Program-made: the position numbers and the translations under genes
In this document: positions 1-64,000 of the stretch, in pieces
Layout of the letters: the number at the start of each line of letters is the position of its first letter
Position numbering within the stretch: the stretch's first letter is position 1
The notes under the pieces: generated by a model
Databases searched by the model: none
What the model saw: the letters and a program-made list of their open reading frames with translations, nothing else
Told to the model about the DNA's origin: nothing
NCBI GenBank assembly: GCA_018883185.1
Contig: VEQP01000008.1
Span: 1 to 64,000 of the forward strand
DNA from: Nevskiaceae bacterium
Lineage (GTDB): Bacteria > Pseudomonadota > Gammaproteobacteria > Steroidobacterales > Steroidobacteraceae
Direction of reading: 5' to 3'
Length of the DNA: 64,000 bases

Positions 1-2051
1 TCAACGCGGGCGGCGCGCTGAAGGCGAGTGGTGCAACGGGTGTGCGTCTCGCCTCCGCGAAGGGTGCCTCGGTCGAGTCCAACGCGTCGACGGGAGCGAT
101 CAACGTGACGGGTGCCGTGACGTCGACGAGCGCAGGCGTGACCCTCAGCGGCCGCGACGGCGTGACGAGTGGTGCGGTTGATGCGGCGACTGCGGCAACG
201 ATCAATGCAGCACAAGGCGCGGTGACGGCTGCGGCGGTGAACGCGGGCGGTGCACTCAATCTGAACGGATCGACGGGTGTGTCCGTGTCGTCGCTTAAGG
301 GCACGGACGTGAGCGTGGGCTCGAGTGCAGGTAACGCCAGCGTGGGTGCGGTTACCGCGCGTACTTTGGCTGTGAGCGCGGCCAAGGACATCACCCTGTC
401 TGGAGCGGTGGCTGCCGAGCGCAGCGCAAGTTTCAGTGCCGGCGGTCGCTTTGCGAACACGGCTGCGGTTCGGGTAACGGGCGCCACGGCGGGCAGCAGT
501 GCGATCGAGATTCGTGCGGCCGATGCGGAGGTAGGCGCGGAACTCGCCGCGCGGGGTGCGGGGCTCACCGTAACGGCCACCGGCGCAGGTGGAGTGGTGG
601 TGGGCGATGGTGTCAGTGCGCCATCGGCTGCGATGCAGTTAAGCAATGCCGAAGTGCAGCGCATCGATGCCGGCAGTGTAGCGGTGCGCTCGGGCACGAG
701 CGCTGCCGAGGGGCGTGACGTTGTGGTCGGCGATCTGTCGCTCGATCGAGCGAAGATTCCACAGTTGGTGCTCGCCACGGGCAAGGGTGGGCAAGTGCGT
801 GTTGCTGGCGTGGTGCGCGGTACGGGAGCGCCGGCCGTCAGCATTGGCGACTCGTCCGCTCGTCCTGAGGGTATCGAGATCACCGGCGCACTCGGCGCCA
901 ATGATGCCCCGCTTGGTACGGTGCAGTTGCGCTCGGGTGGCGACATTCTGATCGGCACCCAAGGCTTTGTTGAGGCTGCGCGAGCGGCGACGGACAAGAC
1001 GACGTTCGATGTGCAGTCGGCATCAGTGAGCAATGCGGGCACCGGAAACACGGGACGTTTGTTCCTTGTCGGTGGCGCAACGGCGTTCGACGCACCCGGA
1101 TTCATCCTGCAGCAGAACACGGGCACCTCCGGCAACAACGGTGATGGTCTGCGCATTGGCGTGGCGGCTGGTGAGGTGAGTGCGACCTTTGCGAATGGCG
1201 TGGCGCCGCGGCGGATTGCTGTGTTTGGCAGCGTGGTGGACGCAGACGGCAAGGTACTCACGTCATCGAGTGCTGCGGTAGCGAAGGGGTTATTGCCTGC
1301 GAACGTGACGGCCAATGAAGTGTGGCGGTTGAATACCTGCATCATCGGCACCGGTGCAGCCTGTGCGGCGACGAACTTGCTGCCGCCGCCGACACAGTTG
1401 GTGCAGCCGCCCGTTGCGCCACCGCCGCCGCCGCCGGCGACCCCGAGCACGCCGGCCTCTCCCACCGCGAGCACGGCGCCTCGCGCGACGAGCACGGGCA
1501 GCTCGGGCAGCAGTTCGAGTGGCTCGAGCGGCAGCTCAAGCAGCTCAGGTAGCAGCTCGGGCAGCAGCAATTCAGGCAGCTCCAGCAGTGGTTCGAGCAG
1601 CAGTTCCAACAGTGGCTCAAGCAGCAGCTCCAGCAGCGGCTCTAGCAGCTCCGGCAGTTCCAGCGGATCCAGTGGATCTTCCAGCGGATCTAGCGGCTCA
1701 GACGGGTCGGGCAGTTCGGGTGGCGCGGATGGTGGCTCGGGCAGCAGCTCTGATGAGCAGGGCGCCGCCGAGGAAGAGAGCGCCGCCGAGGAGACACAAG
1801 AGCAGGAGCCGACCGAGGAAGAAGAGCAGGCCGCGAGCGAGGAGGAGGCGACGGAGGAAGCTGCGGCGCAGATCGCTGATGCGGGAACGCAGCAGGAAGA
1901 AGAGAGCCTCAAGCCGCTCGAGGTGGATGCGGGTTCGCGAGATCTGCTGCGTCCTGACACGGACGGCGGTATCCGCGAGCCAGGCGTCGGCTCTGCCAAT
2001 GAGGACCTCTGGCCGCAGGAACCGCTGCCGACGCCTCCGCCCTCGCCATGA
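1..2051 (+). CDS. Filamentous-haemagglutinin-like surface protein, C-terminal part (5' truncated)
   Basis: The reading frame is open to the window edge, so only the C-terminal part, about 683 residues, is visible. The first ~400 residues are short degenerate repeats rich in Gly, Ala, Val, Ser and Asn, with phrases such as VNAGGAL and STGAINVTGAV. This is the pattern of beta-helical filamentous haemagglutinin/two-partner-secretion passengers. A Pro tract (PPPPPP) follows, then a long Ser/Gly stretch and a Glu-rich acidic tail ending in prolines. The gene overlaps the downstream CHAT gene by 4 bp (ATGA), so the two are probably co-translated. The role as a secreted or surface-anchored adhesin is inferred from repeat character only; no N-terminal TPS or signal region lies in the window. 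Other large beta-helical exoproteins are possible. Confidence 0.75.
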   Translation, partial: NAGGALKASGATGVRLASAKGASVESNASTGAINVTGAVTSTSAGVTLSGRDGVTSGAVDAATAATINAAQGAVTAAAVNAGGALNLNGSTGVSVSSLKGTDVSVGSSAGNASVGAVTARTLAVSAAKDITLSGAVAAERSASFSAGGRFANTAAVRVTGATAGSSAIEIRAADAEVGAELAARGAGLTVTATGAGGVVVGDGVSAPSAAMQLSNAEVQRIDAGSVAVRSGTSAAEGRDVVVGDLSLDRAKIPQLVLATGKGGQVRVAGVVRGTGAPAVSIGDSSARPEGIEITGALGANDAPLGTVQLRSGGDILIGTQGFVEAARAATDKTTFDVQSASVSNAGTGNTGRLFLVGGATAFDAPGFILQQNTGTSGNNGDGLRIGVAAGEVSATFANGVAPRRIAVFGSVVDADGKVLTSSSAAVAKGLLPANVTANEVWRLNTCIIGTGAACAATNLLPPPTQLVQPPVAPPPPPPATPSTPASPTASTAPRATSTGSSGSSSSGSSGSSSSSGSSSGSSNSGSSSSGSSSSSNSGSSSSSSSGSSSSGSSSGSSGSSSGSSGSDGSGSSGGADGGSGSSSDEQGAAEEESAAEETQEQEPTEEEEQAASEEEATEEAAAQIADAGTQQEEESLKPLEVDAGSRDLLRPDTDGGIREPGVGSANEDLWPQEPLPTPPPSP
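1495..1755 (+). repeat. Ser/Gly-coding low-complexity repeat
   Basis: Within the haemagglutinin-like gene, about 260 bp consist almost only of Ser and Gly codons (agc, tcg, ggc, tcc in irregular alternation). It encodes a flexible Ser/Gly linker of about 85 residues, followed by an acidic segment at about 1756-1880. Such tracts can vary in length through slippage and may act as a stalk or glycosylation substrate; both roles are inference. Confidence 0.8.
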
Positions 2052-5000
2052 CACACGCGGTCTGTACTCATCGACGACTTATGACGCTGGCGCTAGGCGC
2101 GCTGGCTGCGCTGTCGTCGCTCAGTGTCCTCGCCCAAGCCCCCGTGACGGCGTGGCTCAGCAAGCCGTCGGTCAATCTCGGCGCCGATCCGACGGGCAAG
2201 GCCTGCACGGCGCGGCGCCTGTACGGCGATCCGCTGCTGCGTGATGCTCGTCGCGATCTCGCGTACGACATCAGTTGTGGCCGCTCGGGGGGTGTCGGTC
2301 GCATCTACGTGCTCGGCAGCCAGCCCAAAGATACCGCGCTGAAGGGTTGGCGAGATGCCGTGGCGCCGCTTTGCGTCGGCCCTAGACCGCAGGAGTGGTC
2401 GCCGGAGGGCGTGACCGCGGAGGTCAGTTTCTTTTGTGCGGGTGGCACGGCCGCCGGGCAGCGACCCGCGACCATATTGCTGGCGGCCTCGAGTCCGCGC
2501 GGATTGCTCGCCGGTGATTCGCCGCCGGCGTCGGCAGCCGTGGTGGAGCGCGCGATCCGCATCCTTGCCGGTGTCGAGCCCGAGCCGACCAAGGCTCGAT
2601 CGCGCGGGCCGCGCAGTGCCCTGCTTGCCAACCTCGAAACCGTGCTTGGTAATGATTTGGCGGGCGGTGGTTTTGGCGATTTCGCGAGCCTGCGCGCTGC
2701 CGCATTCGAAAACAATTCGATGTGGCTGTTCGGTTCGGCCGAGTTGCAGTTTGCCGATGCCATTCGTATCCACGCCGGCTTGTGGCCTGAGGACTTCGCG
2801 GGTCGCGCGGACCTACAGTCCGAAAGAGCACTGAACCTCTCCAATCAACGGCGCTTCCCAGAGGCCGAACGTGCGCTCGCGGAAGCGGCGCAGAACGCGG
2901 AAAAAGCCGAGGATCTGTATCTACGTGCGAAAGTGTCTGCGTATGCAGCACTCACTGCTCTCAACGCCGGCAAGCTGGCCGAGGTTCGTGTGCGGGCAAC
3001 CCAGGCTCGCGAATTCATTGACGCTTGGAGGCGTTCCGGACAGGTGGAGCGCGTTCAGGCGGATCAGACGATCGCCAGGCTGCCGGTCGCCGCGCGAGTC
3101 ACCATTCTCGAATCGCAGATGCTGCGTGCGCTCGCGGTCGCCGAGTCGCGTGATAAAGGTCTCGCTGCGGGACGACCGGGCCTGGCGGCTGCGGCGGACT
3201 CGGCGGCCAATGTCGATGCACGAGCCGGTAGTTGGCTGCAGTCGGGTCTCGCGCAGGATCGTGCTGCACTCGAAATCGCCGATGGTCGCGCCGACTCGGC
3301 GGTGCGCATCCTCGAGGAGGCCTTGACTCGCTATCGACGGATCGCCACCGGCACTCGTATCGAAGCCAACTTGCTGATGGATCTCGGCGGCGCGCTGCAG
3401 GCGGCGAAGCGCGAGGAGGAGGCGCTGCAACGCTACGCGCAGGCCTTTGAGATGTATCGCGAGCAGACCGAGAATCGCGGCGTGGCGCCGATTCGGGCCA
3501 TGACTTATTTGACGACACTGGCACGCAAGCTGCCCAAAGTCGCCAAGCCTGAGGAAGCGGCTGATTTATTTGCGGCGTTCGAGACCCTCGCGACACCTGC
3601 GGTCGCGCAGACGGCCGCGGCTACGGCAGCACGGCTACTCGCCGGGCCAAATGGTGGTGTGATCCGCTCTTGGCAGGATGCGGACCGCTCATTGCGTCGG
3701 GCCTTGACCCGCTTGTCGAATCTTCCGGCGGACGCACCACCGGACGTGAAGCAGACGGCCGAAGAAGATGTTGCCACCTGGCGTTCGCGCGTCGAAACGC
3801 TCGAGCAGCAGGTCAATCAGCTGTTCCCGAATTTCGGGCTCGTCACTTTAGAGCCCGTGACGCTCACGACAATTCAGGCTTCGCTCGGTCCAAACGAGCG
3901 TCTGCTGCGGATTGCGCTCGGACTCGAGTCGGGCATCGGACTGCTGATAGATCGCGAGACTGTTCGGGTATTCGAAATCGGGATTGGCGAGTCGAAGGCC
4001 GCCGAACTCGTCGGGCGGATCAAACGTTCCGTGAAGAATGAGGATGTCGATTTCGATAGCAAAGCCGCGCGTTTGCTCTTCGACGGGCTCTTTTCGAAGA
4101 TCGCGCCGGAATTGATGGCTGATGGCGCGCCCGAGCGTCTGATCGTCGATGTCACCGGTGCCCTCGCGAGCTTGCCCTTCGGGGTCCTCTCCAGCGGCGG
4201 CGGAGGAGAGTCTAGCGAGGCATGGCTCGCTCGACGGTTCGCCATGATGGCGGTGCCAAGTATGCGTGCATTCGTATCGTCGCGGGCGGCAGGACCCTCC
4301 AAGGGAACAGTGCCGTTCGTGGGCTACGGTGACTTCCTGCCGTTGGCCAGTGCCACGGCCGCGCCCGCCATCACACGCTCGATCCTCAACGCGCGTCGAT
4401 TGCCGTCGGGATGTGAGGCACTGTTGACTTCCGCGCTCGCCAAACTCCCGCGCCTCGCGGGCACGGCCGCGGAGCTTGAGGCCGTCAAGCGCGTCATCGG
4501 CGCGGACGATCGGAGTGTGTTGCTGCGCAATCGATTCACCGATCGGAATGTGCTCAACTCCGAGCAAGTCGCCGCGGCACGCGTGCTGATGTTTTCCACC
4601 CATGGCGTGTTCGGCACGGATTTCCCCGAGGCCGCCGGCTGTTTGCCGGATGCCGCCCTGCTGACCTCGGCGGTGTCGGATAAAGCGGGCGTGTTTTTGG
4701 ATTCTGCGCAGATCCTCGATCTGAAACTCGATGCCGATCTCGTGGTGCTCTCCGCCTGTGATACCGGCAATCCGCAGCCCGTCGCGCCGGGTGAGTCGGG
4801 CCTGCCTTCGGGTGGCGATGCCCTGTCGGGGCTTGCGCGCTCGTTCTTCTATGCGGGTGCACGCAGTGTCATGGTCTCGCACTGGCCTCTTCCCGACATT
4901 TATACGGTCAAGATCATGACCGTTTTCTTCGAGCGTTTGCAGGCCGGGGATATGGCACCCGAAGCACTTCGAGCTGCACAAGTTGCGCAAATCAATTCGG

Positions 5001-5062
5001 GTGAGGACGACCCTTTGGTGTGGGCGGCCCTCTCCGTGGTGGGTGCGCCTCAGGCTCGCTGA
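2048..5062 (+). CDS. Secreted TPR-CHAT domain caspase-like protease
   Basis: The 1004-residue protein starts with a probable signal peptide (hydrophobic LALGALAALSSLSVLAQA at residues 14-31). A long helical middle with TPR-like segments follows (about residues 250-560, e.g. ALQRYAQAFEMYREQ). The C-terminal third is a CHAT domain (Caspase HetF Associated with TPRs). The caspase-type dyad is visible: His852 in FSTHG and Cys904 in LSACDTGN. The typical later CHAT motif GLARSFFYAGARSVMVSHW is also present. The ATG overlaps the stop of the surface-protein gene, so the two form one unit. In other bacteria CHAT proteases act in host-guest peptide cleavage or defence. Here, export and coupling to an adhesin suggest maturation or processing of that surface protein, which is inference. 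Confidence 0.88.
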   Translation: MTHAVCTHRRLMTLALGALAALSSLSVLAQAPVTAWLSKPSVNLGADPTGKACTARRLYGDPLLRDARRDLAYDISCGRSGGVGRIYVLGSQPKDTALKGWRDAVAPLCVGPRPQEWSPEGVTAEVSFFCAGGTAAGQRPATILLAASSPRGLLAGDSPPASAAVVERAIRILAGVEPEPTKARSRGPRSALLANLETVLGNDLAGGGFGDFASLRAAAFENNSMWLFGSAELQFADAIRIHAGLWPEDFAGRADLQSERALNLSNQRRFPEAERALAEAAQNAEKAEDLYLRAKVSAYAALTALNAGKLAEVRVRATQAREFIDAWRRSGQVERVQADQTIARLPVAARVTILESQMLRALAVAESRDKGLAAGRPGLAAAADSAANVDARAGSWLQSGLAQDRAALEIADGRADSAVRILEEALTRYRRIATGTRIEANLLMDLGGALQAAKREEEALQRYAQAFEMYREQTENRGVAPIRAMTYLTTLARKLPKVAKPEEAADLFAAFETLATPAVAQTAAATAARLLAGPNGGVIRSWQDADRSLRRALTRLSNLPADAPPDVKQTAEEDVATWRSRVETLEQQVNQLFPNFGLVTLEPVTLTTIQASLGPNERLLRIALGLESGIGLLIDRETVRVFEIGIGESKAAELVGRIKRSVKNEDVDFDSKAARLLFDGLFSKIAPELMADGAPERLIVDVTGALASLPFGVLSSGGGGESSEAWLARRFAMMAVPSMRAFVSSRAAGPSKGTVPFVGYGDFLPLASATAAPAITRSILNARRLPSGCEALLTSALAKLPRLAGTAAELEAVKRVIGADDRSVLLRNRFTDRNVLNSEQVAAARVLMFSTHGVFGTDFPEAAGCLPDAALLTSAVSDKAGVFLDSAQILDLKLDADLVVLSACDTGNPQPVAPGESGLPSGGDALSGLARSFFYAGARSVMVSHWPLPDIYTVKIMTVFFERLQAGDMAPEALRAAQVAQINSGEDDPLVWAALSVVGAPQAR

Positions 5063-5120
5063 CTGCGCGGCGTAAGGGTGCTGGGTTAAGATCGATGTGG
5101 GGTCGATAGCGGAGGGACTT

Positions 5121-5594
5121 ATGCGGAACATTCTCAGAAACGCCACCGTAGTGGCGCTTGGCATGCTGGGCGGCCTTGCGGCTGCGAGTGACTACATCGT
5201 GGCGCGCTCGACGGACGCCTCGATTATCAAAGGCACGGCGCTTGCGGCGGGAGCCGTGGTGCCGGCGGCGGTTGGTGCAGTGGTGACGCTCGTTTCGGCG
5301 GGCGGCGAGGTGGTGATTCTCAAAGGCACCGAAACCGGCATCAAGGTGCCGGGGCTGGCGAAGGCTGGCAGCAGCGCGGCGAGCGCTACGCTCGCGGCGC
5401 TCGTCAATCGGCCGCCACCGCGGCGCAACTTCGGCGCCATGCGCGGCAATGAGAAATGCCGCAGCGTCGAGGAGTTGCAGACCCTCGAGGCCATACTCGC
5501 GGTGTCGGAAATCGAGGGTTGCGGCCGCATGGCGCAGGCCGCCCTCGATGCGTACATCAGCAAGGCGGAAGCGGCAGCTGCGGCGACTCCTTGA
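5121..5594 (+). CDS. Small exported protein of unknown function
   Basis: The start is placed at ATG 5121 because GGAGGG lies at 5111-5116, 4 nt upstream. An in-frame ATG at 5097 has no such site. The 157-residue product begins with a signal peptide (NATVVALGMLGGLAAAS). An Ala/Gly/Val-rich beta-like region follows (GAVVTLVSAGGEVVILKG), then a basic Pro-rich hinge (RPPPRRN) and a helical C-terminus with two cysteines (KCRSVEEL and EGCGRM) that could form a disulfide. No family is recognised. It lies 58 bp after the CHAT gene, and its TGA overlaps the likely TTG start of the oxidoreductase. It could therefore belong to either module. Confidence 0.65.
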   Translation: MRNILRNATVVALGMLGGLAAASDYIVARSTDASIIKGTALAAGAVVPAAVGAVVTLVSAGGEVVILKGTETGIKVPGLAKAGSSAASATLAALVNRPPPRRNFGAMRGNEKCRSVEELQTLEAILAVSEIEGCGRMAQAALDAYISKAEAAAAATP

Positions 5595-7999
5595 GCGTTG
5601 AGCGTTTCCGGATCGCGATCGTCGGGGCTGGGCCTGGCGGTCTGAGTGCGGCCGCGCGGGCGGCCGAGCTTGGCGTGTCGCACGTGCTGCTCGAGCAGAG
5701 TCCGGCGCACGCCAACACCATCCAGCGCTATCAAAAGGGCAAGCACGTCATGGCGGAGCCCAACGTGCTGCCGCTGCGCAGTCCGTTGCAGTTCGCTGCA
5801 GGCGTTCGCGAGCGAATTCTCGACGACTGGGCGAGCGGTCTCGAGCGACTCGGGGTGAACCTGCGCTGCCAGAGCGAAGTCACACGTATTACCGGCGAGC
5901 GTGGCCAGTTCACTCTGACACTCCAGAGCGGTGAGACGCTGCATGCAGAGCACGTGGTTTTTTCCATCGGCGTGCAGGGCAATCCGCGTCGGCTTGGCGT
6001 ACCGGGGGACGAGCTGCCGTGCGTGCAGTACACGCTCGATGACCCTGACGAGTATCAGGGCGAGACCATCGTCGTCGTCGGCGCCGGCGATGCCGCGATC
6101 GAGAATGCCGTCGCACTCGCGAAGCAGAACCGCGTGTTCATCGTCAATCGTGCCGAGGAGTTTGCGCGCGTCAAGGATGGCAATCTGAGCCTGATACTCA
6201 AGGCCATCGACGAAAAGACTCTCGGGTGCTTTTACAAGTCGAGTTGCGTATCGGTGACGGCGACCGAGGGGGCCGAGACGCCCTACCTGCTGACCCTGGC
6301 AACGCCGGAGGGTGATACGGCCGTACCGTGTCATCGGATCATCGCGCGCATCGGCGCTGTACCGCCGCGCAAGTTCGTCGAGTCCTGCGGCATCCGCTTT
6401 CCATCGGCCGATGCCGCAGCGCTGCCCGAGCTCAGCGCCCAATACGAGTCGAACGTGCCAGGTCTCTACGTCATCGGCGCATTGGGCGGCTACCCGCTCA
6501 TCAAGCAGGCGATGAACCAAGGTTATGAGGTCGTCGGCTACATCCAGGGCGAGGCCGTGGAGCCTGCTGATGAGCCCTTGCTGGCTGAAAAGTTTGCCGC
6601 CCTCCCCGAGCGCTTGTCGGTGTCGGCAACACTGCAGCGGATGCAGCAGCGAATTGCGCTTTTTGCGGCAGTGAATCCGCTGATGTTCCGCGAGCTGATC
6701 CTCGGCAGCGCGGTGCATTGTCCGCGCGAGGGTGAGGTGGTCTTTCGCCGAAACGACTACACGAATTCGTTCTACACCATCCTCGATGGCAGCGTGCAGA
6801 TCGAAATCGGCGAGGAAGGTGAATCGCGGCGCATCACCCTCGGCACGGGCCAGTTCTTCGGCGAGGGCAGTTTATTGTCGGGTCGCCGGCGTTCAGCCAC
6901 CGTGTATGCAGGCGCGGGTTGTGTGCTCATCGAATCGCCGCGACGCGATATCGTCAAACTGATGAGTTCAGTGGATTCGGTGCGCTCGGTCATCGATCGT
7001 CTATTCATCGTCAGGGCCATCCAGAGCGGCTTCGCACCCAACACGCCTTTCGAGGTTCTCGAGACTATTGCCGCGCGTGCCCGACTGACGCGTTACAAAC
7101 GTGACGAAGCCCTCTTCAAGGAGGGTGAGCCCGGGGATAGGCTGCACTTGATACGCAGCGGCTCGGTGGCCGTATCGCGAAACTTTGGCGGCCGCGAGGT
7201 GACGCTCTCCTACGTCGCAGCGGGCAACTACGTGGGCGAGATGGGTTTGCTCGGCCGCACCTTGCGCAGTGCGACGGTCCGCGCCGCGGTGCCGACCGAA
7301 ACGGTCAGTCTCGATGCCGACACCTTTGCTGAACTCATGGCCCACAATCCCGCACTGCGCGCCGACATCGAGGCGGTCATGCGCAAGCGCATCGTCAGCA
7401 ACGCCCAAACGCAGTCAAGTACCGCAGGGGGAGATTTGATTTCGTTCCTGATGCGGCAGGGGCTAGGCGAGGCAACAGACGTACTGCTCATCGACGAGTC
7501 GTTGTGTATCGGCTGCGATAACTGTGAACAGGCCTGTGCCGCGACCCACGGCGGCACATCGCGCCTCGATCGAGCCGCAGGCCCGACCTTCGCCCATGTG
7601 CACGTGCCGACCTCGTGTCGGCATTGTGAGAATCCGCATTGCATGAAGGATTGTCCGCCCGATGCGATCCGTCGCGCCCCCAACGGCGAGGTCTACATCC
7701 GCGACAACTGCATCGGCTGTGGCAACTGTGAGCGCAACTGTCCCTACGGCGTGATCCACATGGCGAGCACTCCGCCCGCGCAGCCGTCGTTGTGGTCCTG
7801 GTTGCTGTTTGGCAGCGAAGCCCGCGCGACCGAGTCGGAAGGCAAAAGCAAGGCGCCGAAGAAAGCCGTCAAGTGCGACATGTGCAAGGACCAATCTGGC
7901 GGTCCTGCGTGCGTGCGCGCGTGCCCGACGGGTGCAGCGCTACGTGTGAGCCCCGCCGAATTCGTCGAGTTCGTCAGCAGCGAGGCGGCAGAGCGCTGA
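5591..7999 (+). CDS. FAD/NAD(P) oxidoreductase fused to two cNMP-binding domains and a four-cluster [4Fe-4S] ferredoxin
   Basis: The start is taken as TTG 5591, overlapping the preceding stop (TTGA) just before the FAD motif; an upstream in-frame start would lie deep in the previous gene. In the 802-residue product, residues 8-320 are a thioredoxin-reductase/YpdA-like flavoprotein, with GAGPGG at 12-17 and a second Rossmann motif VVGAGDAAIENA at 162-173. Two cyclic-nucleotide-binding folds follow (~358-455 and ~485-585), each with a phosphate-cassette-like motif (FGEGSLLSGRRRSAT; VGEMGLLGRTLRSAT). Residues 633-790 form an HybA/NrfC/DmsB-type ferredoxin with 16 cysteines in four groups, enough for four [4Fe-4S] clusters. 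No signal peptide or TM is seen, so it is cytoplasmic. It likely passes electrons between NAD(P)H and the cytochrome b encoded 1 bp downstream, gated by a nucleotide (inference). Confidence 0.85.
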   Translation: MSVERFRIAIVGAGPGGLSAAARAAELGVSHVLLEQSPAHANTIQRYQKGKHVMAEPNVLPLRSPLQFAAGVRERILDDWASGLERLGVNLRCQSEVTRITGERGQFTLTLQSGETLHAEHVVFSIGVQGNPRRLGVPGDELPCVQYTLDDPDEYQGETIVVVGAGDAAIENAVALAKQNRVFIVNRAEEFARVKDGNLSLILKAIDEKTLGCFYKSSCVSVTATEGAETPYLLTLATPEGDTAVPCHRIIARIGAVPPRKFVESCGIRFPSADAAALPELSAQYESNVPGLYVIGALGGYPLIKQAMNQGYEVVGYIQGEAVEPADEPLLAEKFAALPERLSVSATLQRMQQRIALFAAVNPLMFRELILGSAVHCPREGEVVFRRNDYTNSFYTILDGSVQIEIGEEGESRRITLGTGQFFGEGSLLSGRRRSATVYAGAGCVLIESPRRDIVKLMSSVDSVRSVIDRLFIVRAIQSGFAPNTPFEVLETIAARARLTRYKRDEALFKEGEPGDRLHLIRSGSVAVSRNFGGREVTLSYVAAGNYVGEMGLLGRTLRSATVRAAVPTETVSLDADTFAELMAHNPALRADIEAVMRKRIVSNAQTQSSTAGGDLISFLMRQGLGEATDVLLIDESLCIGCDNCEQACAATHGGTSRLDRAAGPTFAHVHVPTSCRHCENPHCMKDCPPDAIRRAPNGEVYIRDNCIGCGNCERNCPYGVIHMASTPPAQPSLWSWLLFGSEARATESEGKSKAPKKAVKCDMCKDQSGGPACVRACPTGAALRVSPAEFVEFVSSEAAER

Positions 8000-8000
8000 G

Positions 8001-8876
8001 ATGCATCAGTCGATCCTCGATTACGGTGGCCGGCGCTACCTGAAACTTGCCCTTGCGCTGTGCGGGCTCTCGCTGGTGCTCTATCTTTGGCATGACCCGA
8101 GATCGCCACCCAACGGTGGAACTTGGCTCGGCTACACCCTCGGCGGTGTCGGTGCGGCTTTGATTCTTTGGCTCACGGCGCTCGGCGTACGCAAGCGCAG
8201 CTATGCCTCGACGCTCGGGACCCTGCAGGGCTGGGTCAGTGCGCACGTGTATCTAGGTCTCGCCTTGCTCTGGGTGGCGACGCTGCACGCGGGCTTCCAA
8301 TTCGGTTGGAACGTGCACACGCTGTGTTACCTGCTGATGGTGGTGGTAATCGCCTCGGGCCTGCTCGGCATCGTGCTGTATCAGCGATTTCCGCAGCAGT
8401 TATCGCAGAATCGCGCCCAGCAGACTGCGGCACAGATGCTCACCGAACTACAGGAGCTCGACGAGCGAACGCGGCGTGTGGCGGCGAATGCGTCGGCCGA
8501 TGAGATCTCGGCGATCGATGCCAACATCGCCGGAACCCGCATTGGGGGGAGTACGGCGGCCATCTTGTCGGCGCGCGATCGATCGACGGTGCTGCTGCCA
8601 GGTGGGGCGTCGCAACCTGAGCCGAATCCGGCTCAGACCCGTATGCTCGAGTGGCTGAGTGCCCGACTGTCGGCAAGTGATGACCCGCTGCGTACGCGGG
8701 CACTGTCGGATCTGGTCTCACTGATCGGCGCTCGCCGCGCGCTGCTGCGTCGTTTGCAGCAGGACGCACGCTTACGCGGTTGGTTGTCGGTTTGGCTCTA
8801 TGTGCACGTCCCTGTGACTTTCGGCTTGCTCGGGTCGCTCATCGCTCACGTGGTCAGCGTGTTTCTTTACTGGTAG
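8001..8876 (+). CDS. Five-helix di-haem cytochrome b-type membrane protein
   Basis: This 291-residue protein has hydrophobic segments near 15-30, 43-62, 80-97, 106-127 and 264-288, with a soluble helical loop at ~130-250. Histidines fall at 82 and 96 in one helix and at 269 and 283 in the last. Both pairs are H-X13-H, the classical spacing for two stacked bis-His b haems; His106 is a further candidate. It starts 1 bp after the ferredoxin-type oxidoreductase and precedes a decahaem protein by 7 bp. It probably moves electrons between the cytoplasmic Fe-S protein, the quinone pool and the periplasmic haems. It matches no standard family I can name confidently; a cytochrome b561/ferric-reductase-like fold is possible. 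Confidence 0.75.
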   Translation: MHQSILDYGGRRYLKLALALCGLSLVLYLWHDPRSPPNGGTWLGYTLGGVGAALILWLTALGVRKRSYASTLGTLQGWVSAHVYLGLALLWVATLHAGFQFGWNVHTLCYLLMVVVIASGLLGIVLYQRFPQQLSQNRAQQTAAQMLTELQELDERTRRVAANASADEISAIDANIAGTRIGGSTAAILSARDRSTVLLPGGASQPEPNPAQTRMLEWLSARLSASDDPLRTRALSDLVSLIGARRALLRRLQQDARLRGWLSVWLYVHVPVTFGLLGSLIAHVVSVFLYW

Positions 8877-8883
8877 CCGGCTG

Positions 8884-10509
8884 ATGCGCATCCTGCTCAA
8901 ACACCTCACCCAGACGGCTGCCGGCACCGCATCGGTGCGGGAGCAGTGGGTCGATGACAGCATCATCACCGTCGGACGGGCGACCGATCAGCGTTTGCAG
9001 AGCAACGACACACGCCTGCAACTGCAGCACGCGGAACTGCGGCTCACGGCGACGGGTTGGCAACTGGTCTGCAATCCGCCGGCGCAGGCGGTGGTCAATG
9101 ACAAGGCCTGTCGCGATGCCCGACTTGTCCCGGGTGATCTCGTGACGGTCGGTCCGTTGCGTCTACGGATCGAGCCGCCCACTGTCGCGGGCGACGCGCA
9201 ACTGTCGGTCGAGCGACTCGATGAGCGTGCTGCGGTGTCGGCTGCCGTGCTGCGCGGTGAGGACGCTTCGATCGGACCGCCGAAGTTGTCGCTCGCCGAG
9301 GTCGGCTGGCGCAAACGGCCCTGGGCTTGGGCGTTGTTCCTGATCACGGTGCTCGGCGGTCTCGTGTTGCCGTGGACGGCGGGCGTGCCATCCGATGCCC
9401 GTTGGAGTTCGGGTCCTTTGCACGCGGCGCATGCCTCGCTTGAGGGACGCTGTGACAGTTGTCATGTCGAACCCTTCGTGCGCGTGCGCAACGAGTCCTG
9501 TCTGGATTGTCATGCCGATCACCTACGCACGCATCTGCCTGCGGATCACCCTGCAGCCGCGCAATTCAAGGCGCAGCGCTGCACGGACTGCCATGTAGAA
9601 CATGACGAACCGTCGAATCTGGTGCAGACCGACAACCGCGTCTGCACCGACTGCCACGCCGAACCTGCGCGTCATGGTGCGCGAGCCGGAGCAAAGCCGG
9701 TGACCGACTTCGCGCTCAACCATCCGCCGTTTCGCCTCAGTCAATTGAGTAGCGAGCAGCCCGCCTCGCAACTCAAGTTCACGCACGCGGCGCATCTCGA
9801 TGCGCGCGGCATCAAGACGCCTGAAGGAACGGTCGTCATGCAATGTGCCGACTGCCACACACCCACCGAGGAAGGACGCGGTTTTCAGCCGATTCGCATG
9901 GAGACGCATTGTGCGTCCTGCCATCGTCTCGAGTTCGATCCTGCGGAACCTGCGCGCACGGTGCCGCATGGCGATCCCACTGAAGTGTTGCGCGTGCTGA
10001 GCGGTCACTACAGCGCCCGCTATCTTGCGGGCTATGCGGATCCGCTCGCAGGGCGCACTTCAGCCGTGCTGCCACCCGGTGTGGATGTCGCGCCTGCCGA
10101 GCGCGCGCGCCTGCTGGGCGTGGCACGCGACCGTGCCCTGCGGGTGGCGAGTGATCTCTTTGAGCGGCGAGTCTGCGTGGATTGTCATACGGTCACCCGC
10201 TCAGGCACGGCCGCGGAGCCGGCGTGGAAGGTTACATCGGTCAAGCTGGTGTCGAACTGGATGCCCAGCGCGCAGTTCGATCATGCCCTGCATGGCACCT
10301 CGCTCACGCCCTGCAGCACGTGTCACAAGGCTGAGACATCGAAGCAGGCAAGCGATGTGTTGATGCCGGCGATTGAGACCTGTCGCGATTGTCATCGCGG
10401 CACGATGGCGACCGCCTGCATCGACTGTCATGGGTTCCACGGTAAAGGACAACCGCTGTGGCAGCCCGCCACGATCAAGACGGTGCTGCGCAAGGCTAGG
10501 GCGCCGTGA
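8884..10509 (+). CDS. FHA-like domain/TM/decahaem cytochrome c fusion
   Basis: In this 541-residue protein, residues 1-98 resemble an FHA domain (ITVGRATDQR at 28-37; HAELRL at 49-54; VNDKACRD at 71-78; PGDLVTVG at 83-90). The usual Ser-x-x-His is degenerate (LQLQHA), so phosphothreonine binding is doubtful. A single TM segment spans 147-167 (WAWALFLITVLGGLVLPW). Ten CXXCH motifs follow, at about residues 190, 206, 233, 254, 321, 343, 431, 477, 500 and 512. With no cleavable signal, the likely topology is FHA in the cytoplasm and haems in the periplasm. The stop overlaps the next gene (GTGA). It likely receives electrons from the membrane cytochrome b and hands them on in the periplasm. Confidence 0.85.
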   Translation: MRILLKHLTQTAAGTASVREQWVDDSIITVGRATDQRLQSNDTRLQLQHAELRLTATGWQLVCNPPAQAVVNDKACRDARLVPGDLVTVGPLRLRIEPPTVAGDAQLSVERLDERAAVSAAVLRGEDASIGPPKLSLAEVGWRKRPWAWALFLITVLGGLVLPWTAGVPSDARWSSGPLHAAHASLEGRCDSCHVEPFVRVRNESCLDCHADHLRTHLPADHPAAAQFKAQRCTDCHVEHDEPSNLVQTDNRVCTDCHAEPARHGARAGAKPVTDFALNHPPFRLSQLSSEQPASQLKFTHAAHLDARGIKTPEGTVVMQCADCHTPTEEGRGFQPIRMETHCASCHRLEFDPAEPARTVPHGDPTEVLRVLSGHYSARYLAGYADPLAGRTSAVLPPGVDVAPAERARLLGVARDRALRVASDLFERRVCVDCHTVTRSGTAAEPAWKVTSVKLVSNWMPSAQFDHALHGTSLTPCSTCHKAETSKQASDVLMPAIETCRDCHRGTMATACIDCHGFHGKGQPLWQPATIKTVLRKARAP

Positions 10510-12491
10510 TCCGCAGCCCCGTGATTTCTTTGTTCGCAGCGCTCGCGCTCACGGCCTGCGGGGGTGGCAGTGGCAGCGGTGCGCCGGCGGCGGGGAGCGC
10601 GGGCGTGGTACCGCTGTCGTGCGATGGCTCCTGCGCCAATTCAAGTACGGCGCTATCGGTGACGCAGGTCGAGACCGTGATTGCCCGGGCCATCGTCGAG
10701 GCGCAGGCTCGCAACGCGCGGGCGACCATTGCCGTGGTCGATCGAGTCGGCAATGTGCTTGCCGTGTATGCGATGAATGGCGCTTCGCCGAACGTCACCG
10801 TACGCAGTAAGCAAGGTGCCGCAGACGTCGACGGTGGGCTCGAGAATGTCACCGTCGTGCCTGCGACGCTCGCCGCGATCGCCAAGGCGATCACCGGTGC
10901 TTACTTGTCGAGCGAGGGCAACGCCTTCAGCACCCGCACCGCGAGCCAGATCGTGCAGGCGCATTTCAATCCGGGTGAAGTACTCACGCCGGGTGGTCCC
11001 CTGTTTGGCGTGCAGTTCAGTCAGTTGCCCTGCTCGGATGTGGCCACGCGGTTTCAGGGCGGCGCGACAAGTGTGGGGCCGCAGCGCTCACCACTCGGTC
11101 TATCGGCTGATCCCGGCGGCTTTCCACTGTATCTCGACGGCACGCCGGTCGGGGGTGTCGGCGTGGTGGCTGATGGCGTGTATGGCCTCGATGCGAACCC
11201 GCTCGATCGTGACGACGATCTCGATGAGGCCATTGCCGTGGCCGCGACCGTGGGACTTGCTGCGCCCGAGGATCGTCGCGCCGATCGCATTACCGCCGAT
11301 GGGAAAACCTTGCGTTTCAGCGATATCGAAGTCGCCGATCTGCGCGGTGGCAGCAACACGCCTCCCACGCTTGCCGCGCAGGGTGCCGCCGTGGGGCGCC
11401 TCGTGGCAGTCAGTGGTTATGCCACTGCGAGTGTTCGTGCCGGCACCGCCTTTGGTCAGAGTGCTTCCGGGATACGCGCCGACAGCCGCGACTACGCCGG
11501 CCTCGATGCCTTCGTGCTCGTCGATGCTGCGAACACGGAGCGCTTCCGGCCGCGCGCGGGCAGCGAGGCGAGCGGAGCGCTGAGTGCAGTTGAAGTGCAG
11601 CAGGTGTTGAGTTCGGCGCTGCGTGTGGCAGCACGCGCGCGAGCGCAGATACGCAGGCCGCTCGGCACACCTGCGCGGGTGAGCATTGCCGTCGTCGATT
11701 CGAACGGCGTGCTGCTCGGGCTTGTGCGCACTCGCGATGCACCGGTGTTCGGCATCGATGTGGCCGTGCAGAAGGCGCGTACGGCCGCTTTTTTCTCGTC
11801 ACCCCGTGCGGCGACGATCCTGCAATCATTGCCGCCCGCGGTGTATCTCGATCGAGGTCTCGTGCGCTTGCGGGCGGTCGCTCCGGTGAGTTACCTGCCC
11901 GCGATGCGTAATCTGCTCGGAGTGCCAACCGTGCTAGGCGATGGCCAGATCGCCTTTTCGGCGCGGGCGATCGGCAATCTCGCCAGACCGAACTTCCCGG
12001 ATGGGGTCGACGGCAATCCACCGGGTCCGCTGTCGAAGAGCGCAGGGCAGTGGAGTCCCTTCAGCACGGGACTGCAACTCGATCTCGTGTACAACGCGAT
12101 CATCCAGCATGTCGCCTTCGTTGCGGGTATCGCGCCCGATGTACCGGCGCAGTGCGCGGGCATCAGCGGTTTTGATGCCGGGTTCAGCGCCCAATCGGTG
12201 CCGGCGCTGTTGGCGAACGGCGTGCAAATTTTCCCGGGTGGCGTGCCGATCCATCGCGGCGAAGTGCTCATCGGCGCCATCGGCGTGTCGGGTGATGGTA
12301 TCGATCAGGATGACATGATCGCCTTCCTTGGCCTCGCGCAGGTGGGCTTTCCCGCGGGAGGGCCGCAGCATCCGCTCGCCTCGCGCCGTGCCGACCAACT
12401 GGCGCCGAACGGTGCGCGATTGCGCTATGTGAGTTGTCCGCAGTCGCCGTTTCTGGATTCGAGCGAGCAGGAGCCCTGTCGTGGGCTGTGA
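10506..12491 (+). CDS. Lipoprotein with two GlcG/HbpS-type (haem-degrading family) domains
   Basis: The start is GTG 10506, overlapping the previous stop by 4 bp. The 661-residue product has a lipoprotein signal with lipobox LTAC at residues ~15-18, then GGGSGSG. Two regions match the GlcG/HbpS (DUF336, Haem_degrading) pattern. The first begins LSVTQVETVIARAIVEAQ and contains TIAVVDRVGNVLAV and GGVGVV. The second begins near LSAVEVQQVLSSAL, contains SIAVVDSNGVLLGLV and closes with GEVLIGAIGVSGDGIDQDD. HbpS-like proteins bind haem or act in redox sensing. Here, amid about 25 c-type haems, a role in haem capture, assembly or a redox scaffold is plausible. Two such domains with long insertions in a lipoprotein are larger than the usual ~140-residue single-domain form. 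Confidence 0.75.
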   Translation: MIRSPVISLFAALALTACGGGSGSGAPAAGSAGVVPLSCDGSCANSSTALSVTQVETVIARAIVEAQARNARATIAVVDRVGNVLAVYAMNGASPNVTVRSKQGAADVDGGLENVTVVPATLAAIAKAITGAYLSSEGNAFSTRTASQIVQAHFNPGEVLTPGGPLFGVQFSQLPCSDVATRFQGGATSVGPQRSPLGLSADPGGFPLYLDGTPVGGVGVVADGVYGLDANPLDRDDDLDEAIAVAATVGLAAPEDRRADRITADGKTLRFSDIEVADLRGGSNTPPTLAAQGAAVGRLVAVSGYATASVRAGTAFGQSASGIRADSRDYAGLDAFVLVDAANTERFRPRAGSEASGALSAVEVQQVLSSALRVAARARAQIRRPLGTPARVSIAVVDSNGVLLGLVRTRDAPVFGIDVAVQKARTAAFFSSPRAATILQSLPPAVYLDRGLVRLRAVAPVSYLPAMRNLLGVPTVLGDGQIAFSARAIGNLARPNFPDGVDGNPPGPLSKSAGQWSPFSTGLQLDLVYNAIIQHVAFVAGIAPDVPAQCAGISGFDAGFSAQSVPALLANGVQIFPGGVPIHRGEVLIGAIGVSGDGIDQDDMIAFLGLAQVGFPAGGPQHPLASRRADQLAPNGARLRYVSCPQSPFLDSSEQEPCRGL

Positions 12492-14313
12492 ATTCACAGG
12501 CGGTAAAGCGCGCATCGGTTGGAGCCTGCTGTGCGCGCTGCCGATGCACGCAACGGCTGCCGATTTGCCCTTGAGCGATTCCGCCAACGCGCCCGAGTCA
12601 AGCGCCGCTGCGCAGCCCTGTCCGCCGCCTGAGATCGCTGAGCCGCGTCGGCGCAGCCCGCGTATTCCGGTGCTTCCGTACGAGCCCACGCCCTGCGACG
12701 CAACGCGTCTGCCCCCGTCACCACTCGAGCAAAGTGGGGCTCTTCAAGGCTTGCCAGATCGCTGGCGATTGATCGAAAGCATTGGCATCCCCGATAACTG
12801 GATCGACCCGTATCACGGCAACAACCCGCTCAAGGGCGATCGACCCATTTTTGGCGAGGACTGGTTCCTCGCGATCATTGGCGTGTCGGATTCGGTGATC
12901 GAGCCGCGGCAGTTTCCCGTGCCGGTTGGCGGGCCCGTGACCGAGAGGGCAGGTTCACTCGACACCTTCGGTGAGGGACGGCAGCAGGTCTACGCGCAGA
13001 CTTTCGCGCTCGAGACCGTGCTCTATCAAGGCGATACGGTGTTCAAGCCTCCCGACTGGGAATTTCGGCTCACGCCGGCGGTGAACATCAATCATGTGGT
13101 CGTCGAGGAGCGTGGTCTGCTCAAGGCCAACGTCGATGCGCGCCGTACGCGTACGGAGTCGGCGGTGGGCTTGCAGGCCGCTTTCGTCGACAAGCACTTG
13201 CGTAATGTCTCTGATCGATACGATTTCGATAGTCTGCGAGTCGGTGTACAGCCGTTCACGGCGGATTTTCGCGGCTTCCTGCTCAATGATAGTTTGTTTG
13301 GGGTGCGCCTCTTCGGCATCCGCGACGACAACCGCTGGCAATACAACCTCGCGTGGTTCCGCCGCATCGACAAAGACACCAACAGCGGCTTGAACGATCT
13401 GATCGAGCGCGGTGCAGCGGCGCTGCGCGACGATGATGTATTCGTCGTCAACGCGTACTACCAGGACTGGCCTCGCCTCGGCTTCACCGTGCAGGGCACG
13501 ATCCTGCACAACCGCAATCGCGAGGGCGGCGAACTGACCTACGACGGCAACGGCATCATTCAGCGTCCGATGTCGCTCGGCCTTGAGCGGCCGCGTGAAT
13601 ACGAAGTGACCTACCTTGGCGCCTCGGGCGATGGGCATTTAGGTGGCATCAACCTCTCGACCAGCGCATATCTCGCACTCGGCAACGCGAATCGCGGCGT
13701 GTTCGTCGATCGGCCTGAGCAGATCCGTGCCGGCTTCGGCGCAGCGGAGATCTCCAAAGACTTCTCTTGGATCCGTGCGCGAGCCTCGCTGGCCTGGGCC
13801 TCCGGGGATCCAGATCCATTCGATGGACGGGGTGAGGGCTTCGATGCCATTTTTGAAAATCCTTTGTTTGCCGGGGCGGATACGAGCTTCTGGATTCGTC
13901 AGCCGGTGCCGCTGATCGGGGGTGGGCGCGTGGCGCTCTCCGGCCGCAATGGCTTGCTCAACTCGCTGCGCCCCTCGAAGGAGTTCGGTCAATCCAACTT
14001 CGTCAACCCTGGGCTGCGGCTTGCAGGCGTGGGCGTAGACCTCGATCTCACGCCGACTTTGCGCGTCAGCGGCAATCTCAACTATTTGGCGTTCGACGAC
14101 ACGGCCGTGCTCGAAGTGGCCCGTGCCCAAGGTGGTATCGATCGCGAGATTGGACTCGATGCGTCGCTGGCCGTGATCTGGCGACCGCTGGCCATACAGA
14201 ATGTGGTGGCCCGTTTGTCGGTGGCCTCGCTGGTGCCGGGCAGCGGCTACAAAGCGCTGTATGGCGATAAGACGGCGTACTCGGTATTGGGCAATCTGGT
14301 GTTGACGTACTGA
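12481..14313 (+). CDS. Predicted outer-membrane beta-barrel protein of the multihaem cluster
   Basis: The GTG start at 12481 overlaps the lipoprotein gene by 11 bp. The 610-residue product has an N-terminal hydrophobic export segment (GWSLLCALPMHATAADLP at residues ~13-30) and a Pro-rich linker. A long series of alternating amphipathic strands follows, rich in Tyr, Trp, Asp and Asn (NLAWFRR, VVNAYYQDW, LSTSAYLALG, LRVSGNLNYLAF). It ends in the aromatic terminus LVLTY, typical of outer-membrane barrels. No family is recognised with certainty. Its place between periplasmic and secreted multihaem cytochromes suggests an MtrB/PioB-like sheath for electrons to cross the outer membrane, although no sequence similarity to MtrB can be claimed by eye. 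Its stop overlaps the next ATG by 1 bp. Confidence 0.65.
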   Translation: MGCEFTGGKARIGWSLLCALPMHATAADLPLSDSANAPESSAAAQPCPPPEIAEPRRRSPRIPVLPYEPTPCDATRLPPSPLEQSGALQGLPDRWRLIESIGIPDNWIDPYHGNNPLKGDRPIFGEDWFLAIIGVSDSVIEPRQFPVPVGGPVTERAGSLDTFGEGRQQVYAQTFALETVLYQGDTVFKPPDWEFRLTPAVNINHVVVEERGLLKANVDARRTRTESAVGLQAAFVDKHLRNVSDRYDFDSLRVGVQPFTADFRGFLLNDSLFGVRLFGIRDDNRWQYNLAWFRRIDKDTNSGLNDLIERGAAALRDDDVFVVNAYYQDWPRLGFTVQGTILHNRNREGGELTYDGNGIIQRPMSLGLERPREYEVTYLGASGDGHLGGINLSTSAYLALGNANRGVFVDRPEQIRAGFGAAEISKDFSWIRARASLAWASGDPDPFDGRGEGFDAIFENPLFAGADTSFWIRQPVPLIGGGRVALSGRNGLLNSLRPSKEFGQSNFVNPGLRLAGVGVDLDLTPTLRVSGNLNYLAFDDTAVLEVARAQGGIDREIGLDASLAVIWRPLAIQNVVARLSVASLVPGSGYKALYGDKTAYSVLGNLVLTY

Positions 14314-17300
14314 TGATGATCCACAGCATGCGTATTCGTCCCGCTCTCGTTGCGTCGCTCGCCCTGCTCGCGGGTGCGCTGCTCGTCGTAGATCGGGCGC
14401 ACACCAGCGAGGAGAGCAAAGCCGTTCCGCGCGTGTATCGCGAGGCGCCACCTGCGCCCGCAAGGCAGACTGCGGCGGATGCCACGGCGAAAAGCGCGGG
14501 CTGTCTCGACTGTCACACCGCGACTGACCAGCCGACCATGCACGCCAACCCCGGCGTAGTACTGGGCTGTACCGATTGTCACGGTGGCGACGCCGCCGTG
14601 CGCTGGTCGGCGGGTAACGACGGCGATGCGCGGCACGGTGCCGATGCCAGCGAACGTAAGGACTATGTGTCGGCGCGCGATCAAGCACACGTACTGCCGC
14701 GTTACCCGGATGCATGGAAGTTTCCTTCGAGCGCCAATCCGGAGCGCACCTACGCGCTGCTCAACAAGGAAAGTCCGCAGTTCATCCGCTTCATGAACCC
14801 TGGCGACTACCGGGTGGCGATGGAGTCTTGTGGTGCCTGTCACGAGAAGACCATCAAGGATGCCGCGCGCAGCCTGATGGCGACCTCCACCATGTTCTGG
14901 GGCGGTGCGGCCTACAACAACGGCTTGCTGCCCTACAAGCAGTACATCCTCGGTGAGGGGTACACGCGCGATGGCCACGCCGCGATCATCGAAGGCGCGG
15001 CATCAACGCCCGAGCAGCGCGAGCGTTTCGAAATCGTCGAGAAGGTGTATCCGTTGCCGCGCTGGGAGAATCTGCCGCCGGCGGACGTATTCCGCGTCTT
15101 CGAGCGCGGTGGTCGCAACATTTCGAATCTCTTTCCGGAAACGGCACTGCCGAACGTGGCCGGAGCGATCCAGCGACTCGAAGAGCCGGGACGTCCTGAT
15201 CTCAAGCAGTCGAACCGCGGGCCGGGCACGGGCGCGCGCATTGCCGTGCCCGTACTCAACATTCACAAGACGCGGCTCAACGATCCGCTGATGTGGTTCA
15301 TGGGCACGAACGACAACCCCGGCGACTACCGCAACTCGGGCTGCAGCGCCTGTCATGTGGTGTACGCCAATGATCGCGATCCGCGGCACTCGGGCCCGTA
15401 CGCGGCGTTCGGGCACGCGGGACAAACGCAGAGCGCGGATCCGACGATCCCGCGCGAGCGCAGCGGACACCCCTTGAAGCATTCGTTCTCGCGAGCCATT
15501 CCGACGAGCCAGTGCATGATCTGCCACATGCACCAGCCGAACATGTTCATGAATAGTTTCCTCGGCTACACCATGTGGGACTACGAGTCCGACGCTCCGT
15601 CCATGTGGCCCGAGGAGCAGCAGTTTCCGAGCGCTGCGCAGATACGCAAGGTGCTTGATCGCAATCCCGAGGGTGCGGCGCCGCGTGGCAAATGGGCAGA
15701 TCCCGAGTTCTTGAGCAAAGTCAGTGAGCTCAATCCCTCACTCAAAGACACTCAGTTCGCTGACTACCACGGTCACGGTTGGAACTTCCGTGCCATCCAC
15801 AAGCGCGATCGTGCAGGCAACCTGCTCGATGCCGAGGGGCGCATCGTCTCCGCGGATGATCCGCAGAAGTGGAGCAAGACGGTGCAGATGGCCTCGATTC
15901 ACGTCGATGTCGGCATGCATTGCGTTGATTGCCACTATGCGCAGGACTCCCACGGCAACGGCCACTTGTACGGGTCGGTGGCCGCAGCCGTGGAGATCGA
16001 CTGCAAGGACTGCCACGGCACGACAGCCTCGCGGGCGACCCTACGTACCTCCGGTCCCGCAGCGTCGTCGATCAGCAACGACCTGTCGCTGATCCGAAAC
16101 CCCGATGGTTCGCGCCGCTTCGAGTGGCGCGGCGAGACACTGATCCAGCGCTCAGCGGTCACACCGGGTCTCGAGTGGGAAGTGTCGCAGGTCAAAGATT
16201 CTGTCACGCCGGGCAATGCCCACTACAACGCCAAGGCGGCGCGTGCGAAGACGATGTCCCGCGATCCGCAGGGGCAGAAATGGGGGCCGGATATTCCATG
16301 GGAGATGCTGGCCCATAACGACGACAAGATGGAGTGCTACGCCTGTCACACCTCGTGGACCACGAGTTGCGGGGGCTGTCATCTACCGATCGAGGCGAAT
16401 TGGAAGACCGCAAGGCACCGGTACGAGGGCGGCGAGACGCGCAACTACGCCACGTACAATCCGCAGGTGGCCCGCGAAGATATCTTCATGCTCGGGCTGC
16501 GCGGGCCCAGTGAGGGCGGCAAGATCGCGCCCGTGCGTTCATCCTCGGCGCTCGTGCTGTCGTCGAAGAATTCCAACCGCGAGCGCATCTACGTGCAGCA
16601 GCCGCCGATCTCGGCCTCGGGCTACAGCTCACAGGCGATGAACCCGCATTATCCGCACACCGAGCGCAAGACCGAGACCAAGACTTGCAGCGACTGCCAC
16701 CTCGCGCGGGGCGGCGACAACAACGCCATCGTGGCGCAGACGCTCGGCTACGGCACCCAGTTCATCAACTTCGTGGGTCTCAATGCCTGGGTGGGCACGG
16801 CGAAGGGTGTGGCTGCTGTGGAGGTGACTGAGTACGAGGAGCCACAAGCGGTGATCGGCAGTTATCTGCACCGCTATGCCTACCCGAAGTGGTATCGCGA
16901 ACATCTCGCACGCGATCGTCGCCTGCGCACGGCAAGCCAGCTTTCGGGTGAAGCGGTCGGCTGCGTGCAGGTGCGTGGTGAGTATCTGTTCAGCGCCGAA
17001 GGCTCGCGAGGCCTACGCGTGCTCGATGTGGCCAGCGTCGCCAACAAGGGGTTCAGCCAAAAGATTGTCAGCGCGCCGTTTTCACCGCTCGGTCACGACA
17101 CATCCGTGCCGAGCCGTAACGCCACCTGCGTCGCCTTGCCGACCACCCAGCCCGTGCATCCGGCGCGCAACGAGGGTGAGCTGATGCGCAAGGCTAACCT
17201 CGAGCAGCCCTTTTTGCCGATCTACAACTACGCACTCGTGACCGATGCCGAGGAGGGGCTGATTCTCGTCGACATCAACACCTTGGCCGACGGCGAATTC

Positions 17301-18086
17301 CGCAATAATTTTTTGACTCGCACGCTCACCTGGAACCCTGACGGCAAACTGACCGGTGCTCGTCAGCTCATCATTGCTGGCAATACGGCTTATGTGCTCA
17401 CACCACAGGCTCTGCGGGTGGTGGATCTCAGCGTGCCCACTGCGCCGCGGTTGCTTGCCGAGCAGCCACTTGAGGACCCGCGCGCACTGGCGCTGCAGTT
17501 CCGGTATCTGTTCGTCACCACGGCGCGAGGGCTTGAAGTGCTTGATGTCACTCGACCGACCGCCCCGCGTTTAATGACGAGCGCGCAGGTGTCGCTCGCA
17601 AACGCGGCGGGCCTCACGGTATCGCGAACTTTTGCGTATGTGGCCAACGGCGCCGCAGGACTCGCGATTATCGACGTCGAGCGACCGGAGCGGCCACGCC
17701 TCGTACAATCTTGGAACGCGCAAGGTGCGCTCATCGATACCCGCGATGTGATGATCGCCTCGACCAATGCATCGCTCTTTGCGTACCTCGCCGATGGGCG
17801 TGGCGGTCTTAAAGTGGCGCAGTTGACGAGCCCGGCGAGCCAACCCAATTTCTATGGCTTCAGTCCGCAGCCGAAACCTGAGTTGATTGCCCGCTATGCC
17901 ACCCGCGCGGCGGCGTTGTCCTTGTCACGCCCGCTTGAGCGCGATCGGGCTGTGGATGAAAGCGGTGGACAGGTGGCCGTGTTCGGCCGGCGCGGCTCGC
18001 GGCCATTCACGCTGGCGGAGATGCAGCGGCTGTATCTCGATGACGAGGGGATGCCGTGGTTCGTCGACGATGAGGTGAAGCCATGA
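14313..18086 (+). CDS. Decahaem cytochrome c with C-terminal LVIVD-type repeats
   Basis: This 1257-residue protein has a signal peptide (ALVASLALLAGALLVVDRAHTS, residues ~9-30). Ten CXXCH motifs are visible: CLDCH, CTDCH, CGACH, CSACH, CMICH, CVDCH, CKDCH, CYACH, CGGCH and CSDCH, from about residue 63 to residue 795. From about residue 880 the sequence changes to repeats of the form [hydrophobic]-A-GLxVLDV-[ST]-xPxxPRL, e.g. ARGLEVLDVTRPTAPRL and AAGLAIIDVERPERPRL. This is the LVIVD/beta-propeller type found in secreted proteins. It is probably periplasmic or cell-surface and a terminal component of the electron conduit; the propeller could bind a partner or substrate. It overlaps the barrel gene (1 bp) and the next cytochrome gene (4 bp). 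Confidence 0.88.
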   Translation: MMIHSMRIRPALVASLALLAGALLVVDRAHTSEESKAVPRVYREAPPAPARQTAADATAKSAGCLDCHTATDQPTMHANPGVVLGCTDCHGGDAAVRWSAGNDGDARHGADASERKDYVSARDQAHVLPRYPDAWKFPSSANPERTYALLNKESPQFIRFMNPGDYRVAMESCGACHEKTIKDAARSLMATSTMFWGGAAYNNGLLPYKQYILGEGYTRDGHAAIIEGAASTPEQRERFEIVEKVYPLPRWENLPPADVFRVFERGGRNISNLFPETALPNVAGAIQRLEEPGRPDLKQSNRGPGTGARIAVPVLNIHKTRLNDPLMWFMGTNDNPGDYRNSGCSACHVVYANDRDPRHSGPYAAFGHAGQTQSADPTIPRERSGHPLKHSFSRAIPTSQCMICHMHQPNMFMNSFLGYTMWDYESDAPSMWPEEQQFPSAAQIRKVLDRNPEGAAPRGKWADPEFLSKVSELNPSLKDTQFADYHGHGWNFRAIHKRDRAGNLLDAEGRIVSADDPQKWSKTVQMASIHVDVGMHCVDCHYAQDSHGNGHLYGSVAAAVEIDCKDCHGTTASRATLRTSGPAASSISNDLSLIRNPDGSRRFEWRGETLIQRSAVTPGLEWEVSQVKDSVTPGNAHYNAKAARAKTMSRDPQGQKWGPDIPWEMLAHNDDKMECYACHTSWTTSCGGCHLPIEANWKTARHRYEGGETRNYATYNPQVAREDIFMLGLRGPSEGGKIAPVRSSSALVLSSKNSNRERIYVQQPPISASGYSSQAMNPHYPHTERKTETKTCSDCHLARGGDNNAIVAQTLGYGTQFINFVGLNAWVGTAKGVAAVEVTEYEEPQAVIGSYLHRYAYPKWYREHLARDRRLRTASQLSGEAVGCVQVRGEYLFSAEGSRGLRVLDVASVANKGFSQKIVSAPFSPLGHDTSVPSRNATCVALPTTQPVHPARNEGELMRKANLEQPFLPIYNYALVTDAEEGLILVDINTLADGEFRNNFLTRTLTWNPDGKLTGARQLIIAGNTAYVLTPQALRVVDLSVPTAPRLLAEQPLEDPRALALQFRYLFVTTARGLEVLDVTRPTAPRLMTSAQVSLANAAGLTVSRTFAYVANGAAGLAIIDVERPERPRLVQSWNAQGALIDTRDVMIASTNASLFAYLADGRGGLKVAQLTSPASQPNFYGFSPQPKPELIARYATRAAALSLSRPLERDRAVDESGGQVAVFGRRGSRPFTLAEMQRLYLDDEGMPWFVDDEVKP

Positions 18087-19426
18087 GCTCGATGAGCGCA
18101 GCACGATCTACCCCGTCCCGTAGCCGCGCCATGGGCTTCGCGATGCGCTGGTTGCTGACGATGCTGCCAGTGATCGGGTTTGCCGCCGATTCGGCGAGTG
18201 CGCCGGCGCGCTTCGAGGGCGTGGCGAGCTGCGCCTCGTCCCTGTGCCACGGCTCTGCGCGGCCCTTGAGCGCGCACGACGTCCTGCAAAACGAATACGT
18301 GACCTGGTCGCAGTTCGACCCCCACTCCAGCGCGTATCGCGTATTGCTGGAGCCACGCAGTCGACAGATCGCCGAACGGATGGGCCTCGGTCCGGCGCAC
18401 AAGGCGCCGCAATGCCTTGCCTGCCATGCGGAGGTGGTGCCGGCGGCACGTAGCGCTGCGCGACATCAGCTGAGCGATGGCATCGGTTGCGAGAGTTGTC
18501 ACGGCGCGGCGGAGCGATGGCTGCCCACGCATCATCAATCCCCGGCAGTCAGCCACGCGGATAATCTGGCGCGCGGCCTCGTCGCGCTCGAACAGCCTCG
18601 GGTGCGCGCTGAAGTGTGCACCGGCTGTCACGTCGGTGATCGCAACCGCTTTGCCAATCACGCCATGATGGCCGCAGGGCATCCGCGACTGGTGTTTGAC
18701 CTTGAGACCTACACTGAACTGTGGCGCACCAGCGGCGGGCGCGAGCACTATCGCAAGCGCAGTGCGCAACCGCCCGCGGTTTGGCTGACTGGAATCATTA
18801 GTGCCACGCGCCGACAGTTCGAGTTGCTCGATGCGCATGCGGCACGCAGCCTGAGGGCTGACTTTTCCGTTTATGCCTGCCACACCTGTCATCGTGATCT
18901 GCGTGTCGCGGCTTTCGGTGCGGCTGAGGCGGGCGCATCGCGGGCAGTCGACCCGCTGGCCGGCGCGCCCGGAGAGCTGCGCATGCAGGATGGGCAGCTG
19001 CGCTTGCTGCTGGTAATCGCTGATGCGCTGCAACTCGATTCGCGCGAGCTCACGGCGGCAACGCGGCGGCTGCAAGCGGCCTTGAACCGTGACCCCGCTC
19101 AGCTGCCTGCCGCGCTGAGCGAGGTGCGTCAAAAACTGGAGGCTCTTGGGGCTGAACTGACGCGGCGAACATGGACGCAACGCGAGTCGCGCGTGGCGTT
19201 TGACGCGTTGCTGCGTGCGGCGCGCAGCGGCAGTTTTCCGGACCCCGCAGCGGCAGAACAGGCGGCCATGGGGCTCGTCATGCTGCTTGCGGAGCTTGAT
19301 CTCGATCGATCTCGCAGCGCTGAGATCGATGCGCTGTTTGCAACACTCCGCGATGACAACGCCTTCGATGGCCGCCGGTTTGCCCGCGTGCTCGAACAGT
19401 TGGAAAAGTCCGCTGCGATGAGATGA
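18083..19426 (+). CDS. Pentahaem cytochrome c, c554-like, with one CX4CH site
   Basis: The 447-residue product has a signal peptide (MRWLLTMLPVIGFAADSASA after a basic N-terminus). Five haem-attachment sites are seen: an atypical CASSLCH (CX4CH) near residue 51, then CLACH, CESCH, CTGCH and CHTCH. The spacing and the phrase SQFDPHSSAYRVL resemble cytochrome c554-type multihaem domains. The last ~130 residues are haem-free and helical (LQLDSRELTAATRRLQAAL). It is the last gene of the redox cluster; its ATG overlaps the previous stop by 4 bp, and the convergent mgtE ends only 9 bp downstream. It is probably a periplasmic electron shuttle or a small reductase/oxidase subunit; the substrate is unknown. 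Confidence 0.82.
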   Translation: MSSMSAARSTPSRSRAMGFAMRWLLTMLPVIGFAADSASAPARFEGVASCASSLCHGSARPLSAHDVLQNEYVTWSQFDPHSSAYRVLLEPRSRQIAERMGLGPAHKAPQCLACHAEVVPAARSAARHQLSDGIGCESCHGAAERWLPTHHQSPAVSHADNLARGLVALEQPRVRAEVCTGCHVGDRNRFANHAMMAAGHPRLVFDLETYTELWRTSGGREHYRKRSAQPPAVWLTGIISATRRQFELLDAHAARSLRADFSVYACHTCHRDLRVAAFGAAEAGASRAVDPLAGAPGELRMQDGQLRLLLVIADALQLDSRELTAATRRLQAALNRDPAQLPAALSEVRQKLEALGAELTRRTWTQRESRVAFDALLRAARSGSFPDPAAAEQAAMGLVMLLAELDLDRSRSAEIDALFATLRDDNAFDGRRFARVLEQLEKSAAMR

Positions 19427-19435
19427 ACGCGGCGT

Positions 19436-20785
19436 TCAGGTCAGGAACAAGGCGCCAAGGCCGAGCAGCGTTGCAAAGCCGATGCAGTCGGTGAAAGTCG
19501 TCAGGATGACGCCTGCCGACAGCGCCGGGTCGATATCGAGACGACGCAGCGCCATGGGCACGATCACGCCAACGGCCGCTGCCGCGAGCAGATTGACCAG
19601 CATGGCGGCGGCGATGATCACGGCGATCTGCCAGGTGTCGAACCACAGTACCGTGACTGCGCCGACGACAAAGGCCCATAGCAGTCCGTTGAGTCCGCCG
19701 ACCGCGATTTCCTTAAAGAGCAGCCAGCGCGCGTTCGACCACTGCACCTGACCGAGTGCGATGCCGCGAATGATCAGGGTCACGGTCTGGGTGCCGGCGA
19801 TGCCGCCCATCGAGGCGACGATAGGCATCAAGGCTGCGAGCGCAGCCACCTTTTCGATGGTGCCTTCGAAGGTCTTGACCACGGCCGCGGCCAGAAAGGC
19901 GGTCACCAGGTTGATTCCGAGCCAGAGCAAGCGACGCCGGGTTGAGGGCACGATGCCCGCGAAAAGATCTTCTTCGTCTTGCAGGCCCGCCATCGAGCGC
20001 ACCGAGTGCTCGGCTTCCTCGCGGATCACGTCGACGACGTCATCGACCGTGATGCGTCCGAGCAGTCGGCCCTCGCCGTTGACCACGGCCGCCGAAACGA
20101 GATCGCGCTCTTGGAAGAGCTGCGCCACATCATGCGCGGCGAGCTCGGGTTCGATGCGCGCCGCTTCCGTATCGAGACTCTCGCCGACGATGTCTTCCGG
20201 GTCACCGGTGATGATCCGCGTCAGCGCGATGGTGCCGAGATAGCGATCATCGCGATCGACGACGAACAGGCTGTCAGTGCGCGGCGGCAGCTCGCCGCGC
20301 ATGCGCAGATAGCGTAATACCACCTCGAGCGTGACGTCGGGTCGCACGCTTACGGTGTCGGTGTTCATCAGACCGCCCGCGCTGTCCTCGGGCCAGGAGA
20401 GAACCTTGCGCAGCCGTTCGCGATCGCGCTGGTCCATGGAACGCAGGACCTGCAGGGTTACGGTCTCGGGCAGCTCGCCAACGAGGTCGGCGAGATCGTC
20501 GAGTTCGAGGCCTTCGGCGGCGGCGACGAGCTCTTCGGTTTCCATCTCCTCGATGAGCTCCTGACGGACGCTCTCGCTGAGCTCGACGAGCACATCGCCC
20601 TCGAGCTCCGGATCAACCATGCTCCACACCACTTCGCGTTGCCGCGAGGGCACCGACTCCAGCAGCAGCGCAATCTCGGCTGGGTGCATCGCCGCCACCA
20701 TGCGCTGCGCCGGGCGCAGCGTGCCGGCGTCGAGAGCTTCACGCAACGCCGCGAGCCGTGCGTCCTTGCGGCTGACGACGGTCAC
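19436..20785 (-). CDS. mgtE: MgtE-type magnesium transporter
   Basis: This 449-residue MgtE channel protein has an N-terminal helical superhelix domain (to ~130) with the usual LLESVPSRQREVVW and ELPETVTLQVL segments. Two CBS domains follow (VSVRPDVTLEVVLRYL; VVDRDDRYLGTIALTRI; GRLLGRITVDDVVDVI), and a five-helix membrane domain of about residues 285-449 contains PIVASMGGIAGTQT. It imports Mg2+ and is gated by cytoplasmic Mg2+ bound to the N and CBS domains. The start is GTG at 20785, overlapping the rapZ stop by 4 bp, so it is the last gene of the kdsD-lpt-rpoN operon. Its end lies 9 bp from the convergent cytochrome gene. Confidence 0.95.
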   Translation of the reverse strand: MTVVSRKDARLAALREALDAGTLRPAQRMVAAMHPAEIALLLESVPSRQREVVWSMVDPELEGDVLVELSESVRQELIEEMETEELVAAAEGLELDDLADLVGELPETVTLQVLRSMDQRDRERLRKVLSWPEDSAGGLMNTDTVSVRPDVTLEVVLRYLRMRGELPPRTDSLFVVDRDDRYLGTIALTRIITGDPEDIVGESLDTEAARIEPELAAHDVAQLFQERDLVSAAVVNGEGRLLGRITVDDVVDVIREEAEHSVRSMAGLQDEEDLFAGIVPSTRRRLLWLGINLVTAFLAAAVVKTFEGTIEKVAALAALMPIVASMGGIAGTQTVTLIIRGIALGQVQWSNARWLLFKEIAVGGLNGLLWAFVVGAVTVLWFDTWQIAVIIAAAMLVNLLAAAAVGVIVPMALRRLDIDPALSAGVILTTFTDCIGFATLLGLGALFLT

Positions 20786-21660
20786 GAACGCGCCGAGAGC
20801 GAACTGTGGCGGTGGGTGAGGTCGGTCACTTTACCGGCGAGACGCAGGCGCAAGCGCTCGACGAGATAGACCGAGCGATGCTGCCCGCCCGTGCAGCCGA
20901 TGCCGACGGTGAGGTAGCGGCGAGAGGCACGCTGGTGATCTTCGATGCGCGCCAGAATGAAATTCTCCAGATCGCCAAGTAGGCGCTCGACGCTCGGTTC
21001 CGCATCGAGGTAGTCCATGACGGGTCGATCGAGACCGGTGAGGTCGCGAAGTTCACCCACCCAATAGGGATTGGGCAGCGTGCGGGCGTCCATGACGAAA
21101 TCGCAGTCGCCCGGGATGCCGTACTTGAAGCCGAACGACACCAGTGACACCGACAAGCGCCCCGACTGCCGCTGATCGATGCGTTGCACCACCATCTCGC
21201 GCAACTGATGTACGCCGAGGTGTGTGGTGTCGATGACCAGATCGGCGATCTGGATGACCGGGTCGAGCAGATCACGCTCCCGCGAGATCGCGCCCTGCAG
21301 TGTGTCCTCGAGGCGCGACAGCGGGTGACGACGCTTGGTCTCACCGAATCGACGAAGTAGTTCCGCGTCCGAAGCGGTGACGACAAGTAATTGGCAGCGC
21401 AGGCCGCTGCGTCGCAGCGTGCCGATCAGTTCCGGGATGTTGGTGAGGCCGATCGACACGTCGCGTGCGTCGATACCGATGCCGATCTTACGACCGAAGT
21501 TCGCACCATCGCGCAGCGCGTGGGAGACGAAGGTCTCGAGCATCGAAGCGGGCAGATTGTCGATGCAGAAATGGCCGAGATCCTCGAGCGCATTGAGGAC
21601 CACGCTCTTGCCGGCCCCCGAGAGGCCGCTGACCAGAATGATGTCGAGCGTGGTCCCCAT
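20782..21660 (-). CDS. rapZ: RNase adapter protein RapZ
   Basis: The 292-residue product is typical of RapZ/YvcJ. It has Walker A GLSGAGKS at residues 12-19, the following VVLNALEDLGHFCIDNLP, the segment ADLVIDTT, and the C-terminal signature VGIGCTGGQHRSVYLVERL. In enterobacteria RapZ binds GlmZ sRNA, guides RNase E to it, and thereby tunes GlmS and amino-sugar supply for cell-wall precursors. It sits 6 bp after hpf. The ptsN gene that often lies between hpf and rapZ is missing here. The start is ATG 21660. Confidence 0.96.
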   Translation of the reverse strand: MGTTLDIILVSGLSGAGKSVVLNALEDLGHFCIDNLPASMLETFVSHALRDGANFGRKIGIGIDARDVSIGLTNIPELIGTLRRSGLRCQLLVVTASDAELLRRFGETKRRHPLSRLEDTLQGAISRERDLLDPVIQIADLVIDTTHLGVHQLREMVVQRIDQRQSGRLSVSLVSFGFKYGIPGDCDFVMDARTLPNPYWVGELRDLTGLDRPVMDYLDAEPSVERLLGDLENFILARIEDHQRASRRYLTVGIGCTGGQHRSVYLVERLRLRLAGKVTDLTHRHSSLSARS

Positions 21661-21666
21661 TGAATC

Positions 21667-21984
21667 TCACTGCCGCGCGCGGCGTCCCTCATCGACGTGA
21701 TGATCGGTGATCTTGTCCTTACGCTTCTTGACCAATCGGTCGAGCTTGTCGGCCAGCGCATCAATGGCTTCGTACATGTTGGCGGCCTCGGCCACGGCAT
21801 GGATGTCACCGCCGCTGACCTTGAGTGTTGCCTCGGCTTTATGACGGAGCTTCTCGACCGACAGCACGTAGTGTACGTCGAGCACCTGGTCGAAATGGCG
21901 AACGATGCGATCCATTTTTTTCAGGACGTACGCACGCATCGATTCGGTGACTTCGACATGATGACCCGTGACGGATATCTGCAT
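21667..21984 (-). CDS. hpf: Ribosome hibernation promoting factor (short HPF)
   Basis: The start is placed at ATG 21984, which has AGGAGA about 5 nt upstream; the longer open frame to 22236 runs into rpoN and has no family support. The 105-residue product starts MQISVTGHHVEVTESMRAYV and has the beta-alpha-beta-alpha HPF/YfiA fold, with the conserved LKVSGGDIHAVAEAANMYEAI region and basic VKKRKDKI. It binds the 30S subunit, and the short form promotes 100S dimers in stationary phase. It lies 31 bp downstream of rpoN, the usual arrangement in proteobacteria. Confidence 0.95.
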   Translation of the reverse strand: MQISVTGHHVEVTESMRAYVLKKMDRIVRHFDQVLDVHYVLSVEKLRHKAEATLKVSGGDIHAVAEAANMYEAIDALADKLDRLVKKRKDKITDHHVDEGRRARQ

Positions 21985-22015
21985 GATGGTCTCCTGTTCT
22001 ACCGTGTGTCTGTGA

Positions 22016-23443
22016 CTACCGTGTGCCTGTTTTCTTTCGTTCCGCGGAGGATTCGATGCCGAGTCCCTCTCGGTACTTTGCCACCGTCCGCCGCGCCACC
22101 GGTATGCCCTCGGCCGACAATATCTCCGCGATCCGATTGTCGGACAGGGGCGAGCCCGGATCTTCGTCACGGATGAGTTTGCGGATCTTGGCGCGGATCG
22201 CCGTGGACGAGGTTCCTTGGCCGTCGCCGCCCTCAACCTGACTCGAGAAGAAGTATCGCAGTTCGAACACGCCCCGGGGCGTATGTAGGTACTTTCCCGA
22301 AGTCACCCGGGAGATCGTCGATTCGTGCATCTCGATGGCGCTGGCGATGTCTTTCAAGATCATCGGTCGCATGTGCTCTTCGCCATGCAGCAAAAACTCG
22401 TTCTGGCGCTGCACGATGGCTCGGGCCACCTTGAGCAAGGTTTCGTTGCGGATCTCAAGGCTTTTAAGCAGCCAGCGCGCCTCTTGCAGTTGCGTGCGCA
22501 TCATGGCGTGGGCGCTGCCGCGCCCGAGCATGCCGGCATAATCTTGGTTGACTTTGACCCGCGGCAGGGTGCCCGGGTTGAGTTCGACCGCCCAGCCGCG
22601 GTCGGTCCGCCGCACGAACACGTCCGGCACGATGTACTCCGGCCGCGAAGCGCTGATGACCGAGCCCGGCCTCGGGTGACAGGCGCGCACCAGGGCCACC
22701 GCCGCCGCCAGCTCCTCATCGTCGACTTGCAGCACGCGTCGTAGCGGTTGCAGATCGCGTTGTGCGAGCAGATCGAGATGCTGTGCGGCGATGCGGCGTG
22801 CGAGCGGCAGGGCAGGCGTCGCGGGATCCAGACGGGCCAGCTGCAGCGTGAGGCATTCGGCGAGGTTACGGGCGCCGACACCGACCGGCTCGAGCAACTG
22901 CACGAGCAGCAGCACGCGCTCGATCTCCTCTTCGTCACGCTTGATCTGAGGTTGCAGCGAGGCGCCGATTTCGGCCAGTGTTTCGGTGAGGTAGCCGTCG
23001 TCGTTGAGTGCATCGACAATGGCCGTGGCAACGATCAGATCTTCTTCGGTGAGGCCGAGCAGACCAAGTTGATCCAGCAGGTGATCGCGCAGCGTCTCGC
23101 CGCGCTCATCGACGATGTCCCGCTCGCGTTCCTCGTCATCTTCGGCGCGGCCTGCGTCACTGCCCGTGCCCGGTCGATCGGCCCAGGGCTGATCGACGAC
23201 CTCGATCTCCACGGGCTCGTAGGTGTCTACCACGGGGGTCTGCTCGAGCGCGGTGAAGGATGTGGTGAGCTCCACCTCCTCCTCGGGCTCTTCCTGCTCG
23301 AGCATGACGTTGGTCTCGAGCAACTCGCTGATGTGTTGTTGCAGCTCAAGCGTCGGCATCTGCAGGAGGCGAATCGCCTGCTGCAACTGCGGGGTCATGG
23401 TCAGGGACTGACCGAGCTTGAGTTGCAGGGACTGCTTCAGCAT
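22016..23443 (-). CDS. rpoN: RNA polymerase sigma-54 factor RpoN
   Basis: The 475-residue product has all three sigma-54 regions. Region I (residues 1-50) is Gln/Leu-rich (LKLGQSLTMTPQLQQAIRLL) and contacts activators. An acidic region II linker covers ~50-115. Region III has the core-binding domain, a helix-turn-helix (SAIEMHESTISRVTSGKY) and the C-terminal RpoN box ARRTVAKYRE that reads the -24 element. It directs transcription that needs an AAA+ enhancer-binding protein. It lies 23 bp after lptB and before hpf. The start ATG 23443 fits the family exactly. Confidence 0.97.
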   Translation of the reverse strand: MLKQSLQLKLGQSLTMTPQLQQAIRLLQMPTLELQQHISELLETNVMLEQEEPEEEVELTTSFTALEQTPVVDTYEPVEIEVVDQPWADRPGTGSDAGRAEDDEERERDIVDERGETLRDHLLDQLGLLGLTEEDLIVATAIVDALNDDGYLTETLAEIGASLQPQIKRDEEEIERVLLLVQLLEPVGVGARNLAECLTLQLARLDPATPALPLARRIAAQHLDLLAQRDLQPLRRVLQVDDEELAAAVALVRACHPRPGSVISASRPEYIVPDVFVRRTDRGWAVELNPGTLPRVKVNQDYAGMLGRGSAHAMMRTQLQEARWLLKSLEIRNETLLKVARAIVQRQNEFLLHGEEHMRPMILKDIASAIEMHESTISRVTSGKYLHTPRGVFELRYFFSSQVEGGDGQGTSSTAIRAKIRKLIRDEDPGSPLSDNRIAEILSAEGIPVARRTVAKYREGLGIESSAERKKTGTR

Positions 23444-23466
23444 CGGCGTACGGCCGCTCTGCGAAC

Positions 23467-24192
23467 CTAGAGTCGGAACGACTCTCCCAAGTACACCTCA
23501 CGGACCCTCGGATTGGCAAGGATTTCCTCTGCCGAACCGGACGCGATCACCACACCATCACCGATGATGTAGGACCGCTGACAAACGCCCAGTGTTTCGC
23601 GGACATTATGATCGGTGATCAACACGCCAATATTGCGCGCCGACAACTCACGTACGATGCGCTGGATATCCATTACGGAAATCGGATCGACGCCGGCGAA
23701 GGGCTCATCGAGCAGCAAAAAGCGCGGGTTGGCGGCGAGGGCTCGGGCGATCTCCACACGACGACGCTCGCCGCCGGAGAGCGCCATGCCTAGCGAGCGA
23801 CGCACGTGTGCGATGCGCAGATCCGAGAGAATCTCCTCGAGGCGCACAGCGCGCGCCGCGGGATCAAGATCATCGCGCGTCTCGAGGATCGCGTTGATAT
23901 TGTCCTCGACCGTGAGGCGGCGAAACACTGAGGCTTCCTGCGGCAGATAACCGATGCCCGCGCGGGCGCGGCGATGGATGGGCTCGTGGGTGAGATCCTG
24001 CTCATCGAGTTGTATCCGCCCGCCATCGGCAGGCACGAGACCGACGATCATGTAAAAGGCCGTGGTCTTACCGGCGCCGTTGGGTCCGAGCAGGCCGACG
24101 ACTTCACCGGCCCCGACTTCGAGCGACAGGTCGGTGACGATGCGCCGGCCGCCATAGGCCTTGGCGAGGTGCAAGGCGCGCAGCCGGCTCAC
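23467..24192 (-). CDS. lptB: LPS export ABC transporter ATPase LptB
   Basis: The start is GTG 24192, overlapping the lptA stop by 4 bp. This gives a 241-residue protein, the usual LptB length; the longer open frame to 24750 is a shadow of lptA. Motifs include Walker A GPNGAGKT, the Q-loop [16 protein letters not shown], the ABC signature LSGGERRR, Walker [13 protein letters not shown] and the switch His in VLITDHNV. It powers extraction of LPS from the inner membrane together with LptF and LptG, which are not in this window, and with LptC. Confidence 0.97.
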
Positions 24193-24776
24193 TGTTTTGG
24201 CTCCGGTGGCTTGATGGTGATGCGCACCCGGCCGGAGTCCCCGGTCGGCTGGCCGGCCTCGACGCGTTGCTGGCGCACGTTGTAGACGAGCGTATCGCCC
24301 CGAATCTCGCTGCGGCCATCGCTCAGCCACGATTGACCGCGCAGACTCACAGTGCCGACGCCCAGATCGTAAACGATGACATCGGCACGCCCGACCGCCT
24401 TGTTGCCGCTCTCGAGCCGTTGCTCGAACTCGGCTTGCTTGCCGCGGATCGTGGCGAGCGCGACGCGATTGAGTCGGAACACCACGGTTGCTTCGTCCGA
24501 GCGCAAAGCGCCGTTTTCGAGATCGAGTTTGACCTTGCCGCTCAACGTCCAGGTGGCATCGGCAAAGTCGAGTCCCGTGGCGCGAGCACGCTCGGCGGCC
24601 ACGCGCACCTTGCCCTGCGTGATGATCACGTCGCGGAAGAGCAAGGTGTTGCTGCGGTAGTCCATTTCGGAGGAGGCGGCATCGAGAGTGATGTCGCCGG
24701 CCTGCTGAGCACGCAGCAGCGGGCTCGCCGCCAGCAGCAGTGCGAGCCAAAGTGCCTTACGGAGTGAAGCGGCCAT
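24189..24776 (-). CDS. lptA: LPS transport periplasmic protein LptA
   Basis: The start is ATG 24776, giving a clean signal peptide ([21 protein letters not shown]) and a 195-residue product. The upstream in-frame extension to 24905 codes for an Arg/Cys-rich segment overlapping lptC. The mature part is the OstA/LptA beta-jellyroll type ([27 protein letters not shown]). It forms the periplasmic bridge between LptC and LptD. The gene overlaps lptC by 20 bp and lptB by 4 bp, indicating tight translational coupling. Confidence 0.95.
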
Positions 24777-25293
24777 GCACGTCTGCGCGAATGCGCGCTT
24801 GGTATGTTTTGAGGTCGGCCTCGAGGCCCGTACCCTCGAGGCGGTGATCTTGCAACATGATCGACACCGCACCCGGGGCGACCGCTCGCGAGCTTGCGAG
24901 GTCATAGTTCAGCTGCCCGGTGCGTATGCTCACCGGGGCCAAGGTGCCGGCCGGTTGACCGTCGAGCCGCACCTCGCCTTCAAGCAGGATGCGCTGCGCA
25001 TCGGCGGGCATCCGCCCTCGCGCGGCTTGCAGATGCCACTGTGCGTCCTCGGCCTTCAGGCGCATGTCGATGTCTGTGAGCACGATGTCCCGATTCGCTG
25101 GGCGCTGCTCGATGTATGCGGCCTGCAAGGTGAACCGCGGGCGCCCATCGGCACCGGTTTCAATGATTTCTGCATCGCGCGCCGAGTATCCGCGCTCGAG
25201 CATAGTCGCTCGCGCGGCCTCGTCGGTGGTGCGCAGGTCGGTCGAACATCCGGCGAACCCCAGCATGGCGAATATCAGTGCAGCCGCACGCAT
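24757..25293 (-). CDS. lptC: LPS export protein LptC
   Basis: The 178-residue product is of LptC length and begins with a hydrophobic N-terminus (AALIFAMLGFAGCSTD). It contains LptC features such as RYTLQA-like RFTLQAAYIEQRP and TDIDMRLKAEDAQWHLQAARG. The N-terminus carries a lipobox-like LGFAGC, so this copy may be a lipoprotein instead of having an uncleaved TM helix as in E. coli. It receives LPS from LptBFG and passes it to LptA. It starts 1 bp after kdsD ends. Confidence 0.92.
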   Translation of the reverse strand: MRAAALIFAMLGFAGCSTDLRTTDEAARATMLERGYSARDAEIIETGADGRPRFTLQAAYIEQRPANRDIVLTDIDMRLKAEDAQWHLQAARGRMPADAQRILLEGEVRLDGQPAGTLAPVSIRTGQLNYDLASSRAVAPGAVSIMLQDHRLEGTGLEADLKTYQARIRADVHGRFTP

Positions 25294-25294
25294 G

Positions 25295-26314
25295 TCACAT
25301 CACACCCTGTCGCAGCAGGTCGTGCACGTTGAGCGCGCCGACGAGCATGCCCGCGGCATCGACGACCGGCAGTGCGGTGATGCGATGCTGCTCCATCAGT
25401 CGCACGGCTTCGACCGCGAGCGCTTGGCTTGAGACGCTCTTGCACGGCTGGGTCATCACCTCACCCATGTGCGCGCCGTGTACATCGACACGCCGATCGA
25501 GCGAGCGCCGCAGATCCCCATCCGTGTAGACGCCGGCAGGCCGTCCCGTGGCATCGACGATCACGGTCATGCCGAGACCTTTGCGCGACATTTCAAGAAG
25601 ACCCTCGGCCATCGAAGTGTCGGCCGTCACTCGCGGCACTTCATCGCCGCGACGCATGACGTCTTCGACTCGCAGCAGCAAGCGTCGGCCGAGACTGCCA
25701 CCCGGGTGCGAGCGCGCAAAATCTTCGGCGGTGAAGCCGCGCGCTTCGAGCAGTGCCACGGCCAGTGCATCGCCCATGGCGAGAGTGGCCGTGGTGCTTG
25801 CGGTTGGGGCGAGATTGAGCGGACAGGCTTCCTCGGCGACGCTCACATCGAGATGCACGGCGGCGGCTCGCGCGAGTGTCGAGGCGGCATTGCCCGTCAA
25901 GGCAATCACCGGCACGCCCAGTCGGGCGATGGGTGTGAGCAGCGCCAGAATCTCCGGCGTCTCGCCCGAGTTCGACAGGGCCAGCACCACATCCCCGCGC
26001 GTGATCATGCCGATGTCGCCGTGGCTCGCCTCGGCCGGGTGCAGGAAGAAGGCAGGGCTTCCGGTGCTCGCCAGGGTGGCGGCGATCTTGCCGCCGATGT
26101 GTCCCGACTTGCCCATGCCCGTGACCACGATGCGCCCGGCGCAGCCTAGGCACAGCCTGCAGGCCTCGGCGAAGGCCTGGTCGATGCGGCTTTCTAGCGC
26201 AATGAGACCGCGAATTTCGGTGCCTAGCGCCCGCCGGCCGGCCGCAACGAGACGGCCTGGGTCGGCATCGCCGGCCCGGGTAGCCTGGGCAGTCCCTTGG
26301 GCAGGAATTGTCAT
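25295..26314 (-). CDS. kdsD: Arabinose-5-phosphate isomerase KdsD
   Basis: The 339-residue enzyme has an N-terminal SIS sugar-isomerase domain (RIVVTGMGKSGHIGGKIAAT; LHPAEASHGDIGMI; LALSNSGETPEI) and two C-terminal CBS domains (DVMRRGDEVPRV; GVYTDGDLRRSLD; ALPVVDAAGMLVGALNVHD). It converts ribulose-5-phosphate to arabinose-5-phosphate, the first step of Kdo synthesis for LPS. It is the first gene of the minus-strand kdsD-lptCAB-rpoN-hpf-rapZ-mgtE run. kdsC, normally next, is absent. Its ATG (26312-26314) is only about 20 bp from the divergent ibaG start. Confidence 0.96.
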   Translation of the reverse strand: MTIPAQGTAQATRAGDADPGRLVAAGRRALGTEIRGLIALESRIDQAFAEACRLCLGCAGRIVVTGMGKSGHIGGKIAATLASTGSPAFFLHPAEASHGDIGMITRGDVVLALSNSGETPEILALLTPIARLGVPVIALTGNAASTLARAAAVHLDVSVAEEACPLNLAPTASTTATLAMGDALAVALLEARGFTAEDFARSHPGGSLGRRLLLRVEDVMRRGDEVPRVTADTSMAEGLLEMSRKGLGMTVIVDATGRPAGVYTDGDLRRSLDRRVDVHGAHMGEVMTQPCKSVSSQALAVEAVRLMEQHRITALPVVDAAGMLVGALNVHDLLRQGVM

Positions 26315-26333
26315 GGAATGGCATCATACCGCC

Positions 26334-27861
<1,528 letters not shown>

Positions 27862-27906
27862 GCCGAGTCGCGACGGCGAGTCGTTCTAGCGCCGGATCAC
27901 GCACCA

Positions 27907-29157
27907 TTAACGGCGCGGTACCACCTGTTGCGGGGACTCCTCAACGGAAACCCGAGCCTGGCCTCGTTGACCGTTGCGCAGCACCTCAAGCGAGACGGTT
28001 TGTCCGGGCGAGGTGTCGGCGATGGCGATCAGCACCTCGCGCGCCGTGCTCGCCACCTTATCGTTGAACTTCACCACGACATCCCCGGGCCGCATGCCTG
28101 CGCGTTGCGCCGGGCCGTTGCTCGCCAGACCCGTGATCAGCACGCCACCTTTGTCGATACCGAGTCGCTCGCGATCGGCATCGGTCAAGGTATCGGCGGC
28201 AATGCCGATCCAGCCACGCAGCACGCGCCCCCGCGTGACGATTTCGCTGACGACGCCACGCACCAGATTCACCGGAATCGCAAAGCCGATCCCTTCGACG
28301 CCGAGGTTGCGGGCGATGACGGCTGTGTTGATACCGACGAGTTCGCCGCGGGTGTTGATCAGCGCACCGCCCGAGTTACCGAAGTTGATCGGTGCATCGG
28401 TCTGGATGAAGTTCTCGTAGGTGGCGAGCCCCAACTGGTCGCGGCCCACGGCGCTGACGATGCCCTGTGTCACGGTCTGCGACAAACCGATCGGGTTACC
28501 GATCGCCAGCACCACATCGCCCACCGTCAGCTGGTCCGAGCGTCCAAGGCGGATCGCGGGCAAATTGGGCAAGTCGATTTCGAGCAGGGCGAGGTCGGTG
28601 TCGGGGTCGCGGCCGACCACTTCCGCATCGGCCACGCGGCCATCGGCCAGTTGCACGCGGATCGAGGCGGCGTTGTCGATGACGTGGTGGTTGGTCACGA
28701 TTTGACCCGACGGGTCGATGATCACACCCGAGCCCAGCGACTGTTGCATTCGACGCCGGTAGAGCGGTGCGAATTCACCGAACGGGTCCTGCAGAAAATT
28801 GCGCGGCACGCGCTCGTTGACGACGCGCCTGACATAGATGTTGACCACCGCCGGGGCAGCGATCCGGATGGCCGCGGCATGGCTGCCGGTCGACGACGGT
28901 CCGGATACGGGTGCGGGGGGCAGAATGATGTCCTTCGGCGCGTCCTCAACAGAAGACTTGCCGTCTGTGCTCGGTGCAGCTGACGGTGCGCCAGGCAGCA
29001 CGATTTCCGTAGGCGCTTGCGCCGCTTTGCCAAAACCCAAGGCGCCGAGCAGTTCAGGGCGCCACTGCGCCGCTGCGATGAGGCCGAGAAACGCGAAGGC
29101 CAGACCGCCGACGATCGAGCCCCAGATGAATATCACCGCTTTTTGCCAGCCGCTCAT
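27907..29157 (-). CDS. degS: DegS/AlgW-like membrane-anchored serine protease with one PDZ domain
   Basis: The start is chosen at ATG 29157, preceded by GGAGGAGCAGG; an in-frame GTG at 29187 adds ten basic residues. The 416-residue product has one N-terminal TM helix (VIFIWGSIVGGLAFAFLGLIAAA), a Pro-rich linker, a trypsin-like domain with triad His158 (TNHHV), Asp188 (DTDLALL) and Ser262 (GNSGGAL), and a single C-terminal PDZ domain. One anchor plus one PDZ fits the DegS/AlgW class, which cleaves RseA/MucA to start the sigma-E envelope response. The extended linker is longer than in E. coli DegS. It is convergent with murA (45 bp gap) and divergent from petA. Confidence 0.85.
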   Translation of the reverse strand: MSGWQKAVIFIWGSIVGGLAFAFLGLIAAAQWRPELLGALGFGKAAQAPTEIVLPGAPSAAPSTDGKSSVEDAPKDIILPPAPVSGPSSTGSHAAAIRIAAPAVVNIYVRRVVNERVPRNFLQDPFGEFAPLYRRRMQQSLGSGVIIDPSGQIVTNHHVIDNAASIRVQLADGRVADAEVVGRDPDTDLALLEIDLPNLPAIRLGRSDQLTVGDVVLAIGNPIGLSQTVTQGIVSAVGRDQLGLATYENFIQTDAPINFGNSGGALINTRGELVGINTAVIARNLGVEGIGFAIPVNLVRGVVSEIVTRGRVLRGWIGIAADTLTDADRERLGIDKGGVLITGLASNGPAQRAGMRPGDVVVKFNDKVASTAREVLIAIADTSPGQTVSLEVLRNGQRGQARVSVEESPQQVVPRR

Positions 29158-29182
29158 CGCCGCGAACCTGCTCCTCCGAGGC

Positions 29183-29211
29183 CGCACGAGCGCGACCCTG
29201 CGGTGTATAAT
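29183..29211 (+). promoter_or_regulatory. Possible sigma-70 promoter for petABC
   Basis: A perfect -10 hexamer TATAAT lies at 29206-29211, about 64 bp before the petA start, preceded by TG at 29204-29205. The matching -35 position (around 29183-29188) has no good TTGACA match. This is a probable promoter based on the -10 alone. It lies in the region divergent to the DegS-like gene. Confidence 0.4.
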
Positions 29212-29274
29212 GCCCGTGTTGCGCGTTTACGTGATAGCGGTCCGCGCCTGTTGCTGGGCCAGAGAGGGGAGACG

Positions 29275-29895
29275 ATGAGCGACGAATCTGTTGGCGGGTC
29301 CGACGCGGTCGACACCAGTCGACGCAAGTTCCTGACCGTGGCGACGGCCGCGACTGGGGCAGTCGGCGTGGGTTTCACATTGGTACCCTTCATCTCCTCC
29401 TGGAAACCCTCCGAACGCGCGCGAGCGCTCGGCGCTCCGCTCGAGATCGACATCTCCAAACTCGAGCCGGGTCAGATGATCACGCAGAGTTGGCGCAAAC
29501 AGCCTATCTACGTGGTGCGTCGCACCCCTGAAGCCGTGGCGGCTCTCGCCAAGGTCGAGCCCTCGCTCAAAGATCCGAAGTCCGAGTCCTCCGAGCAGCC
29601 GAAGTACGCGCAAAACCAAATGCGCTCGATCAAGCCCGAAGTGCTGGTGCTCTACGCCGCCTGCACTCACCTCGGTTGCCTGCCGAAGCAGTATTTCACG
29701 CAAGCCGACCCCGCCATGGGCGCCGATTGGCCGGGTGGGTTCTTTTGTCCCTGCCATGGTTCGCGTTTCGATCTGGCCGGGCGTGTGTTCAACGGTTCGC
29801 CCGCCTCGGCGAACCTGCGGGTCCCGCCGCATAGTTTCGAAAGTGACTCGATGCTCGTGATTGGCGTCGATGCTGCTGCACAAGGAGCTGGCTAA
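29275..29895 (+). CDS. petA: Ubiquinol-cytochrome c reductase Rieske iron-sulfur subunit
   Basis: The start is ATG 29275 with AGAGGGGAG just upstream; the longer frame to 29017 is antisense to degS. The 206-residue product has a twin-arginine signal anchor (SRRKFLTVATAATGAVGVGF). The Rieske [2Fe-2S] binding motifs CTHLGC and CPCHGS are about 26 residues apart. It moves electrons from ubiquinol to cytochrome c1 in the bc1 complex. Its stop overlaps the petB start (TAATG). Confidence 0.97.
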   Translation: MSDESVGGSDAVDTSRRKFLTVATAATGAVGVGFTLVPFISSWKPSERARALGAPLEIDISKLEPGQMITQSWRKQPIYVVRRTPEAVAALAKVEPSLKDPKSESSEQPKYAQNQMRSIKPEVLVLYAACTHLGCLPKQYFTQADPAMGADWPGGFFCPCHGSRFDLAGRVFNGSPASANLRVPPHSFESDSMLVIGVDAAAQGAG

Positions 29896-31142
29896 TGGCT
29901 GCCGCGACTGACTCCGCCGCCGGAAAGGCTGGCTTTCGTGCTTGGCTGAACAAGCGTCTGCCGGTCGATGAGTTCATGGAATCCCAGCTCATCGGCTACT
30001 TCGCGCCGAAGAACTTCAACCTGTGGTACTTCTTCGGTTCGCTGGCGTTGCTGGTGTTCGTGATCCAGATCCTGTCGGGCATCTTCCTGACGATGCACTA
30101 CAAGCCCAGCGAGCTGCTGGCTTTCGACTCAGTCGAGTACATCATGCGCGAGGTCGAGGGCGGGTGGATCATCCGCTACATGCACTCGACCGGTGCTTCG
30201 TTCTTCTTCATCGTTGTTTATCTGCACATGTTCCGCGCCATGCTCTACGGCTCGTACCGCGCGCCGCGCGAACTGCTGTGGATCCTCGGCATGCTGCTGT
30301 ATTTGGCGCTGATGGCCGAAGCCTTCATGGGCTACGTGCTGCCGTGGGGCAACATGTCTTACTGGGGCGCGCAGGTCATCGTCAATCTCTTCGGCACCAT
30401 CCCGGTGATCGGGCCGGGCATCGTCGAGTGGATCCGTGGTGACTACGGCATCGCCGACTCCACGCTGAACCGCTTCTTCGCCTTGCACGTGATCGCGGTG
30501 CCCTTTGCCATCGCTTTCCTGATCCTCATGCATCTGGTGGCGTTGCGGCAGACGGGCTCCAATAACCCCGATGGCATCGAGATCAAGGCGCGGCTCAATG
30601 CCGACGGCAAGCCGGTTGATGGCATTCCCTTCCACCCGTACTACACGGTGAAGGACGTCGTCGGCGTGGGCGTGTTCCTGATCTTCTTCTGCGGCGTGAT
30701 TTTCTTCGTGCCGACCTTCGGTGGTCTGTTCCTCGAAAAGCCGAACTTCGAGCCGGCCAACTACCTCTCCACGCCGCAGCACATTGCGCCGGTGTGGTAC
30801 TTCACCGCGTTCTACGCGATGTTGCGCGCCGTGCCTGATCAGCAGATGGGCGCGTTGCTCATGCTGCTGGCGATCGTGGTGCTGTTCTTCCTGCCCTGGC
30901 TCGACCGCTCGCCCGTCAAGTCGATTCGCTACAAGGGCTGGTTGTCGAAGTTCTTCCTTGGCGCGTTCGTGGTGTCGTTTATCGCGTTGAGCTACCTCGG
31001 CCTGATGCCGGCCGATGGGCTGTACGTGATTCTGGCGCGCATCTTCACGACCGTGTATTTCGCGTTCTTCATTTTGATGCCTTGGTACACGAGCATCGAG
31101 AAGACAAAGCCTGCTCCGGAGAGGGTGACGTACCATGGTTAA
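29895..31142 (+). CDS. petB: Cytochrome b subunit of the bc1 complex
   Basis: This 415-residue, eight-helix cytochrome b contains the haem-ligand helices (GWIIRYMHSTGASFFFIVVY and NRFFALHVIAVPFAIAFLIL), the Qo-site segment GYVLPWGNMSYWGAQV, and the PEWY-equivalent region APVWYFTAFYAMLRAVPD. In that last motif the first residues are PVWY where PEWY is usual; the Glu-to-Val change is also reported in some proteobacteria. It is the quinol-oxidising core of complex III. It overlaps petA by 1 bp and petC by 8 bp. Confidence 0.96.
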   Translation: MAAATDSAAGKAGFRAWLNKRLPVDEFMESQLIGYFAPKNFNLWYFFGSLALLVFVIQILSGIFLTMHYKPSELLAFDSVEYIMREVEGGWIIRYMHSTGASFFFIVVYLHMFRAMLYGSYRAPRELLWILGMLLYLALMAEAFMGYVLPWGNMSYWGAQVIVNLFGTIPVIGPGIVEWIRGDYGIADSTLNRFFALHVIAVPFAIAFLILMHLVALRQTGSNNPDGIEIKARLNADGKPVDGIPFHPYYTVKDVVGVGVFLIFFCGVIFFVPTFGGLFLEKPNFEPANYLSTPQHIAPVWYFTAFYAMLRAVPDQQMGALLMLLAIVVLFFLPWLDRSPVKSIRYKGWLSKFFLGAFVVSFIALSYLGLMPADGLYVILARIFTTVYFAFFILMPWYTSIEKTKPAPERVTYHG

Positions 31143-31923
31143 GTCCTTGCATCGTTCGTTTGTCGCGGCAGCACTCCTTGCTGTGCTGGCGGTGGGTATT
31201 GCCGCGCCGGTGCGAGCGGCGGAGTCCGGCCCGCATGCGGCCTGGATGGACTGGCAGCCGGGCAACGACATCGGCAACGTGGCTTCACTGCAGCGCGGCG
31301 CCTCGCATTTCATGGGCTACTGCGCCGGCTGTCACTCGCTCAAGTACGTTCGCTACTCTCGCGTTGCCGAGGATCTGAACATCCCCGAAGCGCAGATGGA
31401 AAAACTGCTGCTGCTGCCGGGCACGAAGAAGGGTGACTACATCACCACGCCGCTGTCTGCGGCGGATGCGGAGGCCTGGTTCGGCAAGGCGCCGCCCGAT
31501 TTGTCGCTGATCACGCGGTCGAAGGGTTCCGATTACGTCTATCAATTCATGAAGACGTTCTACGCGGCGCCGTCGCGGCCCACGGGCGTCGACAACCTCG
31601 CGCTGCCGGGTACGGCCATGCCGCATGTGCTCTCGGCTCTGCAGGGTGTTCAAGAAGCGAAGTTCAAGGTGGTCGAGAAGACCGTGGACGGCGCGAAGGT
31701 CACCGAAAAAATCTGGGAATCGTTCGAGGCCGGTGAGCCCGGGCAGTTGTCGGCGGAGGAGTACGATGCCTTCCTGCGCGACACCGTCAACTTCCTCGAG
31801 TACGCGGGCGAGCCGTCCAAAGCCAAGCGCCTGTCGATGGGCGTGTGGGTAATCCTGTTCCTGCTGGTGTTCACGTTGTTCGCGTATCTTCTGAAGCAGG
31901 AATACTGGAAGGACGTCAAGTAA
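31135..31923 (+). CDS. petC: Cytochrome c1 subunit of the bc1 complex
   Basis: The 262-residue product has a signal peptide (FVAAALLAVLAVGIAAPVRAAE). One covalent haem site, CAGCH, lies at about residues 63-67 (YCAGCHSLKYVRYSR). The axial Met is probably in GTAMPHVLSAL. A C-terminal TM anchor (GVWVILFLLVFTLFAYLLK) holds it in the membrane. It accepts electrons from the Rieske protein and passes them to soluble cytochrome c. Its ATG overlaps petB by 8 bp. Confidence 0.97.
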   Translation: MVKSLHRSFVAAALLAVLAVGIAAPVRAAESGPHAAWMDWQPGNDIGNVASLQRGASHFMGYCAGCHSLKYVRYSRVAEDLNIPEAQMEKLLLLPGTKKGDYITTPLSAADAEAWFGKAPPDLSLITRSKGSDYVYQFMKTFYAAPSRPTGVDNLALPGTAMPHVLSALQGVQEAKFKVVEKTVDGAKVTEKIWESFEAGEPGQLSAEEYDAFLRDTVNFLEYAGEPSKAKRLSMGVWVILFLLVFTLFAYLLKQEYWKDVK

Positions 31924-31934
31924 TTCCCGGAGGA

Positions 31935-32366
31935 GTGCTCATCCCGCGTCGCCCGTACCTGCTGCGGGCCATGCATCAGTGGATGACCGATAGCGGTCTG
32001 ACGCCGCACGTCATGGTCGACGCCGGCGTGTCCGGCGTCGACGTGCCCAAGGCGCATGTGCGTGAGGGGCGCATCGTCCTCAACATCGGCTACGACGCCA
32101 CTCGCCATCTCGATCTCGGCAACGACTGGATCAGTTTCGAGGCCCGCTTCGGCGGTGTCGCTCGCCAACTGCGCTTCCCGGTGCTTGCCGTGCAAAGCAT
32201 CTACGCAAGAGAGACGGGTGAGGGCATCGTGTTTCCGCCCGAGGATTCTTTGACCCCGCCCGAGGGGCCGGCGCCCAGCGATCCGGCAGCACCGCCGCAA
32301 GGCGCGGCGCCTGCGGGCGCACCTTCGGCATCGCCTCGGCGACCGAGTCTCAAGGTCGTCAAATAA
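31935..32366 (+). CDS. sspB: ClpXP specificity-enhancing factor SspB
   Basis: The core is PRRPYLLRAMHQWMTDSGLT followed by PHVMVDA, NIGYDATRHLDLGNDWISF and FGGVARQLRFPVLAVQSIYA, matching SspB. The C-terminus is an acidic/Pro/Ala linker ending RRPSLKVVK, the ClpX-docking tail. SspB tethers ssrA-tagged proteins to ClpXP. The start is uncertain: GTG 31935 directly abuts the Shine-Dalgarno-like GGAGGA at 31929-31934. ATC 31941 has ideal spacing but is a non-standard start. As annotated it has 143 residues. sspA, usually between petC and sspB, is absent. Confidence 0.88.
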   Translation: MLIPRRPYLLRAMHQWMTDSGLTPHVMVDAGVSGVDVPKAHVREGRIVLNIGYDATRHLDLGNDWISFEARFGGVARQLRFPVLAVQSIYARETGEGIVFPPEDSLTPPEGPAPSDPAAPPQGAAPAGAPSASPRRPSLKVVK

Positions 32367-32367
32367 T

Positions 32368-32769
32368 TCAATCGCTTGCGCTAAAGGCGTGGGCGATCCA
32401 TTCCAGTTGCCACTTGCCGTCCGGGTCGGCCTCGACGGCAATCACGTCGAAGCGTAGCGGCCAGCGGGCCAATGCCGGATGGCATTGCAACAACTGTCGT
32501 GTGGTGCGGATGATCTTGCGCTGCTTTCCGCTATCGACGCTCGCGGCGCTGCCGCCGAAATCGCGATTCGATCGCAGTCTGACCTCAACGATGAGCAGCA
32601 TGTCGCGCCAGCGGGCGACCAGATCGAGTTCACCGCTACGCCGACGGAAGTTGCGCAGCACAATCTCGGCGCCGTGTCGTTCGAGGTGCTGCGCGGCGAG
32701 TTGCTCGGCGCGCCGGCCGAGCGCCATGCGCGCGATGTCGTTCGTGGGCTCGAAGTCAGGCTCCGTCAT
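32368..32769 (-). CDS. yraN: YraN family protein (UPF0102, nuclease-like)
   Basis: This 133-residue protein has the UPF0102 pattern: GRRAEQLAAQHLERHGAEIV, LRNFRRRSGELDLVARWRD and LLIVEVRLRSN, then RFDVIAVE. It resembles a small Holliday-junction-resolvase/endonuclease-like fold with the acidic E-LD-EV core; its real role is unknown. The start overlaps the lpoA end by 14 bp, the conserved yraM-yraN pairing. It ends 1 bp from the convergent sspB. Confidence 0.93.
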   Translation of the reverse strand: MTEPDFEPTNDIARMALGRRAEQLAAQHLERHGAEIVLRNFRRRSGELDLVARWRDMLLIVEVRLRSNRDFGGSAASVDSGKQRKIIRTTRQLLQCHPALARWPLRFDVIAVEADPDGKWQLEWIAHAFSASD

Positions 32770-34726
32770 CGAGCAGCTTCAACGAGTCGCTCGTGATCTC
32801 GGCCCAGCGCAGACTGCGCTGCACGCGCCGCTCGGCATCAAGCGAAAGCGTGCCGCTAGCGCCGTCGATCGTAAGACCAGAGGCCCCCATCGCCTTGCCG
32901 CGCTCGCGCAGCGCCTGCTGCAGCAGCCAGGCGTCATGGCCGAAGGCGTAGAGGCGACCGCGACCACGCGTGTCGCCGAACGCGCTGCTCGTTGCCGCGC
33001 GCAGTGCGGCGACGGCCGGGGTGTCTGCCGCAATCATCCAGGGCATGTCCGGAAACATCACTCCGTCCAAGTCGTTGCCGGAGCGCCCGTCCCAGGCTTC
33101 GGAGGTCGTGTACGTCGGGATGTCGCCAGCGGCGTTGAACTGTAATTGCGGTCGCAACTGGCGTAGCAGCGCCGCTTGGCCGGGGGTGAACAGGAAATCG
33201 ACGTCGCTGCGGCGACGCGGCTGGAAGGCGAGCGGCAGATCCAGCACCGCCTGCAGTCGACGGTGACGTGCACGGCTGTCATCGAGTCGCAGCGCCGTTT
33301 GGAGGGTTGCGGTCAGATCGCTGCCACTTAGCGTCTCGGCGGTCAGCACCCGGCCGCCGCCGGCTTCCAATTCCTCCTTGAACGCCTTAAGCACCCGCGC
33401 ACCCCATTCGCCCGCGGGCACGAACGCAATGGCTCGGCGTCGGCCTTCACTGAGGGCGCGGCGGGCGACGGCGCGTGCTTCTTCCTCCGGTGAGAGGGCG
33501 AATTGGTAGAAGGTCGAACTCGATGCCGCTTGGTCGGCGGGCAAGAAATTCAGACCCAGAATCGGGACCTGCGTTTGGAAGGTGGCGGCGGAGACGACTT
33601 CCTCCCGGGCGAGCGGGCCGATGACGAATTCCGCGCCGGCACTTGTCGCGCTCTGCAGAGCTTCCGCCACGCTGAGCGCACCGGTGTCGTAAAAGCGCAG
33701 CGGTGCGCGCGCGGCGACTGGGGTGGCGTAGTAGGCGCTCAGTAAGCCATCGCGTAATTGCGCGCCCGCGGCGGCGTTGCGGCCTGATAAGGGCAACAGA
33801 GCGGCGACATGCGCCTCAGGACGCACCACCGTGGGTTGCGCGGCGGCGGGCTGGGTGGTCGACGTGGCCGGTTTGCTGGCTGACGCTGATGCCGTGGCGC
33901 TTGCAGCCGAGGCCGCGCCTGGGGTGGCAGCGGTGTCGGGCGGTGCAATGGGCTTGTGGGTCGCGGCCAATGCGGCACTTGCCGGATGCCGCGGGTAGCG
34001 TGCACGCCATGCAGCCGTCAATGCGGCGTTGGCCGATTGAGGGGCGAGCGCGGCGCGGGCAGCGAGCGGCGCCGCTTCGAGCCAGCCTCGGGCCGCCGCA
34101 TCGCGCCCGGCGCTACGAGGGTCGGTGGTGAGGCCACGCGCGATGGCCTCACGCAACTGCAACAAAAATTCGGCGCGCAACGTAGCGAGAGCCGGGGCAT
34201 CGCTGGCGCGCAGGGTCTCGCGTTCGGCCATGCTGCGAATGGCTTGCAGGGGTCGCTGTGCAGCCAGCGCAAGACGCTGACGAAGTTCGTGATAGGCCTC
34301 GATCTGCGCAGCCGTTTGCGGTGCTTGAAGCGCTGAGAGCGTCTCCCACGCAGCCGGGGCACCGGCCGTCAACCATTGCAACTCGGTCGCCAGCAGGTCA
34401 CGCCGATACGCCGTGGCAGGCTCCACCGGCGGCGTAAATAAACCCAGTTGACGTGTCGCCAACGCTGTATCCGAGGCCCGCAGTGCTGCGCCGAGAGCGC
34501 TCAGCCGGTACTCGTTCCCGACGGCACCCGGGGTGGCCTCGGCCAGAGCGGCGTAATCCCGAGCGGCCGCTGCGTACTCACCGCGCGCGAGCAGGGCGGC
34601 CGCTTGTTCCGGCGTCGTGGCCAGACGCGTTGGCGTCGCGCCGCAGGCCGCCAGCAGGCTCAGTAGCACGGCGATGGCGCCACGCCAGACCGATCGATGC
34701 GCAGGCAAAGGCAGGGGTCGTTTCAT
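32756..34726 (-). CDS. lpoA: Penicillin-binding protein activator LpoA
   Basis: The start is ATG 34726 (MKRPLPLPAHRS), giving a lipoprotein signal with lipobox LLAAC near residue 28; the frame is open further to 34783 without support. The 656-residue product has an N-terminal TPR-like domain (~30-270), an Ala/Thr/Pro linker, and a C-terminal periplasmic-binding-protein fold (HVAALLPLSGRNAAAGAQLRD; ILGLNFLPAD; RRAIAFVPAGEWGARVL). It is an outer-membrane lipoprotein that activates PBP1A. It is divergent from rsmI, as in E. coli. Confidence 0.9.
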   Translation of the reverse strand: MKRPLPLPAHRSVWRGAIAVLLSLLAACGATPTRLATTPEQAAALLARGEYAAAARDYAALAEATPGAVGNEYRLSALGAALRASDTALATRQLGLFTPPVEPATAYRRDLLATELQWLTAGAPAAWETLSALQAPQTAAQIEAYHELRQRLALAAQRPLQAIRSMAERETLRASDAPALATLRAEFLLQLREAIARGLTTDPRSAGRDAAARGWLEAAPLAARAALAPQSANAALTAAWRARYPRHPASAALAATHKPIAPPDTAATPGAASAASATASASASKPATSTTQPAAAQPTVVRPEAHVAALLPLSGRNAAAGAQLRDGLLSAYYATPVAARAPLRFYDTGALSVAEALQSATSAGAEFVIGPLAREEVVSAATFQTQVPILGLNFLPADQAASSSTFYQFALSPEEEARAVARRALSEGRRRAIAFVPAGEWGARVLKAFKEELEAGGGRVLTAETLSGSDLTATLQTALRLDDSRARHRRLQAVLDLPLAFQPRRRSDVDFLFTPGQAALLRQLRPQLQFNAAGDIPTYTTSEAWDGRSGNDLDGVMFPDMPWMIAADTPAVAALRAATSSAFGDTRGRGRLYAFGHDAWLLQQALRERGKAMGASGLTIDGASGTLSLDAERRVQRSLRWAEITSDSLKLLDDGA

Positions 34727-34807
34727 GGGAAGTGGGTCGTGGATTGAATCCGCTGTCGGGGGGGTGCAGGATGCCGGACGCATCGCCGTTTGAGGAGCGC
34801 AATTATA

Positions 34808-35695
34808 GTGGTTCGGCAGGCAGGAACGGACCCGACGGCGGGTCGGCTCGAGGTTATCGCCACGCCGATCGGCAACCTCGCAGATTTGTCAGACCGAGCG
34901 CGCGAGGCACTGGCTGCGGCCGACGTGGTTGCGGCGGAAGACACCCGGCGTACGGGTCAGTTGTTGGCGGCACTCGGTCTGCAAAAATCGCTGCTCTCGT
35001 TACACGCCCATAACGAGCGTGAGCGGAGCGCCGTGCTGCTGCAGCGGCTGGCTGCGGGTGAACGCGTGGCGCTCGTCAGCGACGCGGGTACGCCGCTGCT
35101 GTCGGACCCGGGCTTCGAGCTGGTTCGCCTCGCGGCGGCGGCTGGGCACGAGGTGCGCGCGATCCCGGGGCCGACCGCGATTGCTGCGGCGCTCTCGGTG
35201 GCCGGCATACCGACCGAGAGGTTCTGCTTCGAGGGGTTTCTGCCGAGCAAACCGCGCGAGCGTGAGGCGCGCCTCGAGGGGCTTGCGCGCGAGTCGCGCA
35301 CTCTGGTGCTGTTCGAGGCGCCGCACCGCATCGCCGATACGCTTGCCGACTGCGCCCGGGTATTCGGCGCCGAGCGTCGCGCGGCGGTGGCGCGCGAGCT
35401 GACCAAAGTATTCGAGACGGTTTACCGCGGAACTTTGGGCGAGCTCGCCGCTCGCGCCGCAGCGGAGGAAGACTTCCGGCGCGGTGAAATCACCATGGTG
35501 ATTGGCGGCGCTGCGGAAGTGCCGGTGGAGGACGCAGCGCAGCGTGAATTGCTGGAGCGGGTGCTGCAGCAGGCGCTCGCCTACCTACCCGCGTCCAAGG
35601 CCGCAGCCCTCGCAGCGGCCGTGAGCGGTGGTTCACGCGAGGAGGCGTATGCGCTCGCCGTGCGCCGCAGTGAGGGTCGGCGCGGCGAGCGCTGA
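34808..35695 (+). CDS. rsmI: 16S rRNA 2'-O-ribose C1402 methyltransferase RsmI
   Basis: GTG 34808 is preferred, with GAGGAG about 10 nt upstream; TTG 34790 is an alternative six codons longer. The 295-residue product carries the tetrapyrrole-methylase-type fold with LEVIATPIGNLADLSDRARE, AAEDTRRTGQLL, LVSDAGTPLLSDPG and PGPTAIAAALSVAGIPT. It uses SAM to methylate the ribose of C1402 in the ribosomal P site. It is followed 35 bp later by rnpB, a conserved neighbour. Confidence 0.94.
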   Translation: MVRQAGTDPTAGRLEVIATPIGNLADLSDRAREALAAADVVAAEDTRRTGQLLAALGLQKSLLSLHAHNERERSAVLLQRLAAGERVALVSDAGTPLLSDPGFELVRLAAAAGHEVRAIPGPTAIAAALSVAGIPTERFCFEGFLPSKPREREARLEGLARESRTLVLFEAPHRIADTLADCARVFGAERRAAVARELTKVFETVYRGTLGELAARAAAEEDFRRGEITMVIGGAAEVPVEDAAQRELLERVLQQALAYLPASKAAALAAAVSGGSREEAYALAVRRSEGRRGER

Positions 35696-35696
35696 T

Positions 35697-35724
35697 TTGT
35701 CCTTTAAGGCGAGCAGGGTTAAGG
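35697..35724 (+). promoter_or_regulatory. Possible rnpB promoter
   Basis: TTGTCC at 35697-35702 and TTAAGG at 35719-35724 are 16 bp apart and would place the transcription start near 35731. That is exactly where the P1 helix of RNase P RNA begins. Each hexamer is an imperfect match, so this rests on position as much as on sequence. Confidence 0.4.
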
Positions 35725-35730
35725 TGCGGC

Positions 35731-36126
35731 ACGGAGTCGGCCAGGCAATCGCTGCGTTTCCCTCTTTGGGGGAGACGGGGAGGAAAGTCCGGGCTCCTTC
35801 GGACACGGTGCCAGGTAACCCCTGGGGGGCGCGAGCCCACGGAAAGTGCAACAGAAAGATACCGCCGACGCGCAGGTGGGCCGCAAGGCCGATCGACGCA
35901 GGTAAGGGTGAAATGGTGCGGTAAGAGCGCACCGCGCGGGTGGCAACATCCTCGGCACGGCAAACCCCACCGGGAGCAAGGCCAAATAGGGAAGTCGCAG
36001 GGCAACCTGCAGCGCCGTGTCCGAGCGTGACTTCCGGGTAGGCTGCTTGAGGTCTTCGGTGACGAAGATCCCAGAGGAATGATTGCCCTCGACAGAACCC
36101 GGCTTATCGGCCGACTCCGTTCTTTC
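35731..36126 (+). ncRNA. rnpB: RNase P RNA component, class A
   Basis: The conserved M1-type RNA blocks occur in order: GAGGAAAGTCCGGGCTCC near 35780, GTGCAACAGAAAGATACCGCC, GGTAAGGGTGAAATGGTGCG, AAGAGCGCACCGCG, GGAGCAAGGCCAAATAGGG, GGGTAGGCTGCTTGAG and ACAGAACCCGGCTTATCGG. The ends are set by a perfect 12-bp P1 helix between 35731-35742 and 36109-36120. The RNA is the catalytic subunit that matures tRNA 5' ends. The order rsmI-rnpB-mraZ is common in gammaproteobacteria. Confidence 0.96.
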
Positions 36127-36134
36127 TAAGGTAC

Positions 36135-36165
36135 GTTTCAGCTAATCGCCTTAAGCCACTGAAAC
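36135..36165. repeat. Inverted repeat downstream of rnpB
   Basis: GTTTCAG (36135-36141) and CTGAAAC (36159-36165) form a perfect 7-bp stem with a 17-nt loop just after rnpB, followed by an A/T-rich stretch with two separated TTTT runs. It could be a weak rnpB terminator, but no continuous T tract follows directly. The rest of the gap to mraZ (36166-36254) shows nothing else I recognise. Confidence 0.35.
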
Positions 36166-36254
36166 CCCACAATTTTCATCCATTTTCGCGCACTCGAAAC
36201 TTGTCGACAGCGCCGTAAGTTATTGGCGGAGCGCAAATTTTTTCCCATTTACCG

Positions 36255-36284
36255 TTGACACTGACCGCGCGCGATTTCTATAGT
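36255..36284 (+). promoter_or_regulatory. Sigma-70 promoter of the dcw cluster (Pmra)
   Basis: A perfect -35 TTGACA at 36255-36260 and a near-consensus -10 TATAGT at 36279-36284 are separated by 18 bp, in A/T-richer DNA than the surroundings. It would start transcription near 36291, immediately in front of the MraZ boxes and about 50 nt before mraZ. It is probably the main promoter for mraZ through the division and wall genes. Confidence 0.8.
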
Positions 36285-36293
36285 GGCGCCAAG

Positions 36294-36318
36294 TGGTGGA
36301 AAGTGGGGAGAACTGGGC
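36294..36318 (+). promoter_or_regulatory. MraZ operator: three TGGGN-type boxes at a 10-bp period
   Basis: TGGTG (36294), TGGGG (36304) and TGGGC (36314) sit exactly 10 bp apart, each separated by 5 bp, just downstream of the promoter -10. This matches the known MraZ site architecture of repeated TGGGN boxes with 5-nt spacers. It implies negative autoregulation of the cluster by the ring-shaped MraZ; the first box is imperfect. Confidence 0.75.
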
Positions 36319-36340
36319 GGATTGACGCCCGTTTGACGTC

Positions 36341-36793
36341 ATGTTTCGCGGTGCCAGCAGAGTGACTCTCGATGACAAAGGCCGGATGGTGCTGCCCACC
36401 CGGCAGCGTCAGCGCGCGCTCGAGCGCAGCGAGGGACAACTCGTCGTGACCGTCGATCGTGACCCCTGCCTTCTGATTTATCCGCTACCCGACTGGGAGC
36501 AGATCGAACGCAAGTTGATGAGCCTGCCCTCGCTGCACGAGCGCTCACGCCGCCTGCAGCGGCTGATGGTGGGTCATGCAACCGAGATCGATCTGGACGG
36601 TCAGGGACGCTTGTTGTTGCCGCCGGAGTTGCGTGAGTTCGCGGGATTGACGCGGCACGCGATGTTGATTGGTCAGGGTAATCGGCTCGAGCTGTGGGAC
36701 GAGGCGCGTTGGAACGAGCGCCGCGACTACTGGCTGAAGAGCGAGGAAACCGCGACCGATTTGTCGACGGAACTCGATTCGCTGTCGCTTTAA
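36341..36793 (+). CDS. mraZ: Transcriptional regulator MraZ
   Basis: This 150-residue protein has two SpoVT/AbrB-like halves typical of MraZ: GASRVTLDDKGRMVLPTRQR with DPCLLIYPLPDWEQIE, then ATEIDLDGQGRLLLPPELRE with GQGNRLELWDEARWNER. MraZ oligomers bind TGGGN repeats and repress the dcw promoter. Three such boxes lie 23-47 bp upstream. The start is ATG 36341, the first gene of the cluster. Confidence 0.97.
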   Translation: MFRGASRVTLDDKGRMVLPTRQRQRALERSEGQLVVTVDRDPCLLIYPLPDWEQIERKLMSLPSLHERSRRLQRLMVGHATEIDLDGQGRLLLPPELREFAGLTRHAMLIGQGNRLELWDEARWNERRDYWLKSEETATDLSTELDSLSL

Positions 36794-36897
36794 AGCGGCC
36801 GCGGCGACAGCAGCGTTGCAGCAGGGCACGCCGCGCAGCTTCCGCTGAGGAACTGCAGGCGTGGTGACGTGGTGATGGGTTGCGGGGGCTGACTCCG

Positions 36898-37839
36898 GTG
36901 GATGAGCACGAGCCGGTGCTTGTCGATGAGGTGCTGGAGGTTCTGGCCCCGTCCGCAGGCGGATTTTATGTTGATGGCACGTTCGGTCGGGGTGGACACA
37001 CGGCGAGATTGCTGCACGCGGTGGGTGAAACCGGCAGCGTGCTCGCGCTCGATCGCGATCCGGCTGCCATTGCTGCCGGTCAGCAAAGATTTCACGACGA
37101 ACCGCGCTTGCAGCTCGTGCAGGCGCCCTTCGCGCAACTTGCACAGGTGGTCGCCGCGCGTGCCGGGGGTCGCCTCGTGTGCGGAATCCTGCTCGATCTC
37201 GGCGTCTCTTCGCCACAGCTCGACGATCCGTCACGCGGCTTCAGTTTCTCCAAGGACGGGCCGCTCGACATGCGCATGGATCCGGGCCACGGCGAGTCCG
37301 CAGCGGAGTTTCTCGCTCGCGCCGATGCACGGGAGATTGCCACGGTGATCGCCGAGCTTGGTGAGGAGCGCTTTGCACGACGCATCGCTGCGGCGATCGT
37401 CGAGGCTCGCGGTATCGCGCCGCTGCTACGCACGCGTCAGCTCGCCGAACTCGTGCAGGGCGTGGTGCGGACGCGTGATGGCAAGCATCCGGCGACGCGT
37501 ACGTTTCAGGCGCTGCGCATGTACGTCAACGACGAACTAGGCCAGTTGCGCGCCGCGCTGGAGGGAGCGCATGCCGTATTGGCGCCCGGCGGACGTCTGG
37601 CAGTGATCAGTTTCCATTCGCTCGAGGATCGCATCGTCAAGCAGTTCATGCGCTTGAAGAGCAGCGTCGATCCGGTGTTTGCCGGTTTTCCCGTGATTCC
37701 TCCGTCCGCCCAACCGACGATGCAGCTGGTGGGGCGCAAGCAGCGTGCGGGCGAAGCGGAGGTGGCGCGCAATCCCCGCGCCCGCAGTGCCGTGTTGCGT
37801 TGCGCGGAGCGGCTCAGGCTTTCGGGGACGCCCGCATGA
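36898..37839 (+). CDS. rsmH: 16S rRNA m4C1402 methyltransferase RsmH
   Basis: The start is uncertain. GTG 36898 (MDEHEPVLVDEVLEVL) fits the family N-terminus with GGGGG upstream; TTG 36880 is six codons longer. The 313-residue product has the SAM-binding FYVDGTFGRGGHTARLL, LLDLGVSSPQLDDPSRGFSF, GPLDMRMDP and VISFHSLEDRIVKQF motifs. It N4-methylates C1402, the same nucleotide that RsmI methylates on the ribose. The stop overlaps ftsL (ATGA). About 100 bp separate it from mraZ, with nothing notable in the gap. Confidence 0.95.
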   Translation: MDEHEPVLVDEVLEVLAPSAGGFYVDGTFGRGGHTARLLHAVGETGSVLALDRDPAAIAAGQQRFHDEPRLQLVQAPFAQLAQVVAARAGGRLVCGILLDLGVSSPQLDDPSRGFSFSKDGPLDMRMDPGHGESAAEFLARADAREIATVIAELGEERFARRIAAAIVEARGIAPLLRTRQLAELVQGVVRTRDGKHPATRTFQALRMYVNDELGQLRAALEGAHAVLAPGGRLAVISFHSLEDRIVKQFMRLKSSVDPVFAGFPVIPPSAQPTMQLVGRKQRAGEAEVARNPRARSAVLRCAERLRLSGTPA

Positions 37840-38120
37840 AGTTGCCTGGTGATCGCCTGTTGATGGTGCTCATTCCGGTGCTTTGGCTCGCAGTGCTGGG
37901 CTCGGCTGCCGGCGCGGTTTACGTCAAGCATCGCTCACGCGAGCTCTTCGTCGAACTCGAGCGCGTCAATCGCGAGCGCGATCGGTTGGAGATCGAGTGG
38001 GGTCGCCTGCAGCTCGAGCAAAGTGCGTGGTCGACCCATGCCTTCGTCGAAAACGTGGCGGCCACCAATCTCAACATGCGCACGCCGCCGCCGAAGCAGA
38101 TCGAGGTGATCGCGCCATGA
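37836..38120 (+). CDS. ftsL: Cell division protein FtsL
   Basis: The start is ATG 37836, overlapping rsmH by 4 bp. This small bitopic protein of 94 residues has a short cytoplasmic tail, one TM helix (MVLIPVLWLAVLGSAAGAVY) and a periplasmic coiled coil (ELFVELERVNRERDRLEIEW, then GRLQLEQ). It pairs with FtsB and FtsQ to activate FtsWI septal synthesis. The identity rests on position and topology more than on strict motifs, as usual for FtsL. Confidence 0.93.
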   Translation: MKLPGDRLLMVLIPVLWLAVLGSAAGAVYVKHRSRELFVELERVNRERDRLEIEWGRLQLEQSAWSTHAFVENVAATNLNMRTPPPKQIEVIAP

Positions 38121-38130
38121 CGGTGATCGC

Positions 38131-39990
38131 ATGATCCGTTGGCCATTCGGCGGCGATCGCGGACGCTCGCGCAAGGCGGCGCCTGCGCGCAACGCTCGCA
38201 GCGGGTTGACGCGCAAGCCGGCCGCACCGGTCACGAGTTTTCGCAATCGGATGTTTTTTGTCGGCGGTGTGATGGCGTTGGCTGCCGGTGTGCTCGTCTG
38301 GCGGGCCGTCACGCTGCAGTTCGTCGAGAGCGAGTTCCTGCGTGGTCAGGGTGATGAGCGCTTCACTCGAGTCGTCACGGTCCCCGCACATCGCGGTAGC
38401 GTGATGGATCGGGCCGGCGAGCCGCTCGCGGTCAGCTCCCCGGTCGATTCGGTTTGGGTGAACCCGAAGGAACTCACGCTCTCAGGTGAGCAGATTCCGC
38501 GACTCGCGGAGGCCCTAGGGCGCGATCCGGAGGAGCTCACTCGGCGTGTGACCACCAACATCGATCGGCGTTTTCTCTACATCGCACGCCACCTGCAGCC
38601 GAGCGACGCCGCGCGGGTGCGCAATCTCGACGTTCCGGGTGTGCATCTGGTGCGCGAGTACCGTCGGTACTATCCGGCTGGCGAGGTCAGTGGTCACGTG
38701 CTCGGCTTCACCGATGTCGACGATGCGGGCCAGGAGGGTCTCGAGCTCGCGTACGATCATTGGCTCTCGGGCGTCAACGGCGCCAAACGCGTGATCCAGG
38801 ACAATCTCGGGCGCACCGTGCAGACGGTCGAGAGCATTCGTCCGATGCGCCCCGGTCGAGATGTTCGGCTCGCAGTCGACATGCGCATCCAGTATCTCGC
38901 CTATCGTGAGTTGAAAGCGGCGATGCAGACGCATCGAGCGCGGGCAGGCTCGCTCGTGATGATCGATGTGACCACGGGCGAAGTGCTCGCGATGGTCAAC
39001 CAGCCGACCTTCAACCCGAACGATCGTACGCAGTTGAAGCCCGCCGGCTACAAGAATCGCGCCGTGACCGACCTCGTCGAGCCAGGCTCGACGATCAAGC
39101 CGTTCGTGGTGGCGGCCGCGCTGGCCTCGGGCAAGTATCGTAGTGACAGCATCATCGATACCTCACCCGGCATGGTGAAGGTCGGCATCAAGGTCATCGA
39201 GGACAAACACAACCTTGGCGCCATCGATCTGGCGACGGCGCTTGCGCGCAGTTCGAATGTCGCGATGACGCGCATCGCACTCACCCTCGGTGCCGACAAC
39301 CTGCATGGGGCGCTGTCGAGCTTCGGCTTCGGTCGAGTGACGGCGAGCGGCTATCCCGGTGAGTCGGCGGGTTTGCTGACCCAGCCGGCACACTGGCGCC
39401 CCATCACCACGGCGACCGTGTCCTACGGTTACGGTCTGTCAGCCACGCCGCTGCAGCTCGCACATGCCTACGCCACGCTCGGTGCCTATGGCGTGCAGCG
39501 ACCGGTGTCGTTCGCGAGAGTCGACCAGCCGGTTCCTGGCGAGCGCATCGTCCCCGAGTCCGTCGCGCGTGATGTCGTGCGCATGTTGCGTTCCGTGGTG
39601 GCCGAGGGTGGCACCGGCAAGCTCGCCAACATCCCGGGTTACTCCGTGGCGGGCAAAACCGGTACGGCTTGGAAGGCGAGTGCGGGCGGTTACTCGACGA
39701 ACCGATATCTGGCCGTGTTCGCGGGTCTCGCGCCGGCCACCAACCCGCGGGTCGCGACGGTGGTGGTGATCGATGAGCCGAGCGCGGGCCTGTACTACGG
39801 TGGCGATGTTGCGGCACCGGTCTTCTCCAACGTGGTCGGTGGCGCCTTGCGGCTGCTGGCTGTGGCGCCCGACAAACCGTTGGATGATTACTCGGATCAG
39901 ATGCCCGAGACGACGCCCGCCCCAGTGGATCTGGCGCCGGGCATGATCCCGACCACGATCGCCCAAAGCACGGAGGAGCTGCGCCGATGA
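38131..39990 (+). CDS. ftsI: Septal peptidoglycan transpeptidase FtsI (PBP3)
   Basis: The 619-residue class B PBP has an N-terminal TM helix (MFFVGGVMALAAGVLVWRAV), the pedestal domain (RGSVMDRAGEPLAVS) and a transpeptidase domain. Its active-site motifs are STIK (EPGSTIKPF), SSN (ARSSNVAM) and KTG (AGKTGTAW). It cross-links septal peptidoglycan with FtsW. It begins 10 bp after ftsL and overlaps murE by 4 bp. Confidence 0.97.
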   Translation: MIRWPFGGDRGRSRKAAPARNARSGLTRKPAAPVTSFRNRMFFVGGVMALAAGVLVWRAVTLQFVESEFLRGQGDERFTRVVTVPAHRGSVMDRAGEPLAVSSPVDSVWVNPKELTLSGEQIPRLAEALGRDPEELTRRVTTNIDRRFLYIARHLQPSDAARVRNLDVPGVHLVREYRRYYPAGEVSGHVLGFTDVDDAGQEGLELAYDHWLSGVNGAKRVIQDNLGRTVQTVESIRPMRPGRDVRLAVDMRIQYLAYRELKAAMQTHRARAGSLVMIDVTTGEVLAMVNQPTFNPNDRTQLKPAGYKNRAVTDLVEPGSTIKPFVVAAALASGKYRSDSIIDTSPGMVKVGIKVIEDKHNLGAIDLATALARSSNVAMTRIALTLGADNLHGALSSFGFGRVTASGYPGESAGLLTQPAHWRPITTATVSYGYGLSATPLQLAHAYATLGAYGVQRPVSFARVDQPVPGERIVPESVARDVVRMLRSVVAEGGTGKLANIPGYSVAGKTGTAWKASAGGYSTNRYLAVFAGLAPATNPRVATVVVIDEPSAGLYYGGDVAAPVFSNVVGGALRLLAVAPDKPLDDYSDQMPETTPAPVDLAPGMIPTTIAQSTEELRR

Positions 39991-41501
39991 GTGGGCGTGA
40001 GCTCGCCGACTTGTGTGCTGATCTGACTGCCGTGCCGCGTGGTGTCGTGGTCACGGACGTGACGCTCGACAGTCGCACGGTGACTGCGGGCGGGCTCTTT
40101 CTCGCCTGTGCGGGTCGTCGCACGCATGGTCTTGCGAGCCTTGCGCAGGCGCTCGCGCGTGGCGCGCGCGCCGTGTTGTGGGAGCCTACAGCGACCGGCG
40201 CGCCACCCTCGTTTCCGCCTGAGGTGTTTGCCGCGCCGGTGGCGCAGCTATCGCGCCACGCGAGCCTGATCGCCGATCGTTTCTTTGACGCGCCCTCGGC
40301 GAGCTTGCGCGTCAGCGGCATCACCGGCACCAACGGCAAGACGACGACCGCATGGTTGCTGGCTCAGGCCTTGACGCGCTCGGGCGAGCGCAGTGCGTAT
40401 CTCGGTACCTTGGGTGTCGGTGTGCCCGCCGACGGCGTGGTGGCTGGTGAGTACACGACCGCCGATGCCGTGACGGTGCAGCGCCAGTTGTGGCAGATGC
40501 GCCAACTCGGTGCGCGTAGTGCGGCGATGGAAGTGTCCTCGCACGCGCTCGATCAGGCCCGGGTCGACGGTGTGCGATTCCAGGTCGCGGCCTTCACCAA
40601 TCTGACGCGGGATCATCTCGACTACCACGGCAGCATGGAGGCTTACGGCGAGGCCAAGGCGCGCTTGTTCGCCTTGCCCGGCGTCACGGCGCGCGTCATC
40701 AACGTCGACGACGCATTTGGCGTCACGCTCGCCGAGCGGCACGCTGCCGAGGGTGCGTTGGTGTTGACCGCGCGCAGCGTCCAAGGAATCGCTGCGGCAA
40801 TGCGACTGCAGGGTAAGGCGAGGCAGACCACGGTGCTCATCGCCCGCGAGGTCCGGGCAACGCCCACAGGCCTGGCCTTCACGCTCGACTGGGACGGCGA
40901 GCATGCGATCGAGTTGCCACTCATCGGCGAGTTCAATGTCGACAACGTGCTGACCACGCTAGGCCTGCTGCAGGCCTTGGGGTTGTCGTCGACGACAGCG
41001 CTCGCGGCCCTCGCCGGGGTGAGTGCACCGCCCGGGCGCATGGAGGCGATCAGTGCGCCGGATCGTCCGCTCGCTATCATCGATTACGCACATACACCCG
41101 ATGCGCTCGCCAAGGCATTGCGCGCTGCACGCGTGCACTGCGCCGGTACTTTACATGTGATTTTCGGCTGTGGTGGCGACCGCGATCGCGGCAAGCGGCC
41201 GATGATGGCCGCGGTGGCGGCGGAACTTGCCGATGCCGTAGTGGTGACCGACGACAATCCGCGCACCGAATCCCCTGCAGCCATCGTGGCCGAGGTGCTG
41301 TGCGGTATCCCTGCGGGAGTGCCGGTGACGGTGATTCACGACCGCGCCGAGGCGATCCGCAGGACCCTCTCGTCTGCCCGCGCGGGTGATGCCGTGCTGA
41401 TCGCCGGTAAAGGCCACGAGAACTATCAGATCCTCGGTAGCGAGCGGCGTGCATTCAGCGATCAGCAATGCGTGCGCGATTGCTACGCGGAGGCCGCGTG
41501 A
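39987..41501 (+). CDS. murE: UDP-MurNAc-tripeptide synthetase MurE
   Basis: This 504-residue Mur ligase has the ATP-binding GTNGKTTTAWLLAQAL and, near the C-terminus, TDDNPRTESP. The DNPR motif marks specificity for meso-diaminopimelate, so the peptidoglycan is expected to be the usual Gram-negative A1gamma type. It adds the third residue to UDP-MurNAc-L-Ala-D-Glu. The start overlaps ftsI (ATGA) and the stop touches the murF ATG. Confidence 0.97.
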   Translation: MSGRELADLCADLTAVPRGVVVTDVTLDSRTVTAGGLFLACAGRRTHGLASLAQALARGARAVLWEPTATGAPPSFPPEVFAAPVAQLSRHASLIADRFFDAPSASLRVSGITGTNGKTTTAWLLAQALTRSGERSAYLGTLGVGVPADGVVAGEYTTADAVTVQRQLWQMRQLGARSAAMEVSSHALDQARVDGVRFQVAAFTNLTRDHLDYHGSMEAYGEAKARLFALPGVTARVINVDDAFGVTLAERHAAEGALVLTARSVQGIAAAMRLQGKARQTTVLIAREVRATPTGLAFTLDWDGEHAIELPLIGEFNVDNVLTTLGLLQALGLSSTTALAALAGVSAPPGRMEAISAPDRPLAIIDYAHTPDALAKALRAARVHCAGTLHVIFGCGGDRDRGKRPMMAAVAAELADAVVVTDDNPRTESPAAIVAEVLCGIPAGVPVTVIHDRAEAIRRTLSSARAGDAVLIAGKGHENYQILGSERRAFSDQQCVRDCYAEAA

Positions 41502-42868
41502 TGCGCAGTCTCAAGGAATTCGCCGGCGACTGCGGGGGTGAACTGCTCGGCGAGGATCGGCAGTTCGGTTCCGTATCGACCGACACCCGACGCATCGCGG
41601 TAGGGCAGTTGTTCATTGCCTTGCGTGGTCCGAGCTTCGATGGCAACGAGTTCCTCGATGTCGCAGCGCGGGCCGGTGCTGCAGGGGCGCTGGCCGAGCG
41701 CGCAGGGCCTGCCGGGTTTCCGATTGTGCAGGTGCCCGATACGCTGGCTGCCTTGCAGCGCGCTGCGCGGCACTGGCGTAGTCGTTTCGCGATGCCCTTG
41801 ATCGGTGTCGCAGGCAGCAACGGCAAGACCAGCACCAAGGAAATGCTCGCGGCCATCCTTGCGCAGCGCGGCCCCACCTTGGCGACGCGCGGCAATCTCA
41901 ACAATCACATCGGCGTACCGTTGACGTTGCTGGAACTCGACTCGGGGCATCGCCACGCCGTGATCGAGATGGGCGCCAATCATCCGGGTGATGTGGCCGA
42001 GCTCGCGGGTATCGCACTGCCCTCAATCGGTCTGGTCACCAACGCGGGCGCCGAGCACCTCGAAGGCTTCGGCAGTCTCGAGGGCGCAGCGCGTGCCGAG
42101 GGCGAGCTGTTCGCCGCGCTCGGGCGTGAAGGTGTCGCCGTGCTGAATGCCGACGATGAGTTCGCCGCACTGTGGCGTGAGATGACCATCGCCCGAATCG
42201 TCACTTTCGGTCTTGGGGCCAAGGCGGACTTTACCGCTCGCGGCATTGTCAGTGAGGTGGGCGGGCAGGGCTTCGTCACGCGTTTCACACTGCACTCGCC
42301 CATCGGCACGACGGCGATCACGCTTCACCTCGCGGGCAAGCACAACGTGGTCAACGCACTCGGTGCCGCGGCTGCCGCCGTCGCCGCCGGGGCGAGTCTC
42401 GAGGATCTCGCAGCGGGTCTTGCTGCGATGCGCCCGGTGGCGGGGCGCCTGCAATGGCGTGCCGCGCGCGGTGGTGGTTGGTTGATCGACGACTCATACA
42501 ACGCCAATCCGAGTTCCATGCATGCCGCTATCGACGTGCTCGAGTCGGTCGGCGGCCGTCGCTGTCTCGTCATGGGCGATATGGGTGAACTCGGTGCCCA
42601 CGCCGACGAAGCTCATCGTGAGGCAGGCCGCTACGCCCGGTTGCACGGCGTCGAGCGACTGTTCGCGATGGGCTCACTTACGCCGCTCGCAGTGCGCAGC
42701 TTCGGTGATGGTGCGAGCTGGCACGCAAGCATGGACGAACTGATCACGGCCGTTGCGGCGGAACTGACCGCCGACAGCCGAGTGCTCGTCAAGGGTTCAC
42801 GCCTCAATCGTCTCGAGCGGCTGGTCGAGGCGCTGGCCGCGGCGCCTGCCGAAGGGAGATCGCACTGA
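41501..42868 (+). CDS. murF: UDP-MurNAc-tripeptide-D-alanyl-D-alanine ligase MurF
   Basis: The start is ATG 41501 ([15 protein letters not shown]), sharing one base with the murE stop; an upstream in-frame ATG at 41468 lies inside murE. The 455-residue product has the Mur ATP loop [16 protein letters not shown], the MurF-type [14 protein letters not shown] and [17 protein letters not shown]. It adds D-Ala-D-Ala to complete the UDP-MurNAc-pentapeptide. Confidence 0.96.
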
Positions 42869-42869
42869 C

Positions 42870-43955
42870 ATGTTGCTTTGGTTGTCGCATTTACTTTCCG
42901 AGTCGATCACGTTTTTCAACGTGTTCTCCTACCTCACGTTTCGCGCGATCCTCGCCGCGACTACGGCCTTGATGATCGCGCTGCTGATCGGGCCCTGGAT
43001 GATCGCCAAGCTGACGCGTGATCAAATCGGTCAGGTGGTGCGCGATTACATTCCGGCGGCACACCAGAAAAAAGTCGGCACACCGACGATGGGCGGACTG
43101 CTCATCATCGTCGCCGTGATCGTCTCGACACTGCTGTGGTCGGATCTCGGTAATCGGTTCGTTTGGATCGTGATCGGGGTGACTGTGCTGTTTGGCTTGG
43201 TGGGCTTCTGGGACGACTACCTGAAGCTCGTCAAGAAAAATCCCAAGGGTCTCATCGCACGCTACAAGTATTTTTGGCAGTCGGTCGGCGGTCTCGCTGC
43301 GGCGCTGGCGCTGTGGTACACGGCCAAGGCACCGGCGGACACCACGCTTTACTTGCCGATGCTGAAAAACTTCGCGCTTCCGTTGGGCTTTTTTGCGTTC
43401 GTGCTGCTCACCTATCTGATGATCGTCGGCATGAGCAACGCGGTGAACCTCACTGACGGGCTCGATGGGCTCGCGATCATGCCAGCAGTGATGGTGGCGG
43501 CGGCTCTCGGCGTGTTCGCCTACGCGAGCGGCAACGCTGTCTTTGCCAGCTACCTCGCCATCCCCGCGGTGCCGCAGGCAGGCGAGTTGCTGATTTTCTG
43601 TGCGGCGATGGTGGGAGCAGGTCTCGGTTTTCTTTGGTTCAATACCTATCCTGCGCAAGTGTTCATGGGCGACATTGGCGCGCTATCCATCGGCGCGGCG
43701 CTCGGTACGGTGGCGGTGATCGTCCGGCAGGAACTCGTCGTACTCGTGATGGGCGGCATCTTCGTGCTCGAGACCGCCTCGGTGATCCTGCAGGTAGCCA
43801 GTTTCAAGCTGACCGGTAAGCGCATCTTCCGCATGGCGCCTATCCATCACCACTTCGAACTCAAGGGCTGGGCTGAACCCAAGGTGATCGTGCGCTTCTG
43901 GATCATCACCTTTTTTCTCGTTCTCGCCGGACTTGCGACGTTGAAGTTGCGATGA
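42870..43955 (+). CDS. mraY: Phospho-MurNAc-pentapeptide translocase MraY
   Basis: This 361-residue polytopic membrane enzyme has about ten TM helices. The catalytic acidic motifs are visible: [30 protein letters not shown] and [11 protein letters not shown], and the His-rich loop [15 protein letters not shown]. It transfers phospho-MurNAc-pentapeptide to undecaprenyl phosphate to make lipid I. It overlaps murD by 4 bp. Confidence 0.97.
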
Positions 43956-45307
43956 ATGCAGCCACCACACAGGGCAAGGCTTTGATCGTCGGACTCGGTC
44001 GTTCGGGGCTGTCTGCGGCGCGTCATCTCGCCGCGCGCGGCTGGCAGTTGGCCGTTACCGACACGCGAGCAGAGCCGCCGGGCGCTGCGGATCTCACGCG
44101 TATCGCACCGCAAGTGTCCTGTCGGTTCGGCGGTTTCGATTCGGCGTTGCTCGAGGGTGCTGACATTGTCGTGGCCTCGCCCGGCGTGTCGTTGGCGGAG
44201 CCACTGCTGCGCGAAGCGCAGGCGCGCGGTATCGATATCGTCGGTGACATTGAGCTTTTCGCTCGCGAAGTGCGGGCGCCTGTGGTCGGCATCACCGGCA
44301 CGAACGGTAAGAGCACGGTCACCACCCTGGTCGGGCGTATGGCGGCGCGCGCGGGTGTGAACGTTGCCGTGGGTGGGAATCTCGGTACGCCGGCTCTCGA
44401 TCTGCTGGAGGGTGCGGAGCCGTCGCTCTACGTGCTCGAACTGTCGAGCTTTCAATTGGAGACGACCTCGTCCCTGCAGTTGCAGGCTGCCGCCGTACTC
44501 AATCTGACCGCCGATCATCTTGATCGGTATGCAGACATGGCGAGTTATGGCGCGGCCAAGGCCCGTATCTTCATGCACTGCGCCGTGGCTGTGATCAATT
44601 TGGATGATCCGCAAGTCACCTCGATGCCGGCTACGGCGGGTGTGATCGGCGAGCACCGAATTCGCGGCTTTTCGATCGCCGGCCGCCAGGACGCCGATTA
44701 CGCCCTTGTCGAGCGTGAGGGTGAGAGCTGGCTCGCAATCGCGGGTGAGCCCGTATTGCCGGTGGCGGCGATGCGTCTGCCGGGACTGCACAACGCCGCT
44801 AACGCACTCGCCGCGCTCGCGATCGGCGATGCTGCGGGATTGCCCCGCGCGGCCATGCTGGCGGAGTTGCGCGAGTTCACTGGACTGCCGCACCGATCGC
44901 AGTGGGTGGGTGAACACCGAGGTGTGCGCTACATCAATGATTCCAAGGGCACCAATGTCGGCGCGACGCTGGCTGCCGTCGGTGGCATGCCGGGCCTGCT
45001 GGTGCTGATCGCTGGCGGCGATGGCAAGGGGCAAGACTTCTCCAGCCTGACCTCGGCGCTGTTCGGCAAGCTGCGATTCGCTGCTCTGATCGGTCGCGAT
45101 GCCGAGCAGCTGGGCGCCGCACTCGCGCCGGTGTGTCCCACGCGTATTTATGCCTCGCTTGAAGAGGCTGTGGTGGGCGCCTCGGAGCAGGCCCTCGCGG
45201 GTGACACTGTGCTGTTGTCGCCGGCCTGCGCGAGTCTCGACATGTTCCGCGATTATGCGCACCGCGGCGAAGTGTTCGCTGCCGCGGTGTCGAGGTTGGC
45301 TTCATGA
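43952..45307 (+). CDS. murD: UDP-MurNAc-L-alanine-D-glutamate ligase MurD
   Basis: The 451-residue product has the N-terminal Rossmann-type [18 protein letters not shown], the ATP loop [31 protein letters not shown] and [17 protein letters not shown]. It adds D-Glu to UDP-MurNAc-L-Ala. ATGA overlaps at both ends place it firmly in the mraY-murD-ftsW chain. Confidence 0.97.
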
Positions 45308-46521
45308 GCAATCGATCCTCGCCGATCCATATCGACTTCGTCACGGTGATGCTCGTCTTTGCCATCGTGTTGCTCGGGCTTGTGATGGTGACCTCGGCTT
45401 CGATTTCGATGGCGACCAAGGAAGGCGGCGACGCATTCGGCTACCTGCTGCGCCAGTTCACGCTGGTGGTTGCAGGGACGGTCTTTGCGGCCCTGATGTT
45501 CATGGTCCGCACCGAGTGGCTGGAGAAGATGGCTCTGCCGCTGCTCGCCGTCGCGGTGGTGTCGTTGGTGCTGGTGCTGATCCCGGGTATCGGACACTCG
45601 GTCAATGGTGCGCGGCGCTGGATTCGGCTTGCGGGCATCAGCATTCAGGTCAGCGAAGTCACGCGTGTCATCGTGCTCGTGTTCATCGCGAGCTACGCCG
45701 TGCGGCGCGAAGAGGAGCTGCGCAGCAGTTTCGTCGGTTTGCTCAAACCGTTGGTGATCCTCGGCGGATTCTTTGTGTTGTTGCTGTTGGAGCCGGACTT
45801 CGGAGCGGCCACCGTGCTGATGGTCACGGCATTCGGCGTGCTGTTCATCGCAGGTGCACGGCTGCGCGACGTGGCTGGGCTTGCCGTGCTCGGCGCCGGC
45901 GTGCTCGCTTTCGTGGCGATGTCCTCGGATTACCGCATGCGACGCCTGACGGCTTTTCGCAACCCTTGGCTGGATCCCTTCGACAGCGGCTTTCAATTGA
46001 CACAGAGTCTGATCGCGATCGGCCGTGGCGGCTGGACGGGCGTCGGTCTAGGCGAGAGCGTGCAAAAACTCTTCTACCTGCCGGAAGCGCACACCGACTT
46101 CCTGTTCGCGGTGTTGGCAGAGGAGCTTGGACTCGTCGGCATCTTGGTCACACTGGCGTTGTTCCTCGCCTTGGCCTGGCGGGCGCTGTGGATTTCGCGC
46201 CTCGCGCATGACTCGGGGCTCAAGTTCCAGTCGTATCTCGCGGCAGGCTTCGGCATCTGGGTTGGCTTGCAGGCCTTCATCAATATCGGCGTGAACATGG
46301 GTGCGCTGCCGACCAAAGGGCTCACCTTGCCGTTCATGAGTTACGGCCGATCAAGTCTCATCGCGACGCTCACTTGGGTGGGCATCCTGCTTCGCGTGTA
46401 CCACGAGGCCGCTCAAGCGTCGCGCGGTGCGAGTGCAGCGGGGCTGCGAGGCAGTCCAGCGGCGCGCGGTCCCTCAACTTCTGCCGCTCGCCCGCTTGAA
46501 GCCGAGGATGCGCTGGCATGA
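45304..46521 (+). CDS. ftsW: Septal lipid II polymerase FtsW
   Basis: This 405-residue SEDS protein has about ten TM helices. Signature segments are NGARRWIRLAGISIQVSE, LLEPDFGAATVLMVTAFGVL, LAEELGLVGILVTL and TKGLTLPFMSYGRSSLIATL. It polymerises glycan strands at the septum with FtsI. A short Ala/Arg/Ser-rich cytoplasmic tail extends beyond the last helix. It overlaps murD and murG by 4 bp each. Confidence 0.97.
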   Translation: MSNRSSPIHIDFVTVMLVFAIVLLGLVMVTSASISMATKEGGDAFGYLLRQFTLVVAGTVFAALMFMVRTEWLEKMALPLLAVAVVSLVLVLIPGIGHSVNGARRWIRLAGISIQVSEVTRVIVLVFIASYAVRREEELRSSFVGLLKPLVILGGFFVLLLLEPDFGAATVLMVTAFGVLFIAGARLRDVAGLAVLGAGVLAFVAMSSDYRMRRLTAFRNPWLDPFDSGFQLTQSLIAIGRGGWTGVGLGESVQKLFYLPEAHTDFLFAVLAEELGLVGILVTLALFLALAWRALWISRLAHDSGLKFQSYLAAGFGIWVGLQAFINIGVNMGALPTKGLTLPFMSYGRSSLIATLTWVGILLRVYHEAAQASRGASAAGLRGSPAARGPSTSAARPLEAEDALA

Positions 46522-47618
46522 GCAATCGCTGCGTCATGATCATGGCCGGCGGCACAGGCGGACACGTGTTCCCAGCGCTCTCGCTCGCCGCGCTGCTGCG
46601 CTTGCATGGTTGCGATGTCGTTTGGCTCGGCACGCGTACCGGTATCGAGGCGCGTCTGGTACCGGCGGCAGGAATTGAGGTCGAATGGATCACGGTCGGC
46701 GGTTTGCGGGGCAAGGGCTGGCAGACGCAATTGCTCGCGCCGCTGCGTGTGCTGCGCGCGCTGTGGCAGGCCGCCGCAGCGATCCGTCGGCGCAAGCCGC
46801 GCGTGGTCGTGGGCCTTGGTGGTTATGTCACCGGTCCTGGCGGCCTCGCTGCCTGGCTGCTGCGTCGCCCTCTGGTGATCCATGAGCAGAACGCGATCGC
46901 CGGTATGACGAATCGGATCCTCGCGCGTTTTGCCGTGCAGGTGCTCGAGGCCTTCGATGGCAGTTTCGAGCGTAAGTTCGGTGCGCGCGAAATCGGCAAT
47001 CCGGTACGGCGTGCTTTCTTTGATCTACCGCCTCCGGCGCGTCGCTATCGCGAGCATCGTGGTCCGCTGCGCATTCTCGTTGTCGGCGGCAGCCAGGGTG
47101 CGGCGCGGCTGAACGCCGTGGTGCCGGAGGCCTTGGCGCAACTCGCGCCGCGTCAGCCGGTCATGGTGCGTCACCAGAGTGGGACCGCCGGACTCGAGGT
47201 CACGCGCAACAAGTACGCCCGTCTCGGTCTCGATGCGCAGGTAGGCTCCTTCATCGAAGATATCGCGACCGCCTATGCCTGGGCCGATGTCGTCATCTGT
47301 CGCGCCGGTGCCCTGACCGTGTCGGAGATCGCCGCGGCAGGCGTTGCGGCAGTGTTCGTGCCCTTGCCGTCGGCGGTCGACGATCACCAGACACGCAATG
47401 CCGGTTTTTTGGTGTCGCGCGACGCGGCTCTGCTTATTCCGGAGCGCGAACTGACGCCCGATCGCCTCGCCGAAGAGATCGGCAAGCTCGGTGCGAGTCG
47501 CGATGCACTCGCACGGATGGGAGATCGTGCGCGTGAGATCGCGCGTCCCGACGCTGCCGAGGAACTGGCGCGTGTCTGTCTGCTGACCGCCGGGCTCATC
47601 TCGCGAGGTACGCCATGA
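46518..47618 (+). CDS. murG: Lipid II synthase MurG
   Basis: This 366-residue GT-B glycosyltransferase has the N-terminal glycine loop [66 protein letters not shown] and the UDP-sugar site [20 protein letters not shown]. It adds GlcNAc to lipid I on the inner membrane face. The stop overlaps murC (ATGA). Confidence 0.97.
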
Positions 47619-49027
47619 CGATGGAACGCATGCGGCGGATCAATACCATCCACTTTGTTGGCATCGGCGGTAGTGGCATGGGCGGTATCGCCGAAGTGTT
47701 GCTGAACCTCGGCTATCGGGTGCAGGGCAGTGATCTGAAACCCAACGCGGTTACGCAGCGCCTTGCTGAGCTCGGCGCGCGCCTCTTTACGGGCCACGCG
47801 GCAAGCCATGTGGATGGCGCGGATGTCGTCGTCGTTTCGACGGCCGTATCGCGCGAAAACCCCGAGGTCGCACGAGCCCTCGAGCTGCGCATCCCCGTCG
47901 TACCGCGCGCCGAGATGCTCGGTGAGTTGATGCGCTTTCGCTCGGCGATCGCGGTAGCAGGCACGCACGGCAAGACCACGACCACGAGTCTCATTGCATC
48001 GGTACTCGCTGAGGGTGGCGAAGATCCGACCTTCGTCATCGGTGGCCGCCTTAAGAGCGCCGGCACCAATGCGCGACTCGGCGCGGGTCGCTATCTGGTC
48101 GCCGAGGCCGACGAGAGCGATGCGTCGTTTCTGCATCTGCAGCCGTTGATCGCCGTGGTCACCAACATCGACAACGATCATCTCGGCACGCACGACGGCG
48201 ATTTCAATCGCCTGCGTCAGAGCTTTGTGGACTTCTTGCACAACCTGCCTTTCTATGGTCTCGCGGTGCTGTGCATAGATGACGCCGAGGTGCGCGGAAT
48301 CCTCGACCGAGTGGGTCGCCCCGTGATCACCTACGGATTGTCGGAAGCCGCCGACATCCGTGCCGTGGAGCTGCAGCGCAAGGGTTTGCAGACGGGATAC
48401 ACCGTGCTTCGCAAGGGTGGGGCTGCGCCACTCAACGTTACCGTGAATCTTCCCGGTACCCACAATGTGCTGAACTCGCTCGCGGCAATAGCCGTAGCGA
48501 GCGAACTCGGCATCGCCGATGCGGCGATCCAGGCGGGACTCGCGCGATTTCAGGGCGTCGATCGTCGACTGCAATTCGTCGGCGAGCTCGCGGCGGGTGG
48601 TGGCAAGGCGGTGCTGATCGACGACTATGGTCACCACCCCACCGAGATCCGCGCCACGCTCGAGGCGGTTCGTCACGCGTATCCGGGTCGACGTGTGGTG
48701 CTCGCGTTCCAGCCGCATCGCTACACGCGCACGCGTGATTTGCTCGACGATTTCGCAGCCGTTCTCGCGACGGCCGATGTGCTGCTCGTGAGCGAGGTTT
48801 ACGCCGCAGGCGAGGCGCCCATCGCAGGTGCTGACGGCCGAGCAATCTGCCGCGCAGTGCGCAGCCGCGGCCAGACCGAGCCCGTTTTTCTGCCGCGTAT
48901 CGAGGATCTCGCGCAGGCCCTGCAGGGCTTGCTGCGTGCCGACGATGTGGTGCTTGCGATGGGCGCCGGAAATGTCAGCGCCGTCGCCCACGATCTGCCT
49001 CGTCATTTCTCTGGAGGTGGCGCGTGA
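47615..49027 (+). CDS. murC: UDP-MurNAc-L-alanine ligase MurC
   Basis: The 470-residue product begins with the UDP-binding [20 protein letters not shown]. It has the ATP loop [30 protein letters not shown], and the C-terminal [16 protein letters not shown] with [16 protein letters not shown]. It adds the first residue, L-Ala, to UDP-MurNAc. It is flanked by 4-bp overlaps with murG and murB. The 553-codon open frame on the other strand is only its shadow. Confidence 0.97.
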
Positions 49028-49920
49028 GCGGCTGGTCCGAGGCAATGTTTGCCGGGCGTCTGACTCGCAACGAGCCGATGTCCAAGCACACCAGCTGGCA
49101 CGTCGGTGGCCCGGCGGACTGGTTTTTCGAACCCCGCGATCGTGCGGACCTGACCGCCTTCCTGCAGGCGTTGCCGAAAGACGTGCCCATCCACTGGGTT
49201 GGGCTCGGCAGCAATCTTTTGGTGCGCGACGGCGGCATTCGCGGCGCGGTGGTTTCGATGCACGGCGCTTTCAGCTCGCTCGAGCGACTCGGCGAGCAGC
49301 AGGTACGGTGTGATGCAGGGGTGCCTTGCGCCCGGATCGCGCGGCAATGCGTGCGCTGGGGGCTTGGGCCCGCGGAATTTTTCGCCGGGATCCCGGGCAC
49401 ACTGGGCGGCGCGCTGGCCATGAACGCCGGCGCCTTTGGCGGCGAGACCTGGCAGCACGTAACGAGTGTCGAAGTGATCAACCGCAGCGGTGTGATCCGC
49501 GAACGTGCCACCGGTGAATATCGCGTCTCGTATCGACACATCGAGGCGCCGGCGGCGGATGAGGCCTTTCTGGCGGCGACGCTGCGCTTCGAGCTGCGGC
49601 CGGCGAGCAGCAACGAAACCATTCGCGACTTGTTGGTCGAGCGCAAGCAGAAACAGCCGATCGGCGAGTGGAGTTGCGGATCCGTGTTCACCAATCCACC
49701 GGGCGATCATGCGGCGCGATTGATCGAGGCGGCGGGACTCAAGGGTCGTCGGATCGGCGGTGCGAGCGTTTCGATGAAGCACGCCAACTTCATCATCAAT
49801 GAGGGCGAGGCGCGTGCTGCCGATCTCGAGACGCTGATCGGCGAGGTGCAGCAGACCGTCGAGCAGCGGTTTGGCGTGCGCCTCAACACCGAAGTGCGAG
49901 TTGTCGGGGAGGCAGGCTGA
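49024..49920 (+). CDS. murB: UDP-N-acetylenolpyruvoylglucosamine reductase MurB
   Basis: The start is GTG 49024, overlapping murC. At 298 residues this is the shorter MurB type. FAD-binding motifs [17 protein letters not shown] and [20 protein letters not shown] are present, as is the catalytic-Ser loop [15 protein letters not shown] followed by [15 protein letters not shown]. It reduces UDP-GlcNAc-enolpyruvate, the MurA product, to UDP-MurNAc with NADPH. It shares one base with ddl. Confidence 0.96.
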
Positions 49921-50891
49921 TGCGTCTCGATCACGATCCGCAGGCACAGCGCACGGTCACCGATCCGCGCGAGTTCGGCAAAGTGGCCGTGCTGTTCGGC
50001 GGCGACTCCAGTGAGCGCGAGATTTCCCTGCTCACCGGCCGCGCCGTGCATGCGGCTCTGCAGCAGAGCGGCATCGATGCGCACGCGATAGATCCGCGGG
50101 ATAAAGCGCTGCAGGAACTCGTCGATGAGGGCTTTGATCGCGCCTGGATCGCGTTGCATGGACCGGGTGGTGAGGATGGCACCGTGCAGGGTGCGCTCGA
50201 ATGTCTGGGCATTCCCTACACGGGTAGCGGCGTGCTCGGTTCGGCGGTGTGCATGGACAAGTTGCGCACCAAGCAACTGGTTGCATCCGTCGGTATTGCG
50301 ACCGCTGACTTCGTGGTGCTGCGCGATGCGCGTGATTTCGATCTTGCGATCACGCGACTAGGCCTGCCGATGTTCGTCAAGCCGGCGACACAAGGTTCGT
50401 CGGTGGGCATGAGCAAGGTTGAGCGGGCGCAGGACCTGCCTGCTGCATTCGAGGCTGCCGCGGCAACCGACCCTTGCGTACTCGCAGAGGCCTACATCAG
50501 TGGCGCCGAGTACACCGTGGGTGTCCTGGCAGGCGAGGCCTTGCCGTCGATCCGCATTCGCACGACTCAGACGTTCTACGACTACCAAGCCAAATATTTC
50601 CGTGACGATACGCAGTACGACTGTCCGTCGGGCTTGTCGGCGGAGGCAGAGAAGCATCTGTCGGCTTTGGCGTTGGGTGCATTCGCAGCGACCGGCGCGA
50701 GCGGTTGGGGACGCGCTGATTTCATGATGGATTCGACCGGTCGGCCGTTGCTGCTCGAGATCAACACCGTGCCCGGCATGACCGATCACTCGTTGGTACC
50801 GATGGCGGCGCGCGCGCGAGGCATGAGCTTCCCGCAATTGGTGTGGCGCGTGCTCGAAACCAGTTTCACTCGTCGGCGCCGGCAGAGCTGA
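49920..50891 (+). CDS. ddl: D-alanine-D-alanine ligase Ddl
   Basis: This 323-residue ATP-grasp ligase (DdlB type) has VAVLFGGDSSEREISLLTGR, LHGPGGEDGTVQGALE, KPATQGSSVGMSKV and LEINTVPGMTDHSLVPMAAR. It makes the D-Ala-D-Ala dipeptide used by MurF. Its place between murB and ftsQ is the standard gammaproteobacterial dcw order. Confidence 0.97.
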   Translation: MRLDHDPQAQRTVTDPREFGKVAVLFGGDSSEREISLLTGRAVHAALQQSGIDAHAIDPRDKALQELVDEGFDRAWIALHGPGGEDGTVQGALECLGIPYTGSGVLGSAVCMDKLRTKQLVASVGIATADFVVLRDARDFDLAITRLGLPMFVKPATQGSSVGMSKVERAQDLPAAFEAAAATDPCVLAEAYISGAEYTVGVLAGEALPSIRIRTTQTFYDYQAKYFRDDTQYDCPSGLSAEAEKHLSALALGAFAATGASGWGRADFMMDSTGRPLLLEINTVPGMTDHSLVPMAARARGMSFPQLVWRVLETSFTRRRRQS

Positions 50892-50905
50892 GTCGCGGAG
50901 GGCGT

Positions 50906-51703
50906 ATGTTTAACAATCGCAAAGCACGCAACCGCCGTCGCGCCGAGGAGTCGGGCTGGACACTGCCGGCCATCGACTGGCGCTCGCTTGCCTACGGTGC
51001 GGCGGGTGTCGCCGTCGTCGCGAGCTTCGCCTGGATCGTCATGCGAGCGCTTGATAATCCCATCGACACCGTCACCGTGCAGGGCCGTTTTCAGCGCGTC
51101 TCGCCGATGGAAGTCGAGCAGGCGGTGCGTGAGCGTATCAATGATGCCGGTCTCGTCTCCGTCAATCTCGCCGCGCTGCAGGGATCGCTCGAGGCCTTGC
51201 CTTGGGTGGACACCGTAAGCGTCGCCCGCGTGTGGCCGCGGGGTCTGCAAGTGCGCGTGGTCGAGCAAGTGGCGGCGGCGCGCTGGGGTGGCAGTGGTCT
51301 ACTCAATGCACGCGGCGAACTGTTTCTCAGCGAGTCGCGATTCATCCCGCCTGAACTGCCGCGCCTGTCTGGCCCGAAGGGTAGCGAGGGGCAAGTGGCC
51401 CAGCGCTATCTGGCCATTCAGGGACGACTGGTCGAGGGCGGTGTGCGCATCGCCGCGCTGCGCCTCGATGCGCGCGGCGCTTGGGAGATCGATCTCGACA
51501 ACGGCGTACGCGTGCGACTCGGTCGGCGTCAGGTGGACGAGCGCTTCGAGCGCTTCGTGGCGGCGGCGCTGCGTCTCGTGGTGCAACGCTCCGCCGAAAT
51601 GTCTTACGTGGACATGCGCTACACGAACGGTTTCGCGGTGGGTTGGCGCAACGGCACGCGCGTGGCCACGGCGGATGAGTTAGACGAAACGACAGAAGGC
51701 TAA
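50906..51703 (+). CDS. ftsQ: Cell division protein FtsQ
   Basis: The start is ATG 50906 with GGAGGG about 3 nt upstream; the longer frame overlaps the ddl end. The 265-residue bitopic protein has a basic cytoplasmic tail (NNRKARNRRR), one TM helix (LAYGAAGVAVVASFAWIVM), a POTRA domain (IDTVTVQGRFQRVSPMEVEQ) and the FtsQ beta domain (LPWVDTVSVARVWPRGLQVR). It scaffolds FtsBL at the divisome. Confidence 0.95.
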   Translation: MFNNRKARNRRRAEESGWTLPAIDWRSLAYGAAGVAVVASFAWIVMRALDNPIDTVTVQGRFQRVSPMEVEQAVRERINDAGLVSVNLAALQGSLEALPWVDTVSVARVWPRGLQVRVVEQVAAARWGGSGLLNARGELFLSESRFIPPELPRLSGPKGSEGQVAQRYLAIQGRLVEGGVRIAALRLDARGAWEIDLDNGVRVRLGRRQVDERFERFVAAALRLVVQRSAEMSYVDMRYTNGFAVGWRNGTRVATADELDETTEG

Positions 51704-51715
51704 CGGACGGCAGAC

Positions 51716-52951
51716 ATGGCCAAGAAAATGGATCGGCAATTGATCGTCGGACTCGACATCGGCACCTCCAAGGTGGTGGCGCTGGTGGGCGAAATCGCGG
51801 CCGACAATAGCATCGAAATCATCGGCATCGGCTCGCAGCCTTCGCGCGGTCTGAAGCGCGGGGTGGTGGTGAATATCGAATCGACCGTGCAGTCGATTCA
51901 GCGCGCCGTGGAGGAGGCCGAATTGATGGCGGGCTGCGAAATCCATTCCGTGTTTGCCGGCATTGCCGGCAGCCACGTGCGCAGCCTCAATTCGCATGGT
52001 GTGGTGGCGATCCGCGACAAGGAAGTCCAGGCTTCGGACGTCGAGCATGTAATCGATGCGGCCAAAGCTGTGGCGATCCCGGCCGACCAGAAGATCCTGC
52101 ACGTGTTGCCGCAGGAATTCATCATTGACGGTCAGGAAGGCATCCGCGACCCGGTCGGTATGTCGGGGGTGCGTCTCGAAGCCAAGGTGCATATCGTCAC
52201 GGGCGCCGACAGTGCGGCACAGAATATCGAGAAGTGCATCCAGCGCTGCGGTCTTGCCGTCGATGACATCGTGCTCGAGCAGTTGGCCTCGAGCTACGCG
52301 GTGCTGACCGAGGATGAAAAGGATCTCGGCGTATGCCTGGTTGATATCGGCGGGGGCACGACCGACATCGCGGTCTTCTCTCACGGTGCTATCCGGCACA
52401 CCGCCGTGATACCGATTGCGGGCGATCAGGTCACCAACGACATCGCGGTCTCCATGCGCACGCCGACGCAGAACGCCGAGGAGATCAAGCTGCGCTACGC
52501 CTGCGCACTCTCGCAGCTCGCCAATCCCGACGAGACCATCGAGGTGCCGAGTGTCGGTGATCGACCCGCGCGGCGTCTTGCCCGTCAAACCCTCGCCGAG
52601 GTGGTCGAGCCGCGTTACGAGGAACTGTTTGCGCTCATTCAGGAAGAGTTGCGACGCAGCGGATTCGAGGAAGTGATCGCTGCGGGCATCGTGCTCACCG
52701 GGGGCAGCGCCAAGATGGAAGGTGCCATCGAGCTCGCCGAGGAAGTGTTTCACGTACCCGTGCGCCTCGGCGTGCCGGCCGGTATCAAGGGTCTCGCCGA
52801 CGTCACCAGCAACCCGATCCACTCCACCGGCGTGGGTTTGCTGCTCTACGGGCGCGATCACATGCTGCCTGGGTCGGGACCGCGACCGCTCGCCGGCAGT
52901 GCACGCAGCGTTTTGAGTCGCATGCGCAACTGGTTCCAAGGAAATTTTTGA
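51716..52951 (+). CDS. ftsA: Cell division protein FtsA
   Basis: This 411-residue actin-like ATPase begins QLIVGLDIGTSKVVALVGEI and has LVDIGGGTTDIAVFSHGAI and GIVLTGGSAKMEGAIELAE. The C-terminal amphipathic membrane-targeting helix (SVLSRMRNWFQGNF) is present. It tethers FtsZ to the inner membrane. It starts 12 bp after ftsQ and is followed 46 bp later by ftsZ. Confidence 0.97.
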   Translation: MAKKMDRQLIVGLDIGTSKVVALVGEIAADNSIEIIGIGSQPSRGLKRGVVVNIESTVQSIQRAVEEAELMAGCEIHSVFAGIAGSHVRSLNSHGVVAIRDKEVQASDVEHVIDAAKAVAIPADQKILHVLPQEFIIDGQEGIRDPVGMSGVRLEAKVHIVTGADSAAQNIEKCIQRCGLAVDDIVLEQLASSYAVLTEDEKDLGVCLVDIGGGTTDIAVFSHGAIRHTAVIPIAGDQVTNDIAVSMRTPTQNAEEIKLRYACALSQLANPDETIEVPSVGDRPARRLARQTLAEVVEPRYEELFALIQEELRRSGFEEVIAAGIVLTGGSAKMEGAIELAEEVFHVPVRLGVPAGIKGLADVTSNPIHSTGVGLLLYGRDHMLPGSGPRPLAGSARSVLSRMRNWFQGNF

Positions 52952-52997
52952 CGATTCGATTTTTGAATTTGCCCACTTTGCAGAGGAGTACACAACG

Positions 52998-54221
52998 ATG
53001 TTCGAACTGATGGATGCCTACAACCAAAACGCCGTGATCAAGGTGCTGGGTGTCGGTGGCGGCGGCGGCAATGCCGTGTCGCACATGGTCAAGACCGGCA
53101 TCGAGGGCGTCGATTTCATGTGCATCAACACCGATGCGCAGGCGCTGAAGAACTCGAGCGTCAAGACCGCTCTGCAGATCGGCTCGAACATCACCAAAGG
53201 CCTCGGCGCCGGAGCCAACCCGGATGTCGGTCGCCAGGCTGCGCTCGAGGATCGTGACCGCATCATCGAGATGATCGAAGGCTGCGACATGCTGTTCATC
53301 ACGGCTGGCATGGGTGGAGGCACAGGCACGGGCGCAGCGCCGATCGTCGCGCAGATCGCCAAGGAACTCGGCATTCTCACCGTGGCCGTCGTGACCCGTC
53401 CCTTCAATATGGAAGGCGGCAAGCGTGCCTACATCGCTGATCAGGGCATGATGGAGTTGTCCAAGCACGTTGATTCGCTGATCACGATTCCGAACCAGAA
53501 GTTGCTCACGGTGCTCGGACCCAAGACTTCCCTGCTCGATGCGTTCAAGAGCGCTAACGGTGTGTTGCAGGGTGCTGTGCAGGGTATTGCCGATCTGATC
53601 ACCCGACCGGGTTTGATCAACGTCGACTTTGCCGACGTACGCACCGTGATGGGTGAGACCGGCATGGCGATGATGGGCTCGGGTCACGCGAGTGGCGAGG
53701 ATCGCGCGCGCGTGGCGGCGCAGATGGCGGTGTCCTCGCCCTTGCTCGAGGACGTCGATCTCGCCGGCGCTCGCGGCATTCTCGTCAACGTCACCGCAGG
53801 TCTCGATCTCGGCATTGGCGAGTTCGAGGAAGTCGGCAACATCGTCAAGGAATTTGCCTCCGAGGATGCGACGGTGGTGGTGGGTACGGTCATCGATCCG
53901 GAACTGAGCGATGAGATTCGCGTCACCGTCGTGGCCACCGGTCTGGGTCGGCCGCAGAGCATGGTGGCTCCGGTCCCGGCGCCGATCGCTGCACCGGCCT
54001 CGACGCCGATGGCTCGACCCGTCGCCGTGGGTGCGCGCGGTGGGTTCGAAGGGATTCGTGCCGTCCGCCGCCCGCTCGCCGTGCCGTCGGACTACAGCAA
54101 ACTCGATGAACCGGCGGTCAATCGCTTCAAGGCGGCCGTGGGTGATGGCTTGCGGCAGGAACCTGAGATCGTCGAGGACATCCTCGACATTCCGGCTTTC
54201 CTGCGTCGTCAAGCAGACTGA
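52998..54221 (+). CDS. ftsZ: Cell division GTPase FtsZ
   Basis: This 407-residue tubulin homologue has KVLGVGGGGGNAVSHMV, the GTP signature GGGTGTGAAPIVA, the synergy loop NVDFADVRTVM, a variable Ala/Pro linker and the conserved C-terminal peptide LDIPAFLRRQAD that binds FtsA and ZipA. GAGGAG lies about 9 nt before the ATG. It forms the Z ring. Confidence 0.98.
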   Translation: MFELMDAYNQNAVIKVLGVGGGGGNAVSHMVKTGIEGVDFMCINTDAQALKNSSVKTALQIGSNITKGLGAGANPDVGRQAALEDRDRIIEMIEGCDMLFITAGMGGGTGTGAAPIVAQIAKELGILTVAVVTRPFNMEGGKRAYIADQGMMELSKHVDSLITIPNQKLLTVLGPKTSLLDAFKSANGVLQGAVQGIADLITRPGLINVDFADVRTVMGETGMAMMGSGHASGEDRARVAAQMAVSSPLLEDVDLAGARGILVNVTAGLDLGIGEFEEVGNIVKEFASEDATVVVGTVIDPELSDEIRVTVVATGLGRPQSMVAPVPAPIAAPASTPMARPVAVGARGGFEGIRAVRRPLAVPSDYSKLDEPAVNRFKAAVGDGLRQEPEIVEDILDIPAFLRRQAD

Positions 54222-54265
54222 GCCGTCTTTTCGGGTAATATCCCGCCCTTGACTACGCGCCGGGT

Positions 54266-54294
54266 GGCACGGCGGCCTTTTGGCCGCCCGTGCC
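54266..54294 (+). repeat. Strong stem-loop between ftsZ and lpxC
   Basis: GGCACGGCGGCC (54266-54277), a TTTT loop (54278-54281) and GGCCGCCCGTGCC (54282-54294) form a 12-bp GC-rich hairpin with one bulged base in the 3' arm. It ends 19 nt before the lpxC ATG. No T run follows, so it is not a standard intrinsic terminator. It may attenuate read-through, protect the ftsZ mRNA end or control lpxC translation. Confidence 0.7.
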
Positions 54295-54313
54295 GCGTCG
54301 GACGAGGGGATCC

Positions 54314-55234
54314 ATGGTCGGCCAACGCACACTGAAGAACATCATTCGCGCGAGCGGCGTTGGCCTGCATACGGGCAAGCGCATTCTCATGACCGTGCGT
54401 CCGGCGGGACCCGACACCGGCATCGTGTTTCGCCGCACGGATCTGGCGAGTCCCGTCGACATCGCGGCCCGCGCCGAGAACGTCGGCGAGACCATGCTCG
54501 GCACCTCGCTCGTCAAAGGTGACGTCAAGGTTTCCACCGTCGAACATCTGCTGTCCGCGTTCGCTGGGCTCGGTATCGACAATGCGGTCGTCGAACTGTC
54601 GGGCCCGGAAGTACCCATCATGGACGGCAGTGCGGGACCGTTCGTGTTTCTGCTGCAGTCCGCTGGCATCGAGCAGCAGAGGGCACCCAAGCGCTTCATT
54701 CGTATTCGCAAGACCGTGCGGCTCGAAGATGGCGATAAATGGGCGCAGTTCGATCCGTTCGATGGCTTCAAGGTGAACTTCGAAATCGAGTTCAATCATC
54801 CCATTTTCAAGCGCCGCGCCCAGCGCGCTTCGATGGATTTCTCGACCACGTCCTTTCTCAAGGAAATCAGCCGCGCGCGCACCTTCGGCTTCATGCGTGA
54901 TCTCGAGACCATGCGCGCGCGCAATCTCGCGCTCGGCGGCAACCTCGACAACGCGATCGTCCTCGACGATTCGAAGGTGCTGAACGAGGGCGGGCTGCGC
55001 TACGAGGATGAGTTCGTCAAACACAAGATCCTTGATGCCATCGGGGATCTTTATTTGCTCGGCTACAGCCTCATCGGCGAGTTCTCAGGCTTCAAGTCGG
55101 GGCACGGCTTGAACAATCGCCTGCTGCGGGCGTTGCTTGCCGATACCGATGCTTGGGAAGCGGTGGTGTTCGAGCGCCCCGAGGACACGCCGATTTCCTA
55201 CGTGCGGGCTCCCGTGCTCGCGGCGACGGGCTGA
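54314..55234 (+). CDS. lpxC: UDP-3-O-acyl-N-acetylglucosamine deacetylase LpxC
   Basis: The start is ATG 54314 ([20 protein letters not shown]) with GAGGGG upstream. The 306-residue product has the zinc ligands in [16 protein letters not shown] and [15 protein letters not shown], the general-base Glu (EHLL) region and [13 protein letters not shown]. It carries out the committed step of lipid A synthesis. A hairpin lies just before it. Its last 37 bp overlap the end of the convergent dciA. Confidence 0.97.
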
Positions 55235-55584
55235 ATCTTTACGACCCAGCGTTGCAGCGTCGGGCGCTCGGCCACGACGGCCGTCCAGCACTCGGCGAGG
55301 GCAAACTTGAGCCTGGCCGACCAAGCGGCTGAACTGACGTAAACGGTTAAAACCCCGTCTTTTTCTACGAAGTGGCTGATTTCGCCCGCCAGCGGCGCGG
55401 GTAACCGCGACGCGAAAAACGCCTCCCAGGATTGCTGTCTCTCGACAAACTGGCCGATGGCACGACCCGTCAAGCCCGATTTATCAAGTAAGTCCTTGAT
55501 TTTGCTGGGTTGAAAAGTTTTTTGCGTCCGAGAATCTGCACTTTTTGCCGATTTCGGGTTGTGTCGTGCGGGGGGTTTGGGCAT
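55198..55584 (-). CDS. dciA: DciA-like DUF721 protein (helicase-loader family)
   Basis: The start is ATG 55584 ([15 protein letters not shown]), giving 128 residues; the frame continues to 55641 without support. The N-terminus is basic and disordered. The C-terminal DUF721 KH-like domain shows [20 protein letters not shown]. DciA helps the replicative helicase DnaB function in bacteria lacking DnaC. The position between lpxC and secA is typical for this family. Its 3' end overlaps lpxC tail to tail by 37 bp. Confidence 0.85.
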
Positions 55585-55735
55585 AGTCCGGCCTGTCTTA
55601 CGGGTCCCGCCGCCGGCCTCGAGCCGCGGCGGAGCAGACAATCAATCGAATCAGGCCAAGTATGTCACCGGTGTTGCCGGCGGAGCCAACGCTCTGCCAC
55701 CGACAATCTGGACAGTCGTCGTCGCCGGTTCGCGC

Positions 55736-56662
55736 GTGGATCCTCGCGTGAGGCTCGTGCTGTTTCTGCGTCGTGCTGCGGGTGCGTCGCGCATCGACGT
55801 GTCTGGGCCACTGGTGTTCGGCGTGTCCGGTGCTGCCGTGCTGCTGCTGGTCGTTGGGGCGTTCTTTGCCGGCTTGCAGCTGGGCTCGCGTTCTGAGGTG
55901 CTCTCGGCCGGATCCCCCGCCGAGCTCGCGCGGGCCGCGCTGCAGCAGCGCGCCGAAGTCGAGGCGATGCGTCAACGCGTGCAGGAGCGAGTCGATTCGA
56001 TCGCCGCGCGCATCGGCCAGGTCAACGCTCATGTGGTTCGCCTCGATGCGCTCGGCAAGCGCCTCGTCGAGATGACCGATCTCGATTCGCACGAATTTTC
56101 TTTCGATACGCTGCCGGGAACGGGCGGACCGGAGTCGGCCGAAGCGATCGCCGGCGAGATTCCTGACGTGTCGCGCATGCTCGATTCGCTTGAGTCGAAG
56201 CTTGCCCAGCGCGACGCGCAGCTCGGCGTGCTGGAAAGCCTCATTTTGCAGCGTGATTTGCGTCGTCAGACGCAACCCGAGGGTCGGCCGGTGGCGCGCG
56301 GTTTTCTGTCCTCGGTTTTCGGGTTGCGACAGGATCCGGTATCGGGTCAGACCGAATTTCATCGTGGCATCGATTTCGCCGGGGAGCCGGGCGAGCCCGT
56401 GCTCGCGGTGGGCGCGGGTGTCGTGACCTTCTCGGGTGAGCGCCAGGGGTACGGCAAGGTTGTCGATGTGACCCATGGCGATGGGTACGTCACCCGCTAT
56501 GCGCACAATCAGCGATTGCTGGTGCGCGTCGGCGACACGGTGCGCCGCGGCCAGCCGGTGGCCCATCTGGGCTCGACGGGGCGGTCCACCGGACCGCACG
56601 TGCATTTCGAGGTGCTGCGCAACGGCCGGCACGTCAACCCGTTGTCCTATATCGACGGTTGA
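55736..56662 (+). CDS. M23 family peptidoglycan endopeptidase, membrane-anchored
   Basis: GTG 55736 is the first in-frame start codon before the TM helix; GTG 55748 is an alternative, and neither has a clear ribosome site. The ~308-residue product has a short basic cytoplasmic N-terminus, one TM helix ([20 protein letters not shown]), a coiled coil ([20 protein letters not shown]) and a C-terminal LytM domain with zinc motifs FHRGIDF (HxxxD) and HVHFE (HxH). It probably cleaves peptide cross-links or acts as an amidase activator. It is divergent from dciA and upstream of secA, a usual place for this family. Confidence 0.88.
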
Positions 56663-56750
56663 TCGCACGTCACCGCGGTCCGGGCGAACCATTCGACCGG
56701 TACCGCCTCAAACCAGTAAAATACCGCTCTTTTTCGCAGGGCCACCCCGA

Positions 56751-59528
56751 GTGTTAAATTTCCTTACCCGTATTTTCGGCAGCCGCAACGATCGGGTGCT
56801 CCGAGGCCTTGTACGCGACGTGCGTGCCGCGACCGCCTACGAGCCCGCCCTGCAGGCGCTCAGCGATGAGCAGCTGCGCGCCAAGACCGACGAGTTTCGC
56901 GCCAAGTTGGCGTCGGGCGAGTCGATCGATCGGCTGCTGCCGGAAGCGTTTGCAGTGGTTCGTGAGGCCGCACGCCGCACGCTTGGGCTGCGCCACTTCG
57001 ATGTGCAGTTGATTGGTGGCTCCGTACTGCACCGTGGCCGTATCGCCGAGATGCGCACCGGCGAAGGAAAGACGCTGATGGCGACTTTGCCGGCGTACCT
57101 CAACGCCCTGAGCGGCGAGGGCGTGCACATCGTCACCGTGAACGAGTACCTCGCGCAGCGCGATGCTGACTGGATGGGCCCGGTCTATCGTTTCCTCGGC
57201 TTGAGCGTCGGCGTGGTGCGCAGCGCACAGGCGCCTGCCGAGAAGCGGGCGGCATATCTCTGCGACATCACCTTCGGCACGAACAACGAATTCGGTTTCG
57301 ATTATCTGCGCGACAATTTGGCGTTCCGTCTGGAAGATCGCGTGCAACGCGGACTCGCCTTTGCGATCGTCGACGAGGTTGACTCCATCCTCATCGATGA
57401 GGCGCGCACGCCGCTGATTATTTCCGGTCCTGCCGAAGAGAGCACTGACACTTACGTCCGTATCAACAAGCTTGTGCCGCAGCTCGAACGGGTTGCCGGT
57501 CCGCCGCGCAAGGACGTCGCTGAAGAAGAGGGCCCCGGGGATTACTCAGTCGACGAGAAGCAGCGGCAGGTGCACCTCACCGAGGCCGGACACGAGCGCG
57601 TCGAGGCTCTGATGATTCAGGCGGGTATGTTGCGCGAGGGTGAGAGCCTTTACGACCCAGCCAACATCCGCTTGATGCACCACCTTAACGCGGCGCTACG
57701 CGCGCACGCACTCTACAAGCGCGATGTCGAATACATCGTGCGCGGTGGCGAGGTGATCATCGTCGATGAGTTCACCGGGCGAACCATGCCCGGCCGCCGC
57801 TGGTCGGAAGGCTTGCACCAGGCCGTCGAGGCCAAAGAAGGGGTGCGCGTTCGCGAAGAGAACCAGACGATCGCGTCGATCACCTTCCAGAACTATTTCC
57901 GGCTTTACAAGAAACTCTCTGGCATGACCGGCACCGCCGATACCGAGGCGCCGGAGTTCCTGCAGATTTACGGTCTCGAGGTCAACGTCATTCCGACGCA
58001 TCGGCCGATGATTCGCAAGGACATGCCGGATCTCGTGCATCTGACCCAAGCGGATAAGTTCAAGGCCATCGTCGAGGATATCCGCGATTGTGTTTCCCGC
58101 CAGCAGCCGGTGCTGGTGGGTACGACATCCATCGAAACCTCCGAGTTGATCTCCGGCATCCTCACCAAAGAAGACGTGCCGCACCAGGTGCTGAATGCCA
58201 AGCAGCACGAGCGCGAAGCGCAGGTCGTCGCGCAGGCTGGGCGTCCTGGTGCCGTCACGATCGCCACCAACATGGCCGGTCGCGGTACGGACATTGTGCT
58301 GGGCGGCAACCTCGAGGCCGAGCTGGCTGGCTTGGCGGTCGATGCGCCGGCTGAAGAGCGCGAGCGCGTTCGCGCTGAGTGGCAGGTGCGACACGATCAA
58401 GTGGTGACCGCCGGCGGTCTGCACATCATCGGCACGGAACGTCACGAATCGCGACGCATCGACAACCAGTTGCGTGGCCGATCCGGTCGACAGGGTGACC
58501 CGGGTTCTTCGCGCTTCTATCTGTCGATGGAAGACAACCTGATGCGCATCTTCGGTGATCCCAACTTCACCAAGCGCCTGTTGACGGTCGCCGGGATGAA
58601 GGAAGGCGAGGTCATCGAGAGTCGCATGCTTAGCAAGCGCATCGAGACCGCGCAGCGTAAGGTCGAATCGCACAACTTCGACATCCGCAAGCAGTTGCTG
58701 TTGTTCGACGACGTCGCCAATGACCAGCGCAAAGTGATCTACCAGCAGCGCACGGAGATCATGGGGGCGACGGATCTGTCCGGCGCGATCCGCGGCATCC
58801 AGGAAGATGTGGTCGGGCGTGTGCTCGATGAGTTCCTGCCGCGCAACGTGCCGCATGAGGACTGGGATCTCGAGGCACTGCGCGAGGCGCTACGCAAGGA
58901 TTTCAATGCGGATGTGGACGCGCGCGGCTGGTTGGCAGTCGAACCCGAGCTCGAGGAGCCGGTGCTGCGTCGCCGAGTGGTCGATGCGGTGGCCGCGAAC
59001 TATGCGGCGAAGTCCGCTCGCTATGGCAGCGAGCTGATGCAGCATCTCGAGAAGGACATCATGCTGCGCACGCTCGACCAGCACTGGCGCGAGCATCTGG
59101 CCGCGATGGACTACCTGCGCCAGGGTATCCACTTGCGTAGCTATGCCCAGAAGGACTACCGCTACGAATACAAACGCGAGGCGTACGAGCTTTTCAGCGC
59201 CATGCTCGATCGCGTGAAGTTCGATACGGCATCGATGCTCACTCGCGTGGAGATTCGCAGCGAAGCTGATTTGCAGCGCGAAGAAGAGGAGCGCCAGCGC
59301 AAGCTACTCGCCGCACTGCAGTTGCAGCACGCCGAGGCGGCCTCGGCCTTGGCTGCGGCACCACCGGCCGACGAGGCTGAGCGTGACGTGGCGGCTGACA
59401 CGGACGGCACAGCATCGACGCAAGCGCCAGTGGTGCGCGGCGAGCGCAAAGTAGGTCGTAATGAGCCCTGCCCCTGTGGCTCGGGCAAGAAGTACAAGCA
59501 TTGTCACGGTACTTTAGAGAGCGGCTGA
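56751..59528 (+). CDS. secA: Preprotein translocase ATPase SecA
   Basis: The start is GTG 56751 ([20 protein letters not shown]), the family N-terminus; the upstream open frame overlaps the M23 gene. The 925-residue product has Walker [13 protein letters not shown], the [15 protein letters not shown] box, the helicase motif [16 protein letters not shown] and the C-terminal SecB-binding zinc motif [14 protein letters not shown]. It drives Sec-dependent export. No secM is seen upstream; the 88-bp gap holds only a weak TAAAAT element. Confidence 0.97.
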
Positions 59529-59558
59529 GGCGCTCCCTTCGCCGCTCGTTTACCTGCG

Positions 59559-59963
59559 ATGACGCCAACAATCGAGGTTGTGGCCGCAGCGCTATTCGAT
59601 GAATCCGGTCGAGTGCTCGTGACCGGCCGGCCGCCCGGAAAGCATATGGCCGGACGTCAGGAGTTTCCGGGTGGCAAAATCGCACCCGGGGAGACGCAGA
59701 CGGCGGCCTTGCAGCGCGAACTGCGCGAGGAACTCGGCATAGAGATCGGCGCAGCGCGCTTGGCGATGACGCTCGAACACGACTACGCGGATCGTCGCGT
59801 CAGACTGCACTTTTATCTGGTCGAATCTTTCAGCGGCGTCCCGCAGCCCCTCGATGGGCAAACCTTGCAGTGGGTGCCGATCGAGGATTTGCATCGTCAG
59901 AACATTCTCGAGGCCGACGCACCGTTCGTGGCCCTGATCCAACAGCGGAGACTTCCATGCTGA
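59559..59963 (+). CDS. mutT: 8-oxo-dGTP diphosphatase MutT (Nudix)
   Basis: The 134-residue protein has a full Nudix box, GGKIAPGETQTAALQREL followed by REELGIEI (G-x5-E-x7-REUxEE), and KHMAGRQEFPGGK before it. It hydrolyses 8-oxo-dGTP to prevent A:T to C:G mutations. It is 30 bp after secA; the argJ gene often found between them is absent. The 3' end overlaps the aldehyde dehydrogenase start by 7 bp. Confidence 0.92.
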   Translation: MTPTIEVVAAALFDESGRVLVTGRPPGKHMAGRQEFPGGKIAPGETQTAALQRELREELGIEIGAARLAMTLEHDYADRRVRLHFYLVESFSGVPQPLDGQTLQWVPIEDLHRQNILEADAPFVALIQQRRLPC

Positions 59964-61402
59964 CATCGACCGGCGAACTTATCGAAGTGCGCAATCCGCG
60001 CAGTGGCGAGATCGACTACCGTTTCAACGCGCCCTCGGCGACCGAACTGACGACGACGCTCAAGGGGCTACGCGCAGCGCAAACCGCCTGGGCAGCGGCA
60101 CCACTCGCGCACCGCATCGAGGTGTTGCAGCGTTGGCGTGTCGAGTGGACGGCGCGTCAGGCCGAGCTCGTCAATGCGCTCGCTACGGATACGGGGCGCT
60201 ATCTTATTGCCGGCAGCGAAGTGCAATCGGTCACTGGCATGATCGATCGTTGGTGCGGGCTCGTACCCTCGTTGGCTGCCGAGGAGGAGTCCCGTTCGGC
60301 GACCCTGCCGAACATCAGCTATCGCTCGCAGTACGTGCCGTATTCCCTCGTGGGCGTGATTTCGCCGTGGAATTTTCCGGTATCGCTGTGTTTCATTGAT
60401 GCCATTCCTGCGCTGCTGGCGGGCTGCGCGGTGTTCGTCAAGCCTAGCGAAGTCACGCCGCGTTTCGTCGAGCCTGCGATGCGTTCGATCGCGGCCGTGC
60501 CGGAGTTGGCTGCGGTGTTTTGCATTCAACCCGGTGCGCGGGCGACCGGTGAAGCGTTAATCGCGCAGAGCGATGTGGTGTGCTTCACGGGCAGCGTCGC
60601 GACAGGGCGGCTCGTCGCCGAAAATGCCGCGCGGAATTTCATTCCGGCGTTTTTGGAATTAGGTGGCAACGATCCTTTGATCGTGACGGCGAGTGCTGAT
60701 CTCGAACGTGCGACGGACGTCGCGCTGCGTGCGACCTGTCTCGCGACGGGTCAGGCCTGCCAGAGTCTCGAACGCGTGTACGTTGATCGACGGATTTATT
60801 CGCCCTTCGTCGAGCGGCTGGTGCAGAAGGCGAAGCAGGTCGAACCGAATTGGCCCGACATCCATGCGGGTACGATCGGCCCCTTTATTTTTGCGCGACA
60901 GGCTGAGATCGTCGCCGAGCAACTGGCTGACGCGCGTGTCAAGGGAGCTAAGGTACTCTGTGGCGGGGAGATCGAAGATCACGGTGGTAAGTGGCTGCGG
61001 CCGACGGTGCTCGTCGACGTGCATCACGGTATGAAGGTGATGAGCGAGGAGACGTTCGGGCCCGTGATCCCTGTGATGGCCTTTGACAGCCTCGATGAAG
61101 CTGTGGCGCTCGCGAACGAGGGTGTCTTTGGGCTCTCCGCGGGCGTGATCGCGGGCACGCTCGAGGAGGCGGAGACGATCGGTCGGCGTATCGATGCCGG
61201 CGGCATCAGCCTGAATGACGGTTCACTCACCGCGATGTGTCACGAATTCGAGAAGAACTCCTTCAAGCTCTCGGGGATGGGGGGGTCACGCATGGGACCT
61301 GCCGGGTACGCGAGATTCTTCCGGCGCAAGGTGCTGATTCGTCAGCACGGTTCGCCGGCCACAATGGCCAACATTGCCGAGGCGCATGCGCGACCCCGGT
61401 GA
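59957..61402 (+). CDS. Aldehyde dehydrogenase family protein
   Basis: The start is ATG 59957 (MLTSTGELIEVRNPRSGEID), since the frame upstream overlaps mutT. The 481-residue ALDH has VGVISPWNFPVSLCF, FTGSVATGRLVAENAA, the catalytic Glu in FLELGGNDP and the nucleophile Cys in ATGQACQSLERVYV. It oxidises an aldehyde with NAD(P)+; the substrate cannot be told from sequence. It is coupled to mutT by a 7-bp overlap, though no functional link is obvious. Confidence 0.9.
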   Translation: MLTSTGELIEVRNPRSGEIDYRFNAPSATELTTTLKGLRAAQTAWAAAPLAHRIEVLQRWRVEWTARQAELVNALATDTGRYLIAGSEVQSVTGMIDRWCGLVPSLAAEEESRSATLPNISYRSQYVPYSLVGVISPWNFPVSLCFIDAIPALLAGCAVFVKPSEVTPRFVEPAMRSIAAVPELAAVFCIQPGARATGEALIAQSDVVCFTGSVATGRLVAENAARNFIPAFLELGGNDPLIVTASADLERATDVALRATCLATGQACQSLERVYVDRRIYSPFVERLVQKAKQVEPNWPDIHAGTIGPFIFARQAEIVAEQLADARVKGAKVLCGGEIEDHGGKWLRPTVLVDVHHGMKVMSEETFGPVIPVMAFDSLDEAVALANEGVFGLSAGVIAGTLEEAETIGRRIDAGGISLNDGSLTAMCHEFEKNSFKLSGMGGSRMGPAGYARFFRRKVLIRQHGSPATMANIAEAHARPR

Positions 61403-61477
61403 TACGGCCCGTTGATACGGTATGATCGCCGCCTACCACGCCGAGGATCTCGGCACGCAGCGCAGGAACACGCCGAT

Positions 61478-61855
61478 ATGAGCACGCAGGACTTGGGTCT
61501 TCCCGACATCCGGATCGACACGAACAGTCTATATCGCGAAGAGGTCTTCACAGATCGTCGCGCCGGCACACTGCGCCGTATGGTGCCTGTCACGGTGGAG
61601 GGTGCGCCGGATGCCACCCGTGCCGTGATCTACATGGGGCAGACGCAACTCATGACGCCGGGCGGAGTTCTGCCTCTCGGTTTCGAGATCGAGGCCCAAG
61701 ATTTGGCCGAAGCCATTGGCAAGTTCCCGGACGCCGTCAAGCAGGCACTCGAGGATGCGATCGAGGAAGCGCAGCAGATGCGGCGCGAGGCCGCCTCGCG
61801 CATCGTGGTTCCGGATGCCCCTGGGGCGATTGCGAGCAAGATCAAACTGCCCTGA
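61478..61855 (+). CDS. Small cytoplasmic protein of unknown function
   Basis: The start is ATG 61478 with AGGAA about 9 nt upstream. The 125-residue product is acidic and soluble, with no signal or TM. A beta-rich N-terminal half (EEVFTDRRAGTLRRMVPVTV, then GQTQLMTPGGVLPLGFEIEA) is followed by a helix rich in Glu and Ala (AIGKFPDAVKQALEDAIEEA) and a hydrophobic C-terminal tail. No family is recognised. It sits 75 bp after the dehydrogenase, in a gap that carries a direct repeat TGATACGG (61400-61407 and 61413-61420), and is convergent with can. Confidence 0.7.
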   Translation: MSTQDLGLPDIRIDTNSLYREEVFTDRRAGTLRRMVPVTVEGAPDATRAVIYMGQTQLMTPGGVLPLGFEIEAQDLAEAIGKFPDAVKQALEDAIEEAQQMRREAASRIVVPDAPGAIASKIKLP

Positions 61856-61884
61856 TCGCCCTTTGCGGCCTAGATGCCGCGGGA

Positions 61885-62523
61885 CTAGCTTTCAAGCACC
61901 GTGCGGTAGATCTCCGCGTACTCCTCGGCCGAACGTATGCCGACGGTAAGGTCGCGTAGCAGTCCATCGTGCAGATCGTAGATCCAACCGTGGATCTCTA
62001 GCGGCTTGCCGCGATCCCAAGCGCTTTGCACGATGCTTGTCTGGCCAATGTTCAGCACTTGCTCGATCACGTTAAGTTCACACAGCCGATGCAGACGAGC
62101 CGCTTCATCGGGTAGCTCGGCAAGCCGAGCGTGATGTTTCTTCATCACGTCCTGTACATGACGCAGCCAATTGTCGATCAGTCCGAGCCGATCGTTGCGC
62201 AGCGCCGCCTGCACGCCACCGCAGCCGTAGTGGCCGCAAACGATGACGTGTTCCACATCGAGCACATCGACGGCGTATTGCAATACCGAGAGACAATTGA
62301 GATCGGTGTGGACCACCACGTTTGCCACGTTACGGTGCACGAACAGTTCGCCCGGCAATAACCCGACGATTTCGTTAGCGGGTACGCGACTGTCTGCGCA
62401 GCCGATCCAGAGGTAATCCGGGGACTGCTGTCCCACCAGCTTGCTGAAGAATTCAGGATCCTTGGCCGTGATCTCCTCGGACCAGCGGCGATTGCTGTCG
62501 AACAATGGACGCAAGCTTCTCAT
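61885..62523 (-). CDS. can: Beta-class carbonic anhydrase Can
   Basis: The 212-residue enzyme has zinc ligands Cys42, His98 and Cys101, with the catalytic dyad Asp44-Arg46 in GCADSRVPANEIVG and VIVCGHYGCGGVQAAL. It interconverts CO2 and bicarbonate in the cytoplasm for carboxylation and pH balance. It overlaps the end of the S9 peptidase gene by 4 bp, so the two are probably co-transcribed on the minus strand. Confidence 0.96.
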   Translation of the reverse strand: MRSLRPLFDSNRRWSEEITAKDPEFFSKLVGQQSPDYLWIGCADSRVPANEIVGLLPGELFVHRNVANVVVHTDLNCLSVLQYAVDVLDVEHVIVCGHYGCGGVQAALRNDRLGLIDNWLRHVQDVMKKHHARLAELPDEAARLHRLCELNVIEQVLNIGQTSIVQSAWDRGKPLEIHGWIYDLHDGLLRDLTVGIRSAEEYAEIYRTVLES

Positions 62524-64000
62524 TGGGCGACGCTCTGTGAGGGCTCATTACGCAGCGCGCGATCAAAGAATCGGAGTACCGTTTGGTAGCCATGTGGCCC
62601 GGTCGCTGCGAAACGCATCAGGGCGTGCTTGCTGCCGGGGTAGGCCATCACGTCAAACGGTTTGCGTTCATCTTGCAGGGTCTTGAAGAGTGCGGTGCTG
62701 TGGGTAAAGAGCACGTTATCGTCGGCCATGCCGTGCATGATCAGCAGCTCGCCGCGCAAGTTGCGCGCATGGGTCATGACCATACCATCGGCATAGCCCG
62801 CAGCATTATCCGCCGGCGTGCCCATGTAGCGTTCCGTGTAGTGCGTGTCGTACAGGTGCCAGTCCGTCACCGGGGCGCCCGCGACACCCGCGGTGAAGTA
62901 CTCGGGTGCCTTGACCATACACATGAGCGACAGATACCCCCCGTAGCTCCAGCCAAAGACGCCAACACGCTTTGAGTCGACGAACGGCAGTGTGCGCAGG
63001 AATTCGACGCCGCGCACCTGATCTTCGACCTCTACCGTGCCCATCCGCCGATGGATGGCCGACTCGAACTTTTCACCACGAAAGCTCGTGCCGCGATTGT
63101 CGAGCGTGAACACCACGTAGCCGCGTTGCGCGAGCAGCTGACGGAAAAACCCTTCATTGCTGCGCGGGAAGCCCGGCCAGGCGCGACGAACCCGCTGGTT
63201 GCCCGGGCCGCCGTACAAATCGACGATCACCGGATAGCGTTTGCCGGGCTGCATGTTCATCGGCTTGATCAATTGGTAATGCAGCGTCTGGCCGTCAGCC
63301 GACTGCAGCGTGCCGTATTCGGTGGGCTGATGTGCGGCCAGATAAGGCGAGTAGGGGTGCTGCGCATCGAGCGTGTTGGCAACCAGCACGGCCAACTGCC
63401 GACCCGCGCGATCACGCAAGGTCAGCGACGGCGGCGAGGTGGGCGTCGAGAAGGTATCGAGCCAGAGCCGTGCGTCGCGGGAGAGGCTGTTGGAGTGCCA
63501 GCCTGACCCTTGACTGAGCTTGCGAATTCCCGCTTCCACCTCGCGTGGCTCGCGGGAACCGTCTAGGGGTGCTGAGTACAAATGACGCTCGAGAGGCGTG
63601 TCGCGGTTGGCGGTGAAATAGACGACGCCGCGCGCTTCATCGACGGCTTCGATCGCACGCTCACCGGAATCGCCGGCAACCATCCATTCGCCGGCGGTGA
63701 GCGGGCGTAGCAGCGTGCCGTCGGCTCCGTGGAGATACAGATGTCGATAGCCGCTGCGCATGGAGGCCCAAATAAAACCGCCGCGCTGGCGGAGGAAAGT
63801 CAGTTCGTCGTGCAGATCGACCCAAGTGTCGCTGCGCTCTTCAAGCAGACGACGACCGACGCCGCTCGCCAAGTCGACTTGCAGCAGTTCGAGTTGTCGC
63901 TGGTCGCGCGATTGACGCTGTACTGCGATCGCTTTGGAGTCCGGCAGCCAGTGCACGCGCGCCAAGTAACCCTCGCCCGGATCGGCTGCGGGTAATGCCC
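62520..64000 (-). CDS. S9 family prolyl oligopeptidase / dipeptidyl-peptidase IV-like (N-terminus cut by window edge)
   Basis: The frame is open through 64000, so the N-terminal part lies outside the window; about 493 residues are visible. The first part is the end of a beta-propeller (YRHLYLHGADGTLLRPLTAG). The C-terminal alpha/beta hydrolase carries the triad Ser in FGWSYGGYLSL, Asp in GMADDNVLF and His in GSKHALMRF. The RGTSFRGEKFE segment supports the DPP IV branch. It is likely periplasmic and cleaves dipeptides after Pro or Ala, though the signal region is not visible. It overlaps can by 4 bp. Confidence 0.93.
   Translation of the reverse strand, partial: ALPAADPGEGYLARVHWLPDSKAIAVQRQSRDQRQLELLQVDLASGVGRRLLEERSDTWVDLHDELTFLRQRGGFIWASMRSGYRHLYLHGADGTLLRPLTAGEWMVAGDSGERAIEAVDEARGVVYFTANRDTPLERHLYSAPLDGSREPREVEAGIRKLSQGSGWHSNSLSRDARLWLDTFSTPTSPPSLTLRDRAGRQLAVLVANTLDAQHPYSPYLAAHQPTEYGTLQSADGQTLHYQLIKPMNMQPGKRYPVIVDLYGGPGNQRVRRAWPGFPRSNEGFFRQLLAQRGYVVFTLDNRGTSFRGEKFESAIHRRMGTVEVEDQVRGVEFLRTLPFVDSKRVGVFGWSYGGYLSLMCMVKAPEYFTAGVAGAPVTDWHLYDTHYTERYMGTPADNAAGYADGMVMTHARNLRGELLIMHGMADDNVLFTHSTALFKTLQDERKPFDVMAYPGSKHALMRFAATGPHGYQTVLRFFDRALRNEPSQSVAQ

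Follow-up and report, generated by a model that had tools for sequence, protein, structure and literature searches.

The window, a stretch of 64,000 nucleotides from the genome of a Nevskiaceae bacterium, carries seven plus-strand genes, A to G (5591-19426), and we lean towards the view that they encode an NAD(P)H-driven electron-transfer chain that ends in a porin-multihaem complex of the outer membrane. The set is widespread. A search of the open-access literature, with subscription papers and preprints outside its scope, returned no description of the seven genes as a set, and within this literature we regard it as undescribed.

Gene cluster and haem motifs

In the map of open reading frames (ORFs) all seven genes overlap or touch their neighbours. 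Gaps of 1 nt and 7 nt separate A from B and B from C, and overlaps of 4 nt (C/D), 11 nt (D/E), 1 nt (E/F) and 4 nt (F/G) join the others. CXXCH motifs were counted ten times in C, ten times in F and four times in G; together with a single CX4CH in G this amounts to about 25 c haems. At the DNA level the window contained 31 haem motifs compared with 4.84 expected, the maximum across 100 shuffles being 11. Genes C, F and G account for 26 of the 31, with 24 in frame. Because the ligands of the CXXCH and CX4CH motifs and further histidines are kept across orthologues, 25 bis-His c haems are possible across C, F and G. No clear catalytic five-coordinate haem was seen among the cluster proteins. CcmF for haem attachment is encoded in the source genome (2.8 Mb in 71 contigs, about 90% complete).

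A sequence-only reading of the same DNA had proposed seven overlapping or near-touching genes with about 25 c haems; each of the seven ORFs was found where that reading had placed it, and the motif count agreed. Its list of parts, running from a cytoplasmic flavo-FeS protein to a pentahaem cytochrome, stood up to Pfam matches, ligand conservation and structure models with three amendments, i.e. the FHA domain of C is degenerate, the fifth haem site of G is the CX4CH motif and G is missing near F in 19 of 54 loci.

Proteins A, B and C, a proposed inner-membrane submodule

Protein A (5591-7999, plus strand; 802 amino acids) is a predicted cytoplasmic FAD/NAD(P)-binding oxidoreductase of the YpdA/TrxR-like kind, as judged by Pfam and NCBIfam matches and by conservation. 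Pfam detected two cNMP domains, Pyr_redox and Fer4, and no transmembrane stretch was found in A. Sixteen cysteines are invariant among the orthologues, which equals four [4Fe-4S] sites. In the phosphate-binding motif of the first cNMP domain Gly and Arg were present in 58/58 orthologues and Glu in 57/58; the second domain showed Gly and Arg in 58/58 and Glu in 43/58. The Glu and Arg of the phosphate-binding cassette by which cNMP binding is recognized are therefore in place in A. Family resemblance suggests NAD(P)H as its electron donor.

Protein B (8001-8876, plus strand; 291 amino acids) is predicted to be a di-haem membrane cytochrome b on the basis of conservation and of profile matches of its orthologues. 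The invariant histidines comprise two H-X13-H pairs, one per helix (His82/His96 and His269/His283), plus His106, and the spacing of the pairs would fit two stacked b haems. B of the window gave only sub-threshold b561 matches in Pfam, and the b561-type family Ni_hydr_CYTB was matched in 18 of 22 orthologues. No convincing relative of B was found among solved structures.

In one genome (G093) A and B form a single ORF of 1118 amino acids, which matches A over residues 2-802 and B over residues 810-1118. A second genome of the same genus (G212) has A and B within one open frame of 1125 amino acids. Because both genomes belong to one genus, the two fusions may represent a single event. The natural fusion is good evidence that electrons would pass from A to B.

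Protein C (8884-10509, plus strand) consists of a cytoplasmic FHA domain, one transmembrane helix (residues 146-169) and a periplasmic decahaem part, as assigned from motifs, Pfam matches (FHA and cytochrome c7/c3) and conservation. Ten CXXCH motifs were present in 56 of 59 orthologues, and the other three had nine plus one longer motif. Ten further histidines, a number equal to that of the haems, were conserved at 98-100%. A profile search matched the FHA domain to the GarA type (E 3e-6). On the other hand, the GR and SxxH residues expected of a phosphothreonine-binding FHA domain are not kept in C: the Arg of GR was found in 37/59 orthologues, the His in 41/59 and the Ser three positions before it in 4/59. 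A role as phosphothreonine reader was consequently rejected. As the canonical Ser is missing and the Arg is often missing, the FHA domain of C is more likely structural.

Cytochromes F and G and the putative outer-membrane proteins D and E

Protein F (14313-18086, plus strand) was assigned as a decahaem cytochrome with a C-terminal LVIVD beta-propeller by Pfam (LVIVD and c3), NCBIfam and conservation. Ten CXXCH motifs occur in 87/87 orthologues, along with about 14 further conserved histidines; in two relatives (G034 and G042) F has an in-frame stop. The haem part matched the NCBIfam model ExtM in 32/32 orthologues at scores far below the cut-off (63.1 vs 800 bits), and it appears distantly related to ExtM of Geobacter. 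Since the haem part was poorly modelled (mean pLDDT 58), the fold search with F returned beta-propellers, the best 50 matches holding beta-propeller proteins with cytochrome cd1 among them.

F identity was 54-59% in sphingomonads and 60-66% in other alpha- and betaproteobacterial loci, values that are biased upwards because they come from the best 80 of at least 594 loci and that stand without normalisation to housekeeping proteins. According to the available parts of two reports, extracellular multihaem proteins of Geobacter change fast (PMC12977616) and its surface components are often replaced (PMC6148476). Unlike the extracellular cytochromes of Geobacter F is strongly conserved, which argues against a freely exposed reductase. 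The conservation suggests a fixed partner or substrate.

Protein G (18083-19426, plus strand) is a five-haem cytochrome of the c554 type according to Pfam (C554), motifs and conservation. Four CXXCH and one CX4CH were present in 50/50 orthologues together with five further invariant histidines.

Protein D (10506-12491, plus strand) is a predicted lipoprotein with the lipobox LTAC and HbpS/EfgA-like stretches, an assignment that draws on Pfam, solved relatives and conservation. Pfam recognized three HbpS-like stretches; D has no CXXCH and four invariant cysteines. A lipobox-like motif was seen in 39 of 64 orthologue ORFs, and the solved relatives include EfgA and HbpS-type proteins.

Protein E (12481-14313, plus strand) was assigned as an AlgE/porin-like outer-membrane beta-barrel from its model, Foldseek and matches of its orthologues. 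E of the window alone had no Pfam family match, and a search by sequence found no solved relatives of either E or F. The model (mean pLDDT 72.6) contains 18 strands of nine or more residues. Foldseek returned AlgE first (E 1e-14, TM-score by target 0.66-0.68), followed by Occ/OprD porins, and MtrB was not found among the best 50 matches. Alginate_exp was matched in 6 and DESULF_POR1 in 11 of 24 orthologues. By eye, a long loop near residues 441-511 was the most conserved stretch. Judged from the model, E is a specialised porin-like barrel and not of the MtrB type. A cytochrome inside E is not indicated, because the barrel is AlgE/Occ-like with about 18 strands and is not of the MtrB type. Geobacter ExtB is also predicted to have 18 transmembrane domains, as the accessible text of PMC6148476 has it, so that the number of strands alone cannot rule out a conduit role for E.

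Distribution and synteny of the set

The search for relatives at the protein level covered 60 genomes and gave a match in 27. It was strong in 24 including the genome of the window (E 2e-232 or better), and weak and partial in three (G049, G057 and G058). Maps made by tblastn of 12 related genomes showed A to G in order in ten. In G008 the contig begins within the cluster; in G034 a 19.7 kb contig carries F and G only, with A on a different contig. F was present in 33 of 99 genomes of one family.

In a collection with one genome per species relatives of F were found in at least 594 loci, a figure that counts F, the surrounding genes having been checked in 82 loci. The best 80 of the at least 594 loci were kept, of which 79 are classified as Pseudomonadota and one as Acidobacteriota. 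In these 80 loci plus two sphingomonad plasmids, many of the 82 being cut by contig ends, tblastn located F in 82, E in 78, D in 67, C in 61, A in 59, B in 57 and G in 56. By a stricter count all seven genes were present in 37 of the 82 loci and in the order of the window in 30. In 54 loci the sequence extends 9 kb or more upstream of F; each of A, B, C and D was found in 52 of them, E in all 54 and G in 35, i.e. G was absent near F in 19. A to E occurred together in 50 of these 54 loci; two were without A to C and two without a recognisable D. Since 50 of 54 loci keep A to E with F and 35 of 54 keep G, A to F are the core of the set, whereas G is frequently missing from the neighbourhood.

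The Sphingobium set is divided between two opposed units, G-D-E-F and A-B-C, and on the Sphingopyxis plasmid the nearby genes are G-D-E-F only. The sequence-only reading had called for a synteny search across genomes and had named scattered genes without co-conservation as the outcome that would count against it. The seven genes in 37 of 82 loci, with A to E together in 50 of 54, run counter to that outcome; the set is nonetheless split in some genomes.

Conservation was scored in alignments from 93 loci, namely the 80 of at least 594, the two plasmids, the window and ten further stretches; one genome may be included twice (L027 and L055 look alike). Woeseiaceae is the family of two loci of the collection (L055 and L059). 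Minimum lengths in amino acids were 1000 for F, 500 for E, 550 for D, 700 for A, 450 for C, 380 for G and 250 for B, with ORF start sites set mechanically. The alignments held 87 rows for F, 70 for E, 64 for D, 58 for A, 59 for C, 50 for G and 50 for B. These numbers differ from the tblastn counts because short ORFs and ORFs masked by longer false ones were dropped. An apparent G-A fusion in one locus (L099) was rejected, as its two parts are out of frame by their coordinates.

Plasmid records yielded full-length copies only for Sphingobium and Sphingopyxis. A phage origin was rejected with no phage match. The tree of F (77 rows) required 5 class changes, where the minimum possible is 3 and shuffles gave 15.4. 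Because 5 changes stand against 15.4 in shuffles, inheritance of F appears mostly vertical and an origin by mobile elements only was rejected.

Co-occurrence and proposed submodules

Among 398 Pseudomonadota genomes F was found in 11, E in 12 and A in 15. A was present in 11/11 carriers of F (Fisher p 1.6e-18, uncorrected for kinship); in three of them (G455, G408 and G273) A and F are either separated by more than 600 kb or placed on separate contigs. The carriers of E are the 11 carriers of F plus G213, which holds A-B-C-D-E up to a contig end. F was not found elsewhere in the genome of G213, and as the contig ends after E its F may be unassembled. With multihaem cytochromes genetically fixed with an outer-membrane barrel the set is a candidate porin-cytochrome electron chain in the wide sense.

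In the remaining carriers of A (G093, G060 and G212) neither E nor F was found genome-wide. A-B-C is present in G093 and at one of the copies in G060; the second copy in G060 is A without B or C nearby, and the short locus of G212 holds A, B and the start of C. Among 59 relatives A was present in 21 of 23 carriers of F, A not being found in G002 and G043 (86% and 82% complete). Among the 36 relatives without F one had a strong, partial match (G011), and three gave a weak match to the FAD part of A only.

Correlations of pairwise distances were 0.67-0.83 within A-B-C, 0.71 for F-G and 0.23 for A-F. Across the submodules proposed here B and G correlated at 0.61. The data suggest two submodules, an inner-membrane A-B-C, which also occurs alone, and an outer D-E-F, often with G. 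The outer submodule never occurred without A in the 398 genomes, in which E, F and A were searched genome-wide.

Comparison with known systems

As had been read from the sequence, the set is neither an Mtr/Omc system nor a nitrite, tetrathionate or DMSO system, and the corresponding family models were not matched above their cut-offs. An Mtr/Pio/Mto conduit was rejected because E is not MtrB_PioB, C lies below the decahem_SO cut-off and F is not of the MtrC type. MtrB/PioB (PF11854) was matched in 0/24 E orthologues at E up to 1; a single carrier out of 11 has PF11854 elsewhere in its genome (E 6.6e-4). C differs from MtrA/DmsE-type proteins in its decahem_SO score (28.2 bits, cut-off 192.2 bits) and in having a transmembrane helix. 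One stretch of C locally matched chain 6r2q_A (E 8.9e-7), which we take to be MtrA. Unlike the cell-surface lipoprotein cytochromes MtrC/OmcA, F begins with an ordinary signal-type sequence and matched no MtrC-type family in Pfam, and the match of G to the Mtrc-MtrF domain (E 0.04) was below the cut-off. The set shares with MtrCAB, PioAB and MtoAB the combination of decahaem cytochromes and an outer-membrane barrel, but its C has a transmembrane helix as its anchor in the inner membrane. Mtr receives its electrons from quinol through CymA, whereas the input here would be a cytoplasmic flavo-FeS protein. The genes mtrA, mtrB and mtrC themselves are reported in sediment Woeseiaceae in the available portion of PMC12175321.

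The extHIJKLMNOPQS cluster of Geobacter sulfurreducens is similar in that a porin-like barrel, multihaem cytochromes, a lipoprotein and a cytochrome b are clustered, as described in the accessible part of PMC5877670. In that part no flavo/cNMP/FeS protein, FHA-decahaem protein, HbpS-like protein or LVIVD propeller was seen listed; the Ext cluster has a Rieske protein instead (PMC5877670). ExtM has 12 haems compared with ten in F. As with ExtM, scores for ExtN (23.6 of 200 bits) and ExtO (24.4 of 200 bits) fell short of the cut-offs, so the set is related to the Ext proteins without being a member.

AlgE and the Occ/OprD porins are the best structural matches of E, with 12-14% identity to AlgE chains. 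Unlike AlgE, orthologues of E (E up to 1e-20) occurred only with this cluster among the 398 genomes. D resembles HbpS, GlcG and EfgA in its HbpS-like stretches and differs from them as a large lipoprotein with more than one stretch and four invariant cysteines. No catalytic family of nitrite, tetrathionate, DMSO or hydroxylamine enzymes (NrfA, HAO, Otr, TtrA, DmsA) scored above the cut-off in Pfam or NCBIfam, the check for A covering the best 25 families of each list; enzymes of this kind were rejected. The MHCscan study reports 440 gene clusters without a FeGenie homologue in its accessible text (PMC11475568), and its supplements may list the set unnamed.

Control and physiology

Eight of the 11 carriers encode a CHASE2 protein at most 30 kb from A or F, compared with 0.86 expected by position; the limit of 30 kb was picked after the positions were known, and seven of the 11 carriers come from one family. 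All four CHASE2 proteins beside the cluster in L016, L025, L085 and L105 have a class III cyclase domain. CHASE2 was present in 227 of 398 genomes (11/11 carriers vs 216/387 others), and given this frequency, and with seven of the carriers in one family, the presence of CHASE2 by itself gives little support. The linkage of CHASE2 cyclases to the cluster supports the idea of control by cyclic nucleotides, and such control of the chain via A is plausible. The sequence-only reading had proposed signal-controlled electron flow through both cNMP and FHA modules: the former half gained from the conserved motif residues and the linked cyclases, the latter was weakened by the Ser being present in 4/59 and the Arg in 37/59 orthologues of C.

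A haem-copper oxidase (COX1) was present in 11/11 carriers tested, seven of them from the family in which F was found in 33 of 99 genomes. The carriers are thus able to use oxygen, and anaerobic respiration is not the obvious use of the set.

Discussion

In the chain that we favour A would take electrons from NAD(P)H in the cytoplasm via FAD and its four [4Fe-4S] clusters, and a cyclic nucleotide on the two cNMP domains would gate A. The membrane protein B would then receive the electrons on its two haems and pass them on to C, with ten haems at the periplasmic side of the inner membrane, from which they would reach the ten haems of F directly or through G. Together with the porin-like barrel E and the lipoprotein D, F would act at the outer membrane and reduce an acceptor at or near the cell surface. 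We infer the outward direction, the order C to G to F and the contact of F with E. An extracellular or periplasmic electron-transfer chain had been the claim of the sequence-only reading; it stands as one conserved trans-envelope redox chain, for which the parts, their invariant ligands and their co-occurrence are the evidence, and its direction and acceptor stay at the level of what the parts suggest.

In the main rival reading E would be a selective pore for a small acceptor, e.g. an oxyanion or a metal complex, which F would reduce in the periplasm with electrons delivered via A-B-C. The resemblance of E to substrate porins, the ExtM match of the haem part of F in 32/32 members and the strong conservation of F, as for an enzyme with a fixed substrate, would suit such a periplasmic reductase. 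So would the finding that the porin-like ExtI of the ExtM cluster is needed for normal reduction of selenite and tellurite, as given in the accessible part of PMC5877670. The similarity to ExtM is far below the cut-off, however (63 vs 800 bits), and with about 14 extra conserved histidines for ten haems no haem of F clearly lacks a sixth ligand, so that we consider this reading possible but rather unlikely. The ExtI cluster of Geobacter has been discussed along the lines of a periplasmic reductase fed by a porin.

Electrons might also flow inwards, as they do in lithotrophy or electron uptake: F, E and D would oxidise an extracellular donor, and A would reduce NAD(P)+ or a different acceptor in the cytoplasm. 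Every part is reversible in principle, and by record titles the carriers include Limnobacter, a bin labelled Nitrosomonas and a bin titled Biocath. The named carriers are, however, presumably not lithotrophs for the most part, with most donors electrons would have to go uphill to reach NAD(P)+ through bis-His c haems, and a link to the quinone pool would be expected. We regard inward flow as improbable.

The neighbouring genes bear on a further reading, in which electron flow would report on or modify surface proteins rather than serve respiration. Three possible accessory genes on the plus strand precede A: the C-terminal end of a filamentous-haemagglutinin-like exoprotein, truncated at the contig start and without Pfam match (3-2051), a CHAT-TPR protein recognized by Pfam (2048-5062), with a CHAT protein also near the Sphingobium cluster, and a small exported-looking protein that overlaps A (5120-5594) and has a C-terminal motif in common with the Sphingobium locus. 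In part of the Gammaproteobacteria a PP2C (19/93 loci) and a twin-FHA protein (15/93 loci) are encoded 3' of G. Although the linked genes for a two-partner-secretion exoprotein, CHAT, FecR, PP2C, FHA and cyclase proteins, the exoprotein and CHAT being common to the window and Sphingobium and CHASE2 lying within 30 kb in 8 of 11 carriers, would suit redox sensing or surface control, the signalling genes differ among lineages where A to F are mostly kept and twenty-five haems would make a costly sensor, and we hold this reading to be very improbable.

Taking up the NAD(P)H-driven chain again, we tentatively put forward a more specific proposal, which we consider unlikely. The set may be a separate, widespread kind of exporter that is fed by NAD(P)H and not by the quinone pool, is switched through the cyclic nucleotides that a neighbouring surface-sensing cyclase makes, and brings electrons to the outer membrane of oxygen-using Proteobacteria including sphingomonads for non-respiratory purposes, e.g. 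the reduction of surface metals or the formation of extracellular superoxide. If this were true, bacteria would have in the set a two-membrane-spanning counterpart of NADPH oxidase. Studies of electron export across the cell envelope usually concern metal-reducing anaerobes. With its compact size the set lends itself to direct testing; should it work as proposed, oxygen-using bacteria would possess a dedicated, switchable outlet for NAD(P)H electrons, with a potential bearing on mineral weathering, extracellular oxidants and bioelectrochemistry.

Carriers with incomplete or oddly labelled sets

The record L038 is titled as a Klebsiella pneumoniae metagenome-assembled genome. It contains all seven genes A to G, with an F (the decahaem and LVIVD protein) of 81% identity. 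In the F tree this protein clusters with that of the window. The bin is probably misnamed.

Several loci held only part of the set. At L138 (G213:C20) the genes A-B-C-D-E, from the FAD/cNMP/[4Fe-4S] protein A to the outer-membrane barrel E, run up to the contig end; the genome is listed as complete, and a search of it for F found none. Only F and the five-haem cytochrome G, without A to E, are present at L033 on a 19.7 kb contig (G034:C21), where F is interrupted by an in-frame TGA, and an intact A is found on a different contig of the same genome. Three loci of other proteobacteria (L139, L140 and L141) have A-B-C, or A alone, without E or F, and in one genus among them A is fused to the di-haem cytochrome b, B.

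Neighbouring genes

The end of an exoprotein and a small protein each have a motif in common between the window (3-2051 and 5120-5594) and the Sphingobium locus (L016:5683-6402 and 8393-14671). The motifs are C.IG.GA.C ... NEDLW and ATLAAL..GA.RG, respectively, which were picked after both places had been inspected and which, among 150 sequences searched, matched only in the window, its second copy and the Sphingobium locus. Elsewhere the window carries an ordinary dcw-type cell-wall and division set with penicillin-binding protein, Mur ligases, FtsW and MurG types, followed by SecA (38131-49027 and 56475-59528).

Between C, the FHA-anchored decahaem protein, and the HbpS-like lipoprotein D, seven mostly alphaproteobacterial loci (L064:5779-6228 and six others) encode a small protein family of about 150-217 aa; the single member searched had no Pfam match. 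In part of the Gammaproteobacteria G is followed by signalling-type genes, i.e. one for a PP2C phosphatase (19 of the 93 clustered loci) and one for a twin-FHA protein (15 loci), located 3' of G for example at L062:14965-15978, L078:16339-17385 and similar loci.

Finally, a glutamate dehydrogenase gene is located 26 to 352 bp 5' of A or G and on the same strand in four loci (L017:8953-10425, L025:6517-7932, L096:3-734 and L112:2-592); in five further loci it lies no more than about 3.3 kb away. These neighbours may be linked with the supply of NAD(P)H.
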